IMG/VR virus record: IMGVR_UViG_3300028782_000004
Location: 1 to 38,844 of that record
Direction: 5' to 3' (one strand)
Origin: a virus
Length of the DNA: 38,844 nt
The notes below the pieces were generated by a model. It was not told the DNA's origin, ran no database searches, and worked only from the letters and a program-made list of their open reading frames with translations. Positions 1 through 38,844 of the stretch are shown piece after piece. How positions within the stretch are numbered: position 1 is the first letter of the stretch; every line of letters starts with the position of its first letter. The translations under genes were made by a program, and so were the position numbers.

Positions 1-54
1 GCTGGCACCCAGGGTGGCGAGGTTGGCTCCGATTCCGAGACCACGAGTGGCCAT
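1..54 (-). CDS. Partial structural gene, N-terminus only
   Basis: A minus-strand ORF starts with ATG at 54 and runs off the left edge, giving 18 residues beginning MATRGLGIGANL. A strong AAGGAG sits seven bases upstream, inside the end of the preceding gene, so translation starts here. It follows two internal-virion-type genes and is probably the next virion or ejection protein. Nothing further can be said from 18 residues. Confidence 0.7.
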   Translation of the reverse strand, partial: MATRGLGIGANLATLGAS

Positions 55-55
55 G

Positions 56-520
56 TCAAACTCCTTGGGGTGCAGGGTTGCCCAAAATTTGCTGTTGCCG
101 TTGAACCGTGAGGTCCCGAGCCGTGTTTTGGGCCTGCACGTCCGTCAGCGACTTGCTGAGGGATGTGGCCCGGGTGCTGGCGGCCTGCTGCTCCGGCGTC
201 AACTGCAGACCCAGCCCGCGCAGCCGGCGCCCCGTGGCACCCTCCTGCGCGGCGAACGCATCGTTGACGTTCTGGCTGGCGTCGGCCATGGCCCGGTTTG
301 CGGCTTCCGGGTCGGTGGCCATCTGGATGAGTTGGTTCTCCAGCGGGACGAACGTGTTCTGGTAGTCGGCCCACTGCTCGCGGGTCAGGGCCGCGAAGGT
401 GTCGGAAGCGGAGGTGCTCCCAGACCCGTTACCACGGTCCAGGTAGTTGTCGGTCGCCCGGCCCACTCGCTGGGCGAAGAACGGGTCTACCCGCCCGAAA
501 CGTTCAAACAACCCGGCCAT
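56..520 (-). CDS. Putative internal virion (ejection-type) protein, 154 aa
   Basis: This is a hydrophilic, Ala/Gln-rich, largely helical protein without a signal peptide. Residues about 50-63 (WADYQNTFVPLENQL) resemble YTDWKQRWLPLQKQL in the upstream neighbour, and both then continue into an A/N-rich helix, a Gly-rich stretch and a QQ segment. Such 'W/Y-x-PL-x-x-QL' proteins are common beside podovirus DNA-ejection proteins. It starts one base after the neighbour's stop and its own end carries the SD of the next gene. Role as a core or ejection protein is inferred from position and composition only. Confidence 0.75.
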   Translation of the reverse strand: MAGLFERFGRVDPFFAQRVGRATDNYLDRGNGSGSTSASDTFAALTREQWADYQNTFVPLENQLIQMATDPEAANRAMADASQNVNDAFAAQEGATGRRLRGLGLQLTPEQQAASTRATSLSKSLTDVQAQNTARDLTVQRQQQILGNPAPQGV

Positions 521-521
521 C

Positions 522-1175
522 TCAACGCCTCCCCATCACGTCGGCACCGGACTGCGAATACTGCATCCCGGAGGCGTCGTTGTTGTAGCTGTACTGCGGC
601 GTGCCCGGGGCACCCTTCAGACCCTGCTGCAGCCCGTACCCAGCGAACTGACCTACGAGTTCGGCGTTGCCGGCCCGGTTCTCCAGCGCGATAGACGCGT
701 CGGTCTGCGCCTGCTGGGCGCTCTGCCGGGCCTGGAGGCCCATGGCGTCGCCCACCTGCGCGCGCTGGCCCTGCCCGATGCTGGTCAGCGCGGCCAGGCC
801 CTCGACGTAGGCGTCGTTCATCTGCTGGTCGGAGATGGTGAGCCCCATGCCGGTGGACTTCGCCGCGTCGTCACCGAGCCCGGTGGTGGCCATCACGGCC
901 CGGCCGGAGTTCAACCCCGCGCCGGTGGCCGTGAGTTGCTTCTCCAGCTTGCTGCCGGCGTCCGCGAACTGGATCGCCGTGTCGGTGGATGCCTTGCCGG
1001 CGGCCAAGCCGCGCTGCGGGGAGTTTTCGTCGCCGGCGGCGGTGATGCTGCGGGCGAGTTGCTTCTGCAGCGGCAGCCAGCGCTGCTTCCAGTCGGTGTA
1101 GGAATCCCGCGCGTGCTGGGCCAGCGCGCGCTCCTGTGCGGTCTCCTGCACCTTTCCGTCGTCACCACCGCCCAT
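522..1175 (-). CDS. Putative internal virion (ejection-type) protein, 217 aa
   Basis: A helical, Gln/Ala-rich protein with a YTDWKQRWLPLQKQL motif at residues about 26-40, then a conserved-looking G-L-N-S-G-R segment (about residues 87-92). The C-terminal tail is Gly/Gln/Ser-rich and disordered. This pattern is typical of small podovirus internal proteins made next to the larger ejection proteins. The ATG at 1175 lies directly after the stop of the preceding gene (1177-1179). It looks like a longer paralogue of the following 154-aa gene. Function is inferred, not proven. Confidence 0.8.
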   Translation of the reverse strand: MGGGDDGKVQETAQERALAQHARDSYTDWKQRWLPLQKQLARSITAAGDENSPQRGLAAGKASTDTAIQFADAGSKLEKQLTATGAGLNSGRAVMATTGLGDDAAKSTGMGLTISDQQMNDAYVEGLAALTSIGQGQRAQVGDAMGLQARQSAQQAQTDASIALENRAGNAELVGQFAGYGLQQGLKGAPGTPQYSYNNDASGMQYSQSGADVMGRR

Positions 1176-1176
1176 G

Positions 1177-1542
1177 TCACACCTCTCGGACGAACTCGCG
1201 GGTTCCGCGGGGGTGCCACTCAGGGCCCAGCCGCCTCGCCCAACCCCGCCTCCGAGACTCGAAGGCGACCGTTGTTGCTCCGAGATCGCGGGCGACTGCG
1301 CACACCGCGGCGGCTTGACGCTCGAAGGCGCCGTGCTTCAGGGCCACGGCCAGCCAGACGAACATCTCCAAGGCTCCGTCCCGCGCTCGAAGGTCGAAGA
1401 CGATCACTACGTCCTCACACACCAGGCAGGTGGCCCTGTCAGCTTCGCATTCTGCCTGAACTTCCGCCAGCCCGGCGGTGAGGTTCGGGCGCACACGCAG
1501 CGCCGGCAGGGGTTGGATCGTGAACTGGGTGCCGGCGATCAC
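1177..1542 (-). CDS. Conserved-looking phage protein of unknown function, 121 aa
   Basis: The start is taken as GTG at 1542, which overlaps the TGA of the upstream membrane-protein gene as GTGA. The open frame continues further upstream, but that extension is Arg/Pro-rich shadow sequence. The protein has alternating beta-like and helical stretches (VVIVFDLRARDG, ALEMFVWLAVALKHGAF) and ends in a basic WARRLGPEW segment. Similar small proteins occur beside internal virion genes in podoviruses. No catalytic motif is visible and I do not assign a function. Confidence 0.75.
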   Translation of the reverse strand: MIAGTQFTIQPLPALRVRPNLTAGLAEVQAECEADRATCLVCEDVVIVFDLRARDGALEMFVWLAVALKHGAFERQAAAVCAVARDLGATTVAFESRRRGWARRLGPEWHPRGTREFVREV

Positions 1543-1772
1543 ACGTTGCCGGCCCAGACCACAAGTCCGCCGGCTGCAGTCCAGGCCACGTCGCGCCAGT
1601 CTGGAGTGCCACGTTTGGACACCAGGTCGTACACCTCCTTGGCAAACCCGAGCGCCACCACGGCGATGAGGCCGGCGATAGGTTGTCGGGTGAGGAGGGT
1701 GACCACGGCACATACCACCGTGCCGTAGAGGAAGTGGTTGGCCTTGTCCTGAGGGATGGGAGGGAGGGTCAT
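1539..1772 (-). CDS. Small membrane protein, holin candidate, 77 aa
   Basis: The protein has two hydrophobic segments, about residues 14-42 (GTVVCAVVTLL and AGLIAVVALGF) and 62-76 (VAWTAAGGLVVWAG), with a charged linker KEVYDLVSKRGTPDWRD between them. The KANHFLYG start and G-x-x-KE-x-x-D pattern resemble small phage membrane proteins sometimes annotated as holin or YfiM/DUF2279-like. It overlaps the upstream gene by ATGA and the downstream gene by GTGA. No endolysin or spanin is adjacent, so a lysis role is only a possibility. Confidence 0.75.
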   Translation of the reverse strand: MTLPPIPQDKANHFLYGTVVCAVVTLLTRQPIAGLIAVVALGFAKEVYDLVSKRGTPDWRDVAWTAAGGLVVWAGNV

Positions 1773-2335
1773 TTTTTCGCGGTTTTCGGTGTGCCGCGTG
1801 CCGCAACAAGGGTGGCCGCGGCGCTCAGTCGGTGCTTGGTCTCACGCAGCAGAAAGCGCGCAGACCTCATGGCGAGGATCAGGTCGCGCTCGACACCGCG
1901 GATCGCCTGTTCGGCGTTCCTCGTGCGCAGCCGCAGGGCTGTGATCTCCAACGCGTTCGTCCCCGCCTGGGGAGGCTCGGAGTACGGCACGTCGAGCACG
2001 GCTTGGTGCTGGTTGATGGCTTCGACCAGGTTGTCCAGTCGGTTCTGTACCTGCAGTAGATCCGCGGCGATAGCAGCGGCTTCGGCTTCGTCCGCGATTT
2101 CCTGCGGGGTTTTGTCGATGACGGTCCAGGTCTCCCGAGCCTGCAGCGCCTCGATCACGACTGGGCCTGCGACGATCCGCTGCAGGTTCGTGATAGTCGG
2201 TAAGGGGTCGGTCACCAGAACGCGCAGGAGAGCGTACCTGGCAGGGTTCGATACCTGCAGATCGTTGTAAGCCTGAGTTTCCATCAGGACCACATCCCTA
2301 AATGACAGATCCGGAAACAGACGAGCGAGTCTCAT
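1769..2335 (-). CDS. Hypothetical structural-module protein with coiled coil, 188 aa
   Basis: Residues about 78-175 are rich in Ala, Glu, Gln and Leu with heptad-like spacing (QEIADEAEAAAIAADLLQVQ), predicting a long helix or coiled coil; the tail is basic (GTPKTAKK). The N-terminal 70 residues look globular. It starts 10 bases after the preceding tail gene and is coupled by ATGA to the small membrane protein. It could be a tail-fibre accessory or assembly protein; I do not recognise the family. Confidence 0.75.
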   Translation of the reverse strand: MRLARLFPDLSFRDVVLMETQAYNDLQVSNPARYALLRVLVTDPLPTITNLQRIVAGPVVIEALQARETWTVIDKTPQEIADEAEAAAIAADLLQVQNRLDNLVEAINQHQAVLDVPYSEPPQAGTNALEITALRLRTRNAEQAIRGVERDLILAMRSARFLLRETKHRLSAAATLVAARGTPKTAKK

Positions 2336-2345
2336 GCCGGTGCCC

Positions 2346-3332
2346 TTACAGTTTGAAATTCGTCAACCACGGTATCCCGGTGGTCACCACGGTGTTACCG
2401 CTCATGTGCCGAGCCTGCACCGCAGGGCCCGTCGTACTGTACACCGTGAACGAACCTGTCACGGCCGGGCCGAAGGCTACCTGCCGGTGCTTCAGGATAG
2501 GGCCCTCGCCTTTCGTGTTCCCGATCACGGCCACAGGTAAGAACCACGCTTTATTCAACGCCGTATCTGTCATTATGTCCGTGGGGGAAGCGGCGGAAGC
2601 TGCCCAAACCCCGTTGATGCTGTAGGCGTTGTAGTACGTGCGGTTGCTCGAACCGTAGTTGGTACGAATAACTTGTGTGGAAGCACCAGCGGATATCGTA
2701 GTAGCAGAGAACAGGTGTTGAGTGGCGCCGCTCGCTGACCACGACAAGGTTCCCGAACCTCCACCGCCGATCGTGGCACCATACGCAACGTCACTGCCGT
2801 CAACGAGCAGGTCTCCGGCGGCCATGTACCCTATCGTGGAGGCAGCAGGATTCGTCTGGAAGAACCAGATCCCTTCGTCAGAATCGAAGTAGTAGTGCTG
2901 AAATAAAGCTGGGTAGTTTGCGTTGGTAGTACCGTTATTGGCTGCTTTAACGACACCGGTATCATCGCCCAGTATCGTTCCTGAAGCTGCAGTCAGGTTT
3001 GAAGGTGTGTCCACATTCCCAGCTGGAAACCACGCGATGTACGCGCCGGTTGTGAGTATGGATCCGGCGGCTACGTCAAACAGCGCGGTGTTCGCTCCGG
3101 CAGGGGCAGCAGTATAGGCCACGATCAGGATGCGCCCCGCCGCCCCGCTCTTGCGTTTCAGACATAGCCAATTGGGGTTGCCCGCAACACTTACGGAAGC
3201 CACCTCCCACTTGAAATTGGCGTCCGCTACCTTCGTAACCACCAAGTTATTCAAGTCCGTGATGAAGTCGGCCCGGGTAGTGCCAAGTTTCACCCCTAGA
3301 CCGCTGGAAAACCAAGTCAACGTTGCGGACAT
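2346..3332 (-). CDS. Putative virion/tail-associated structural protein, 328 aa
   Basis: A Gly/Ser/Thr/Asn-rich protein with short beta strands and few charged residues, typical of phage tail or fibre-tip proteins. It has a flexible GATIGGGGSG linker near the middle and many Tyr/Asn/Ser motifs (TNYGSSNRTYYN). No catalytic site is visible. The DNA is clearly less GC-rich than the surrounding tail genes, with more A/T third positions, which suggests recent acquisition of a host-range module. An AGGTACAAA sequence is the only weak ribosome binding site before ATG 3332. Confidence 0.8.
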   Translation of the reverse strand: MSATLTWFSSGLGVKLGTTRADFITDLNNLVVTKVADANFKWEVASVSVAGNPNWLCLKRKSGAAGRILIVAYTAAPAGANTALFDVAAGSILTTGAYIAWFPAGNVDTPSNLTAASGTILGDDTGVVKAANNGTTNANYPALFQHYYFDSDEGIWFFQTNPAASTIGYMAAGDLLVDGSDVAYGATIGGGGSGTLSWSASGATQHLFSATTISAGASTQVIRTNYGSSNRTYYNAYSINGVWAASAASPTDIMTDTALNKAWFLPVAVIGNTKGEGPILKHRQVAFGPAVTGSFTVYSTTGPAVQARHMSGNTVVTTGIPWLTNFKL

Positions 3333-3339
3333 TTTGTAC

Positions 3340-3540
3340 CTATATGTGCGTTATGAGAGTGAACGGTGTTTCGAGGTTGGGCAGTTCTACTACGGCTTCT
3401 TGTACTAATTCCACCGCCACCAAGACCATAGCCATCTGACCGTGGTTCAACGTTCGGCCCCAAGCACTACCGTTGTACGTCCACGATATTGCCCCCAGAG
3501 ATACCTGAGTACCAACTGCTGGTGAGGTTGGAAATTCCAT
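3340..3540 (-). CDS. Small putative tail protein, 66 aa
   Basis: The N-terminal half FPTSPAVGTQVSLGAISWTY plus NGSAW matches the common phage 'FPTSPxVGxxYxxxxxxWxWNGxxW' tail-protein motif, a small beta unit often found in fibre or tail-tip proteins. A comparable unit occurs inside the adjacent 465-aa fibre (SSAPSSPTPAVGSRWV). AGGAG lies eight to ten bases before ATG 3540. It lies between two fibre-like genes and shares the lower GC of the downstream one. Probably structural. Confidence 0.7.
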   Translation of the reverse strand: MEFPTSPAVGTQVSLGAISWTYNGSAWGRTLNHGQMAMVLVAVELVQEAVVELPNLETPFTLITHI

Positions 3541-3549
3541 CCCTGGCTC

Positions 3550-4947
3550 CTATGCGTAGAACGGAAATTTACGGAGAACCCCGTCCACCTTGATGTTCAG
3601 GTAGCCCAACGGGGTGGCAGGCAACGCTCCAGCACCGCCAGCCGAAGGGGATGCGGTTGTGATGGTCAGTTCCTGTAAATCCAGGTCAGTAAACGCCTTT
3701 ATGACCAGATCACCTGTGTCGTTTTCTATGACGCTGTTCGTACCGTCGTGGTAAAGCCGCAGATCCGCGCTGGCGCCGATGCGCAGTTCTTTGCTGTCCG
3801 CGGCGAGGTCCACTGGCGCACTGCCGGCCAACGCCCCAGCCAGGGCCCCAGCCAAGGTGGTGGTACCTGTCCCACCGTTGATGACCGGTAGAACCCCTCC
3901 GATGGCATCCAACGACGTGCCGACCTCGACCCACTGAAACGACGTGCCGTCGTCGATGTAGGTGTACTCGACACCGGTGTCGGAATCGACCCAGCGCGAT
4001 CCAACCGCCGGGGTGGGCGACGACGGCGCGGAGGACTGGTAGTAGAAATCACCGCTGGCGGGAGATCCACCAGAGCCCCCACCGCTGGCGGCGTCGATCG
4101 TCACCGTCAAGGTGTTGGACACCCGCGCGACCGTCACGCCGGACCCTACAAAATCGACGGTTGTGACCGTCCCGCTGGTCCCGAGGTTGGACCCTTCGTC
4201 CTGGAACTGGATCGCGGACTGCCCGCTACCTCCGGCAAGGTTCGCGATCTCCTGCGCCGTCACCTGGATGACGGTGCCGGAGCCGTTGTCCACGGCCACC
4301 TGCTCCAGGCCGCTCAGGCCCCCGCTGTGGATCGGCAGGCTGGACGGCGGGGTGATGCTGATCGTGAACGTGTTGCTACCGTCCACGTACGCAAAGTCGA
4401 TGCCCTGACCCTCCACCAACAGCGCGGCCACTCGGTCGTCCACTGCCTCAGAGAAGTCGGAGATCGTGGACGCTGCCTGCGTGCCGGTGTGGTTCGCCCT
4501 GGCGAGCAACGTGGCGTCAGAGGAGTTAGCGGTAGCTCCGGTGGCGATCCCGGCCAGCTTCACCTGCATGGCTGCGGTCATGACCCCTGCATCGGTGCCG
4601 GTGGCCGCGACCAGTGTCGCGTCGGTGCCGGTGTCGCTGGTGACGGTGACGGTGGTCGAACTGACGCTGGTGCCGAGGTTGGTGGCGCCAGTGCCTGCCA
4701 GGTCCAGAACGTCCTGGATCGTGTACTGGTAGGAGACACCATCCCCATGATCGACCGCGATCAGGTCTGTGGCCTGCAACCCGCCGCTCTGGATCGGCAG
4801 CTCGGCGATGGGGTCCACGACGACCAAGGCTGCGAGGTCGCTCAAAGAGGCGTGAACCGTCTGCCCGCTCTCCAGGTCAACGGCGATCAGTTCGTTGCCG
4901 CTGAACCCGCCGCTGGGGGCCGGATCTAGGCCGGTGATGGTTGGCAT
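3550..4947 (-). CDS. Putative tail fibre protein, 465 aa
   Basis: Fibre-type sequence with three copies of a unit built on SGG-L-x-x-x-x-x-I/V-AVD-x-G (residues about 12-40, 52-85 and 207-240). They are followed by motifs frequent in phage fibres: NHTGTQAASTISDF (152-165), VLPVINGGTGTTTLAG (352-367) and ADLRLYHDGTNSVIENDTGD (about 394-413). These suggest a trimeric beta-rich fibre or baseplate-attached adhesin. No enzymatic domain is visible. It starts two bases after the stop of the 295-aa gene, in the same operon. Receptor specificity cannot be read from the sequence. Confidence 0.85.
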   Translation of the reverse strand: MPTITGLDPAPSGGFSGNELIAVDLESGQTVHASLSDLAALVVVDPIAELPIQSGGLQATDLIAVDHGDGVSYQYTIQDVLDLAGTGATNLGTSVSSTTVTVTSDTGTDATLVAATGTDAGVMTAAMQVKLAGIATGATANSSDATLLARANHTGTQAASTISDFSEAVDDRVAALLVEGQGIDFAYVDGSNTFTISITPPSSLPIHSGGLSGLEQVAVDNGSGTVIQVTAQEIANLAGGSGQSAIQFQDEGSNLGTSGTVTTVDFVGSGVTVARVSNTLTVTIDAASGGGSGGSPASGDFYYQSSAPSSPTPAVGSRWVDSDTGVEYTYIDDGTSFQWVEVGTSLDAIGGVLPVINGGTGTTTLAGALAGALAGSAPVDLAADSKELRIGASADLRLYHDGTNSVIENDTGDLVIKAFTDLDLQELTITTASPSAGGAGALPATPLGYLNIKVDGVLRKFPFYA

Positions 4948-4948
4948 G

Positions 4949-5836
4949 TTAGGTCCCTACCAAAAACGCTCGACCGTCGCCCGTCAGCATGGCTCGACCG
5001 GTGTGGTCGTAAATCACGGAGTCACCACCACCGGTGGCGGTGGACGATATCACGGGGTCCCCGTTCACCCCGTCCGGGTTGGTGATGGTGATGTTGGCGC
5101 CGGCCTGCAGCGTCCGCGTCGTCACATCGTCCGGTCCGGTCTTCACCACCAGGCCATTGCCGGCCGAGTTGAAGTCCTGAGCCAGAGTCACCGCGTCGCG
5201 CACCAGGCCCCAAGTCGCGGGCAGGAAGGTCTCGTACTCCGAGTAGACGCCCGGGTGCTGCAGCGCCGGCCAGCCCGGCCACACGTCGATCTCGTCGGCG
5301 CTGACGGCCGCACCCACCGGGATCGCCAAGTTGACATAATCCGGGAATTGCGTCAGCCCGTCCACACCGACGTACACCGGCCCGCCAGGCTCGAACACCG
5401 CGCCGATGATCTGCATCACGCCGGCCTTGCGCACGACGATGTTGGCGCCTTCCACCACGGTCTGGGTGGCCACCCCCAGCACCGCATAGACCTTCACCGG
5501 GTCGCTAGGGTCAACCTGCGACACCACGCCGTCCCCGGACGGGTACACCGCCGTGCCGATCGTGATGGCGGAGCCAGCGCGGAAGGTCTCCAGTTCCGGG
5601 TCGGCGGTCGTGAGAGCGTCCACACGAGCCGCCAGCGCCACCAGTTGCGCCCGCAGCGCCGAGATGCTGATGTTCTGCTGCCCAGCCCGCAGCGTGGTCT
5701 CGCCGGCTTGCGCGGCCGTGGTGGCGCTGACACCTTCAATCGCCTCGATGCGCTGGCGGATGTTCTCGACAGCCTGCGCCACGACGCGCAGTTCGAGCGT
5801 GCGCGGGGTGCTGATGGGGGGTTTGCCGAGTGCCAT
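4949..5836 (-). CDS. Structural protein with N-terminal coiled coil, 295 aa
   Basis: Residues about 14-80 form a likely coiled coil (VVAQAVENIRQRIEAIEG ... ALRAQLVALAARVDALT), followed by a beta-rich region with a potential decoration or capping fold (GVMQIIGAVFEPGGPVYVGV). The last 60 residues (AGANITITNPDGVNGDP) resemble the beta-repeat ends of phage fibre and decoration proteins. The ATG overlaps the previous stop by one base (TGATG). Its place between the 982-aa tail protein and the fibre suggests a connector of fibre to tail. Confidence 0.8.
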   Translation of the reverse strand: MALGKPPISTPRTLELRVVAQAVENIRQRIEAIEGVSATTAAQAGETTLRAGQQNISISALRAQLVALAARVDALTTADPELETFRAGSAITIGTAVYPSGDGVVSQVDPSDPVKVYAVLGVATQTVVEGANIVVRKAGVMQIIGAVFEPGGPVYVGVDGLTQFPDYVNLAIPVGAAVSADEIDVWPGWPALQHPGVYSEYETFLPATWGLVRDAVTLAQDFNSAGNGLVVKTGPDDVTTRTLQAGANITITNPDGVNGDPVISSTATGGGDSVIYDHTGRAMLTGDGRAFLVGT

Positions 5837-8784
5837 CAGGTGAGCTCCATCACGTCCTCGGCCACCTGGATGGAGTACACCCGCGAGGTGCCGTACACCT
5901 CGATCTCGAACTTCGTGTACTCGTTCGACAGTGGCAAGGTGAACTCCTCCTGACTGGTGACGGTGACCTCGGTCAGCAGCGCCCCGTCAGCGTACAACCG
6001 CAGCAGGATGCTGGAGTAGTCTTCCGCCTTCACCTGGCAGATCGCGAACGCCGTAGGTCGCTCCAGCAGGTTCACTTTGCCGCGCCAGGTGCGCGCCAGC
6101 GGGGTAGCAGGATCGCCATCGAACTCGAAAATGGTCCTACCGTCTGCGTTAGGTGTTTGGTAGTCGAAAGGAGATCCACTGATGATGGTGTCAGAAACGT
6201 CGTCCAAAACTAAAAATAGCGCATCTGTGAGGGGGTCAGAATAACTGGCTGCTGCATGGTGCGACAACTCAATCAAACCGAAACCACTAGGGCTGGTATC
6301 GAGAGCATACGCGCCTAAAGCACCTCCTGTGACTTCGGTCTGTTCATACCCCCAAGAGTTGAAACCTCCCGGAACAGTGTAGGTGAAGTCTGAAGATACA
6401 CTTTTCAGACGTACACCTATGCTGAGGGGGCTATCCGTAGATACACTGGCCTTATAGCCGGTAACGGTCAAACCAGTCACGGTCGGAGACGACCCTTGTC
6501 CTGGATCGCCAGATATCCACCCCCCGTTTAATCCGACCCAGCAGACGTGAGTATCTAGATCGATCGCCATCATTATCGTGTCACCAACCACCACTGCGCC
6601 TAGGTTATCTACAGTAGTTGCATTCTTTTTAACTTGACCAGTGGTTATGCTTACGGAAACTCCGATAGTTACAAGTCCAGTGTCACTTGCTGCACTCAAA
6701 CCTATCTGCCTTTGCGCTTCGAAAGGAAATTCGGTAGCGGATGTAATTGTGAACTCTACGTACCTCTTTCCTGTACTTCTGACCATACTAGACTTTAGTG
6801 AGGCGGGCGATCCAGCACCTCCGGGCCACACTTTAGACGCTGAGGTACCACTATCACTCACGACGTATGTGCCGTTGGTATCTGTGGCGGGATCCCACAC
6901 CGCTGTACTCTCTTCTATGTTTAATGCTCTGTTGTCGTACCACCAGAAGTATGTTTGGTCGTGTACCGCGGCCTGGATCGTCTCCGGCACGAGGTCTTGC
7001 CACTGACGGCGGGTGAACACCCCCTCCGTCACGTTGCGCACAGTCGTCGGGCCGGTCATCGCCATCAGGCCGTCCGGGCTCGCGAACACCACCCCCACCT
7101 GGTCGTTCAGGTACCGCATGGAGCGCTTCGACACGCAGGCCTGCGGCGCTCCGGGCTGGCTCATGCTGTAGGCGGCCGGGTCGTTGCCGCTGGCGCTGTA
7201 GACGAAGCTCTCCGTGCCCACCACCACCGTGGTGTCGATGTTCGCAATCGCCACGATGTCGGTGTCGGTGATGAGGCGGTTGCCTACCGGCCACGCGTGC
7301 GGGCGGTTCTGCGCGCTCAAGCAAAGCTGGTTCTTGCTGAACCCGGCCATGACCCCATTCGGCAGGGCGATGATGCCGCGCAGGTCGTCCGGCGGGAGGT
7401 CAAACTCTTCGCTCTCCAGCACCTCCCCGAGCTGTTCGTCGGTGAGCACGTCCTCGTAGGTCTCGGTCGCCAGCGGGATCTCAGCCACGAACCGGAACAC
7501 GGTCCCGGTGTTGCCGGTGGCGGCCCGGTAGATCCGCTTCGTGGTGATGCCGTACGTGCTGCTGATCCCGCTCGGGATCGCGGTGGGCGTGGTCACCGCC
7601 ACCGACACGCCGTCCGGGCGTTGGATGACGCTGCTGGGTGTGCTGGGGGTGGACTCCTCGCCCAGGTCGTTGACGAACGTGTAGACGTAGCTGGTGGCGA
7701 TGTTCACCGGCGTGAACCCGTTCGACCCGCTGGCCTGGACGTGGATGTTGTCGAAGAGGGTTGCGTACTGGGCGTCCGCGTCATTCCCCGCTACGGCGTT
7801 GATCCCGATGTAGTCGCCCACCGTGAACACCGAAGTGGCGGTCACCGTGGCGATCTGCGCCGAACCTTGCAACACCTGCACCGTCACCGTCTGCGTACCG
7901 TTCGTGTTGACGATCATCACCACGTCGAACGTGTACCAGGTGTCGTAGGCCAAGGAGCACGGCACGGTATCCACTACGGCGCCACCGAACCACCCACCCT
8001 TGTCCGGCTGGTTGAAGATGCGCAGGCCGGTTCCGTTGAACACCTGTGCCGCGCAGCCCACGCCGTCAGCCGACGTGGCCACGGCAAAGCCTGCCCGGCG
8101 GGGAGCTTCGTTGTCGCTGTCGGTGAACTTGAAGTCTGCGCTGGCATGGATCACCGTCGCACTGGCGGTGTCCACTTTTCGGTACGCGTACGGGCCTGCC
8201 CCCGGCTTGCTCTCGTCGAAGCTGAGCTTGTAGCAACTGCCGGGATTACCGCCGGAGGCCTCCTGAGACACGTCGGAGTAAAGACCCCCACCTTGGGCAT
8301 GAGGAGACGCAACCCACTGGCTGCCCAGCACGTCACCCTCGTCCAACACGTCCACGGTGAACGTCGTCGGGCTGGGGTCCACCCCGATCACGAGCGTCGG
8401 CTCCGAGACCGGGCCGGGCACGCCCAACGGCCGGGTGGTGACAGGGTAGGGAGCCGACCCGGTGGTGGCCAGCGCGTAGTTCGTGAATCGGGGTTGGTCG
8501 TACTCGTCCGGCCCGGTGAGGTACACCCGGTACGTCGTGTCCCCGGCAATGGGGCCGCGGGCCACGTCCACGTCGCTCTCCCATGAGAGCCACGCGTCAT
8601 TCAGCAGGTAGATGGTCCGGGCGTCGTTGGCGAGGCTGGCCGTCTCCAGCATGCCGCGCCAGGACTCCAGGTCGCCGGACTGCAGCCGGGCGTTGATCGC
8701 CACCTGGGCGGCGTTGGGGGGCAGCGCCCGCGGCGTCAGTCGGGGTGCTTCACCTCGGAACGAGTCGATCGTGATTTTGGCCAT
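5836..8784 (-). CDS. Large tail protein with lectin-like and SPRY-like domains, 982 aa
   Basis: The N-terminus (about 1-60, RGEAPRLTPRALPPNAAQVA) and residues 360-615 match the architecture of podovirus tail-stabilisation or tubular proteins that carry adhesive inserts. Residues about 165-350 look like a concanavalin/LamG-type jelly roll (SCYKLSFDES, AYDTWYTFDVVM, ATLFDNIHVQ). Residues about 630-820 look like a B30.2/SPRY domain (RYVEFTITSATEFPF, CWVGLNGGWISGDPGQGSSP). DNA from about 6130 to 6960, which encodes the SPRY-like part, is much more AT-rich than the flanks, suggesting a swapped-in domain. Probable job: tail tube or hub plus host-surface binding. It starts a few bases after the upstream stop. 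Confidence 0.85.
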   Translation of the reverse strand: MAKITIDSFRGEAPRLTPRALPPNAAQVAINARLQSGDLESWRGMLETASLANDARTIYLLNDAWLSWESDVDVARGPIAGDTTYRVYLTGPDEYDQPRFTNYALATTGSAPYPVTTRPLGVPGPVSEPTLVIGVDPSPTTFTVDVLDEGDVLGSQWVASPHAQGGGLYSDVSQEASGGNPGSCYKLSFDESKPGAGPYAYRKVDTASATVIHASADFKFTDSDNEAPRRAGFAVATSADGVGCAAQVFNGTGLRIFNQPDKGGWFGGAVVDTVPCSLAYDTWYTFDVVMIVNTNGTQTVTVQVLQGSAQIATVTATSVFTVGDYIGINAVAGNDADAQYATLFDNIHVQASGSNGFTPVNIATSYVYTFVNDLGEESTPSTPSSVIQRPDGVSVAVTTPTAIPSGISSTYGITTKRIYRAATGNTGTVFRFVAEIPLATETYEDVLTDEQLGEVLESEEFDLPPDDLRGIIALPNGVMAGFSKNQLCLSAQNRPHAWPVGNRLITDTDIVAIANIDTTVVVGTESFVYSASGNDPAAYSMSQPGAPQACVSKRSMRYLNDQVGVVFASPDGLMAMTGPTTVRNVTEGVFTRRQWQDLVPETIQAAVHDQTYFWWYDNRALNIEESTAVWDPATDTNGTYVVSDSGTSASKVWPGGAGSPASLKSSMVRSTGKRYVEFTITSATEFPFEAQRQIGLSAASDTGLVTIGVSVSITTGQVKKNATTVDNLGAVVVGDTIMMAIDLDTHVCWVGLNGGWISGDPGQGSSPTVTGLTVTGYKASVSTDSPLSIGVRLKSVSSDFTYTVPGGFNSWGYEQTEVTGGALGAYALDTSPSGFGLIELSHHAAASYSDPLTDALFLVLDDVSDTIISGSPFDYQTPNADGRTIFEFDGDPATPLARTWRGKVNLLERPTAFAICQVKAEDYSSILLRLYADGALLTEVTVTSQEEFTLPLSNEYTKFEIEVYGTSRVYSIQVAEDVMELT

Positions 8785-8787
8785 GCA

Positions 8788-9429
8788 TCAGAACCCCGGC
8801 CGCACGAAGAGCCGCGGGCGGGCCCGCACGCTGCCCGTGTTGTAGCCGCGCTGCTCGTCCGCTTTGGCGTTGTTGATCGCCGACTGGAACTCCTTCTGCC
8901 GCTTCAAGGCCTGGCTGTGGTCGGTCCACGGCTGGCGAGGCAGATCCAGCAAGTACCCGAGCGCGCCGGCCATCAGCGCCAGGCTCCACTTGCGATCCAG
9001 TGCGTCAGGGATGGTCGTCGCTGTGCGGATGGGCTGCACTTGCGCCATGACCGTGAGCGTGTAGGCCGCGTCCGGGGTCCGGTGCAGCACCAGGGCACCC
9101 TCGGGACTGTAGGAGTACCACCGCGGCTGGGCGTTGTCGGTGTTCAAACACTTGGTCGTGGCGTCCAGCGGGGGCAGTTCCCACTGCTGCCCGCGGCTGT
9201 CGGTGCCGATCACCTGCCGCACGCCGATCACCTCCAAGCCTTCGTCCGCGGACCCCAGCACGTACGACGGGTCGTCCACGGCGGTCGTGATGTCGGCCAA
9301 GGTCTCGCGCAGCCAGCGTGTCTGCCCGCAGAAGGTCCGCGCGGCGTCCACGTAGGCTCGGGTGAGGGTGGCTGTGGGGCACCGCCGCGCGATCTGCGCG
9401 ATGCGCGGCAAGGCATCGACGATGTTCAT
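8788..9429 (-). CDS. Hypothetical head-tail module protein, 213 aa
   Basis: The start ATG 9429 overlaps the upstream TGA as ATGA; an upstream in-frame start at 9507 would add an implausible extension. The protein begins with a helical part (ALPRIAQIARRCPTATLTRA), has a beta-rich centre (LVLHRTPDAAYTLTVMAQVQ) and ends in a helical, basic segment. This alternation and its position after the capsid and before the tail hub fit a head-tail connector or adaptor. No catalytic residues are evident. Confidence 0.85.
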   Translation of the reverse strand: MNIVDALPRIAQIARRCPTATLTRAYVDAARTFCGQTRWLRETLADITTAVDDPSYVLGSADEGLEVIGVRQVIGTDSRGQQWELPPLDATTKCLNTDNAQPRWYSYSPEGALVLHRTPDAAYTLTVMAQVQPIRTATTIPDALDRKWSLALMAGALGYLLDLPRQPWTDHSQALKRQKEFQSAINNAKADEQRGYNTGSVRARPRLFVRPGF

Positions 9430-10070
9430 TGCATGCCTTCCGAGACGGAGACCTTGGGTGCGATGGCGACTTGCGCCTGGGTGTTCAGGCCCACGGCCTG
9501 GGCCCACTGCTGCCTGTAGTACCCGCTCTTGGTCAAGTCCTGGCGCTTGGAGTTCTTGGCGTAGGCTCGGTGCAGCACGTAGTCCACCAGCAGGGGTTGG
9601 TAGATGTCATCCACCAGCAGGTCGTCGGCCGTGCTGGTCACCGCCGGGTGCACCGCGCCGTACATCGTCCGCACCTCGCCCGTCCCATCGTTGGGTGGTG
9701 TCACGACGAACCGGCGCGGGTCACGCGGGTCGGCGGTGTAGTGCTGCACGTCGCGCTCGCGGTCGGCGGGCGTGAGGAACCGGTTGCACTCGTCCAGCAG
9801 CTCCTTGTCCACCAAGGTCACCGGTGTGCCGCTGTAGGCGTTCTCGAACACGTCGATCAGCGAGATGCCGTCTGTCGGCAGCTGCTGCAGTGACCCGCCG
9901 TCCATCTCGACGTTCCCGCGCTTCGTGTACAGGTCCGGCTTGACGGCGGAGGTGGCGCGCAGCGCCTCGTTGACGTAGCGGACCAGTTCCGCGTCCGGCC
10001 ACGCCACCGCTGCGGCATCCAGCAGGGTGCCGCGGGCGGTGGTGACAACATCGGCGACGGTCAGCGCCAC
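9426..10070 (-). CDS. Head-tail adaptor-like phage protein, 214 aa
   Basis: The start codon is GTG at 10070, three bases after the TAA of the upstream gene. The N-terminal helical region (LTVADVVTTARGTLLD, ELVRYVNEALRATSAV) and the later DDIYQPLLVDYVLHRAYAKN helix are typical of podovirus adaptor proteins that sit on the portal. Coupled by ATGA to the next gene. Assignment rests on helix pattern and gene order, not on a motif. Confidence 0.75.
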   Translation of the reverse strand: MALTVADVVTTARGTLLDAAAVAWPDAELVRYVNEALRATSAVKPDLYTKRGNVEMDGGSLQQLPTDGISLIDVFENAYSGTPVTLVDKELLDECNRFLTPADRERDVQHYTADPRDPRRFVVTPPNDGTGEVRTMYGAVHPAVTSTADDLLVDDIYQPLLVDYVLHRAYAKNSKRQDLTKSGYYRQQWAQAVGLNTQAQVAIAPKVSVSEGMQ

Positions 10071-10073
10071 GGC

Positions 10074-10490
10074 TTAGCCCAGGGCGTCCGAGGTTTCCAA
10101 CGTGGCCAGGTATTTGGTGAAGTCCACACGTAGGTTCTCCACCGTCTTGCGGGCGTCCAGCGCGTAGCCGTACTCCACGCTGGCGAAGGCGATCAGGTCG
10201 TCCTTGTCGGCCGTGGCCACCACGAAAGGCGCCGGTTCGGCTTCTACCACCACGCGCGCACGCTTCGGGCCGATACCGGACTTCAGATAGTCCATCCGCT
10301 CCTTGGCGGAGGCGTTGATGTCCCCGGTGTAGACGCGGTAGTCCGGGTTCTTGCGGATGTTCGGCACGTTCGGGAACAGGCGCCCGTCGTTGACGTTGAT
10401 GCACATCGGGTTCGTCTTGTCCTGCGAGTACCGCTTGGACTTCTGACGTTGGGCGACTGCCTGGATCTCTTGCTGGGAGCTGATGGCCAT
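10074..10490 (-). CDS. Hypothetical head-module protein, 138 aa
   Basis: Small soluble protein with a basic N-terminus (AQRQKSKRYSQDKTNPMCIN), a beta-like centre (KRARVVVEAEPAPFVV) and a helical end. A GAGGAAA ribosome binding site lies seven bases before ATG 10490. It sits between the capsid-proximal small gene and the adaptor. Decoration, head-completion or connector roles are all possible; I do not recognise the family. Confidence 0.8.
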   Translation of the reverse strand: MAISSQQEIQAVAQRQKSKRYSQDKTNPMCINVNDGRLFPNVPNIRKNPDYRVYTGDINASAKERMDYLKSGIGPKRARVVVEAEPAPFVVATADKDDLIAFASVEYGYALDARKTVENLRVDFTKYLATLETSDALG

Positions 10491-10518
10491 GTGTTTCCTC
10501 CAAGGCGCGAGTTGAGAG

Positions 10519-10543
10519 CCAGGCCCGGCCTGGTGGTCGGGCC
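10519..10543 (-). terminator. Intergenic hairpin without U-tract
   Basis: Between two head-module genes lie nested inverted repeats: CCAGGC-ccg-GCCTGG (10519-10533) and GGCCCG...CGGGCC (10522-10543). No T-run follows on the minus strand, so it is more likely an mRNA-processing or stability element, or a weak attenuator, than a true terminator. Confidence 0.45.
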
Positions 10544-10553
10544 CGGGGTTGGA

Positions 10554-10760
10554 TTACGAGCCGGACGGGCTCGAATCGGGCGTCAGGGCACGGATCTTCA
10601 TCGGACCCTTGCCACCGCCGGTGGTGACATCGACGGTGGGCTTGCCGCTCGGGTACCGCGGCTTGGCCTTGCCCTTGGCCATGTTGAGCTGGTGGGTGAT
10701 GGTGTCGGGCGGCAGCAGCGCCTGAACGCTCTCGCCGTAGGGGGTGACGATCTTGACCAT
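10554..10760 (-). CDS. Small head-module protein, 68 aa
   Basis: Begins MVKIVTPYGESVQALLPPD and is followed by a basic, Gly/Pro/Ser-rich tail (GGGKGPMKIRALTPDSSPSG), probably flexible. GGAGATCCAAC before ATG 10760 provides a good ribosome binding site. It is flanked by hairpins and follows the capsid gene directly. It may be a head decoration or minor capsid component; there is no motif to decide. Confidence 0.65.
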   Translation of the reverse strand: MVKIVTPYGESVQALLPPDTITHQLNMAKGKAKPRYPSGKPTVDVTTGGGKGPMKIRALTPDSSPSGS

Positions 10761-10801
10761 GTTGGATCTCCAGGTGAAGGTTGCAGTTTGCGGGTTGAGG
10801 C

Positions 10802-10820
10802 GCCCGGCCTGGGGCCGGGC
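10802..10820 (-). terminator. Hairpin after the capsid gene
   Basis: A perfect 8-bp stem GCCCGGCC / GGCCGGGC with a 3-base loop lies just after the capsid stop (10828-10830) on the transcribed strand. It lacks a U-tract. Hairpins 3' of capsid genes commonly stabilise or segment late mRNA, which would allow high capsid yield; that role is inferred. Confidence 0.55.
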
Positions 10821-10827
10821 TGCCTGC

Positions 10828-11760
10828 TTACGCCGGGGCCACGACGGCGGTACCGATGTACTGCCCCTCGATGACCTTGAACCCGAACACCATCAGGCCC
10901 TGGATCAGGTACCCGAAGTCGTTCGGATTGTCGATCATCCGGAGCTGCACGATCTGCGATGCGAACGTCAGGCCGGCACTGTGGCCGAACATCACGTACG
11001 TGGCCGGGCCCGGGCTGGTCTGGCGGAGCAGGTTGCGCGACTGGTAGATCATGAACCGGTCGATCATCCCGACCTTGCCGTTGCGCAGGATCGAGGTGTT
11101 GTCCCCGGCCAGGCTGGCGATCTTCAGGTCGGACTTCTTGATCCGAGCCGTGAACCACGGAGGCACCACCATCCAGCGGCCTTCGTCGGGCACATCCTGC
11201 TCGTCCAGCACGGTGCCGCAATCCACCATGAAGTCCAGCACGTTGGTCTTGCTCACGCCGAACGGCGTGGTGCTGTCGCCCAGGTCGATGGAGCTGTCCA
11301 CGCCCGCCACGCGCCCGCTGTTGTCCGCGGACACCTGGGCCGGGATCGTCTCCAGCACCTCGGCGTCGGCCGCCAGCCGAAGCTGGATGCTGCCGTCGTC
11401 AGCGAAGACGTTCGCCATGTCGATGTCGGACTGAGCCGCATCGACGGTGTTGAGCGCGACGGCGAACGACTTGGCCTGATCGATCGTCAGGCTGACGGCC
11501 ACGCTGGCCGGGTACTCGTTGGCCAGCCCGCCACCGATCGTGTAGTCGGAGACGGTGACATCCGGCACGGTGCGGATGATGACGTTGTTGCCGTAGCCGG
11601 TGATCTCGCCCTCGTAGTCGGTCGAGGCGATCTCGCCGAACACGGTGGACTTGTAGAACTTCTCGACCAGCTTGCCCGAGTACAGCTCGGGGATGAACTT
11701 GGAAGCGGACCCTACGGTGTAGTCAGTTTGACCGGAGGACCGTGCGACGCCGATGGACAT
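10828..11760 (-). CDS. Major capsid protein, 310 aa
   Basis: The length, mixed alpha/beta composition and position straight after the scaffold indicate an HK97-fold coat protein. An N-terminal arm (GQTDYTVGSASKFIPELYSG) leads into a long E-loop-like region (NNVIIRTVPDVTVSDYTI). Later comes a P-domain-type stretch with GRWMVVPPWFTARIKKSD and a C-terminal beta core (YVMFGHSAGLTFASQ). AAGGAAACACC precedes ATG 11760. No protease domain is visible, so maturation would rely on scaffold release. Hairpins follow the gene. Family assignment is by context and recognisable fold pattern. Confidence 0.85.
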   Translation of the reverse strand: MSIGVARSSGQTDYTVGSASKFIPELYSGKLVEKFYKSTVFGEIASTDYEGEITGYGNNVIIRTVPDVTVSDYTIGGGLANEYPASVAVSLTIDQAKSFAVALNTVDAAQSDIDMANVFADDGSIQLRLAADAEVLETIPAQVSADNSGRVAGVDSSIDLGDSTTPFGVSKTNVLDFMVDCGTVLDEQDVPDEGRWMVVPPWFTARIKKSDLKIASLAGDNTSILRNGKVGMIDRFMIYQSRNLLRQTSPGPATYVMFGHSAGLTFASQIVQLRMIDNPNDFGYLIQGLMVFGFKVIEGQYIGTAVVAPA

Positions 11761-11805
11761 GGTGTTTCCTTGGTGGTTGGCGCGTTACCCGGCATGTGGC
11801 CGGAA

Positions 11806-12813
11806 TCACTGCCCCAATCGCCGCTCGAACTCCACACGCTCTTGATCCGTCACGTACCCTGGCTGACCAATCCGCTTCGTCGCCGCTCGCTTGTAGAAGT
11901 CCGCAATCTCCTTCGGACTCGGACGCCCCGTGGCACCGGTGTTCGGCTGCCGATTCGGGGGTACATCCCCGGTCGGCTGAGCACCTTTGCCGCGCGGCGC
12001 CACAGGGGGCGTCGGCGCTGGAGCAGGTGCCGGCACGGGCTGCAGCGTGGCCTGGTACGCCTTGAACATCCTGGCCACCCGGGGCGCGTCGCGCCGACCG
12101 TTGTGCCTGTCCAAAGTGACCTGCCGCTGCTCGCCGGTGTCGTCATCCGTTTCCGCCAACCACTCCAACCACGCCGGGTCCTTGTCGATCGTGAGGCAAT
12201 CGGGGACCAGTTCCAGCAGCTTGGCGATGTAGCGTTCCTGGGCTTCGTCCTCCGCGGCTCTCGCTGCGGCGGCTTGCTGCTCCTGGATCGGCTTCAGGGC
12301 CTCCTGGGCGCTGTCTTGGGCGACCTTCTGCGCCGTGGCGATCATCGCCTGGCACTTCGCTTCACCCAGCGTCTCGATCTCCTCGGCACTGAAGTGCTTC
12401 GACAGATCGACTGGTGCTTGTGGTTGCGCGGCTTTCAGGTCACGGACCTGCTCCTGCAACTTGGTCATCTCCTGGCGATGCAGCGCTTTTTCGGTCCGGC
12501 GTTCCTCCGCGATGGCGGCCAACCGTCCTGAGATTGAGCGGTTCTTCTGCTCAAGATCACCGATCTGCCGGAGCAGATCCTGGATGGTCGGCAGCACCGG
12601 TGCGGTGGGTGCCAGATCGACGGGCGGGGCCGTCGTTACAGGAGGGGTTGCGTTCTCGGTCGGGGGTGCCTCAGTTGCCTGGGGCGCAGCACCGGTCGGG
12701 TCCGCGGGATCTTGTCTCCGGTCCTTCTTGCCGTACTGCTCGTCGAGCTTCGTGCTCTTTCGCAGTACCGCACGGGGGAGGCGTGTGGTGTTCAACGTGG
12801 CGTCAGGGGCCAT
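11806..12813 (-). CDS. Scaffold protein, 335 aa
   Basis: Highly charged, low-complexity protein: Pro/Thr/Ala-rich linkers (residues about 40-75), a long coiled coil (about 80-150, LRQIGDLEQKNRSISGRLAA), a second helical segment (about 155-185) and a basic Pro-rich region, ending with ADFYKRAATKRIGQPG. This is the usual composition and position (portal, scaffold, coat) of a podovirus scaffold that drives procapsid assembly and then leaves. It starts with ATG 12813 about 80 bases after the 81-aa gene. No protease motif is seen. Confidence 0.85.
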   Translation of the reverse strand: MAPDATLNTTRLPRAVLRKSTKLDEQYGKKDRRQDPADPTGAAPQATEAPPTENATPPVTTAPPVDLAPTAPVLPTIQDLLRQIGDLEQKNRSISGRLAAIAEERRTEKALHRQEMTKLQEQVRDLKAAQPQAPVDLSKHFSAEEIETLGEAKCQAMIATAQKVAQDSAQEALKPIQEQQAAAARAAEDEAQERYIAKLLELVPDCLTIDKDPAWLEWLAETDDDTGEQRQVTLDRHNGRRDAPRVARMFKAYQATLQPVPAPAPAPTPPVAPRGKGAQPTGDVPPNRQPNTGATGRPSPKEIADFYKRAATKRIGQPGYVTDQERVEFERRLGQ

Positions 12814-12895
12814 TAGTCAGGTCTCCGCGAGCAGGACACGCAAGGGTCCAGATGTCGCATGCTCGGGGGAGGCGAGACACCCCTGCCCAGCCTGT

Positions 12896-13141
12896 TTACG
12901 CCGTCAGCCGGGGCGCACGAGGCGCGGACTGGGGCGCAGATTTGGCGCTGAGCTTGGCGATCAGCCAGTCGAGCCGGCCTGCGTCACCTTGCGCCCGGTA
13001 CATGCCCTGGTCGCTCAGTTTCCGCAAACTCTGCTCTACGGCCGCCAGCTCGGCGCCGAGGATCTCTTGCAACGACCGGGCGTCGGGGGTTCGCGAGAAC
13101 CGCTCCAAGAACGCAAGTTGGTCGTTGGTCAGTTGATTCAT
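12896..13141 (-). CDS. Small hypothetical protein, 81 aa
   Basis: A helical, soluble protein (LTNDQLAFLERFSRTP, ELAAVEQSLRKLSDQG) with an AKLSAKSAPQSAPRAP tail. It starts a few bases after the portal stop. Position between portal and scaffold suggests a head-morphogenesis accessory. No family recognised. Confidence 0.75.
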   Translation of the reverse strand: MNQLTNDQLAFLERFSRTPDARSLQEILGAELAAVEQSLRKLSDQGMYRAQGDAGRLDWLIAKLSAKSAPQSAPRAPRLTA

Positions 13142-13150
13142 TGGGGTGGA

Positions 13151-15352
13151 TTATGCACCAGGCGCCTTCGGCGGGGCCAACCGGGCCGCCACCGCGGATT
13201 TCACGATATCGGCCGTGAGTTCCGCCTCCTGGCCCTGGCTCTCGCGCTGGGCGATGCCCTGCTCCTTGGCGGCCTGGAGCTGCATCTGCATCTGCAGTTG
13301 AGCCTGCTCAGCCTGCTGCTGGGCTTTGGCCTGCTCCTGCATGCGCTGGCCCATGGCCTCAGCGGTGGGCACCAGGTCCATCGGCAACTGCATCACGGCC
13401 GCCACTTCGCGCAGCGTCTCCAGGATCGCCTCGTTGCCGAGGATGTTGGCCAGCAGCGGGTTGGTCACCAGCGTCAGGAACTGCAGCCGGCGTTGCTGCA
13501 TCGACTCGCGGATCAGGATCGCGGCCGCGCCGCGGGGCACCACGATCGAGTCGCCCTTGATCGTGCGATCTGGGTTGTAGAGCATCTCGTTGACGAACGT
13601 GTTGCCGATCGTCGGCGCGATCACGTTGGCGTCGATGTTCCCGATGCTGCGGCGCAGACCCTTGGCCGAGTTGTTCATCAGCGTGTGCAGGCCGCTGGCC
13701 GTGTCCGCACTGCCGCCGGAGCGCTCGTTGCCGTAGGCGTAGCGTGGGATGCCGGTGCTGTCGTCGGCCTTCAACTCCCACTTCTCCAGCGCCGCCATGA
13801 GGTTGACGCTGTTGTCGTTGGGTTGGAAGAAGCCCACGCCCGGGTTCACACCCTGGGTCGGGTCGCTCTTGAGCTGGAACATCTTCCACGGGAACAGTTC
13901 CAGCGACTGCTCGCCATCCGCCAGGCGGTCGTTGTGGATCCAGCCCATGGGCCCGGAGGCAATGGCCCAGTTGTTGGCCATGGCGCACACCAGCCCGTTG
14001 CACATCTTCTGCGGCGTGGAGGCCAGCTCCGGGATGCTGCGGCCCCAGAACGCGCCCGGCACGGCGTCGTAACACGCCTTGTGGTACGGACGCTGCTGCA
14101 TCGGGTCGGTGTTCAGCGACGCGTAGAGCACGTAGGAGCCGCACAGCAGGGCGTTGCACTCGTACTCGCGGGTGTCCTCCAGGTCGCCGGTCACGCCCCA
14201 GGACTTGAGCTTCCAGCCCGGCACGGACCCCCAGTAGTTCAGAGCGTCGATCACCCCGGGAGGTGAGAGCCACATATACAGGGTCTCGTGCTCGAGCTGC
14301 TGGCGCTCGGATTCCGTCCACAGCCATCCTTCCAGGTGGCCGTTGGTGTAGTCCATCAGCGCGCTGTCGATCTGGTCGTCGCGGTACCCGGGCAGGCCCT
14401 TGAGGTCCCAGAGTTCACTGCGCTGGAAGCGCACGCGCTCGATGAAGTCCCCGGTCTGCGGGTCCTTGGCGGCCGGGGACGGGAACGCGTCGAAGGGGCT
14501 GACCCGCTCCCAGGTCTGCGCCGCATCGTTGGTGACGTGCGGCGTGAAGCCCTCACCCCAACTCAGGCGCTTGTGCCGGGCGTAGAACGGGCCCTTGAGG
14601 ATGGCGGCCGGGTAGGTCACGAAGTCCTCGATGAACTCGTCCATAGCCGCGTGGTAGCCGCCTTGGGCAAGCCGGTCCGCGATCACCTTCTCCATGCGCT
14701 TGGCCCGGGTCTCGGCGATCTTCACGAACGTGGCCTCGGCCTCGTCGCGTAGTTTCTCGCCCAGCTCCATCACCATGTCGCGGAAGTCGCCCGGCTCCAG
14801 CGGCTCACCACCGCTCTGGACGATCTGCTGCATGATCTGCTGGCCCTGCTTGAGCGCCTTCTTGACCACGGCGTTCTTGACCGCGGCCGGCAGATCAGGC
14901 ATCGGCGTGGCGCCAACGCCCCACGGCTGCTCACCTTCCGGCAGCACGATCTCGCGGATCCAGGCGGAGGCCGCGCGGCACTTCACCTCGGTGAGCGGGT
15001 GCCACACCAGGTTGCCGCCGCCCATGCCCTCCATGATCTGGATTTCCTGGGGGCTGTAGATCTCGCGGCGGGCACGCAGGCAGGCCAGCAGTTTCTGGCC
15101 GATCCGCTCCTTGGCGAGCTTGTTCCGGTTCCAGGCCAGGCGCACGTGGCCGGCGAGGGCCGACTCTGCGGCCGAGCCCTCGATCTCGGTGGTGGACTGC
15201 GGGAGCTTCTCCTTCTCCGCGTCCAGCACCTCCTGGAGGCCCATCCGCTGCACCAGCGGGTTACCACCACCCTCCGGCCGCGGGTCGAAACGCCGGCCGC
15301 CGGTCTGCGGGTCGGTGCTGGAGGTGAGCGTAGGGCGGGCTGCGAGTGCCAT
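13151..15352 (-). CDS. Portal protein, P22 type, 733 aa
   Basis: The size, long C-terminal coiled-coil/Gln-rich barrel (about 660-720, QMQMQLQAAKEQG) and recognisable wing and clip segments (DEFIEDFVTYPAAILKGP, WGRSIPELASTPQKMCNGL) identify a P22-like portal: the dodecameric channel through which terminase loads DNA and to which the tail attaches. Order terminase, HNH, portal, scaffold, coat is canonical. ATG 15352 has no convincing Shine-Dalgarno sequence and no in-frame alternative exists because a stop lies at 15362-15364. The region just upstream contains two terminators, so portal transcription may start locally or by read-through. Confidence 0.92.
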   Translation of the reverse strand: MALAARPTLTSSTDPQTGGRRFDPRPEGGGNPLVQRMGLQEVLDAEKEKLPQSTTEIEGSAAESALAGHVRLAWNRNKLAKERIGQKLLACLRARREIYSPQEIQIMEGMGGGNLVWHPLTEVKCRAASAWIREIVLPEGEQPWGVGATPMPDLPAAVKNAVVKKALKQGQQIMQQIVQSGGEPLEPGDFRDMVMELGEKLRDEAEATFVKIAETRAKRMEKVIADRLAQGGYHAAMDEFIEDFVTYPAAILKGPFYARHKRLSWGEGFTPHVTNDAAQTWERVSPFDAFPSPAAKDPQTGDFIERVRFQRSELWDLKGLPGYRDDQIDSALMDYTNGHLEGWLWTESERQQLEHETLYMWLSPPGVIDALNYWGSVPGWKLKSWGVTGDLEDTREYECNALLCGSYVLYASLNTDPMQQRPYHKACYDAVPGAFWGRSIPELASTPQKMCNGLVCAMANNWAIASGPMGWIHNDRLADGEQSLELFPWKMFQLKSDPTQGVNPGVGFFQPNDNSVNLMAALEKWELKADDSTGIPRYAYGNERSGGSADTASGLHTLMNNSAKGLRRSIGNIDANVIAPTIGNTFVNEMLYNPDRTIKGDSIVVPRGAAAILIRESMQQRRLQFLTLVTNPLLANILGNEAILETLREVAAVMQLPMDLVPTAEAMGQRMQEQAKAQQQAEQAQLQMQMQLQAAKEQGIAQRESQGQEAELTADIVKSAVAARLAPPKAPGA

Positions 15353-15383
15353 GGGACCGGATTATGCACTGGACCCAGAAAGA

Positions 15384-15410
15384 GAAACCCCGGCACGGGG
15401 CCGGGGGTTC
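15384..15410 (-). terminator. Rho-independent terminator-like hairpin upstream of portal
   Basis: On the minus strand a CCCCGGC / GCCGGGG stem with short extra pairs is followed by TTTCTCTTTCT. It is the second terminator between the HNH gene and portal. It lies 32 bases before the portal start codon. Confidence 0.6.
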
Positions 15411-15454
15411 AATCGTCACGAGGACGGCGCCTTGGAGAAAGCGACGCCAGTGTA

Positions 15455-15482
15455 CCAAAGAAAACGGCCCGGAGAGGGCCGT
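15455..15482 (-). terminator. Rho-independent terminator after the HNH gene
   Basis: Minus strand: ACGGCCC-tctcc-GGGCCGT followed by TTTCTTT, a 7-bp stem with T-rich tail. It would end transcripts from the terminase-HNH segment. Confidence 0.75.
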
Positions 15483-15545
15483 AACGTGAGGCAGAGGCGG
15501 AAAGAAGAAAGGACCTGCGCAGTGTGGCTCAGGACTTGGAGGTTG

Positions 15546-16196
15546 TCAACCCAGGGGTGCGTCGATTGCCGGTGGGTGGCCCAGCCGGCGCCGGATGCCA
15601 CAGCCTCTGGAGCAACACTCCTGGCCACCCTTCCGGTACTTGTTGAAGGTGAATGTCGTCCCGCACTGGAGGCACGAGCCTACGGCGGTCTTGTGCCTGA
15701 TACGGCCTTCTTTCTGCTCGCACGAGTGGGAGCAGAACCGTGACCGGTCAGGGAAGTACGTCTGGTACGCCGCAGTGCAGACGGAGCACACCGCAGCCAC
15801 TGGTTCGCGCTTCTCCCATGCCTGGAGGGAGTTCTTGGCGTGCCACTCACGGCCTTCCGGCGATGCATGCCACTCGGCCGCTTTGCCGGAGTTGTCTCTC
15901 AACGCCTGGATGGCCTTCGCCCTGAACTCAGGCTCCGCCATACGCTGCAGTTGGTGTTCTCGGCGGTGCTTGGAGATGGATCGCACTTCCAAGTTGCCCG
16001 GAGCGTTGTTCCTCCAGTCCTCATCCAGGTGGTGCACCTCTGTCCCTTCAGGGATCGGCCCGAAGTTGTCGGTCCAAATGCGACGGTGTAGCAGTCGCTC
16101 CTTGGCATTCGGGCCGTGACGACCGGACTGGAAGTACCGGCCGGTCGTCTGCAACCAAAACTTTTCACCGTTGTAGACTACGAATTCTCTTGGCAT
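15546..16196 (-). CDS. HNH homing endonuclease with C-terminal Zn fingers, 216 aa
   Basis: The HNH core is residues about 36-80: HRRIWTDNFGPIPEGTEVHH (the HH pair), then DEDWRNNAPGNLEVRSISKH (the N and H of the motif). The C-terminal third has two Cys clusters (CSVCTAAYQTYFPDRSRFC...CEQ and CLQCGTTFTFNKYRKGG...CC) that probably bind zinc and DNA. The start is ATG 16196 with AAGGAG seven bases away. Its place beside the terminase gene is typical of free-standing homing endonucleases of phages. It cuts DNA to spread itself or disadvantages related phages; HNH nucleases next to terminases can also assist packaging cleavage. Confidence 0.88.
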   Translation of the reverse strand: MPREFVVYNGEKFWLQTTGRYFQSGRHGPNAKERLLHRRIWTDNFGPIPEGTEVHHLDEDWRNNAPGNLEVRSISKHRREHQLQRMAEPEFRAKAIQALRDNSGKAAEWHASPEGREWHAKNSLQAWEKREPVAAVCSVCTAAYQTYFPDRSRFCSHSCEQKEGRIRHKTAVGSCLQCGTTFTFNKYRKGGQECCSRGCGIRRRLGHPPAIDAPLG

Positions 16197-16230
16197 AGCG
16201 GATCTCCTTAGTCTCGCTATTGTGCCAGAT

Positions 16231-17730
16231 TCAGGACGTTCTCGACCAGATTACCGTCCGACGTTTCGTAGGGATAACCTTGGCTCTGGTTGTGGTAATC
16301 TTAACGAGATCGGGGGCGAAGCTGATCGCTAAGGAGTCGGCGCGGTCCGGCGACTTACCTCCATTCTTCTTCATGTCCTTCTTGCTCTGCAACGAGATCC
16401 TGAACCGGTCGTCGTGGCCGTAGTCCAGACTCGTGAGCTGGTTGCTCAGGTCGTCCTCGTCCGGGATCTGCCCGCTCTCCAGCCACTCCCGCATCTTGCC
16501 CCAGCACTCGCTGCGCTGGTTGCGGTACTGCTTGTCGTCGCTCGCCGGCACGCCCCACTGAATCGGCATCAGGTGCGGTAGGCCCTGCATGCGGCGCAGC
16601 GCCGAGTCCAAGTCCGCTCCGTTGCCGATGGCGTCGTACGCGATGCACGAGATCGGCCCCTCCTTGCGGCACAGCTCGAACACGCGGCCGGCCAGGTCCA
16701 CGCCGTCGAAGCCTTGCAAGGCCACCTGCAGCAGGACCTTGAGGCCTTGCCGGATCGTGATGACCGACGAGTCGTCCCCGAAGCGGGCCGGGTCGATCGC
16801 CATGATCTTCGGGTATGCGCGGTAGGTCTCCGGTTTGAGCCGGCGGCGGCGGGCGTTGAACACCAGCTCGGGCGAGATGAAGTTGCTGTAGCCGGCCCGC
16901 GGGAACATACCCTTGACGTGCACCCGCACGAAGTCCGAGTCCTCCCCCTCCTCGTCGATCCACGCCTGGATCTCCTCCTTGTTCGTGAAGCTCACCTCGC
17001 GGCTGTCTACCCGGGTCACGACGTTGCGGTTGGGCTTCGTGCACCGGTTGAAGAACATCCCGGACGTGCGCGTCGGGTTGCCGTAGCGCAGCCACAGGAT
17101 CTGAGTGCGGGCGTCCGTGAGGGTCCCGCGCATGCCCTCCCAGATCTTGTCGCTGATAGCAGACGCCTCGTCGAAGATCACGATCAGCCGCTTGCCCTGG
17201 TTGTGCAGGCCGTTGAACGACTCGGTGTTCGACTCGCTCCACGGGATTGCATCCACCCGCCACGCCTTCTCCCGCACCTTGTCGTTGGCGATGTAGATGC
17301 TGGTGGCTGTGAAGGTGAACAGGTCCCTGGCGATGAAGAGCTGGTGCCACTTGCTCAACTCCGCCCACGTCTTGGTCCGGAGTTGCGAGTCGGTGTTGGC
17401 GGTCACCACGCCGCGGGTGTCCTTGTGGGTGCTGACCGACCACAGGATAAGCCACGACACCAGCGCCGACTTGCCGACCCCGCGGCCGGCCACCGTGTCC
17501 TCCTCGATCACGCAGCCCTGTGCGGGACTGGCGGCTCCCGCGCGCAGGCGCTCACCGATGCGCTTGAGCTGCGCCTCCTGCCACGGCTGCGGGCCGGCCT
17601 GGTCTTCGAGCGAGGTCCCGAACTCACCCCACGGGAACGCCCACATCACGAAGCCGTAAGGGTCGTTGCAATACCGCTCCAGCCCGTCCATCACGCGGTC
17701 CAGGGCGGTACCTTCAATGGCGGCGTTCAT
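16231..17730 (-). CDS. terL: Terminase large subunit, 499 aa
   Basis: Packaging motor ATPase and nuclease. Walker A AGRGVGKSA (about 81-89), Walker B RLIVIFDEASA (about 181-191), and the nuclease signature IMAIDPARFGDDSS (309-322, D313) with CIAYDAIGNGADLD (362-375, D366) and a C-terminal DRADSLAISF. The start is ATG 17730, with AGGAG five bases upstream; the longer open frame to a TTG at 17850 adds about 40 Pro/Arg residues and is not believed. The C-terminal codons (16231-16310) look less GC-rich, possibly from conversion by the adjacent HNH gene. Works with the small subunit two genes upstream. Confidence 0.95.
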   Translation of the reverse strand: MNAAIEGTALDRVMDGLERYCNDPYGFVMWAFPWGEFGTSLEDQAGPQPWQEAQLKRIGERLRAGAASPAQGCVIEEDTVAGRGVGKSALVSWLILWSVSTHKDTRGVVTANTDSQLRTKTWAELSKWHQLFIARDLFTFTATSIYIANDKVREKAWRVDAIPWSESNTESFNGLHNQGKRLIVIFDEASAISDKIWEGMRGTLTDARTQILWLRYGNPTRTSGMFFNRCTKPNRNVVTRVDSREVSFTNKEEIQAWIDEEGEDSDFVRVHVKGMFPRAGYSNFISPELVFNARRRRLKPETYRAYPKIMAIDPARFGDDSSVITIRQGLKVLLQVALQGFDGVDLAGRVFELCRKEGPISCIAYDAIGNGADLDSALRRMQGLPHLMPIQWGVPASDDKQYRNQRSECWGKMREWLESGQIPDEDDLSNQLTSLDYGHDDRFRISLQSKKDMKKNGGKSPDRADSLAISFAPDLVKITTTRAKVIPTKRRTVIWSRTS

Positions 17731-17772
17731 GGCGTCTCCTGGACGGATCGGGACTCTGCATTGGGGTGGGGG

Positions 17773-17823
17773 AGCCCGTACGGTCGTGATGCCGGCCGGT
17801 AGGCCAGGCAGCCGTACGGGGCT
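17773..17823 (-). promoter_or_regulatory. Large imperfect inverted repeat before terL
   Basis: AGCCCGTACGG (17773-17783) and CCGTACGGGGCT (17812-17823) pair with one bulged base around a GC-rich inner hairpin. It lies in the 109-bp gap before terL. It has no U-tract, so attenuation, mRNA stability or a protein-binding role are all possible. Confidence 0.45.
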
Positions 17824-17839
17824 GGCATTGATGGTCCCT

Positions 17840-18094
17840 TTAGTAGCCAATTCCCTTGCCTTGGTACGAGGCTTCCTCCAGCAGGTCCTCGGCCATGTCC
17901 GCGGTGGTGCCCTCCGGCGGTTCCGCAGCCAACTGCGAGCGCACGCGGCCGGTGGCCAGGCTGACGGCGAGGGTGTTGCCGACGCCGGTGGCCTTGGCTC
18001 GGAAGTCGGCGGCCGGTTGCAGTTCGGCGACGTGGGTGGCGCCGTGCGGGGTGGGAGTGAAGTTCGGGCTGCGCTTGCTGTAGTTGCAGGTCAT
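17840..18094 (-). CDS. Hypothetical protein between terminase subunits, 84 aa
   Basis: Starts MTCNYSKRSPNFTPTPHG at ATG 18094, with a CGGAG site upstream, and ends EEASYQGKGIGY. Hydrophilic and without visible motif. Its position between small and large terminase genes suggests a packaging accessory, but nothing in the sequence proves it. Confidence 0.7.
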   Translation of the reverse strand: MTCNYSKRSPNFTPTPHGATHVAELQPAADFRAKATGVGNTLAVSLATGRVRSQLAAEPPEGTTADMAEDLLEEASYQGKGIGY

Positions 18095-18133
18095 GGCGGT
18101 GTGCTCCGGAGTTGGGGACCGTAGGGGAGAGGG

Positions 18134-18874
18134 TCAGGACCCGTAGTCTACGGCCCTGGGCTCGCGGATGACTGCATCCTCGATAGGCTGCGCTGGGGCA
18201 GTGCCGTGCATCCGCTTCTGGGCCCGGTCGAGCCGATCGGCCAGGGCGCTGGCGAGCGCGTTCACGCCGTCGCCCTCGTCGCCCACCAACTTGAAGTGCT
18301 TGGCCAGCAGGGTGAGGGCCGACATCCGGTCCGACATCCGCAGCTTCTTGACGCTGGTCACGCTGCGCATGCCCTCGGTCAGCGTGCGCTCCACCTTCGT
18401 CTCCACGTCCACCGACGAGATCGCCATGGCCGTGTCGTCGTCGAGCTGGTTGATCGGCACCATTCCACCCTCGTCGTCGAACGCCCGGCGGATGTCCGCG
18501 AAGGCGATTCGACCAATGGCGTGCATCACCTTGCCGGCGGTTATGTCCGCGGCAGCGAGGCGTTCTTGCGTCTTCTTCGCGATTGCGGCCTGGAGGCGCG
18601 GGTCACTGCTGCAGCGGTCGATAGGCAGTACCGTCTTGCGGGCGACTATCTCGGCGGCCTGCAACTCCAGGTTGCCCCGTGCGGAGATGCGCTCGGCGTA
18701 CTCGGCGGTCTCCTCCTCGACGCGCTGGAGCCGCTGCTCGGCATCCGGGTCTCCGGCTGCTGCTGCCCGCTCTGCGGTGGCCCGCTTCCGGATGATATTG
18801 CCGCTTTTGGCAGGCTTTTTCACCGGGGGACGCTTCGGAAGTAGCGATTTGAGGTGGGCAGCAATATCGTCCAT
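18134..18874 (-). CDS. terS: Terminase small subunit, 246 aa
   Basis: The Terminase_2-type core is clear: MHAIGRIAFADIRRAF (about residues 116-131) followed by DDDTAMAISSVDVETK (about 146-161) and a KLRMSDRMSALTLLAKHF segment (about 179-196). A basic/Ala N-terminal region with a helical arm (AERAAAAGDPDAEQRLQR) would provide DNA binding; the subunit recognises the packaging site and recruits TerL. No Shine-Dalgarno precedes ATG 18874; the upstream DNA is AT-rich and palindromic. First gene of the late operon. Confidence 0.9.
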   Translation of the reverse strand: MDDIAAHLKSLLPKRPPVKKPAKSGNIIRKRATAERAAAAGDPDAEQRLQRVEEETAEYAERISARGNLELQAAEIVARKTVLPIDRCSSDPRLQAAIAKKTQERLAAADITAGKVMHAIGRIAFADIRRAFDDEGGMVPINQLDDDTAMAISSVDVETKVERTLTEGMRSVTSVKKLRMSDRMSALTLLAKHFKLVGDEGDGVNALASALADRLDRAQKRMHGTAPAQPIEDAVIREPRAVDYGS

Positions 18875-18881
18875 GGAAATT

Positions 18882-18947
18882 CAGAAAATAATTTCTGCAA
18901 TTTTTAGCAAAGTGACGTTTTCTGGTCCCCGGAATCTCGATTTCCGG
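18882..18947 (-). promoter_or_regulatory. Late-operon control region with palindromes
   Basis: Just upstream of terS are a near-perfect 16-bp palindrome CAGAAAATAATTTCTG (18882-18897) and an inverted repeat CCGGAA-7-TTCCGG (18929-18947), with AT-rich DNA between. Either could be an operator. No good -35/-10 pair is visible, so I mark a control region, not a defined promoter. Confidence 0.45.
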
Positions 18948-18974
18948 ATCGGGACTTGGACAGGCTGTGGGCCT

Positions 18975-19035
18975 AGGAGGGGGTGAGGGGCTTCCTGCCC
19001 AGCGCCCTTCTCCCCCTACCTCCCCACCCCCTCCT
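18975..19035. repeat. G/C-tract inverted repeat
   Basis: AGGAGGGGGTG (18975-18985) and CACCCCCTCCT (19025-19035) are perfect 11-bp inverted arms around a 39-bp loop. The right arm touches the stop of the 19034-19342 gene, so on either strand it could form a strong hairpin; it has no T-tail. It may separate the convergent or adjacent transcription units. Confidence 0.5.
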
Positions 19036-19342
19036 AAATCACAAGCCCCGAGCCCTGAGTCACGACTCCCGTCCTCCCCAACCACGCCTCGTTGTGCTGA
19101 ACCATCACCGCTTGGATCGCTGCCACACACGACGGGATATTCGTGCGCTCCAAATCATCGATCAGGCCGACCCGAAGCATGTGGTCCACAAGCTCTGTGG
19201 CCGCGTGCACGGCTGCCTTGTGCGTGTCTGTGATGTAGCCCGCGGAGGGCCATTGCACGGCCTTGGTGGCCCCGCTGGGGAAGGTGCAGAGCACGCCTCC
19301 GTGCTCGGGGTTCGTGGGGTGGTCCAGTCTTTGCAGGCGCAT
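19034..19342 (-). CDS. Hypothetical protein, 102 aa
   Basis: The frame is taken from ATG 19342 (MRLQRLDHPTNPEHGG); upstream in-frame sequence crosses the repeat array and is unlikely to be coding. Codon third positions are GC-rich, as in the confirmed genes, and the protein has a balanced composition with helical segments (DTHKAAVHAATELVDHMLRV). The start lacks a good Shine-Dalgarno. No family recognised. It may be an early or control gene between the late operon and the accessory cluster. Confidence 0.5.
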   Translation of the reverse strand: MRLQRLDHPTNPEHGGVLCTFPSGATKAVQWPSAGYITDTHKAAVHAATELVDHMLRVGLIDDLERTNIPSCVAAIQAVMVQHNEAWLGRTGVVTQGSGLVI

Positions 19343-19383
19343 TTTGGGGGTGACGATTTTGGTTAACGGTTTGTGGCTTGGGA

Positions 19384-19412
19384 TTGACACAGTATGCAAG
19401 AAGCATACCACA
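19384..19412 (+). promoter_or_regulatory. Promoter/operator candidate
   Basis: A consensus -35 TTGACA (19384-19389) is followed by the palindrome GTATGC-aagaa-GCATAC (19392-19408), which would overlap the spacer and -10 region. The -10 is poor (TACCAC or ACCACA). The arrangement resembles a repressible promoter for the plus-strand cluster; binding protein unknown. Confidence 0.35.
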
Positions 19413-19442
19413 GAGGTATTTCTGGCGTTCGGCTTGGTGGAC

Positions 19443-19493
19443 GGGGTTGCAGGGGTTGCAGGGGTTGCAGGGGGTTGCAGGGGGTTGCAGGGG
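19443..19493 (+). repeat. GGGG(G)TTGCA direct repeat array, G-quadruplex motif
   Basis: Five tandem copies of a 9-10 bp unit GGGG(G)TTGCA (19443-19489) plus a terminal GGGG make six G-runs separated by constant TTGCA loops. Three bases later the first sigma-54-like promoter begins. It meets the formal G-quadruplex pattern and also looks like an iteron array, so it could be an activator or replication-protein binding site. Confidence 0.75.
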
Positions 19494-19510
19494 CTGGCAC
19501 GAGTCATGCA
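19494..19510 (+). promoter_or_regulatory. Sigma-54-like promoter P1
   Basis: CTGGCACGAGTCATGCA has GG (19496-19497) and GC (19508-19509) exactly 10 bases apart and differs from the RpoN consensus YTGGCACGRNNNTTGCW at one position. It lies 36 bases before the first small gene. Confidence 0.6.
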
Positions 19511-19545
19511 TGTGTCTGTGCATTCAACCTGCAAGGAACCGCAAC

Positions 19546-19725
19546 ATGAAAACCTACATCATCCGCGCCCGGTACGGCTACTTCTGCGGATTCAGTGATG
19601 CGGGCGAGCCCCTATTCTGTGAGCATCGTTCCGGTGCCCGTCGCATGGTCAGCGGCCGGGCCGGGTATCTCGCCCGCATGCTCACCTCTGAGGGTTGCGG
19701 TGACTGTCAGTGTGAGCCAAACTAA
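19546..19725 (+). CDS. Small Cys-containing protein, 59 aa
   Basis: Starts MKTYIIRARYGYFCGFSDAG at ATG 19546 with AAGGA eight bases upstream; the in-frame extension runs through the repeat array and is rejected. Four cysteines (CGF, CEH, CGDC) could bind metal. Ends CGDCQCEPN. Its MKTY-x-x-RA start resembles MKTYLFRAGDG of the gene at 20952. Accessory gene of unknown function. Confidence 0.7.
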   Translation: MKTYIIRARYGYFCGFSDAGEPLFCEHRSGARRMVSGRAGYLARMLTSEGCGDCQCEPN

Positions 19726-19742
19726 TTGGCACGGCCTTTGCT
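19726..19742 (+). promoter_or_regulatory. Sigma-54-like promoter P2, perfect consensus
   Basis: TTGGCACGGCCTTTGCT begins on the base after the previous stop codon and matches YTGGCACGRNNNTTGCW at every position, GG 19728-19729 and GC 19740-19741. Predicted start of transcription is near 19753, about 20 bases before the next ATG. Confidence 0.75.
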
Positions 19743-19773
19743 TCTCTACTCTCATTCAACCTAGAGAACTGCA

Positions 19774-19926
19774 ATGAACTACGGCACCATCCTCACCATT
19801 CGCGGCATCCTTGCGACTCAGGGGCTGGCGGCTGCCGTTGCTGAATTCCGCAGTCGCGCCCCGTGCTACGGGCCGGCGGACTTCTGTCTCTTCATCCTTG
19901 GCGCTCGTTCGGTGAAGATTCGTTGA
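19774..19926 (+). CDS. Small hypothetical protein, 50 aa
   Basis: ATG 19774 to TGA 19924-19926: MNYGTILTIRGILATQGLAA ... ending GARSVKIR. It sits precisely between P2 and P3, with a CTAGAGAAC stretch before the ATG. The QGLAAAVAEF helix resembles TDLAAAVRAL in the gene at 20806. Unknown role. Confidence 0.6.
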   Translation: MNYGTILTIRGILATQGLAAAVAEFRSRAPCYGPADFCLFILGARSVKIR

Positions 19927-19943
19927 TTGGCACGATCCCTGCT
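19927..19943 (+). promoter_or_regulatory. Sigma-54-like promoter P3
   Basis: TTGGCACGATCCCTGCT starts immediately after the preceding TGA; GG 19929-19930, GC 19941-19942, spacing 10. One mismatch (C for T in TTGC). The downstream TCTCTACTCTCATTCAACC is shared with P2. Confidence 0.7.
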
Positions 19944-19974
19944 TCTCTACTCTCATTCAACCGGAGTCCGCGCC

Positions 19975-20211
19975 ATGCTCACACAAGCCCATTGCACTTT
20001 CACCACTGAAAACGCTGCACGTGCGGCGCTGACTGGCGTTCGCAAATACCATCGGGTTGCATTGCGGGGTGCGCTTGTGCTTCGTGATCCTGGGTTGTTT
20101 AGCTACTGCGTGCACTATGGAATGGAGGGAACTGGATTCTCCCCGGCCGAACTGGGCGCAGAGTTACGCGCTGCCGCGTTTCGTGCGGGCCTTGAAACCC
20201 ACGTTAAGTAG
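19975..20211 (+). CDS. Small hypothetical protein, 78 aa
   Basis: ATG 19975 preceded by CGGAG. MLTQAHCTFTTENAARAALT with a basic KYHRVALRGALVLRD centre and a C-terminal helix (AELGAELRAAAFRAGLE). Small single-domain phage protein; no family recognised. Its end abuts P4. Confidence 0.75.
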   Translation: MLTQAHCTFTTENAARAALTGVRKYHRVALRGALVLRDPGLFSYCVHYGMEGTGFSPAELGAELRAAAFRAGLETHVK

Positions 20212-20212
20212 G

Positions 20213-20229
20213 TTGGCACGATCCCTGCT
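20213..20229 (+). promoter_or_regulatory. Sigma-54-like promoter P4
   Basis: TTGGCACGATCCCTGCT, one base after the preceding TAG; GG 20215-20216 and GC 20227-20228, spacing 10; identical to P3 through the -12. Confidence 0.7.
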
Positions 20230-20253
20230 TCTCTTCTCTCAGGAGCCCACACC

Positions 20254-20400
20254 ATGAACCACTATTCTCTTATCTCTGCCGCAGCGGCTTGGATTCGTTG
20301 CCTTCGCAATGACCCGACCCGCCGGCACCTGGCACGCAACTACGCCTTCGAAGCGCGTAGGCAGATTGGCGCAATTGAACTGCGTCGCGCTGTGGCCTAA
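20254..20400 (+). CDS. Small basic protein, 48 aa
   Basis: ATG 20254 with CAGGAG upstream; MNHYSLISAAAWIRCLRNDP then an Arg-rich helix ending IELRRAVA. Could bind nucleic acid by composition. Followed at once by the 118-aa gene with no new promoter motif. Confidence 0.6.
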   Translation: MNHYSLISAAAAWIRCLRNDPTRRHLARNYAFEARRQIGAIELRRAVA

Positions 20401-20415
20401 CTCTGAAAGCACACC

Positions 20416-20772
20416 ATGAAACCCACTCGCAAACTCACACCCGACGAAGCGTTTTTCTTTCGCAACGCGGGTTACAGCCACAGGCCCGACGAAACCCCCG
20501 CCATGGGTCGCACACGTTGCGCCATCTCGCTGGCGGCTGCAGAACTGGTGTTCATGCGCTCTAACGCGACGTGCGAGTGGGTTGACGACGTTGACGGGGC
20601 CTACGATGCGAAGCACGACGGGTTCAGGTTCGAGACTTGCGAAGGTTGCCGCATCCGCAGTGCTGACGGCTACGTGCTCACCTCCTTATGGTCGATCCTT
20701 GACGCGAGTGACGCGTACCGCCGTGTAGTGCGGGCCGAACTCGCTTCTGAATGCCTCGCCCAATTGGCCTAA
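20416..20772 (+). CDS. Hypothetical protein, 118 aa
   Basis: MKPTRKLTPDEAFFFRNAGY ... soluble mixed alpha/beta protein with four cysteines, including a CEGCRIRS segment. The 15-base gap after the previous gene contains only a GAAAG site, so it is probably co-transcribed from P4. Its final Leu-Ala-stop codons overlap P5. Unknown function. Confidence 0.75.
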   Translation: MKPTRKLTPDEAFFFRNAGYSHRPDETPAMGRTRCAISLAAAELVFMRSNATCEWVDDVDGAYDAKHDGFRFETCEGCRIRSADGYVLTSLWSILDASDAYRRVVRAELASECLAQLA

Positions 20773-20780
20773 CTCTTGCT
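20764..20780 (+). promoter_or_regulatory. Sigma-54-like promoter P5 (weak)
   Basis: TTGGCCTAACTCTTGCT has GG (20766-20767) and GC (20778-20779) 10 bases apart and a perfect TTGCT, but a degenerate -24 side because it overlaps the upstream stop codon. Downstream TCTCTCTACTC matches the other copies. Confidence 0.45.
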
Positions 20781-20805
20781 TCTCTCTACTCAAAGGAACC
20801 CAATC

Positions 20806-20955
20806 ATGACCACTCTGCAACGTGCCATCACTTTCGCGCGCATGATCGCCCGCACTGACCTTGCGGCCGCAGTGCGCGCGCTGCAAGCGGCTGGCGTGGC
20901 CTTCGCATCGGCCTGCCATTACGCGCTGCATTGCGCACGGGGAGCACGGGCATGA
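20806..20955 (+). CDS. Small helical protein, 49 aa
   Basis: ATG 20806 preceded by AAAGGAA. MTTLQRAITFARMIARTDLA with an Ala/Leu helix and CHYALHCARGARA end. Overlaps the next gene by ATGA. Hydrophobic-amphipathic; no family recognised. Confidence 0.65.
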   Translation: MTTLQRAITFARMIARTDLAAAVRALQAAGVAFASACHYALHCARGARA

Positions 20956-21305
20956 AGACTTACCTATTTCGTGCTGGTGATGGCAATGAAGGTAACTTCC
21001 CCTGCCACACCGTGAACCTGGCCGACACTGAGTGCCCCTTCGCAGCCCTGCGTGCCTTGGTCTTGAGCATGTACAACGAAGGCCCTACCCGGCAGCACAT
21101 AGCCGACACCATCACCACCGATGGTGAAGCTGAATATGGCGTGCTTGCAACCGTCTACGAAGGCCCGAACGGCGAACAAGCGTTCGGCGCAGCGTGGATC
21201 ACTGCCGAACTGGAACCGGTTGACGAAGACCCCGACGCCGACACGCTGGCCGACTTGCTGGACAGTGCTGCAATGGCCGACTACCTGAAAGCCCGTCATG
21301 CTTGA
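20952..21305 (+). CDS. Hypothetical protein, 117 aa
   Basis: The start is ATG 20952 (MKTYLFRAGDGNEGNFPCHT), overlapping the previous stop as ATGA. Acidic C-terminal half (EPVDEDPDADTLADLLDSAA). Overlaps the following gene by 8 bases, so translation is coupled. No known fold visible; acidic small phage proteins are sometimes inhibitors of host DNA-binding proteins, but nothing specific supports that here. Confidence 0.75.
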   Translation: MKTYLFRAGDGNEGNFPCHTVNLADTECPFAALRALVLSMYNEGPTRQHIADTITTDGEAEYGVLATVYEGPNGEQAFGAAWITAELEPVDEDPDADTLADLLDSAAMADYLKARHA

Positions 21306-21696
21306 ACTCGACATTACCGACTTCTTCAATTCCGAATACCCCCGTGACTACTCGGCCAGCATTGCCGAACTCGGCCTTTCGGCAGGGCAATACACATGGC
21401 AAGCCGCGAATGACAACGCACCAAGGTACAACTACGTCACCGACGAAAACCGTGACGAGGTTATCAGTCACTTCGAAGCGTACGGTGCATGGGATCGTGA
21501 AGAGCTGGAAGCCCACAGCAATGATGAGCTGTGCGCAATGCTGATTCAGGATATCAGTGCTGCCATGCGCGAAAGCGGCATGCAATTGCCTTGGGATTGG
21601 GCTCTGTACCGGCAATACTGTGAAGACGGGGTGTGCAGCGGCCGCATTAGTCAGGGCGTTGACGAATCGAAAGTCTTCTTCTACGTCGGCGAGTGA
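21298..21696 (+). CDS. Hypothetical acidic protein, 132 aa
   Basis: MLELDITDFFNSEYPRDYSA with repeated Asp/Glu/Tyr and a FEAYGAWDREELEAHSNDEL helix. The SD AAAG lies within the previous gene. Contains an aromatic-acid pattern (YTWQAANDNAPRYNYV). Unknown; third gene of the P5-driven group. Confidence 0.75.
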   Translation: MLELDITDFFNSEYPRDYSASIAELGLSAGQYTWQAANDNAPRYNYVTDENRDEVISHFEAYGAWDREELEAHSNDELCAMLIQDISAAMRESGMQLPWDWALYRQYCEDGVCSGRISQGVDESKVFFYVGE

Positions 21697-21697
21697 A

Positions 21698-21714
21698 CTG
21701 GCACGATCCCTGCT
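21698..21714 (+). promoter_or_regulatory. Sigma-54-like promoter P6
   Basis: CTGGCACGATCCCTGCT, one base after the preceding TGA; GG 21700-21701 and GC 21712-21713, spacing 10, same as P3/P4 apart from the first base. Precedes a five-gene overlapping operon. Confidence 0.7.
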
Positions 21715-21736
21715 TCTCTCTTCTCAGGAAAACCCA

Positions 21737-22198
21737 ATGACCACTATCAAAGTCGCACCCTACTTCCAGCCCCTGCGGATTCGCAAGGGTGGCATCGTGT
21801 CGCACCACACCGCGCGCAGCGGCATCATCACCGGGCGCATCGTTGAATCGCTGGAGTCGCGCACCCCTTTCGCGAAAGCGTACGGGGTTCAAGTCTCCTT
21901 CACCGATGGTGCCTCGTGCTGCGTGAGCGATATCGTGACGTACGAACCGCCCCGCAAGCTCACCCCCTCCGGCCTGCGTGCCGAATTGCTGGCCCGGAAT
22001 ACCGAGTCGCATTACTTCTCTCGGGAGAACATGCGCTTTGCTGGTGACACGATGCGCAACTACGGTGTGCGCCTCACCACGATCAACGGCGGGGTGCAGG
22101 TGTTCGAACTCTACCGCCGCAAGCCTGTGAAGCACGGCTTGCAATCGTCTGCCTATTTCCTGGCTGATACCTTCGCTCAAACCTGGATCCAATCATGA
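21737..22198 (+). CDS. Hypothetical protein, 153 aa
   Basis: Start at ATG 21737 after CAGGAAAACCCA (MTTIKVAPYFQPLRIRKGGI). An N-terminal beta-rich part (GIITGRIVESLESR, YGVQVSFTDGASCCVSD) suggests a small barrel domain, followed by a helical segment. It overlaps the next gene by ATGA. First gene of the P6 operon. Not a recognised family. Confidence 0.75.
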   Translation: MTTIKVAPYFQPLRIRKGGIVSHHTARSGIITGRIVESLESRTPFAKAYGVQVSFTDGASCCVSDIVTYEPPRKLTPSGLRAELLARNTESHYFSRENMRFAGDTMRNYGVRLTTINGGVQVFELYRRKPVKHGLQSSAYFLADTFAQTWIQS

Positions 22199-22656
22199 AC
22201 CTCGACCTTGCTGGTGCAGTCTTCAACGTTGTCTACCGTGGTGAACGCGCTAATTCACTGGGCAGCGGCCGCACAATGGATGAGTGGGCGTGCACCTTCA
22301 CTCGCGACAAGCAGTCAATCACCTTCGACTACTTCACCGCCCTTGGCAATCGCAAGATGCCTGAATGGAAGGGTCCCGGGCCCATCCCTAGCTTCCACAG
22401 CTTGATGGGGGCTGAACGGCTCGCTCAAGCCAAACCCCAAGCCCCGAGCCCTGCCGACGTGCTGCAGTGCGTGTTGTCCGATGCCGAAGCGTGTGGGCAG
22501 TCTTTCGAGTCGTGGTGTGGTGACTTCGGTTACGACACCGACTCGCGCAAGGCATTCGCGACGTACGAAGCGTGCCAGCGCAACGGAGACAAACTGCGCG
22601 GCTTCTTCACTCCCGAGGAACTGGCACGCTTCGCTACCGAACTGCAGGACTACTGA
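22195..22656 (+). CDS. Conserved phage protein of unknown function, 153 aa
   Basis: Contains a block I recognise from many phage proteins: a polar FTCD/FTFDYFTALGNR segment (about 36-52) followed by a helical ADVLQCVLSDAEACGQSFES ... GYDTDSRKA (about 87-124). That family is found widely in Proteobacteria phages and prophages but has no known function. Soluble, mixed alpha/beta. Coupled to the preceding gene by ATGA. Confidence 0.8.
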   Translation: MNLDLAGAVFNVVYRGERANSLGSGRTMDEWACTFTRDKQSITFDYFTALGNRKMPEWKGPGPIPSFHSLMGAERLAQAKPQAPSPADVLQCVLSDAEACGQSFESWCGDFGYDTDSRKAFATYEACQRNGDKLRGFFTPEELARFATELQDY

Positions 22657-22659
22657 GTC

Positions 22660-22896
22660 ATGGCTTCTTACACCTTCGACAAGCAATTCGTCACCAACGC
22701 CGCGGGTGCTGTGGTGGCGATCGACACCGCAGCGTGCTACGGCTACTGGGAACGTGCTGACGGCACGGAGGGTGGTGGCCTGTGGTTCACGGGCCTCGAA
22801 CTCACCGACTACGACGGGGCAGGTGAACTGCCGCAGCGCGTAGTGCAGTGCTTGCGGGACGCAGGCTACATCCTTGATGAGACATTCAACCCATGA
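22660..22896 (+). CDS. Small hypothetical protein, 78 aa
   Basis: MASYTFDKQFVTNAAGAVVA with a Gly-rich centre and LRDAGYILDETFNP end, acidic. ATG 22660 lies 3 bases after the previous stop; overlaps the next gene by ATGA. No motif. Confidence 0.7.
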   Translation: MASYTFDKQFVTNAAGAVVAIDTAACYGYWERADGTEGGGLWFTGLELTDYDGAGELPQRVVQCLRDAGYILDETFNP

Positions 22897-23078
22897 GTCC
22901 CGACCCGGCCCCCGCCCCCACATGCGCGCCCGTCCGGCTGGTGCTGGACTTCTACCCCCGGGCCCCCGACACGGTAGAGGTGGTGATCGTTGCCGTTGAC
23001 GGCTCCGCTGCGTGCACGCTGACCTTCGGTTCCGTGCTCTGGGTTGAATCTGCAAAATTCTGCAAGGACACTAAGTGA
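22893..23078 (+). CDS. Small hypothetical protein, 61 aa
   Basis: MSPDPAPAPTCAPVRLVLDF then hydrophobic beta-like segments (VEVVIVAVDGSAACTLTFGS) and a FCKDTK tail. Start overlaps the previous stop (ATGA); its stop is shared with the next GTG. Possibly a small barrel; unknown. Confidence 0.6.
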   Translation: MSPDPAPAPTCAPVRLVLDFYPRAPDTVEVVIVAVDGSAACTLTFGSVLWVESAKFCKDTK

Positions 23079-23329
23079 GTAAGCGCACACGAACTATTAA
23101 GGCTGTGCTCCGGTCCATGAACCCGTGGGTCGTCGATTTCCGGGCCGTAGAGGCTCCCGCGAGCCGTCAAGCCACCACCCTACCGACCTACGCCGAATGT
23201 GCTGCTGTGTGCCCTCCTGGGTGGGTTCTTGAGCATGTCTCAGGGCGGTGGCAGGCCCGACACATGAACGATCCGCCACAAACAGCCAAACGGCCGGGTG
23301 GGCGGAGCCAAAATGCACCAAATCGGTGA
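23075..23329 (+). CDS. Small basic protein, 84 aa
   Basis: GTG start at 23075 overlapping TGA as GTGA. Basic N-terminus (SKRTRTIKAVLRSMNPWV), middle CAAVCPPGWVLEHVSGRW, disordered Lys/Arg tail (KRPGGRSQNAPNR). The WVLEHVSGRW segment suggests a small domain. The stop lies two bases before the large inverted repeat. Could bind DNA by charge, not shown. Confidence 0.6.
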   Translation: MSKRTRTIKAVLRSMNPWVVDFRAVEAPASRQATTLPTYAECAAVCPPGWVLEHVSGRWQARHMNDPPQTAKRPGGRSQNAPNR

Positions 23330-23330
23330 A

Positions 23331-23479
23331 TGTCGGGTTGGTTTTAGCTTTTAGCCCCTTACAGCCTATCGCGTCATGCGGGAAAAATTCAAACGTTATT
23401 TCTGTTACAAATATATTTCCAAATTCTCTTACGCAATACGCGGAGGTGTAAACGCTTGAAAGCTAAACCCAACCCGACA
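23331..23479. repeat. 149-bp AT-rich segment bounded by 21-bp inverted repeats
   Basis: Left arm 23331-23351 (TGTCGGGTTGGTTTTAGCTT plus T) and right arm 23459-23479 (the reverse complement, with one mismatch) enclose 107 bp that are much more AT-rich than the flanks, including ATATATTTCC and TTATTTC tracts. No gene fits inside. The arms start TGT and end ACA. No flanking target duplication is obvious. Candidates are a replication origin or cruciform, a MITE-like insertion, or a regulatory/terminator structure. Confidence 0.8.
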
Positions 23480-23596
23480 CCAAGTGTGAATAAGTCACGA
23501 ACACTGGCTCACGCGGCCTGAATTTCGCCTCCGGCACGGTTTTCGCTACCTCTGACCCGCCCCCTCCCTCAAACCGCAACACAGGATCCCTGCACC
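23480..23596. other. Intergenic stretch
   Basis: The 117 bases after the right inverted-repeat arm have no ORF and no convincing hairpin. Just before the next ATG stands CAGGATCCCTGCACC, which carries the only candidate ribosome binding site (AGGA). Confidence 0.5.
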
Positions 23597-24070
23597 ATGC
23601 CTTCACGCATCACCCTCGACCAGCTCCTAGCCCACGGTGCCTGCCAACCTCAAGTTGCACTTTTCCGCAAGCACTTCCCGACCGGTTCGGCCTTGGTCAC
23701 CCCTGCCGCCTGCCTCGCTCTCGCCTCGGTGTTTGACTTCGGGTGGGCGGCAAACAACCTGCTGACCGGCACCGCGCGGACCCAGTACGACGCCGCACGC
23801 AGCACCGCGCGGACCCAGTACGACGCCGCACGCAGCACCGCGCGGGCTCAGTACGCCGCCGCATGCGACACCGCGCGGGCTCAGTACGCCGCCGCATGCG
23901 ACACCGCGTGGGCCCAGTACGACGCCGCACGCAGCACCGCGGGGGCCCAGTACGACGCCGCACGCAGCACCGCGCAGACCCAGTACCAAGCCGCAGTCGC
24001 CCCCACGCTGGCCCAGTACCAAGCCGCAGTCGCTGTAGCATTCGCTGACGCCTACCTCTCGCAACCTTGA
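23597..24070 (+). CDS. 11-residue-repeat protein, 157 aa
   Basis: MPSRITLDQLLAHGACQPQV forms a short globular N-terminus; residues 59-146 are eight tandem 11-residue units based on TARTQYDAARS (33-bp DNA repeats, 23771-24034). The repeats are helical hendecads (AxxxYxAAxxx) and should form a rod or coiled coil; similar Ala/Tyr repeat proteins occur in many phages of unknown role. Internal slippage would change length in units of 11 residues. First gene after the inverted repeat. Confidence 0.75.
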   Translation: MPSRITLDQLLAHGACQPQVALFRKHFPTGSALVTPAACLALASVFDFGWAANNLLTGTARTQYDAARSTARTQYDAARSTARAQYAAACDTARAQYAAACDTAWAQYDAARSTAGAQYDAARSTAQTQYQAAVAPTLAQYQAAVAVAFADAYLSQP

Positions 24071-24086
24071 GCCGAAAGCCCGCACC

Positions 24087-24674
24087 ATGTCTTCACGCAG
24101 ACTCGCAATCCTCCGCGCGCAAGCCGCAGCGGCTGCACTCACCTCCGCAACCACTCAGGACACGGCCTACAAGGCCCGCTGCGCCGCGTTCGAGAGTGGA
24201 GACCACTCACTGCCGACACCGCCCGCACCGGTGCCTGATACGCCCACCCCCGTACCAGCCCCTGAGACCACCGACACGTGGCACAGCGAGCCCCCACCCG
24301 TGCCGGGCGTGTACATCGCATCGGTGCGCAGGAAAACCAACGTGGAACGCCACTGGGACGGCAAGGAGTGGTCGAAGGCAGGAAAGCAGCGCTACGACGT
24401 GAAGGCACCGAAAGGAGTCGCCGTCGAGTGGCTGCGACTTGTGAAAGCGGATGCAGCACCCGTGCCCACCCCCACGTGGCGCCGCGGGCCTGACGTCCCG
24501 GAAGCCGAACGCACAGGGCTGTGGCACGCATCCGGAGACCCTTCCGCACCTCACCGGCAGGATCGTGCGACCTCATCACCGCTGTTCCTCCGCGACTGCT
24601 GGTACCGAGCCGCAGCGCCCGGCACGCAAGTCGGTGACCCGTACGACGAAGCGAAGTACGGGAGCGCGGCATGA
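24087..24674 (+). CDS. Hypothetical protein, 195 aa
   Basis: ATG 24087 follows CCGAAAGCCCGCACC. N-terminal Ala-rich helix (residues 1-40), Pro-rich linker (42-75), then a domain with VPGVYIASVRRKTNVERHWD and KQRYDVKAPKGVAVEWLRL. C-terminal CWYRAAAPGTQVGDPYDEAK. The Trp-rich modular layout resembles accessory proteins of Burkholderiales phages, but I cannot name a family. Overlaps the next gene by ATGA. Confidence 0.75.
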   Translation: MSSRRLAILRAQAAAAALTSATTQDTAYKARCAAFESGDHSLPTPPAPVPDTPTPVPAPETTDTWHSEPPPVPGVYIASVRRKTNVERHWDGKEWSKAGKQRYDVKAPKGVAVEWLRLVKADAAPVPTPTWRRGPDVPEAERTGLWHASGDPSAPHRQDRATSSPLFLRDCWYRAAAPGTQVGDPYDEAKYGSAA

Positions 24675-25933
24675 ACCTCAAACTCGCTGACCTTGTGAAC
24701 GGTGCCGGCATCCTCGGCTCCGACACGTCCGCCGTCGTGATCGCGAAGCTGCAAGCCGTGATCGACAAGCGGGCTCCCGAGCCGGTAGTCACGGTGATCC
24801 CCATGCTTGAAAGCCACCGCAAAACGTGGTGGGTTCAGATCCGTGTCGGCAACAAGACGGAGTACACCCACCAGTACGACGAGCACCACAAGAACCGCGC
24901 CGATTACGAGGCGGCGCGGCTGAAGCACCTGTTCGGCCAGGGTGAGCGACCGTCCATCATGGACTACGAGGACACCTGTTCGGACGGCGTGTACGCAGCC
25001 GGTGGGGGTGACCTGCCGAGTCCCGAGCCGATCCCCTCGACCCGGCAGCCGGGCCTCTACACCAAGTTCGAGGTGCACCGCACCGATGGCACCGACGCGC
25101 CAGGCGGCAAGCACCACGGGTGTGACTACTTCGTGCTGGACGTGACCCACGACAAGTGCGCACCGGCTGCGCTGGCCGTCTACGCGGCCGCGGTGGAGGG
25201 CACGCACCCGCAGCTTGCGGCCGACATGCGCAGCCGGTGGGGGTTGACCTCTGAGCCGGTAGCCGCGGACCCGGCGATGCCGGTGGTGGCGTGGGTGTGG
25301 CCGGAAGAGGATTGCAGCCTGCCTTGTTGCTACACGCCTGCAGGTCCGCGCGCAGACGGGACGTTTGCAAGAGCCGTCGTCTACCTGACCGACGCGCAAG
25401 CAGCGCTGGCAGCCGCAGCGCTCAAGCCGGTAGACATGATCCTGCACTGCCCGGCTTGCCTGCACCAGCACATTGATGCGCCGGAACCTGACATCGTCCA
25501 GGACGACGATCCGCAGACGTACCGGTGGACCAACCCACCCCACCGCAGCCGCCTGTGCGGCAACTGCGGCTTCGTGTGGCGCCCCGCTGACGTGCCCACC
25601 AACGGAGTCGAGACCATCAAGACCCGAGGCAAGAACGACATGGTGCTGATCGACGGTCCGGCGGTGGAACTGGAGCGCCTGCGACGGCTGGACGGGCCCA
25701 AGCTGGAGTGGGATGACAACCTGGGGCGCGCATGCAGTGCAGAGGTGCGGCACTTCGACTCGATCACCCGCACGGAGGTGCAGCCCGCGCCGCCGCCGCA
25801 ACAACCACTCAACGGCTGTGCTGCAGGCCGGGACGGGGACTGCACCCACAGCCAGTGCCCGCAGTTGAGGGATCGTGAGCCGGCCACAACTGGGCGAAGC
25901 TGCCCGCTGTGGAGAGAAGCGGAAGAATCGTGA
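24671..25933 (+). CDS. Zn-finger phage accessory protein, 420 aa
   Basis: Two regions I recognise from phage accessory proteins are present: GGKHHGCDYFVLDVTHDKCA with AALAVYAAAVEGTHPQLAAD (about 145-186), and a Cys4 Zn-binding module, CPACLHQHID (about 260-269) with SRLCGNCGFVWRPADVPTNG (about 290-309). The family is common in phages of Burkholderia-like hosts and of unknown function; the Zn module suggests nucleic-acid or protein binding. The C-terminus carries another Cys-rich stretch (NGCAAGRDGDCTHSQCPQL). Its start overlaps the previous stop by ATGA, its end overlaps the next GTG. Confidence 0.8.
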   Translation: MNLKLADLVNGAGILGSDTSAVVIAKLQAVIDKRAPEPVVTVIPMLESHRKTWWVQIRVGNKTEYTHQYDEHHKNRADYEAARLKHLFGQGERPSIMDYEDTCSDGVYAAGGGDLPSPEPIPSTRQPGLYTKFEVHRTDGTDAPGGKHHGCDYFVLDVTHDKCAPAALAVYAAAVEGTHPQLAADMRSRWGLTSEPVAADPAMPVVAWVWPEEDCSLPCCYTPAGPRADGTFARAVVYLTDAQAALAAAALKPVDMILHCPACLHQHIDAPEPDIVQDDDPQTYRWTNPPHRSRLCGNCGFVWRPADVPTNGVETIKTRGKNDMVLIDGPAVELERLRRLDGPKLEWDDNLGRACSAEVRHFDSITRTEVQPAPPPQQPLNGCAAGRDGDCTHSQCPQLRDREPATTGRSCPLWREAEES

Positions 25934-26121
25934 CCACCAAACCTAAGTGCAAAGTCTGCAGCCGCGACCCGGCAACCACCAACACCACGTTCAAGGAGTG
26001 CTCACACATCGACTGCCCGTACCGCCGCCGGGCGTGGAGCGAGCGACCGGAACCCACCTACCGCGGCCCCTGGCCCACCAACGTGGACGAAGACCCGAAA
26101 CCACTGGATCAGCAATCATGA
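25930..26121 (+). CDS. Small Cys-rich protein, 63 aa
   Basis: GTG start at 25930 overlapping TGA (GTGA). VTTKPKCKVCSRDPATTNTT then CSHIDCPYRRRAWSER: a CxxC...CxxxxC arrangement with two basic segments, a likely small zinc-binding protein. The acidic tail is PTNVDEDPKPLDQQS. Overlaps the next gene by ATGA. Confidence 0.7.
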   Translation: MTTKPKCKVCSRDPATTNTTFKECSHIDCPYRRRAWSERPEPTYRGPWPTNVDEDPKPLDQQS

Positions 26122-26309
26122 AGTACACCGACTTGATCTTCAACACCACGCTGTGCGCGGTAGTCACTGGTGTTGTCGTTTCCTGCGGCGTTGCAAACCG
26201 AGAGCCCGCAGCCCCGACGCCCAAACCGTTCACCGTCCACGGCCCTGACGAGCACGGTGTCGTGTGCTACGTGAACTTCAACGCCACGTCCTGCGTCAAG
26301 GTGAAGTAG
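26118..26309 (+). CDS. Small lipoprotein candidate, 63 aa
   Basis: MKYTDLIFNTTLCAVVTGVV ... has an N-terminal hydrophobic segment ending VVSCG, fitting a lipobox with Cys at residue 23, followed by a Pro-rich linker and a hydrophilic domain with two more cysteines (CYVNFNATSC). Predicted periplasmic or inner-membrane anchored. ATGA overlap with the preceding gene. Small phage lipoproteins can be involved in lysis (o-spanin) or superinfection exclusion; here only the localisation is supported. Confidence 0.7.
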   Translation: MKYTDLIFNTTLCAVVTGVVVSCGVANREPAAPTPKPFTVHGPDEHGVVCYVNFNATSCVKVK

Positions 26310-26741
26310 GTGAGCCGCAAGTCTTGCCGCCGCAGGCACGTCACGCCACTTCCACCGCCCGGCATGCGCCCGAAGCTCACCCGCTCGCAGGTGCGCGATT
26401 TGGGGCTCACGCACGCGGTCAACCTGGACGCTATCGCGCGGGGTTCCGCTGACGAGGCCACGATGTGGCAGTTCGTTGGCGGTGTGTACACGTGGGCCCG
26501 AGTCGCCCACCTTCTCCAGGTGGGCGTGCCGGAGATGGACGCTCAGGTAGCGGTTGCCCGCCGACTCGTGACCCGCTACTGGAACACCGGCAAGGTCGGC
26601 TTCAGCGGCCCGGACTACCAAGCCGCACGCACGGGGCTGCAAGTCATGGATGAATTGATTACCATCGTGGGCCTGCCCACCGCGATGCTTGCGTCTGAGT
26701 GGGCAGAGCAAATAACCAACGAATTGAAAGGATCATCGTGA
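26310..26741 (+). CDS. Conserved phage protein of unknown function, 143 aa
   Basis: GTG 26310 directly after TAG. The sequence VTPLPPPGMRPKLTRSQVRD with LGLTHAVNLDAIARGSADEA and a long C-terminal helical region is a pattern I recognise from many Burkholderia/Pseudomonas-type phage genomes. All-alpha soluble protein, basic N-terminus (SRKSCRRRH). Function unknown. Shares its stop with the following GTG. Confidence 0.8.
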   Translation: MSRKSCRRRHVTPLPPPGMRPKLTRSQVRDLGLTHAVNLDAIARGSADEATMWQFVGGVYTWARVAHLLQVGVPEMDAQVAVARRLVTRYWNTGKVGFSGPDYQAARTGLQVMDELITIVGLPTAMLASEWAEQITNELKGSS

Positions 26742-27556
26742 GCACCCTTACCCCTGAACAAACCCAAGCCATCATCCAGCGCCTTGCTGCCCAGACCAAC
26801 ATCCCTTACGGCCTGGGCGACAAGCACGAGGCGTGCAGCGTTGCTGCAATAAACCTCGCCTTGACTGGTCAACTGACCGACTCCGTGCCTCCCTGCATGT
26901 CGGAGGTCATCGGGCGTTGGATCATCGCGACGCAGGACGCCATGCCTGCCACCTTGCGCAACAGCATTGAGTGGCGGGCCTTGCTACCCCAGGCCGCAGG
27001 CACGGGACGCGACCCGGCTGCAGAGCGCAGGCGGCTTGAGGTGCTCCTCACGCACATGTGGGAGGTGGCTCTACCGATGGTGCAACCAACAGCCGACAGG
27101 TACGGCTTCGGCCCCGAGTGGCAAACCATGTGCCGCCTCCGCACGCCTGAGGCGGCGGCGCGGGCGGCGCGGGCGGCGCGGGCGGCGCGGGCGGCGCGGG
27201 CGGCGCGGGCGGCGCGGGCGACGGAGGCGGCGGCGGCGACGGAGGCGGCGGCGGCGGCGGCGGCGGCGCGGGCGGCGGCGGCGGCGTGGGCGGCAGAGGC
27301 GGCGTGGGCGGAGGCGGAGGCGGAGGCGGCGTGGGCGGAGGCGGCGGAGGCGGCGTGGGCGGAGGCGGCGTGGGCGGCGGAGGCGGCGTGGGCGTGGGCG
27401 GCGGAGGCGGCGTGGGCGGAGGCGGCGGAGGCGGCGTGGGCGGAGGCGGCGGAGGCGGCGTGGGCGGCGGCGGCGGCGGCGGAGGCGGCGGAGGCGGCGT
27501 GGGCGTGGGTCGAGCTCGACCCCGTAGGCTTGCTGCGTAAGCTCGTGGCAGCTTGA
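26738..27556 (+). CDS. Low-complexity Ala/Glu/Trp-rich protein, 272 aa
   Basis: GTG start at 26738 (GTGA overlap). Residues 1-135 look like an ordinary helical domain (TPEQTQAIIQRLAAQ, MSEVIGRWIIATQDAMPA). From about residue 136 the frame reads ARAARAARAAR then AWAEAAEAAWAEA units, encoded by a long GGC/GGCG repeat (27150-27510), and ends WVELDPVGLLRKLVAA. The repeat part probably forms a long helix. Frame choice: the start overlap and normal N-terminal half fix it; other frames of the repeat are artefacts. Confidence 0.7.
   Translation: MSTLTPEQTQAIIQRLAAQTNIPYGLGDKHEACSVAAINLALTGQLTDSVPPCMSEVIGRWIIATQDAMPATLRNSIEWRALLPQAAGTGRDPAAERRRLEVLLTHMWEVALPMVQPTADRYGFGPEWQTMCRLRTPEAAARAARAARAARAARAARAARATEAAAATEAAAAAAAARAAAAAWAAEAAWAEAEAEAAWAEAAEAAWAEAAWAAEAAWAWAAEAAWAEAAEAAWAEAAEAAWAAAAAAEAAEAAWAWVELDPVGLLRKLVAA
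27150..27510 (+). repeat. GGC-rich microsatellite-like tract
   Basis: About 360 bp of GGCGGCGCGG, GGCGGAGGCGG and GGCGTGGGCGG units with almost no C/T balance on the plus strand. Encodes the Ala/Trp/Glu repeats. Many G-runs allow G-quadruplex or R-loop formation, and slippage would vary the protein length. Confidence 0.8.
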
Positions 27557-27565
27557 CCAGGGACT

Positions 27566-27685
27566 GTGAGCCCCAACAAACGAGCCGACCCTCTCGGCTG
27601 GCCATTCGGCCGGCTCGACCTGAAAGAGTGGGCCCGGCTCAAGAAGCAACAACCGAAGCCGGTCTATCCGCCGGCTCCTTTTTGA
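27566..27685 (+). CDS. Small proline/lysine-rich ORF, 39 aa
   Basis: GTG 27566 to TGA 27683-27685 with AGGGA before it: SPNKRADPLGWPFGRLDLKE ... ends KPVYPPAPF. Its stop lies inside the hairpin that contains the next SD, suggesting that translation of this ORF could open the hairpin (leader-peptide-like). Also fits an ordinary small gene. Confidence 0.4.
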   Translation: MSPNKRADPLGWPFGRLDLKEWARLKKQQPKPVYPPAPF

Positions 27686-27693
27686 AAGGAGCC
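27673..27693 (+). promoter_or_regulatory. RBS-sequestering hairpin
   Basis: Perfect inverted repeat GGCTCCTTT-ttg-AAAGGAGCC; the right arm contains the whole Shine-Dalgarno AAAGGAG of the gene at 27699. Translation of that gene should therefore depend on melting, e.g. by the ribosome finishing the upstream 39-aa ORF. Confidence 0.65.
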
Positions 27694-27698
27694 TAGTC

Positions 27699-27995
27699 AT
27701 GACGACGAAGGCAGACTCCGATGTTATGCGCGAACTGGAAGCGGTGGCCGCAGACAGGAGCGCTGGATTTTGGTCGCAGGTACTGGCTGTATCTGCGATT
27801 CGCATGGTCACGCAACGCGATGCCAAGATCGACAGCCTACGCACCGATCTTAAAGAAGCCGCACGCACGTTGCGGCGGTACGAGGAACTGCACCGCGCCA
27901 AGAACGCACCCGACAGCCTGGTCAAGGCCGAGGTGAATGCCGCGCTTGCGGCCCGCTTTGAGCAGACCCTCGCATCACCTGCGGCAGGAAGCTGA
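27699..27995 (+). CDS. Hypothetical helical protein, 98 aa
   Basis: MTTKADSDVMRELEAVAADR ... alpha-helical throughout with a KIDSLRTDLKEAARTLRRYE coiled-coil segment (about 43-62). Preceded by the hairpin-embedded SD AAAGGAG. Unknown; may be a small regulator or scaffold-type accessory. Confidence 0.75.
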   Translation: MTTKADSDVMRELEAVAADRSAGFWSQVLAVSAIRMVTQRDAKIDSLRTDLKEAARTLRRYEELHRAKNAPDSLVKAEVNAALAARFEQTLASPAAGS

Positions 27996-28000
27996 ACACC

Positions 28001-28189
28001 ATGACCCGACACAAACTGTCAAAGGCTGACCTGCTGGACTACGCGCTGGAAGGTGCTCTCACGCGCAAGGGTCTGCAGGATGATTCCCAGGGCGCCTATG
28101 ACGACTACTACGAGGAACTCGAAAAGGACATCGCTGAAATCGAGCGCCGCATCAAGCTGGTCGAGATCGCAGAGAGGAAGAAGTCGTGA
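28001..28189 (+). CDS. Small coiled-coil protein, 62 aa
   Basis: MTRHKLSKADLLDYALEGAL followed by a strongly charged helix (YDDYYEELEKDIAEIERRIK) and a KK tail. Short phage coiled-coil protein of unknown role; stop shared with the next GTG. Confidence 0.7.
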   Translation: MTRHKLSKADLLDYALEGALTRKGLQDDSQGAYDDYYEELEKDIAEIERRIKLVEIAERKKS

Positions 28190-28440
28190 GCGCTGAATCG
28201 ATTATTGCCGGCATACGGGTCAGGTCCTGGTCCGACCAGGACGGGGTGCAACTCGACGGCCGTCACTTCCTGTGCCAGATCACCGGGATGACGCACGACG
28301 AGGTGCACCGCGTGGTCGGGCACATTGCCGCAGCCGTTGCAGAGCGATGCGCACAGGAGTGCGACCGCCTGGCCAACGGCTACGGCAGTGAGAAGCGCGA
28401 CTTCGCCGAAGCCATCCGAGCCCTGTTTCCCAAACCCTGA
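28186..28440 (+). CDS. Hypothetical protein, 84 aa
   Basis: GTG start at 28186 overlapping TGA. MSAESIIAGIRVRSWSDQDG, DEVHRVVGHIAAAVAERCAQ helix, ending in AIRALFPKP. Mixed small domain; no motif recognised. Confidence 0.7.
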   Translation: MSAESIIAGIRVRSWSDQDGVQLDGRHFLCQITGMTHDEVHRVVGHIAAAVAERCAQECDRLANGYGSEKRDFAEAIRALFPKP

Positions 28441-28457
28441 ACCGAAAGGGCACCTAC

Positions 28458-28733
28458 ATGAGCACTGAACCAGAACGCCTCGACCTTGCAGGCGGCAAGT
28501 ACACGATCGTCAACAACATGGGCCGGTTGTCAGCCCTGCGCTACGGCCAGCCGTGGCGTGAGCAGGACCTGCTGGGTGACAACCTCGTGGGTGCGCTGTT
28601 CATGGAGCTGCAGCAGGCCCGCGAGGCTCTGCAGAACGTGCACGACTACGTGCGAGGCAAGGACAGCATGTACGCCAACGGGGCACTGAACCAGTTCTGT
28701 GAGGAAGGTCTCGGCATCAGGAAACCGGAATGA
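28458..28733 (+). CDS. Hypothetical protein, 91 aa
   Basis: ATG 28458 after CCGAAAGGGCACCTAC. Acidic/polar, MSTEPERLDLAGGKYTIVNN, with FMELQQAREALQNVHDYVRG as a helix. Last gene of the accessory cluster before the terminator. Function unknown. Confidence 0.75.
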   Translation: MSTEPERLDLAGGKYTIVNNMGRLSALRYGQPWREQDLLGDNLVGALFMELQQAREALQNVHDYVRGKDSMYANGALNQFCEEGLGIRKPE

Positions 28734-28814
28734 ACTGCGGCGGCATCGCCATTGCCAATTAACCAAGCTGGCGGCTGTGTCTGCTTGCTCCAAACCCTGA
28801 ACCCGTAGAATGAC

Positions 28815-28851
28815 GAAGCCCGCGCAGCGCTACCAACGCTGTGCGGGCTTC
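28815..28851 (+). terminator. Strong hairpin, probable terminator of the accessory cluster
   Basis: GAAGCCCGCGCAGCG and CGCTGTGCGGGCTTC form a 15-bp stem (one G-U) with a 7-base loop, in the 143-bp gap before the HNH gene. The downstream T-run is poor, so termination may be partial or Rho-assisted. Confidence 0.65.
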
Positions 28852-28876
28852 TGACCACTCTGCGAGGACACGCACC

Positions 28877-29392
28877 ATGGCTACTGCCGATTCTCTCACC
28901 GCCGCTCGGTTGCGTGAGGTTCTCTCCTACGATCCGGACACAGGAATTTTCACTTGGCAGGTCAACACAGGACCAAGGGCGAAGGTTGGGGCTGTCGCTG
29001 GGACACTTGACGGGGGTGGGTACGTTAGGATCAAGGTGGACGGGCGCAAATACGGCGCGCACCGCCTCGCATGGTTGTTTGTCTTCGACGTGTGGCCAGA
29101 GACCGGAGTCGATCACCGCGATGGTGTCGGATCGAACAACCGGATCAAGAACCTGCGGCTCGCTACCCAGGCGTTGAACATGCAGAACCAGAGGAAGGCA
29201 CGTTCAAACAGCAAGTGCGGCCTGCTCGGTGTGAGCCCAAACGGGAATCTGTGGAAGGCCAGGATCGTGGTGGACGGGGTGCACGAGTACCTCGGGACGT
29301 TCACCACCCCCGAGCTAGCACATGCCGCATACCTGGCAGCCAAGGCGCTCTACCATCCGTTTCAAACCCTCGTCACTCCGGCAGGAGCCTGA
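28877..29392 (+). CDS. HNH-AP2 homing endonuclease, 171 aa
   Basis: Start at ATG 28877 after GAGGACACGCACC. An N-terminal YDPDTGIFTWQV segment leads to the HNH_3-type core YGAHRLAWLFVFDVWPETGV plus DHRDGVGSNN (H and N residues at about 54-90), then a C-terminal AP2-like DNA-binding domain (GLLGVSPNGNLWKARIVVDG ... TTPELAHAAYLAAK). A free-standing mobile endonuclease; its 3' end overlaps the opposing helicase gene by 20 bases. Self-spreading element of phages, not required for phage growth. Confidence 0.88.
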   Translation: MATADSLTAARLREVLSYDPDTGIFTWQVNTGPRAKVGAVAGTLDGGGYVRIKVDGRKYGAHRLAWLFVFDVWPETGVDHRDGVGSNNRIKNLRLATQALNMQNQRKARSNSKCGLLGVSPNGNLWKARIVVDGVHEYLGTFTTPELAHAAYLAAKALYHPFQTLVTPAGA

Positions 29393-30938
29393 TCCCTTCG
29401 ACGCGCAGCACGTCGCGGCGGCCACCACCTTCGACTGAGGCTTTGCCGTGCGTGAATCGGCAACCTGGGACTGCCCGGCGAAGCTCCGCGGCAAACTTCT
29501 GGCGGCTCATCACGTAGACGCCCGACTCCTTGCACCAACTGCTGTACGTCGGGTACAAGCCCCCACCCATACCGCCGGGCTCGGTCAGTAGCTCCGTCCA
29601 TCCTTGAGTCCCGCCAGTCCCCTCCCCTCCTCTTGTTACGGCACTCTGGTCCACCTCGCAGCATTCGGACACGAACGCCTTCACGCGGTCCTGCTCGGCC
29701 TGGTACTCGGCCTTGGCGGCCAGCACCACCGAGGGCGGCCGCAGCCCGGTCTCAAACCACTCGCGAGCGCCAGCCACGATCCAGGCCAGCACGCCCTCAA
29801 GCTCCTCGCGGCGCGCGAGCTTGGCGGCCAGGTCCTGATCCTTGAGCCACTGTGTCTCACCCGTGGCTACCTGGTCCTCGGTACCGAAGAGCTGCAGGTA
29901 TGGCACCAACAACACCCGCCGCCAGATTCCATGATCTTGACCTTTTATGACAGGTTTGAAGTTGGTCATCAACTGCAACTTGTGGGTGGGAGTGAACTCG
30001 AAGAAGTCCTGATTCATGTACCGGGCCTTGATTTTGTCGTCCCCGGTCACACCCTTGATGAACGCCTCGCGCAGCGTCATGCCGTCCCCGGTCTCCTTGG
30101 CGGTGACCATACGCCGGCCCTTCAGGTCCGCGATCTCGGTGGGGTGGCGGCTATCGCCGTCGCCTCGCGAGTCGGCCATCAGGCCGGGCGCGGCCGCACC
30201 GGCGTACTCACCCAGCGCCCGCTCTATGGTGCTCATGACCAGCGACTTGCCGTTCGACCCCTTGCCCCAGTGCACGACGAATGCCTGCTCGCGCACGCTG
30301 CCAGTGGCGCAGTACCCGAACCATCGTTGCAAGAACCCGACCAGCGCTGCGTCCCCGCCCGCGATCTGCCCGAGCACGGTCTCCCACAGCACGCTTCGGG
30401 CTTCGGGCTTGTAGTCCAGGTCCGTCAGCTTGGTGATGAGGTCCTCGGAGCGGTGCTCGCGCAGAGCGCCGGTGCGCAGGTCCACAGTGCCGTTGCGGCA
30501 GTTCAGCAGCCACGGGTCGCGGTCCATCACCTCGATGTCCACGGTCAACATTTTGCGGAGCAGGCCCACCGCGGCGTCGATGCGCGGCTTCATCTCGCAC
30601 TCGCGAGCCCAGGCCCGCAAGGCGTCGGCGCTCTCCTCCTCCCACGGCTTGGCCTTGGCCGCCTCGCGCTCGGCGCGCTCGGCCAGGGTCACGGCCTTGC
30701 GAGCCTGGTGTCGGGCCTCAGTGGCAGCCTTGCGGGCCAGCGTGGCCGCAGCCTTGGCCTCGACCGTCTTCTCGACCCCGGCCTTAGCCACCGCGGTCGC
30801 GGCGATGCCCTCCAGCCGGTCGGCGGTGGCCAGCAGGTTGCCGGCACGTTCGGTTGCAGCCTCCGCGACCTCGGCCAGCTCGCTGCGGCTGGCCTCGTAC
30901 TCGGCTCGGACCTTGGTGTCGTCGGTGGCGGTGGTCAC
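29373..30938 (-). CDS. SF3/D5-type replicative helicase, 521 aa
   Basis: GTG start at 30938, overlapping the DUF3850 stop as GTGA; the ORF continues upstream in frame but is shadow sequence. Residues about 1-115 are an unusual charged Ala/Glu/Arg coiled coil. Then comes the D5_N/helicase part: DPWLLNCRNGTVDLRTGALR (141-160), Walker A GKGSNGKS (225-232), GRRMVTAKE as Walker B (274-282), motif C LQLMTNFKPVI (321-331) and the IWRRVLLVPY arginine-finger region (338-347). The protein would form a ring helicase at the replication fork. It lacks the primase part, which is encoded separately 1.6 kb upstream. Confidence 0.9.
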   Translation of the reverse strand: MTTATDDTKVRAEYEASRSELAEVAEAATERAGNLLATADRLEGIAATAVAKAGVEKTVEAKAAATLARKAATEARHQARKAVTLAERAEREAAKAKPWEEESADALRAWARECEMKPRIDAAVGLLRKMLTVDIEVMDRDPWLLNCRNGTVDLRTGALREHRSEDLITKLTDLDYKPEARSVLWETVLGQIAGGDAALVGFLQRWFGYCATGSVREQAFVVHWGKGSNGKSLVMSTIERALGEYAGAAAPGLMADSRGDGDSRHPTEIADLKGRRMVTAKETGDGMTLREAFIKGVTGDDKIKARYMNQDFFEFTPTHKLQLMTNFKPVIKGQDHGIWRRVLLVPYLQLFGTEDQVATGETQWLKDQDLAAKLARREELEGVLAWIVAGAREWFETGLRPPSVVLAAKAEYQAEQDRVKAFVSECCEVDQSAVTRGGEGTGGTQGWTELLTEPGGMGGGLYPTYSSWCKESGVYVMSRQKFAAELRRAVPGCRFTHGKASVEGGGRRDVLRVEGIRLLPE

Positions 30939-31195
30939 GTCAAAGTCCTCACGCTCATCCAGGGCCCGAGCCCCAAGCCGATGTACCCTGGCCGGAGCCC
31001 AGGCGCCCCGGGGCTCAGGAGGTAGGTCACCTCGCGCAGGCACTCGCGGCCGGTGTAGGCGGCCTCCATGGGGCACCACTCACGCAGGTGGAGCACGTCA
31101 CCCTTCTGGTAGTTGCGGTCATTGAGCCGCAACTCGAAGGGCTTGACGTAGAGGTCGTTGAAGTACCTGGACCAGCACTTGAGTTCGTGCTTCAT
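30935..31195 (-). CDS. DUF3850 (ASCH/PUA-like) protein, 86 aa
   Basis: HELKCWSRYFNDLYVKPFEL + RLNDRNYQKGDVLHLREWCP + YTGRECLREVTYLLSPGAPG match the DUF3850 family, an ASCH/PUA-like fold with the F-E-x-R-x-N-D-R core. Such small proteins are frequent in phages and are suspected to bind RNA or modified nucleotides; function unproven. AGGAG precedes ATG 31195. It lies directly upstream of the helicase. Confidence 0.85.
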   Translation of the reverse strand: MKHELKCWSRYFNDLYVKPFELRLNDRNYQKGDVLHLREWCPMEAAYTGRECLREVTYLLSPGAPGLRPGYIGLGLGPWMSVRTLT

Positions 31196-31389
31196 GAGGG
31201 ATTCTCCTGGTCACGCCGGAGCAGGATGTCAAACCGCTCCTTCCACTCGGCGAGTTCGTCTTCAGCTTTCGAGAGTCGTACGAGGGCCCGATGACGCTCC
31301 TGCTTCACCTGCCAAAGCTCGTCTCGCAACTCCTTGGCCTCGCGCTTTGCGGTTCTCAACTGGGTCGCTTCACTCGGTAGCCTGGCCAT
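31192..31389 (-). CDS. Small coiled-coil protein, 65 aa
   Basis: MARLPSEATQLRTAKREAKE followed by a charged helix (ELWQVKQERHRALVRLSKAE). Excellent SD AAAGGAGG seven bases upstream of ATG 31389. Overlaps the previous gene by 20 bases and the next by four. Unknown. Confidence 0.7.
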   Translation of the reverse strand: MARLPSEATQLRTAKREAKELRDELWQVKQERHRALVRLSKAEDELAEWKERFDILLRRDQENPS

Positions 31390-31576
31390 GCGCGCCTCCT
31401 TTGCGTCGTGCGTCCATCCAACCCAGCTCCCAGAGCCCGGCGTCGTGATCGCCGAGAGGGTGGGGGTTGGTCAGGCCGTCGTAGTAGCCGTTCCAGCCTG
31501 CGCGGTACGGGCTGTACGTTGGGTCGTTGCCGGGTTTGGAGTTGAACACCAGGTGGCTCTTGTATCTTCCGTCCAT
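31370..31576 (-). CDS. RMF-like small phage protein, 68 aa
   Basis: The YRAGWNGYYDGLTNPHPLGD ... AGLWELGWMDARRKG pattern (G-x2-GY-x2-G-L-x-NP-x-P, W-x2-GW) resembles small phage proteins with weak similarity to ribosome modulation factor. The similarity is short and low-confidence. Starts 6 bases after the preceding stop. Confidence 0.65.
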   Translation of the reverse strand: MDGRYKSHLVFNSKPGNDPTYSPYRAGWNGYYDGLTNPHPLGDHDAGLWELGWMDARRKGGAHGQATE

Positions 31577-31581
31577 GGCGA

Positions 31582-31791
31582 TCAGCCCAGCAGGTCCAGG
31601 TCGACCTCCGGCAGCGGCGTAGGCGTCGGCTCCTCAGTAGGCGTCGGCTCCTCAGTAGGCGCGAACCGCGAGTCGTACTCCAGCATTGCTTGGTCTGCGT
31701 ATTCGGCAGCGACCTCAATTACGCAGTTTCTCAGTGTGGCGAGGTATACCTCGCGCCAGAAGTCTCGGCAATCTTGCTGATGGTCGTTCAC
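31582..31791 (-). CDS. Small hypothetical protein, 69 aa
   Basis: MNDHQQDCRDFWREVYLATL ... with an Ala/Glu/Asp helix and a repeated APTEEPTPTEEPTPTPLPEV tail. An ATGA overlap joins it to the previous gene. Disordered C-terminus; no family recognised. Confidence 0.65.
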   Translation of the reverse strand: MNDHQQDCRDFWREVYLATLRNCVIEVAAEYADQAMLEYDSRFAPTEEPTPTEEPTPTPLPEVDLDLLG

Positions 31792-32099
31792 TTTGACATC
31801 TCCTCGAACACGTGAAGGGGCGGCGAGCTGGGACTACTCCACGACCCGATGTACTTGGCCTTGGCACCCCAGGGAAGCTTGTCGCAGTTGCGCAGCAGGT
31901 ACATCGTGCGCTTCTCGGTCGTTGCTGGCGTGTCATCATCCTCGGTGTACCGACACACCAGCCCGAAACCCCAACCGATCGGACCTGAAAGACCCAGGAT
32001 CTCGGCGGTGTGAGGCACCTCGCACCACGCCTCTACGATGCCGTCACCCGACCCCGTGGTCCTGGCAACGACAGTGAACTCGTCTACTACCGTTTTCAT
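31788..32099 (-). CDS. Hypothetical protein, 103 aa
   Basis: MKTVVDEFTVVARTTGSGDG with beta-like segments (IVEAWCEVPHTAEILG, GWGFGLVCRYTEDDD). AAAGGA upstream of ATG 32099 inside a GGAAAACTGAATGAA leader like that of the next upstream gene. Part of the six-gene block between primase and helicase. Confidence 0.75.
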   Translation of the reverse strand: MKTVVDEFTVVARTTGSGDGIVEAWCEVPHTAEILGLSGPIGWGFGLVCRYTEDDDTPATTEKRTMYLLRNCDKLPWGAKAKYIGSWSSPSSPPLHVFEEMSK

Positions 32100-32111
32100 T
32101 CAGTTTTCCTT

Positions 32112-32561
32112 TCAATGCGTTACAGGTTTAAAGGCCCAGGCCTTGGCAAACAAAACAGCCACGCCCTTTTCTAATTCTCTCTTGATGGCATCCTGCGCCA
32201 GAATTGCGCGCTGACCGGCGGCATGTACCGCGATGGCGGCTCCGCGATGCGTGTCCGGCCCGGCGTCGTCCGGAGGTATGGCAGCAGCCACTTCGGCCTC
32301 AAAGCGAACCGATACTTGGGCCATACCTGAGCGAAACGCTTCTGAGAGTCTGTCCAGATCATTAGAAAAAGGGTCTTTGGCATAGAACGGCAGGGTCCGA
32401 AACGCCCACCCCCAGTCTACGAAGCCCGCCAGTTCAATGCAGGATTCTTCGTTCACTTCGGTAATCTGGATTGGGCCCCGGCTTTCCAGTTCAGCCAATA
32501 GCTCTTCCCGATTGCTCGCTTGACACACCACAGCAAGACGGTTCAACGTTACGGTGTTCAC
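32112..32561 (-). CDS. Hypothetical protein, 149 aa
   Basis: GTG start at 32561 overlapping the primase TGA, with AAGGAG inside the primase 3' end. N-terminal beta-alpha part (NRLAVVCQASNREELLAELE), aromatic middle (DWGWAFRTLPFYAKDPFSND), helical Ala-rich end. First of the genes inserted between primase and helicase. No family recognised. Confidence 0.75.
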   Translation of the reverse strand: MNTVTLNRLAVVCQASNREELLAELESRGPIQITEVNEESCIELAGFVDWGWAFRTLPFYAKDPFSNDLDRLSEAFRSGMAQVSVRFEAEVAAAIPPDDAGPDTHRGAAIAVHAAGQRAILAQDAIKRELEKGVAVLFAKAWAFKPVTH

Positions 32562-33850
32562 TCAGTTTTCTCCTTCGCTCGTTGCAACAACACGCGCGCC
32601 TCGTCCCCGACGATGCGGGAGAGTTGACACGCGTACCTGTAGATTCCTGCCTCGTCCAGCGCCCAGCGCTTGCCGTCGTCGATATACCACTTGTCGCCTG
32701 CACACAGCGCCCGGTGACCGTAGGCCTTGACCAGCCTGTTGGCATTGGCTTGGTCCGTGGTCTTGTGCTCGGCCGCCGGAACACCGCGGCGCCTGACCGG
32801 TGCGGCACTCTCCGCCACCCCAGCATCTTCAACCCCTTCGCCTTCCTCGGTCAACACCGAGAACGCGCTGTCGTCCAGCGGCTCCTGCCACCCGTTGCCG
32901 CGGGCCATGGCCATGATCGTGTTGCCGGTGATCGGCTGCGCGTGGTCGCTGCGCACGAACGGCCACACCCGCTCACGCAGGAAGTCCAAGTCGGCCTTCG
33001 CGGATCGGGCGCTGAACTCCTCGACGATGGACAGGCCCTCCGGGCTGCCCCCGGTCTCGTAGTGGACGGCGAACACCACGTTGCGCCAGGCGTCGTAGTC
33101 CAGAGTCGCGGTGCCCGAGTTGGGGATCGCGTCCAGCGCCAGCATCCACGGCGTATCACGCTCCGCGGAGCGGGCCACGAGGCCGCGCTGGTGCTCAGGC
33201 CTCTCGACCACCGGCACGGGCGGGGACATGGGCCAGTGCATCCCGACCACCGACTCGCGGGGTACGATCTCCAGGATGCCGCTCAACTCCTCGAACTGCA
33301 GGAGTTCGGACTTGCCTGCGAGGGGCAGGATGAACTGGTTGCCGAAGCCATCCGGGGCCACGGCATCCTGCTTCGGGAACACCTCCACCTGTCCGGCGCT
33401 GACGCTCTTCACACCCGGCCGCAAGCCGCAGGACCTGAGCACCTCGGCCAACCACGTGCGCACGCTGTAGGCGTCCTGCGGGTCGTCCCAGAGGACGTAG
33501 AGGTGCACCCCGCGGCCACCGGTGGAGCGGAACAGCACCGGCACCGCGCCGTGGCACAACTCCAGCGCGCTGGCCACCAGCCACACGGTGTGGCTCATGG
33601 TCGCCCAGTTGGTCTCACCCTTGTGGCTGTCGAAGTCGAGCAGCCCGAGCATGGTGACCGACTCGCCGGCCTTGATGGGGCAGACCCCGCGGGCAGGACC
33701 TCCGTTGTAATGTTTGGCCAGGCGCTCAGGGGTCAGGGCCTGCTTGGTCCACGCCTGCAGCCCATCCAGCCGGCGGACCGCGGTCACGTCGGTGCGCACC
33801 CGGCTGGTGATGGGCTCCAGCGCAGCAATGAGTGGGTTGTCGGGGGTCAC
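32558..33850 (-). CDS. Archaeo-eukaryotic-type DNA primase with PriCT-2 and partial D5_N, 430 aa
   Basis: AEP-type primase core: HYNGGPARGVCPI (about 47-59), catalytic TMLGLLDFDSHKG (D72, D74), RSTGGRGVHLYVLW (H116) and GNQFILPLAGKS. A PriCT-2-like segment follows (ALDAIPNSGTATLDYDAWRN, about 248-267). The C-terminus (AYGHRALCAGDKWYIDDGKR ... ) is the beginning of a D5_N helicase domain that stops abruptly. Start is taken as GTG 33850, four bases after the ligase stop; ATG 33880 is an alternative. Lays primers for phage replication, working with the separate helicase at 29373-30938. Confidence 0.88.
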   Translation of the reverse strand: MTPDNPLIAALEPITSRVRTDVTAVRRLDGLQAWTKQALTPERLAKHYNGGPARGVCPIKAGESVTMLGLLDFDSHKGETNWATMSHTVWLVASALELCHGAVPVLFRSTGGRGVHLYVLWDDPQDAYSVRTWLAEVLRSCGLRPGVKSVSAGQVEVFPKQDAVAPDGFGNQFILPLAGKSELLQFEELSGILEIVPRESVVGMHWPMSPPVPVVERPEHQRGLVARSAERDTPWMLALDAIPNSGTATLDYDAWRNVVFAVHYETGGSPEGLSIVEEFSARSAKADLDFLRERVWPFVRSDHAQPITGNTIMAMARGNGWQEPLDDSAFSVLTEEGEGVEDAGVAESAAPVRRRGVPAAEHKTTDQANANRLVKAYGHRALCAGDKWYIDDGKRWALDEAGIYRYACQLSRIVGDEARVLLQRAKEKTE

Positions 33851-33854
33851 CCAC

Positions 33855-34385
33855 TCACACCTTCGACTTCGGTTCTGCATCCTTGTCCAGCGTCTTCTTG
33901 AAGTAGATGCGCGCCGCGGTGTGGTAGATCATGATGCCTTCCGCCTTCGCCGAATAGGCCGCGTAACTGCCGGTGTCTTTCAGGTCAGCCAGCACGCGAT
34001 CAACCACGCCCGTGTCGAACAACCCCTCCCAGAGAACCGGCACCACCGAGCAGCAAGCCGGAGGTGGCGTCTCCGCGGTCCAACGGCTGACGTTGAAGAG
34101 CGAGAACCTGCGCTCGGTGAGCCCGTAGCCGCGCTGGATGCCTCGACCCCACCACTCGCCGAAGTGGCGGCCTGGCCCGAGCGCCCGGAGTTCGCCCTCG
34201 TGCTCTTTCACCCACGCCGCGAACCCGAAGTTGTCGTCCTCGGGCGTGATCCAGCGAGTGCGGGACCCGGCGCTGATGGTGCCATCTTCACCCACGCAGA
34301 CCTGGGCGTTGGTGCCGTCGATCTTCTCGGTGATTACGACTTGCCGGCTGAGCCGGGCGATCTTGCCAAACGATTCAAATTCCAC
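33855..34385 (-). CDS. RNA ligase (Rnl2/DRB0094 type), 176 aa
   Basis: Nucleotidyltransferase motifs are in order: motif I TEKIDGTNAQ (Lys21 would be adenylated), motif III FGEWWGRGIQRGYG (75-88), motif IV AEGIMIY and motif V ARIYFKKTL. This is an ATP-dependent RNA ligase fold, shorter than T4 Rnl2 and without extra domain. Start is GTG 34385 with AAGGAG six bases upstream; longer frames are not believed. It could repair RNA broken by host anticodon nucleases. Overlaps the primase ATG alternative. Confidence 0.88.
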   Translation of the reverse strand: MEFESFGKIARLSRQVVITEKIDGTNAQVCVGEDGTISAGSRTRWITPEDDNFGFAAWVKEHEGELRALGPGRHFGEWWGRGIQRGYGLTERRFSLFNVSRWTAETPPPACCSVVPVLWEGLFDTGVVDRVLADLKDTGSYAAYSAKAEGIMIYHTAARIYFKKTLDKDAEPKSKV

Positions 34386-34387
34386 AG

Positions 34388-34474
34388 CTATCTCCTTCGT
34401 AGTGACCGCAGGATCTCCCACAGCACGTAGGCTGCGGCGAGGACCGCCAGCAGCCGGTTCAGTCTTCGACCCAT
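34388..34474 (-). CDS. Tiny membrane protein, 28 aa
   Basis: ATG 34474 lies in the end of the previous gene and TAG ends within the SD of the ligase: MGRRLNRLLAVLAAAYVLWE ... RSLRRR. A single Leu/Ala membrane helix bracketed by arginines. Too short for homology calls; the only support is the hydrophobic pattern and the tight fit to both neighbours. Confidence 0.45.
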   Translation of the reverse strand: MGRRLNRLLAVLAAAYVLWEILRSLRRR

Positions 34475-34662
34475 TGCAGCACCGTGTCGCCAGTCGCAAG
34501 GTCGGTGCTGGTGCTCAAGGTCCCGTAGATGACCCCGGTCGGGAACAGGACCCCGGCCACGGGGACCAGCGCGTCCCGCAACTCGTTCAGCAGGAGCTGG
34601 CCCTTGAGGACCTCGTTCTCGCGCTCCGCGAGGCGGTGCGCTGCGATTCGGATCTCGACCAT
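34459..34662 (-). CDS. Small hypothetical protein, 67 aa
   Basis: ATG 34662 lies two bases after the stop of the preceding gene: MVEIRIAAHRLAERENEVLK, a helix, then a hydrophobic VPVAGVLFPTGVIYGTL and TDLATGDTVLQWVED tail. Could be membrane-associated. Unknown. Confidence 0.65.
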   Translation of the reverse strand: MVEIRIAAHRLAERENEVLKGQLLLNELRDALVPVAGVLFPTGVIYGTLSTSTDLATGDTVLQWVED

Positions 34663-34663
34663 C

Positions 34664-34999
34664 TCAGATGCTCGGTGCTGCAGGGACTGGGGCCGGAATC
34701 GGGATGCAACCAACGAAGATGCGAAACTTGGCCCTGCCGGCCGCCGCTTCGACGGCGTTCTGCTGCAGTTCGCGCTTCGCTCGTGCCTCGCACGACTCGC
34801 GATCCGCGTACAGCGAACCGTGGATCTCGTGGTCCTCGTACACGCGCTCATCGACCTTGAGCGGCTGGGCGATCTTCACCATGGCGTACAGTACGTCTCC
34901 CGTCTTCACGGTCGGCGCGGCGTCAGCGGGCGTCGTGACGAGCGCCACGACCACAGCCGCAATCCCGATACCAACGATCCAGGCGTCTTCACGTGTCAT
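34664..34999 (-). CDS. Exported/anchored small protein, 111 aa
   Basis: MTREDAWIVGIGIAAVVVAL + VTTPADAAP is a typical signal peptide or anchor (cleavage possible after ADA). The mature part is charged with a KRELQQNAVEAAAGR helix and ends IPAPVPAAPSI. Probably periplasmic. ATGA overlap with the HTH gene. Confidence 0.7.
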   Translation of the reverse strand: MTREDAWIVGIGIAAVVVALVTTPADAAPTVKTGDVLYAMVKIAQPLKVDERVYEDHEIHGSLYADRESCEARAKRELQQNAVEAAAGRAKFRIFVGCIPIPAPVPAAPSI

Positions 35000-35247
35000 G
35001 ACTTCCCTTTCTTGCTCCGCTCACACTGGCGGGCGTACTCACAGGTGGCGCATGCGGACGAGAGGTCCGAGCGCGGGATGTGCAGGCCGATTTTCGCGGC
35101 GGCCCGCTCGATGCGGATGGCCATACCAGAACTCGCCTGGCGGCGGCCCGTCGCGATGTGCCGGATGACGGCTTCGCTTGTGGACATCTCCGCAGCAAGT
35201 TCGTGCCGCGTTGCCACATCCAGGTCTGAGAGGTTGGTCCGCTTCAT
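34996..35247 (-). CDS. Cro/YdaS-like HTH regulator with Cys cluster, 83 aa
   Basis: MKRTNLSDLDVATRHELAAE + MSTSEAVIRHIATGRRQASS is a Cro/YdaS-type helix-turn-helix (about 9-45), and the C-terminus has CATCEYARQC, a possible metal site. It lies first in the leftward operon next to a divergent promoter region containing repeated operators, so it is probably the early regulator that represses both directions. ATG 35247 has no SD and lies about three bases after the predicted transcription start, suggesting a leaderless mRNA. Confidence 0.85.
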   Translation of the reverse strand: MKRTNLSDLDVATRHELAAEMSTSEAVIRHIATGRRQASSGMAIRIERAAAKIGLHIPRSDLSSACATCEYARQCERSKKGKS

Positions 35248-35256
35248 GAGGGGCCG

Positions 35257-35330
35257 ACTGTAGCACTTGGTTCGGTAATCGCAAATACCGCGTAGGGGGT
35301 TGACACAATCCTTGGACCAAGTGCTACACT
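35257..35330. promoter_or_regulatory. Divergent early promoters with repeated operators
   Basis: Minus-strand promoter: TTGCGA (plus 35279-35284) and TACAGT (plus 35257-35262), 16-bp spacer, driving the HTH operon. Plus-strand promoter: TTGACA (35300-35305) and TACACT (35325-35330), 19-bp spacer, driving the gene at 35356. Each -10 overlaps a copy of ACCAAGTGCTACA (15-bp inverted repeat with one mismatch), and a CACTYGGTTCGSTA direct repeat occurs twice. The architecture fits one repressor controlling both. Confidence 0.6.
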
Positions 35331-35355
35331 CGGTTCGCTACTTCTGGGGAACAAA

Positions 35356-35511
35356 GTGAAGACGTGGTGGTACAGGATCTTGCTGTGGTGGGCATTGACT
35401 CGCTGGTCGAGGTCCGTGATCCAGGACGACGAGGACTCCAGGAAGCGAACCTGCAGGGTGAAAGCGCTCTGCGTTCTGATTCAACGACTCAACCAACGAA
35501 GGACCCCATGA
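35356..35511 (+). CDS. Small membrane-associated protein, 51 aa
   Basis: GTG 35356 after GGGGA; VKTWWYRILLWWALTRWSRS then a charged, basic C-terminal part ending QRLNQRRTP. The Trp/Leu-rich N-terminal helix suggests membrane association. The stop TGA is inside ATGA with the next gene, which supports reality. First gene of the rightward operon. Confidence 0.6.
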   Translation: MKTWWYRILLWWALTRWSRSVIQDDEDSRKRTCRVKALCVLIQRLNQRRTP

Positions 35512-36020
35512 CGATCCAAGTCACTCTCAATTTCAGCACGCCCGGCGAAGCCGCAGCGGCTCTCACCCTCCTGGCAGGAGGCGCGGCCCAGGCCACGAGC
35601 CCGACCCCAAAGTCTGCGGAGACGGCAGCCCCTGCCGGTACTTCGCAGCCTGCAACCCCGGAAGTCAAGACCCCGCCGCCCGCTGCGTCCGCCACGAAAG
35701 CAACCGCTGGCAAGGGCAAGACCCCCGCCGAAAAGCCCGCGCCGCCCCCGGCTGAACCTGCGGCCAGCACCAGCCTCGCCGGCAAGTCCTACCCCGAGAC
35801 CGGCATCGGCGACCTCATCAACGGCTACCTGCGCAAGGACGCGGTGAAGAACCGGCCCACCCTGGTGGCCGCCCTGGCCGCCCTCGGCGGCGCCAAGAGC
35901 GGGCTGGAGATCAAGCCCGAGTACTACGACGCCGCGCACGCAGCGTTCAAGGCCCTGAACGACGGTGCCGACCCGGCGGCCGTGCTGGCCGGCCTCTCCG
36001 GCGAAGAGAGCATGGGTTGA
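35508..36020 (+). CDS. Hypothetical protein with Pro/Ala linker, 170 aa
   Basis: MTIQVTLNFSTPGEAAAALT at the N-terminus, a disordered linker rich in Pro/Ala/Thr/Lys (about 40-95), then a globular C-terminus (GDLINGYLRKDAVKNRPTLV and KPEYYDAAHAAFKALNDGAD). Position in front of DUF2800/DUF2815 genes suggests a replication-module accessory or single-strand DNA-interacting protein; not recognised. A TTG-start ORF at 36017 overlaps its end. Confidence 0.8.
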   Translation: MTIQVTLNFSTPGEAAAALTLLAGGAAQATSPTPKSAETAAPAGTSQPATPEVKTPPPAASATKATAGKGKTPAEKPAPPPAEPAASTSLAGKSYPETGIGDLINGYLRKDAVKNRPTLVAALAALGGAKSGLEIKPEYYDAAHAAFKALNDGADPAAVLAGLSGEESMG

Positions 36021-36178
36021 AGCTCGCGCCCTTGGCTACGGCCTGGGGCCATGCCGGCCTCAACTGGTCGTGCGATGCGAGGACCGCACGCAGGTTGTGG
36101 CCGATTCACCGAATCATGCGGGCGTACCTCGCTGCCTGCGAAGGAAGAACATGGAACAGCAAATTCCGTTGGGGGTGA
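36017..36178 (+). CDS. Possible small ORF with TTG start, 53 aa
   Basis: TTG 36017 overlaps TGA (TTGA) and the frame runs to 36178: KLAPLATAWGHAGLNWSCDA, then IHRIMRAYLAACEGRTW. Without it, 130 bases here are non-coding. The SD for the next gene (GAAGGAAGAAC) lies within it. Weakly supported. Confidence 0.25.
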   Translation: MKLAPLATAWGHAGLNWSCDARTARRLWPIHRIMRAYLAACEGRTWNSKFRWG

Positions 36179-36393
36179 CCCCGGTGCAGGTGGTGGACAG
36201 CCTGCCACCCATGCCGGCGGTCGCGAAGATCGCCAAGGTCAAGAAGCCCAACCCGACAGGCCTGTCGCGGGCTGAGATCCGTCTGCTGGCGGATGCGGTG
36301 GGCTACTACACCTCCGAAGCGGTCCACGCCGATGAAGCCGCCAAGATGAAAGCCGCGTTGCGCAAGCTCCGGGCTGCGGCGGGAGTGCGCTGA
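36151..36393 (+). CDS. Small hypothetical protein, 80 aa
   Basis: Start at ATG 36151 with GAAGGAAGAAC upstream; MEQQIPLGVTPVQVVDSLPP then a basic helical C-terminus (TGLSRAEIRLLADAVG, KMKAALRKLRAAAG). Overlaps the nuclease gene by TGATG. Unknown accessory of the replication module. Confidence 0.75.
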   Translation: MEQQIPLGVTPVQVVDSLPPMPAVAKIAKVKKPNPTGLSRAEIRLLADAVGYYTSEAVHADEAAKMKAALRKLRAAAGVR

Positions 36394-37775
36394 TGAGCGA
36401 GCACGCCAGGCACAGCCCGTCAGGCGCGGCCCGGCGCTTCGTGTGCCCCGGGTCCCTCACCCTGGAGGACGCCTACCCGAACAACTCGTCCAAGGCCAGC
36501 GAGGACGGCACCTGCAAGCACCACTTCGCGGCGGTGGTGCTCGCCGCCCCGGGCGGTATCGTCGAGGCCAAGGACTACGTGGGCATGGGCTGCCCGGTCT
36601 ACGAGAACAACAGGCAGACGCACACCATCCCCTTCACCGAAGGGATGACGCCTCCGGTCCAGGAGTACGTGGACTACGTGCGCGGCGTCGCTGGCAACGA
36701 CCTGCTGATGGTCGAGCAGCGGGTGGAGTTCGGGCAGTGGATCGAGGTGCCCGGCCAGTTCGGCACGGCCGACGCGATCGTGGTCAAGCCGTGGGCCGAC
36801 CCCCTCACCGGTGAGGTCGGCCACGAGCTGATCGTCATAGATGCCAAGTTCGGCTACAAGTTCGTGCCGGTGGAGGAGAACCCGCAGCTCCTGTACTACG
36901 CGCTCGGGGCGTACAGCATGTTCGAGCTGTCGCACGATATCCGCTCCGTCCGGCTCGTGATCTACCAGCCTGAGCAGGGCGGCGAACGGGAGTGGACTTG
37001 CGACCTGGCCTACCTGCTCAAGTTCGCGCAGACGGCTCGGTCTCGCGAGGCGTCGGTGCGGGTCGCGATGGAGGCGTACCCGCTCTCGGTGGGGGACACG
37101 AAGCGCACCACGATCTGGATGGAGACCTTCCTCAACCCGGACCCGAACGACAGGGACTGCGCGTTCTGCCGGGCGATCCCGACCTGCCCGGCCTACAGGC
37201 TCAAGCTGGAGCGCGCGGTGGGGGACGAGTTCGAGGTCATCGCCGCAAGGGGCGAGGTGAAGCTCCCCGGCGAAGCGAATCAGGACCTGGCGCTCTCCAT
37301 GTCGGTCACCGACATGCTGGAGGACTGGATCATCGCGGTGCGGGCGGAGACGGAGCGCCGGCTCATCGCGGCCAACAACGACCTGGCGGTCTGCCAGGAG
37401 CTGGGCTACGGCCTGGAGCTGGGCCGTGAAGGACCGAGGAAGTGGCAGGACGCGGACGCGGCCGAGGCGGAACTCAAACGCATGCGGCTCAATACGGAGG
37501 AGATGTACGACCTGAAGCTGATCTCCCCCACCACTGCGGAGAAGCTGGCGACGCAGAAGTTGAACCGCAAGAAGGAACCGGTGGGTCCTGCACCGGTGAT
37601 CGGGCCCGGCCAGTGGAAGAAGCTGCAGAAGCTGGTGGTCAGGAACAAGCCCAAGCCGTCAGTCAAGAGGCTGGAGGCGATCAAGGAGCTGTACGTGGTG
37701 CCGGGGTTGGAGAGTTCCGACTTCGGTGTTGTTGATGAACCTGCTGCCGATGACGGTGGCGAACTGTTGGGCTGA
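36393..37775 (+). CDS. DUF2800 PD-(D/E)XK-type nuclease, 460 aa
   Basis: N-terminal RHSPSGAARRFVCPGSLTLE (about 6-25) and the core EVPGQFGTADAIVV plus HELIVIDAKFGYKFVPVEEN (about 143-162) carry the D-(x)-DAK and upstream Asp/Glu of a RecB-type fold. A Cys cluster (DCAFCRAIPTCPAY) could bind Fe-S or Zn as in Cas4/AddB-like nucleases. DUF2800 genes accompany DUF2815 and DNA polymerase in phages, fitting a recombination or replication role. TGATG overlap with the preceding gene. Confidence 0.88.
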   Translation: MSEHARHSPSGAARRFVCPGSLTLEDAYPNNSSKASEDGTCKHHFAAVVLAAPGGIVEAKDYVGMGCPVYENNRQTHTIPFTEGMTPPVQEYVDYVRGVAGNDLLMVEQRVEFGQWIEVPGQFGTADAIVVKPWADPLTGEVGHELIVIDAKFGYKFVPVEENPQLLYYALGAYSMFELSHDIRSVRLVIYQPEQGGEREWTCDLAYLLKFAQTARSREASVRVAMEAYPLSVGDTKRTTIWMETFLNPDPNDRDCAFCRAIPTCPAYRLKLERAVGDEFEVIAARGEVKLPGEANQDLALSMSVTDMLEDWIIAVRAETERRLIAANNDLAVCQELGYGLELGREGPRKWQDADAAEAELKRMRLNTEEMYDLKLISPTTAEKLATQKLNRKKEPVGPAPVIGPGQWKKLQKLVVRNKPKPSVKRLEAIKELYVVPGLESSDFGVVDEPAADDGGELLG

Positions 37776-37793
37776 GCCCAGAAGAAGGACGAT

Positions 37794-38108
37794 ATGGACG
37801 AGAGCACACGAGTGCGTGGGACCACGTTGCACACAGGGCTGGCGGCGGACGTGGCGATCAGAAACCTGGCGGCAACCACGGAGATGCTGCTTAACGTGGT
37901 GGGCGATCACATTGCCTACCAACGTGCTGCATGCGGGCCGGTGAGCAGCCTCCCCGCTGTCGGCGGTTCCGTCGTGCTGAAAGATGCTGACGAGCAGCAA
38001 CGCCTCCAGGAGGCGCAGCCCGAGCGGTGGCTCGCCATGGCCCGCACTGATTTCCAAACCGGGCTGATGAAGCTCACACGTGCCGTGGCACAACCCACGG
38101 GTCTTTGA
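37794..38108 (+). CDS. Hypothetical protein, 104 aa
   Basis: ATG 37794 after AGAAGGACGAT: MDESTRVRGTTLHTGLAADV ... helical, acidic, ending LTRAVAQPTGL. Between the nuclease and SSB genes. No family recognised. Confidence 0.7.
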   Translation: MDESTRVRGTTLHTGLAADVAIRNLAATTEMLLNVVGDHIAYQRAACGPVSSLPAVGGSVVLKDADEQQRLQEAQPERWLAMARTDFQTGLMKLTRAVAQPTGL

Positions 38109-38133
38109 ACTTATTTTTGTGAAGGAGATCCCC

Positions 38134-38793
38134 ATGGGGGTGAAGTTGATGTTGACGGATGTGCGAGGGTCGTTCCTGGTCCTCGGTGAGCCCAAGCCGT
38201 ACAAGGAGGGCGACCCGGCGCGGTGGTCCGCCTCGGCGCTGATCCCGGCCGACAGCCCGCAGCGCAAGAAGGTGGACGCGGTGCTGGAGCAGTTGGCCAA
38301 GGAGAAGTGGGACAAGAAGTGGCAGACCACCCTGGAGGCCATCAAGCGCGACCCGAAGGGCTGCTGCTGGGCGGACGGCAACCTGAAGGACTTCGACGGC
38401 TACGCCGACCACTGGGTGCTCTCCGCGCACCGGTACCAGAAGGACGGCCGCCCGCTGGTGTTCGACCAGTTGAAGCACCCGCTGTACCAGCAGAACGGCA
38501 TCGCGGTCCCGGGCAAGGAAGGTGTGCTGTACTCGGGCTGTTTCATCAACATGCACGTCGAGATCTGGGCGCAGCAGAACACCAACGGCAAGGGCATCCG
38601 GGCTACGCTGCTGGGTGTGCAACTGGTGCGCAAGGGCGACTCGTTCGGCGGTGGCAGCATGCCCGACGAGAACGACTTCACCGAGATGGAAGTCGGGGCC
38701 GACGCGGACGCGTTCGGTGGTGGTGGTGGTGGTGGTGGTGGTGGTGGTGGTGGTGGTGGTGGTGGTGGTGGTGGTGAGGGCGACCTGGGCTGA
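38134..38793 (+). CDS. DUF2815 single-stranded DNA-binding protein, 219 aa
   Basis: DUF2815/SSB-like: MGVKLMLTDVRGSFLVLGEP at the N-terminus, WSASALIPADSPQRKKVDAV, and a GLYxxG-type KDGRPLVFDQLKHPLYQQNG core (about 110-129). The usual flexible tail is replaced by 20 consecutive glycines (38716-38775) before EGDLG. AAGGAGAT precedes ATG 38134. It would coat single-stranded DNA during replication. Confidence 0.9.
   Translation: MGVKLMLTDVRGSFLVLGEPKPYKEGDPARWSASALIPADSPQRKKVDAVLEQLAKEKWDKKWQTTLEAIKRDPKGCCWADGNLKDFDGYADHWVLSAHRYQKDGRPLVFDQLKHPLYQQNGIAVPGKEGVLYSGCFINMHVEIWAQQNTNGKGIRATLLGVQLVRKGDSFGGGSMPDENDFTEMEVGADADAFGGGGGGGGGGGGGGGGGGGGEGDLG
38716..38775 (+). repeat. (GGT)20 trinucleotide repeat
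   Basis: Twenty uninterrupted GGT codons in the tail of the SSB gene, coding polyglycine. A pure microsatellite of this length is prone to slippage, which would vary the linker length in frame. Confidence 0.9.
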
Positions 38794-38844
38794 TGTGACT
38801 TTGTGATCTGAAGATGTTTTGGTCTGCCACTCCACGAGGGGTGG
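38794..38844 (+). other. Intergenic end of window
   Basis: After the SSB stop, CCACTCC-acga-GGGGTGG forms a 7-bp hairpin that ends at the window edge (38827-38844). A T-run, if any, would lie outside, so terminator status cannot be judged. Confidence 0.35.

Follow-up and report, generated by a model that had tools for sequence, protein, structure and literature searches.

The 149 bp palindrome at positions 23331–23479 of the viral record IMGVR_UViG_3300028782_000004 raises the question of what such an element does in a phage genome. The stretch of DNA analysed, positions 1–38,844 of this record, is termed the window. For most environmental phages, the origin of replication is not known. The initial annotation of the element left three interpretations side by side: a replication origin, a MITE-like mobile remnant, or a long RNA hairpin that insulates an RpoN-like operon from the genes downstream. 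The analysis supports the first and not the second, and for the third, 89 relatives of the element display no sense-strand excess of G-U pairs. The element is proposed, with a probability of roughly 0.7, to be a displaced and atypical stem-loop replication origin of the phage, without being a proven member of the family of stem-loops described below.

The phage and its replication genes

The phage is podovirus-like, with genes for an internal virion protein, a head-tail adaptor and a terminase whose relatives include those of Pseudomonas phage AF and epsilon15. The element is found, identical in sequence, at 17993–18141 of IMGVR_UViG_3300028872_000001, a near-identical genome of 60,583 bp (99.8% identity over 31.9 kb). 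The type of replicon considered here is defined by an AEP primase, an SF3/D5 helicase and a C-terminal Pox_D5-type domain, and all are encoded in the window (Table 1).

The primase-helicase is split in this phage (29373–33880, − strand), with the AEP/PriCT_2 protein and the D5 helicase ∼1.5 kb apart and small open reading frames between them. It is a single open reading frame in relatives such as G012 (936 aa); the split is also seen in L129, which is 93% identical. Two other open reading frames on the + strand, 23597–24070 and 26744–27556, are both highly repetitive in sequence. One has an 11-residue repeat of the ARTQYDAARST type and one a very GC-rich Ala/Trp/Glu low-complexity run.

Table 1. 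Coordinates of the element, its parts and the genes discussed, as positions in the window
Feature	Position	Strand	Remarks
Imperfect palindrome, proposed displaced stem-loop replication origin	23331..23479	.	149 bp, self-complementary over full length; design common to elements behind D5 genes of relatives
Left terminal arm TGTCGGGTTGGTTTTAGCTTT	23331..23351	+	Starts TGTCGGGTTG, also the start of the L137 iteron arms
Right terminal arm, reverse complement TGTCGGGTTGGGTTTAGCTTT	23459..23479	-	20/21 to left arm
AT-rich, partly self-complementary interior, proposed unwinding region	23352..23458	.	From composition; inner pairing z -1.5 (+), -3.2 (-)
Terminase large subunit, reference point	16231..17850	-	Element 5.5 kb upstream; 4.1–8.8 kb in relatives
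HNH endonuclease, overlaps 3′ end of D5 gene	28841..29392	+	Relatives carry the proposed origin element at that place
D5-type SF3 helicase, proposed initiator	29373..31079	-	Pfam D5_N, DUF5906, Pox_D5 (PF08706, PF19263, PF03288); PHROG DNA primase
Archaeo-eukaryotic primase (AEP) with PriCT_2	32558..33880	-	PF22548, PF08707; separate open reading frame here, helicase-fused in relatives such as G012

Structure of the 149 bp element

The terminal inverted repeats of 21 bp are as first described: the arms match at 20 of 21 positions and read TGT at one end and ACA at the other. The hairpin pairing, however, runs inward past these arms, a point on which the initial annotation needs correction. Ungapped extension of the arms gives 33 nt with 82% complementarity, and the whole element is 69% identical to its own reverse complement over the full length. 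It is the top-scoring inverted repeat in the window and, in the near-identical 60.6 kb genome, the sole long inverted repeat with an AT-rich interior. Single strands fold into one long hairpin of −56.4 (+) and −63.3 (−) kcal/mol; these energies lie at z −7.5 and −8.6 relative to shuffled sequences, and none of 200 shuffles equals them. The contrast between an AT-rich interior and GC-rich flanks is borne out by GC contents of 0.40 and 0.61, respectively.

The element lies directly behind a stop codon, as annotated, with a gap of one base rather than two, since the open reading frame 23075–23329 ends at 23329. A further 117 bp separate the element from the open reading frame that starts at 23597. 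The arms begin with TGTCGGGTTG, a start shared, one base in, by the arms of the element at locus L137, and TGTCGGGT is common to the window arms and L135.

Inverted repeats in related phages

A set of 80 terminase relatives was fetched. One long inverted repeat with an AT-rich interior is found in each of G006, G009 (L028), G012, G014, L027 and L032, at 4.1–8.8 kb from the terminase gene and on the same side of it as in the window. No such repeat was found in the scanned stretches of G015, G010 and G019. The D5 gene is immediately followed by the repeat in G006, G014 and L032; in G009 the gene preceding the repeat encodes a primase whose helicase part is different.

The association with the D5 gene was assessed in loci gathered from viral contigs and bacterial genomes. 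A repeat was counted as adjacent if it scored ≥50, spanned 85–180 bp and was found in windows whose start lay between −20 and +60 relative to the D5 stop codon. By this measure the D5 stop is followed by an inverted repeat, mostly of ∼90–160 bp, in 91 of 135 distinct loci from phages and prophages. In control sets, that score was reached 4 times among 649 positions picked at random within these loci and 6 times among 1230 stops that end other open reading frames of ≥200 aa; at a score of 60 the counts are 78/135 for D5 stops, 0/649 and 2/1230. A covariance model detects adjacent elements in L135, L139, L148 and L153 (40–54 bits) that the repeat scan missed or scored low, and therefore 91/135 is a lower bound. 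Loci on genome contigs that have the repeat come from Roseomonas, Rhodobacteraceae, Planctomycetota and others; thus the association of D5 gene and repeat is broad. It is not universal, as phiC31, Sebastisaurus and Lactobacillus phage CL2 display no repeat behind the primase gene.

Several related structures were also observed. In G009 and G005 the helicase part of the primase is of another kind, which by eye resembles VirE/VapE, and an inverted repeat lies behind this gene too; the G005 match is weak (E 0.067). G008 has an inverted repeat in the same region. The repeats of this group are at L116:11458–11607, L126:14601–14739 and L109:10041–10201. The unit CTGTCACCCC is present in G009 and G008, and the G009 iterons encode the protein end VTPVTPVTPE. 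A near-perfect 71 bp GC-rich palindrome is present in G006 at 26360–26430 (L112:6360–6430), just upstream of the primase reading frame.

A DNA element or a structured RNA

The arms of the relatives' elements consist of tandem units of 8–10 bp, for example TGTCCCGCGTGTCCCGCC, TGTCACCTAAGTCACCTA and GTGTCGGGTTGTCGGGTC, and 82% of the elements pass a test for tandem units, compared with 2.8% of shuffled arms. The arm unit differs from phage to phage with inverted symmetry kept, and all 11 of 11 consensus pairs show changes on both sides. A blastn-type search with the 149 bp against 26 related records gave no match, as would be expected from arm sequences that change between relatives. Members of the close clade have a conserved inner-stem sequence, TTTTCCTATT...AATAGGAAAA. 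Interiors are self-complementary beyond chance (median z −2.8, 89 elements).

Over all 93 elements, arm sequence is correlated with D5 protein identity (Mantel rho 0.27, 0/500 permutations). No such co-variation was seen in the close clade of 20 (129/1000), and for this reason it was set aside as evidence of specificity.

A sense RNA would lead one to expect a difference between the two strands. Fold energies of the two strands do not differ significantly in the relatives (p 0.09), and in the sense strand of the 89 distinct relatives G-U pairs are rarer than A-C (220 versus 268). These observations favour a DNA element on which protein sites face each other.

The RpoN-like operon of the initial annotation is real as a motif. 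Sigma-54-type −24/−12 boxes are present on the + strand at 19726–19742, 19927–19943, 20213–20229 and 21698–21714, with a weaker one at 19494. The pattern TTGGCACG-N4-YTGCTTCTC has seven matches where 1.95 are expected, each ∼20–40 bp ahead of a start codon. The corresponding region of the terminase relative L029 (64% identical) has its own set of boxes, TGGCACGCTCCCTGCATGTACTAG. Host RpoN may serve the phage in the expression of small early genes. A role of the element as sigma-54 enhancer was rejected: it is ∼1.6 kb downstream of the last box, and relatives that have the element, such as G006, G012 and L032, lack such repeated boxes.

An RNA function has some basis. The element is within a run of + strand genes downstream of the boxes and its fold is very stable on both strands, so that a long hairpin in the early transcript could be cut by RNase III, or could protect mRNA ends, and so separate the genes with sigma-54-type promoters from those downstream. 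This is unlikely, given that the relatives have no sense-strand advantage and that a tie to one gene, D5, across unrelated contexts suits an initiator site better than mRNA processing. In addition, the element matches no Rfam family, two sub-threshold matches to microRNA precursors reflecting hairpin shape only, and neither a tRNA or tmRNA nor an intrinsic terminator is present at the element.

The window copy compared with its relatives

The element in the window departs from the family in location and in arm structure. The adjacency scan found no inverted repeat next to the D5 stop codon of the window. The sole candidate found is the 149 bp element, which is not directly behind the helicase gene but 5.9 kb from the D5 stop, toward the terminase. 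Its length agrees with the long stem-loops of ∼90–160 bp, at the longer end, exceeding most of them. The tandem score of its arms is 4, close to the mean of shuffled arms (3.5) and below the family mean (7.1). A covariance model built from 19 relatives recovers the exact boundaries of the element at 10.3 bits (E 0.58), which is not above noise. As there is no clear tandem unit and the model score is this low, the element is best described as an atypical displaced variant. Displacement is also seen in G012, whose element has arms with the TGCACCT unit known from the adjacent elements of relatives.

These departures bear on whether the element is a former origin, now decayed, or some other protein-binding palindrome with a regulatory or partition-like role, while replication starts at some other site of the genome. 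Arms lacking tandem iterons, a displaced location and a lack of recognition by the family model would all agree with this reading. However, the pairing is preserved over its long extent, the element is unchanged in both of the near-identical genomes, and no other candidate emerged from inverted-repeat scans or, within the window, from the covariance model; we consider a decayed or unrelated palindrome rather improbable. GC skew, proposed earlier as a marker of the origin, was uninformative.

Relation to MITE-like elements

MITE-like elements such as ERIC and Correia resemble the 149 bp element in size, imperfect palindromic structure and terminal inverted repeats. Exact-pattern scans with the arms, which would overlook diverged copies, found no other occurrence in viral contigs or bacterial genome contigs; blastn of the element gave nothing in plasmids and, in phages, only one 24 bp chance match. 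The search for further copies in phage and host genomes that the initial annotation had called for was thus negative, and the flanking sequences, GGTGAA and CCAAGT, show no target-site duplication. Insertion of a mobile remnant between two phage genes, which the TGT-starting repeats and an AT-rich interior unlike the flanks had suggested, is therefore highly improbable, the more so as the analogous elements of relatives differ in sequence and keep a fixed gene neighbourhood.

Precedents for a stem-loop origin

Two lines of evidence support reading the element as a replication origin: in most of the relatives examined an element of the same design directly follows the primase-helicase gene, and there is an experimental precedent. 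In the archaeal plasmid pRN1, a stem-loop of ∼100 bp behind the primase-helicase gene orf904 has been shown experimentally to be the origin, and it functions when relocated (Berkner et al., 2014, PMC4234260). pRN1 is described as having no iterons (PMC4234260). Both systems have a long stem-loop and an AEP primase with an SF3 helicase, and the tolerance to relocation in pRN1 is comparable to the displaced copy here. They differ in that the window copy is a candidate of 149 bp, and in that primase and helicase are separate proteins in this phage.

The same type of stem-loop origin has been proposed for the Bordetella phages BIP-1/BPP-1 (PMC4234260). These are also podoviruses with an AEP/PriCT_2/SF3 primase gene near the terminase. 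Our scan of BPP-1 revealed a 104 bp inverted repeat with tandem arms at 26607–26710, one small gene from the primase, which is a candidate counterpart of that proposed stem-loop (PMC4234260). The BPP-1 arms have clear tandem units, TTGCCTCGTTTGCCTCG, whereas the window arms do not.

The origin of phage P4, with its alpha protein, and the SaPI origins present a further likeness, in that a helicase-type initiator recognises repeats near an AT-rich region. P4 alpha binds repeats (PMC4234260). Alpha differs in having a Toprim primase domain, and the likeness drawn here is one of description.

Proposed mechanism and significance

By analogy with pRN1 and P4, initiator binding, melting and priming may be envisaged as follows. 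The D5-type SF3 helicase, which has a C-terminal Pox_D5 domain and would act jointly with the AEP, is predicted to bind the GC-rich inverted arms as a pair of sites that face each other. A helicase ring might then be assembled on each side of the element, and the AT-rich self-complementary interior would be melted or extruded. The primase would lay the first primers in the interior and two forks would leave the site. We infer that this phage starts replication at the displaced, iteron-poor copy.

A broader proposal, to which we give even odds, is that a widespread class of hairpin origins is common to phages and prophages with D5-type primase-helicases. Variable facing outer iterons would provide initiator specificity; in the window clade they flank the conserved inner stem TTTTCCTATT...AATAGGAAAA. 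The origin would normally stay fixed at the 3′ end of its initiator gene, and in lineages such as this phage and G012 it would have been uncoupled and moved by several kb, the initiator gene being split in the phage described here.

With an iteron-armed inverted repeat behind the primase-helicase gene in about two-thirds of the distinct D5-type loci sampled, the origin may be predictable from sequence in many such phages. The design would extend from a single archaeal plasmid, where it has been demonstrated, and one group of Bordetella phages, where it has been proposed, to a large set. The displaced copy offers a natural test of whether an origin must adjoin its initiator gene.

Follow-up and report, generated by a model that had tools for sequence, protein, structure and literature searches.

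A phage AEP primase-D5 helicase encoded by two genes, divided inside the D5_N domain and separated by a changing block of small genes

The window analysed here is the whole 38,844-nt stretch of IMG/VR virus record IMGVR_UViG_3300028782_000004. A structural module on its minus strand (5836-18874) contains genes for an internal virion protein, a major head protein, a portal/head-tail connector and a terminase, which points to a tailed phage, possibly podovirus-like. On the same strand, an AEP primase gene is followed by six small overlapping genes and a helicase gene, listed below together with their counterparts in two related IMG/VR contigs, L005 and L202.

33880-32558, minus strand: AEP primase, 440 aa, AEP-TOTE and PriCT_2 (Pfam), then the first half of D5_N at about residues 363-440
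32561-32112, minus strand: 149-aa ORF, no family match (Pfam), absent from L005
32099-31788, minus strand: 103-aa ORF, weakly DUF7352-like (below cut-off), absent from L005
31791-31582, minus strand: 69-aa ORF (g69), orthologue in L005 and homologue in L202
31576-31370, minus strand: 68-aa ORF, weak RMF-like match below cut-off, 71% identity to its L005 counterpart
31389-31192, minus strand: 65-aa ORF, coiled-coil-like, 66% identity to its L005 counterpart
31195-30935, minus strand: DUF3850 protein, 86 aa (PF12961, E=4.6e-20), last gene of the block, 98% identical to its L005 counterpart
30938-29373, minus strand: SF3/D5-type helicase, 521 aa, GTG start, with Pfam, PHROG and fold matches
30938-30654, minus strand: Ala/Glu/Arg-rich N-terminal extension of the helicase, residues 1-95, modelled as a hairpin, similar extension in L202

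The initial annotation described a primase-helicase split at 30939-33850, with six small genes including a DUF3850 protein in the break. All six ORFs were found and the split does lie there, but the break itself extends from the primase stop at 32558 to the helicase start at 30938, and the block from 32561 to 30935. GTGA/ATGA overlaps connect the primase with the 149-aa gene, the 103-aa with the 69-aa gene, the 65-aa with the DUF3850 gene, and the DUF3850 gene with the helicase, whose GTG start (30938) overlaps the DUF3850 stop. The 68-aa and 65-aa genes overlap by 20 nt, and the remaining block junctions are gaps of 12 nt or less. A 568-aa version of the helicase frame was discarded, as it overlaps the DUF3850 gene and is unneeded. 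Neither a promoter-like site, in a scan with the sigma-70 consensus only, nor a minus-strand terminator-like site was detected in 28700-35400. Given these tight or overlapping junctions and no internal promoter- or terminator-like site, the simplest reading is that the run from primase to helicase is one translationally coupled operon. The GC3 of the 149-aa gene is 0.57, compared with 0.88 for the primase. Pfam and PHROG searches recognised no endonuclease among the six block genes.

Two neighbouring genes touch the ends of this run. An HNH_3 endonuclease ORF (28841-29392, plus strand, E=1.1e-10) is convergent with the helicase gene and overlaps its last 20 bases; L017 has a homologue of 47% identity upstream of its fused gene, and none was found in L005. 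This ORF was considered as the agent of the split, but it is not needed to keep the split, since it lies outside the block and no L005 homologue was found. At the other end, an RNA ligase gene (33855-34499, minus strand, PF09414, E=7e-13) overlaps the primase start, and L005 has a cytosine methylase gene at this place.

The primase contains an AEP catalytic domain (AEP-TOTE, E=6.5e-11), and the segments LDFDSH, GGRG-H and FILPLAG, which we take to be AEP motifs I (DxD), II (H) and III, are kept in an alignment of the primases of the split relatives. The helicase consists of an N-terminal helical hairpin (1-95), the second half of D5_N, an AAA+ core (DUF5906) and a Pox_D5-like C-terminus. Its SF3 AAA+ residues G225...GKS, E282, N326 and R340/R341 are conserved in two alignments, with Walker A, Walker B and motif C all present, and its fold matches AsfvPrimPol and SaPI5 structures. 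Of the 145 positions of Pfam D5_N (PF08706), the primase ORF covers 1-52 and the helicase ORF 36-143, which bears out the earlier proposal that the primase ends in the start of D5_N and that the helicase holds the remaining D5_N/SF3 part. In the fused relatives L028 and L015, D5_N positions 1-144 all fall in one ORF, 933 and 959 aa long, whereas the window has two ORFs 1.6 kb apart with D5_N divided between them, and thus not the single polypeptide of the fused family. Likewise, primase residues 355-434 match residues 347-426 of phrog_16950, a fused family of 843 aa, and the helicase matches 396-839. An HMM of the D5_N first half, made from relatives only, gave the primase tail 58.5 bits (E=2e-16), and the tail aligned with the corresponding segment of fused relatives at 37-62% identity, so the D5_N match in the primase is not due to chance.

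An AlphaFold2 model of the D5_N-helicase part of fused L028 (mean pLDDT 93) shows where the break falls in the collar. The modelled collar comprises helix 27-38, strands 42-45, 48-52 and 57-59, and helices 71-91, 95-114 and 118-131, in agreement with the topology published for the D5_N of D5, an N-terminal helix, a three-stranded sheet and a three-helix bundle (PMC9611036). The last residue of the window primase aligns with residue 91 of the L028 segment, the end of helix 71-91. In L028 a turn (92-94) and helix 95-114 follow, with pLDDT above 90 around the break, and in the alignment helix 99-113 of the window helicase stands in place of helix 95-114. The alignment with fused primase-helicases called for in the initial annotation thus located the break inside D5_N, just after L028 residue 91, and according to the model the cut is inside the collar, where the first bundle helix turns into the second. 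The D5_N second half of the window helicase, when modelled alone, reached a pLDDT of about 70, which is consistent with a missing partner and proves nothing.

HMMs of both D5_N halves were run on all fetched loci, and duplicate sequences were removed. Both halves were found in one ORF in 233 of 246 distinct relatives, a count that comes from pattern-based searches and describes relatives of the window helicase rather than an unbiased census; the statement that these parts form one polypeptide in many phages was thereby confirmed. Five relatives run off the contig end, and five scored as split, namely the window lineage (two sequence versions), L202, L025 and L089. The remaining three are L203, which lies at a contig edge, the frameshift-like L086, and L012, whose long single ORF gave no match to the first-half HMM. 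L089 and L086 were rejected as true splits since they look like frameshift errors. Among cultured phages, one record, BcepC6B, matches the primase, and the gene is fused there. A first profile scan of genome contigs gave no confirmed match; a second found relatives on bacterial contigs, none of them split except the frameshift-like L089. No earlier report of split D5_N or primase-helicase genes was found in the open-access literature.

The window shares its split with four further IMG/VR contigs, one of them (L005) at 93% amino acid identity, and with a fifth, L202, at 53% for the primase and 56% for the helicase. In L005 the block has four genes and is missing the 149-aa and 103-aa genes. L202 has the same split around an almost wholly different block of 2.3 kb, in which one ORF resembles PAPS reductase with a score below the Pfam cut-off. 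The six-gene block is therefore not what fixes the split. The g69 orthologue of L005 is the first gene after the primase, as is the g69 homologue of L202, whose score was reached by 0-1 of 1000 shuffles. In fused relatives, one block-gene homologue was found, a DUF3850 protein with 42% identity located elsewhere in L011. DUF3850 as a linker between the halves was rejected, since the L202 block is without it. With its content turning over between relatives, the gap between primase and helicase behaves as an accessory-gene slot. In L202, a truncated N-terminus resembling the L005 cytosine methylase is located within the gap (L202:5065) and is a possible remnant of earlier cargo.

A quick tree made without bootstrap placed the split lineages and L203 in one cluster (SH-aLRT 92-93), nested in a clade of 35 rows whose other members are fused; the tree's row L196, labelled fused, is the L005 contig and is actually split. 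Because the split sequences group together inside a fused clade, the simplest history suggested by these sequences would be one fission followed by block exchange. The split is old and has been maintained. Elsewhere in the family, L025 has its break at the same collar turn as the window, without any insert, and a ribosome-binding-like AAAGGAG stands ahead of an internal ATG; the L025 cut is either an independent fission there or a frameshift.

Both pieces are under selection. Between the window and L005, dN/dS was 0.14 for the primase and 0.13 for the helicase. The 78 codons of primase residues 363-440 showed 14 synonymous and 0 nonsynonymous changes, and helicase residues 61-195 showed 16 and 0. 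With synonymous changes only, the two D5_N half-domains are under strong purifying constraint while apart.

The initial annotation also suggested that a long charged Ala/Glu/Arg helix on the helicase may replace the covalent link. The N-terminal extension is real, but it is predicted to be an antiparallel hairpin of two helices (5-56 and 59-95) and not a single helix. A similar extension is carried by the L202 helicase. At the turn where the window enzyme is cut, fused relatives carry helical insertions of variable length, short in most but about 70 aa in L310, L190, L332 and L343. The extension is therefore better seen as an existing collar hairpin that was enlarged and severed at the base than as a new replacement for the covalent link. 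Residues 1-60 are weakly constrained between the window and L005 (dN/dS about 0.6), and residues 61-103, with the second hairpin helix, have 7 synonymous and 0 nonsynonymous changes. The second helix might serve in docking and may pack against the terminal helix of the primase. At the contig edge of L203 (1-150), an Ala/Glu/Arg repeat ORF (AEAARTAAEAART...) is directly upstream of a closely related helicase; the coiled coil may sit on the other polypeptide there.

Could the two proteins be an ordinary pair, a separate primase and D5 helicase that are each complete members of normally separate families? Stand-alone D5_N helicases with a separate primase do exist (L062, L075, L083 and L085), but they have D5_N in the helicase ORF, whereas the window helicase is without positions 1-35 and the primase has 1-52. 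Since normally separate helicases of the same type (L062, L075, L085) hold the entire D5_N, and the nearest relatives of both window proteins are single ORFs (L028, L015), an ordinary pair is very improbable. The comparison supports descent of the pair from a single fused polypeptide, with the break inside D5_N and not at the usual border between primase and helicase domains. When a conserved phage replication gene is interrupted, the cause is often an intron or intein, and a group I/II intron or an intein removed from RNA or protein would restore the fused enzyme. Such an element is extremely improbable: there was no Rfam match in the window, nor in 29300-33900 at E up to 1, the Pfam scan gave no intein match, and no ribozyme or splicing domain was recognisable in these scans of the window. 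Moreover, the primase has its own stop and the helicase its own start, and the interruption consists of tightly overlapping genes (GTGA/ATGA) that are almost wholly different between relatives. The sequences are derived from metagenomes, and a few relatives (L089, L086) do resemble frameshift errors. However, a sequencing or assembly artefact is almost certainly not the explanation, because five other contigs share the split, including one at 93% identity whose block is smaller and, in a distinct lineage, L202 with another block.

A further explanation accepts the fission and holds that the halves work apart, the helicase forming a ring with a partial collar and its own hairpin while the D5_N stub of the primase is a remnant. 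Since some helicase families function without a D5_N-type collar, each half-domain might act by itself, and the helicase starts with a predicted hairpin of its own. A remnant should decay, yet the stub shows no nonsynonymous change against 14 synonymous ones, and L202 retains it at an overall identity of 53%. We consider independent working of the halves unlikely.

Fused phage AEP primase-D5 helicases (phrog_16950, BcepC6B gp46, L028 and L015) have the same domains in the same order, and both window halves are 42-54% identical to L015 and L028. They are one polypeptide with an intact D5_N, whereas the window has two, broken inside D5_N. Vaccinia D5-type helicases, ASFV C962R, MPXV E5 and the SaPI5 primase-helicase are alike in fold and collar topology (fold matches of the fused model and/or the window helicase to 8iqi, E=4e-22, 8wgy, 8xj8 and 7ola), but there the collar is built by one chain. 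A parallel in gene organisation comes from T4-like genes in pieces (T4 gp39/gp60, Aeh1 nrdA and phage 25 gp43A/B), in which a conserved enzyme of replication or nucleotide metabolism is likewise encoded by two genes, with products that in those phages must reassemble (PMC2988022). As in those cases, relatives of the window have the gene whole (233 contiguous) and both pieces are under selection. The insertions in T4-like phages contain a homing endonuclease or are associated with one, or consist of untranslated intercistronic sequence (PMC2988022). The window gap is instead a changing cassette of small genes with no recognised endonuclease, the HNH ORF being outside it at the helicase 3' end, and the split has outlasted the turnover of its cargo. 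SCCmec also encodes its priming and D5-type helicase proteins separately, and its CCPol-MP and Cch2 bind each other, but the primase type differs (A-family polymerase) and Cch2 is described as carrying a D5_N-type domain itself (PMC7581432).

We consider it quite probable that an ancestor phage had a single AEP-primase/D5-helicase polypeptide, that gene fission cut the exposed turn joining bundle helices one and two of the collar, that the block genes came between the halves and have been exchanged since, and that the collar is rebuilt in trans. The primase now ends with the N-terminal helix, three-stranded sheet and first bundle helix of the collar, and the helicase begins with the enlarged, predicted hairpin and the second and third bundle helices, followed by the AAA+ motor. 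Through their complementary half-domains the two proteins would most likely restore the collar of a hexamer made of six copies of each, and ring formation by the helicase, perhaps also its ATPase, would need the primase. The comparisons establish where the break lies, that the gene was once fused, that the split has persisted and that both half-domains are under purifying selection, whereas reassembly, stoichiometry and the need for the primase are inferred. In vaccinia D5, the collar is an independent structural domain of the hexamer/D5_N, and an oligomerisation region was reported at residues 323-381 (PMC9611036). By topology, and not by residue alignment, the primase tail may correspond to most of this region. 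Reassembly of split phage enzymes has precedents in Aeh1 NrdA, which has full activity, and in phage 25 gp43A/B, which co-purify (PMC2988022). A tentative extension, which we regard as possible, is that the motor would assemble only on or with the primase as a 6+6 primosome, and that the cut site would be a long-lived cassette slot in which small accessory genes of the replication operon are swapped.

In L278, L281, L283, L286, L288, L297 and L298 the primase gene is cut elsewhere, with the AEP domain in its own ORF, which ends just after motif III and 0 to 1.4 kb before the rest. The gap in L298 is filled by a C5-cytosine methylase gene (PF00145, E=3.5e-10), and no Rfam intron was found in these cuts. 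The AEP primase-D5 helicase family seems prone to fission with cargo. Junctions resembling GAG-CAG-CT-ATGG-TGA/TAG recur at L202:4125, L202:4928 and the AEP ORF ends of L281, L278 and L288; the start of the next gene and a ribosome-binding-like sequence are embedded there, which gives several unrelated proteins the C-terminus EQLW or one like it. This recurrent sequence is possibly a homology that aids cassette exchange.

Split phage genes are already known, and those reviewed in PMC2988022 involve homing endonucleases or untranslated intercistronic sequence. Here the cut runs through the ring-building domain of a D5-type helicase and has persisted through replacement of the genes in between. 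Should each collar subunit depend on the primase for one half, priming and unwinding, usually coupled covalently in this family, would be linked through an assembly step that is measurable.
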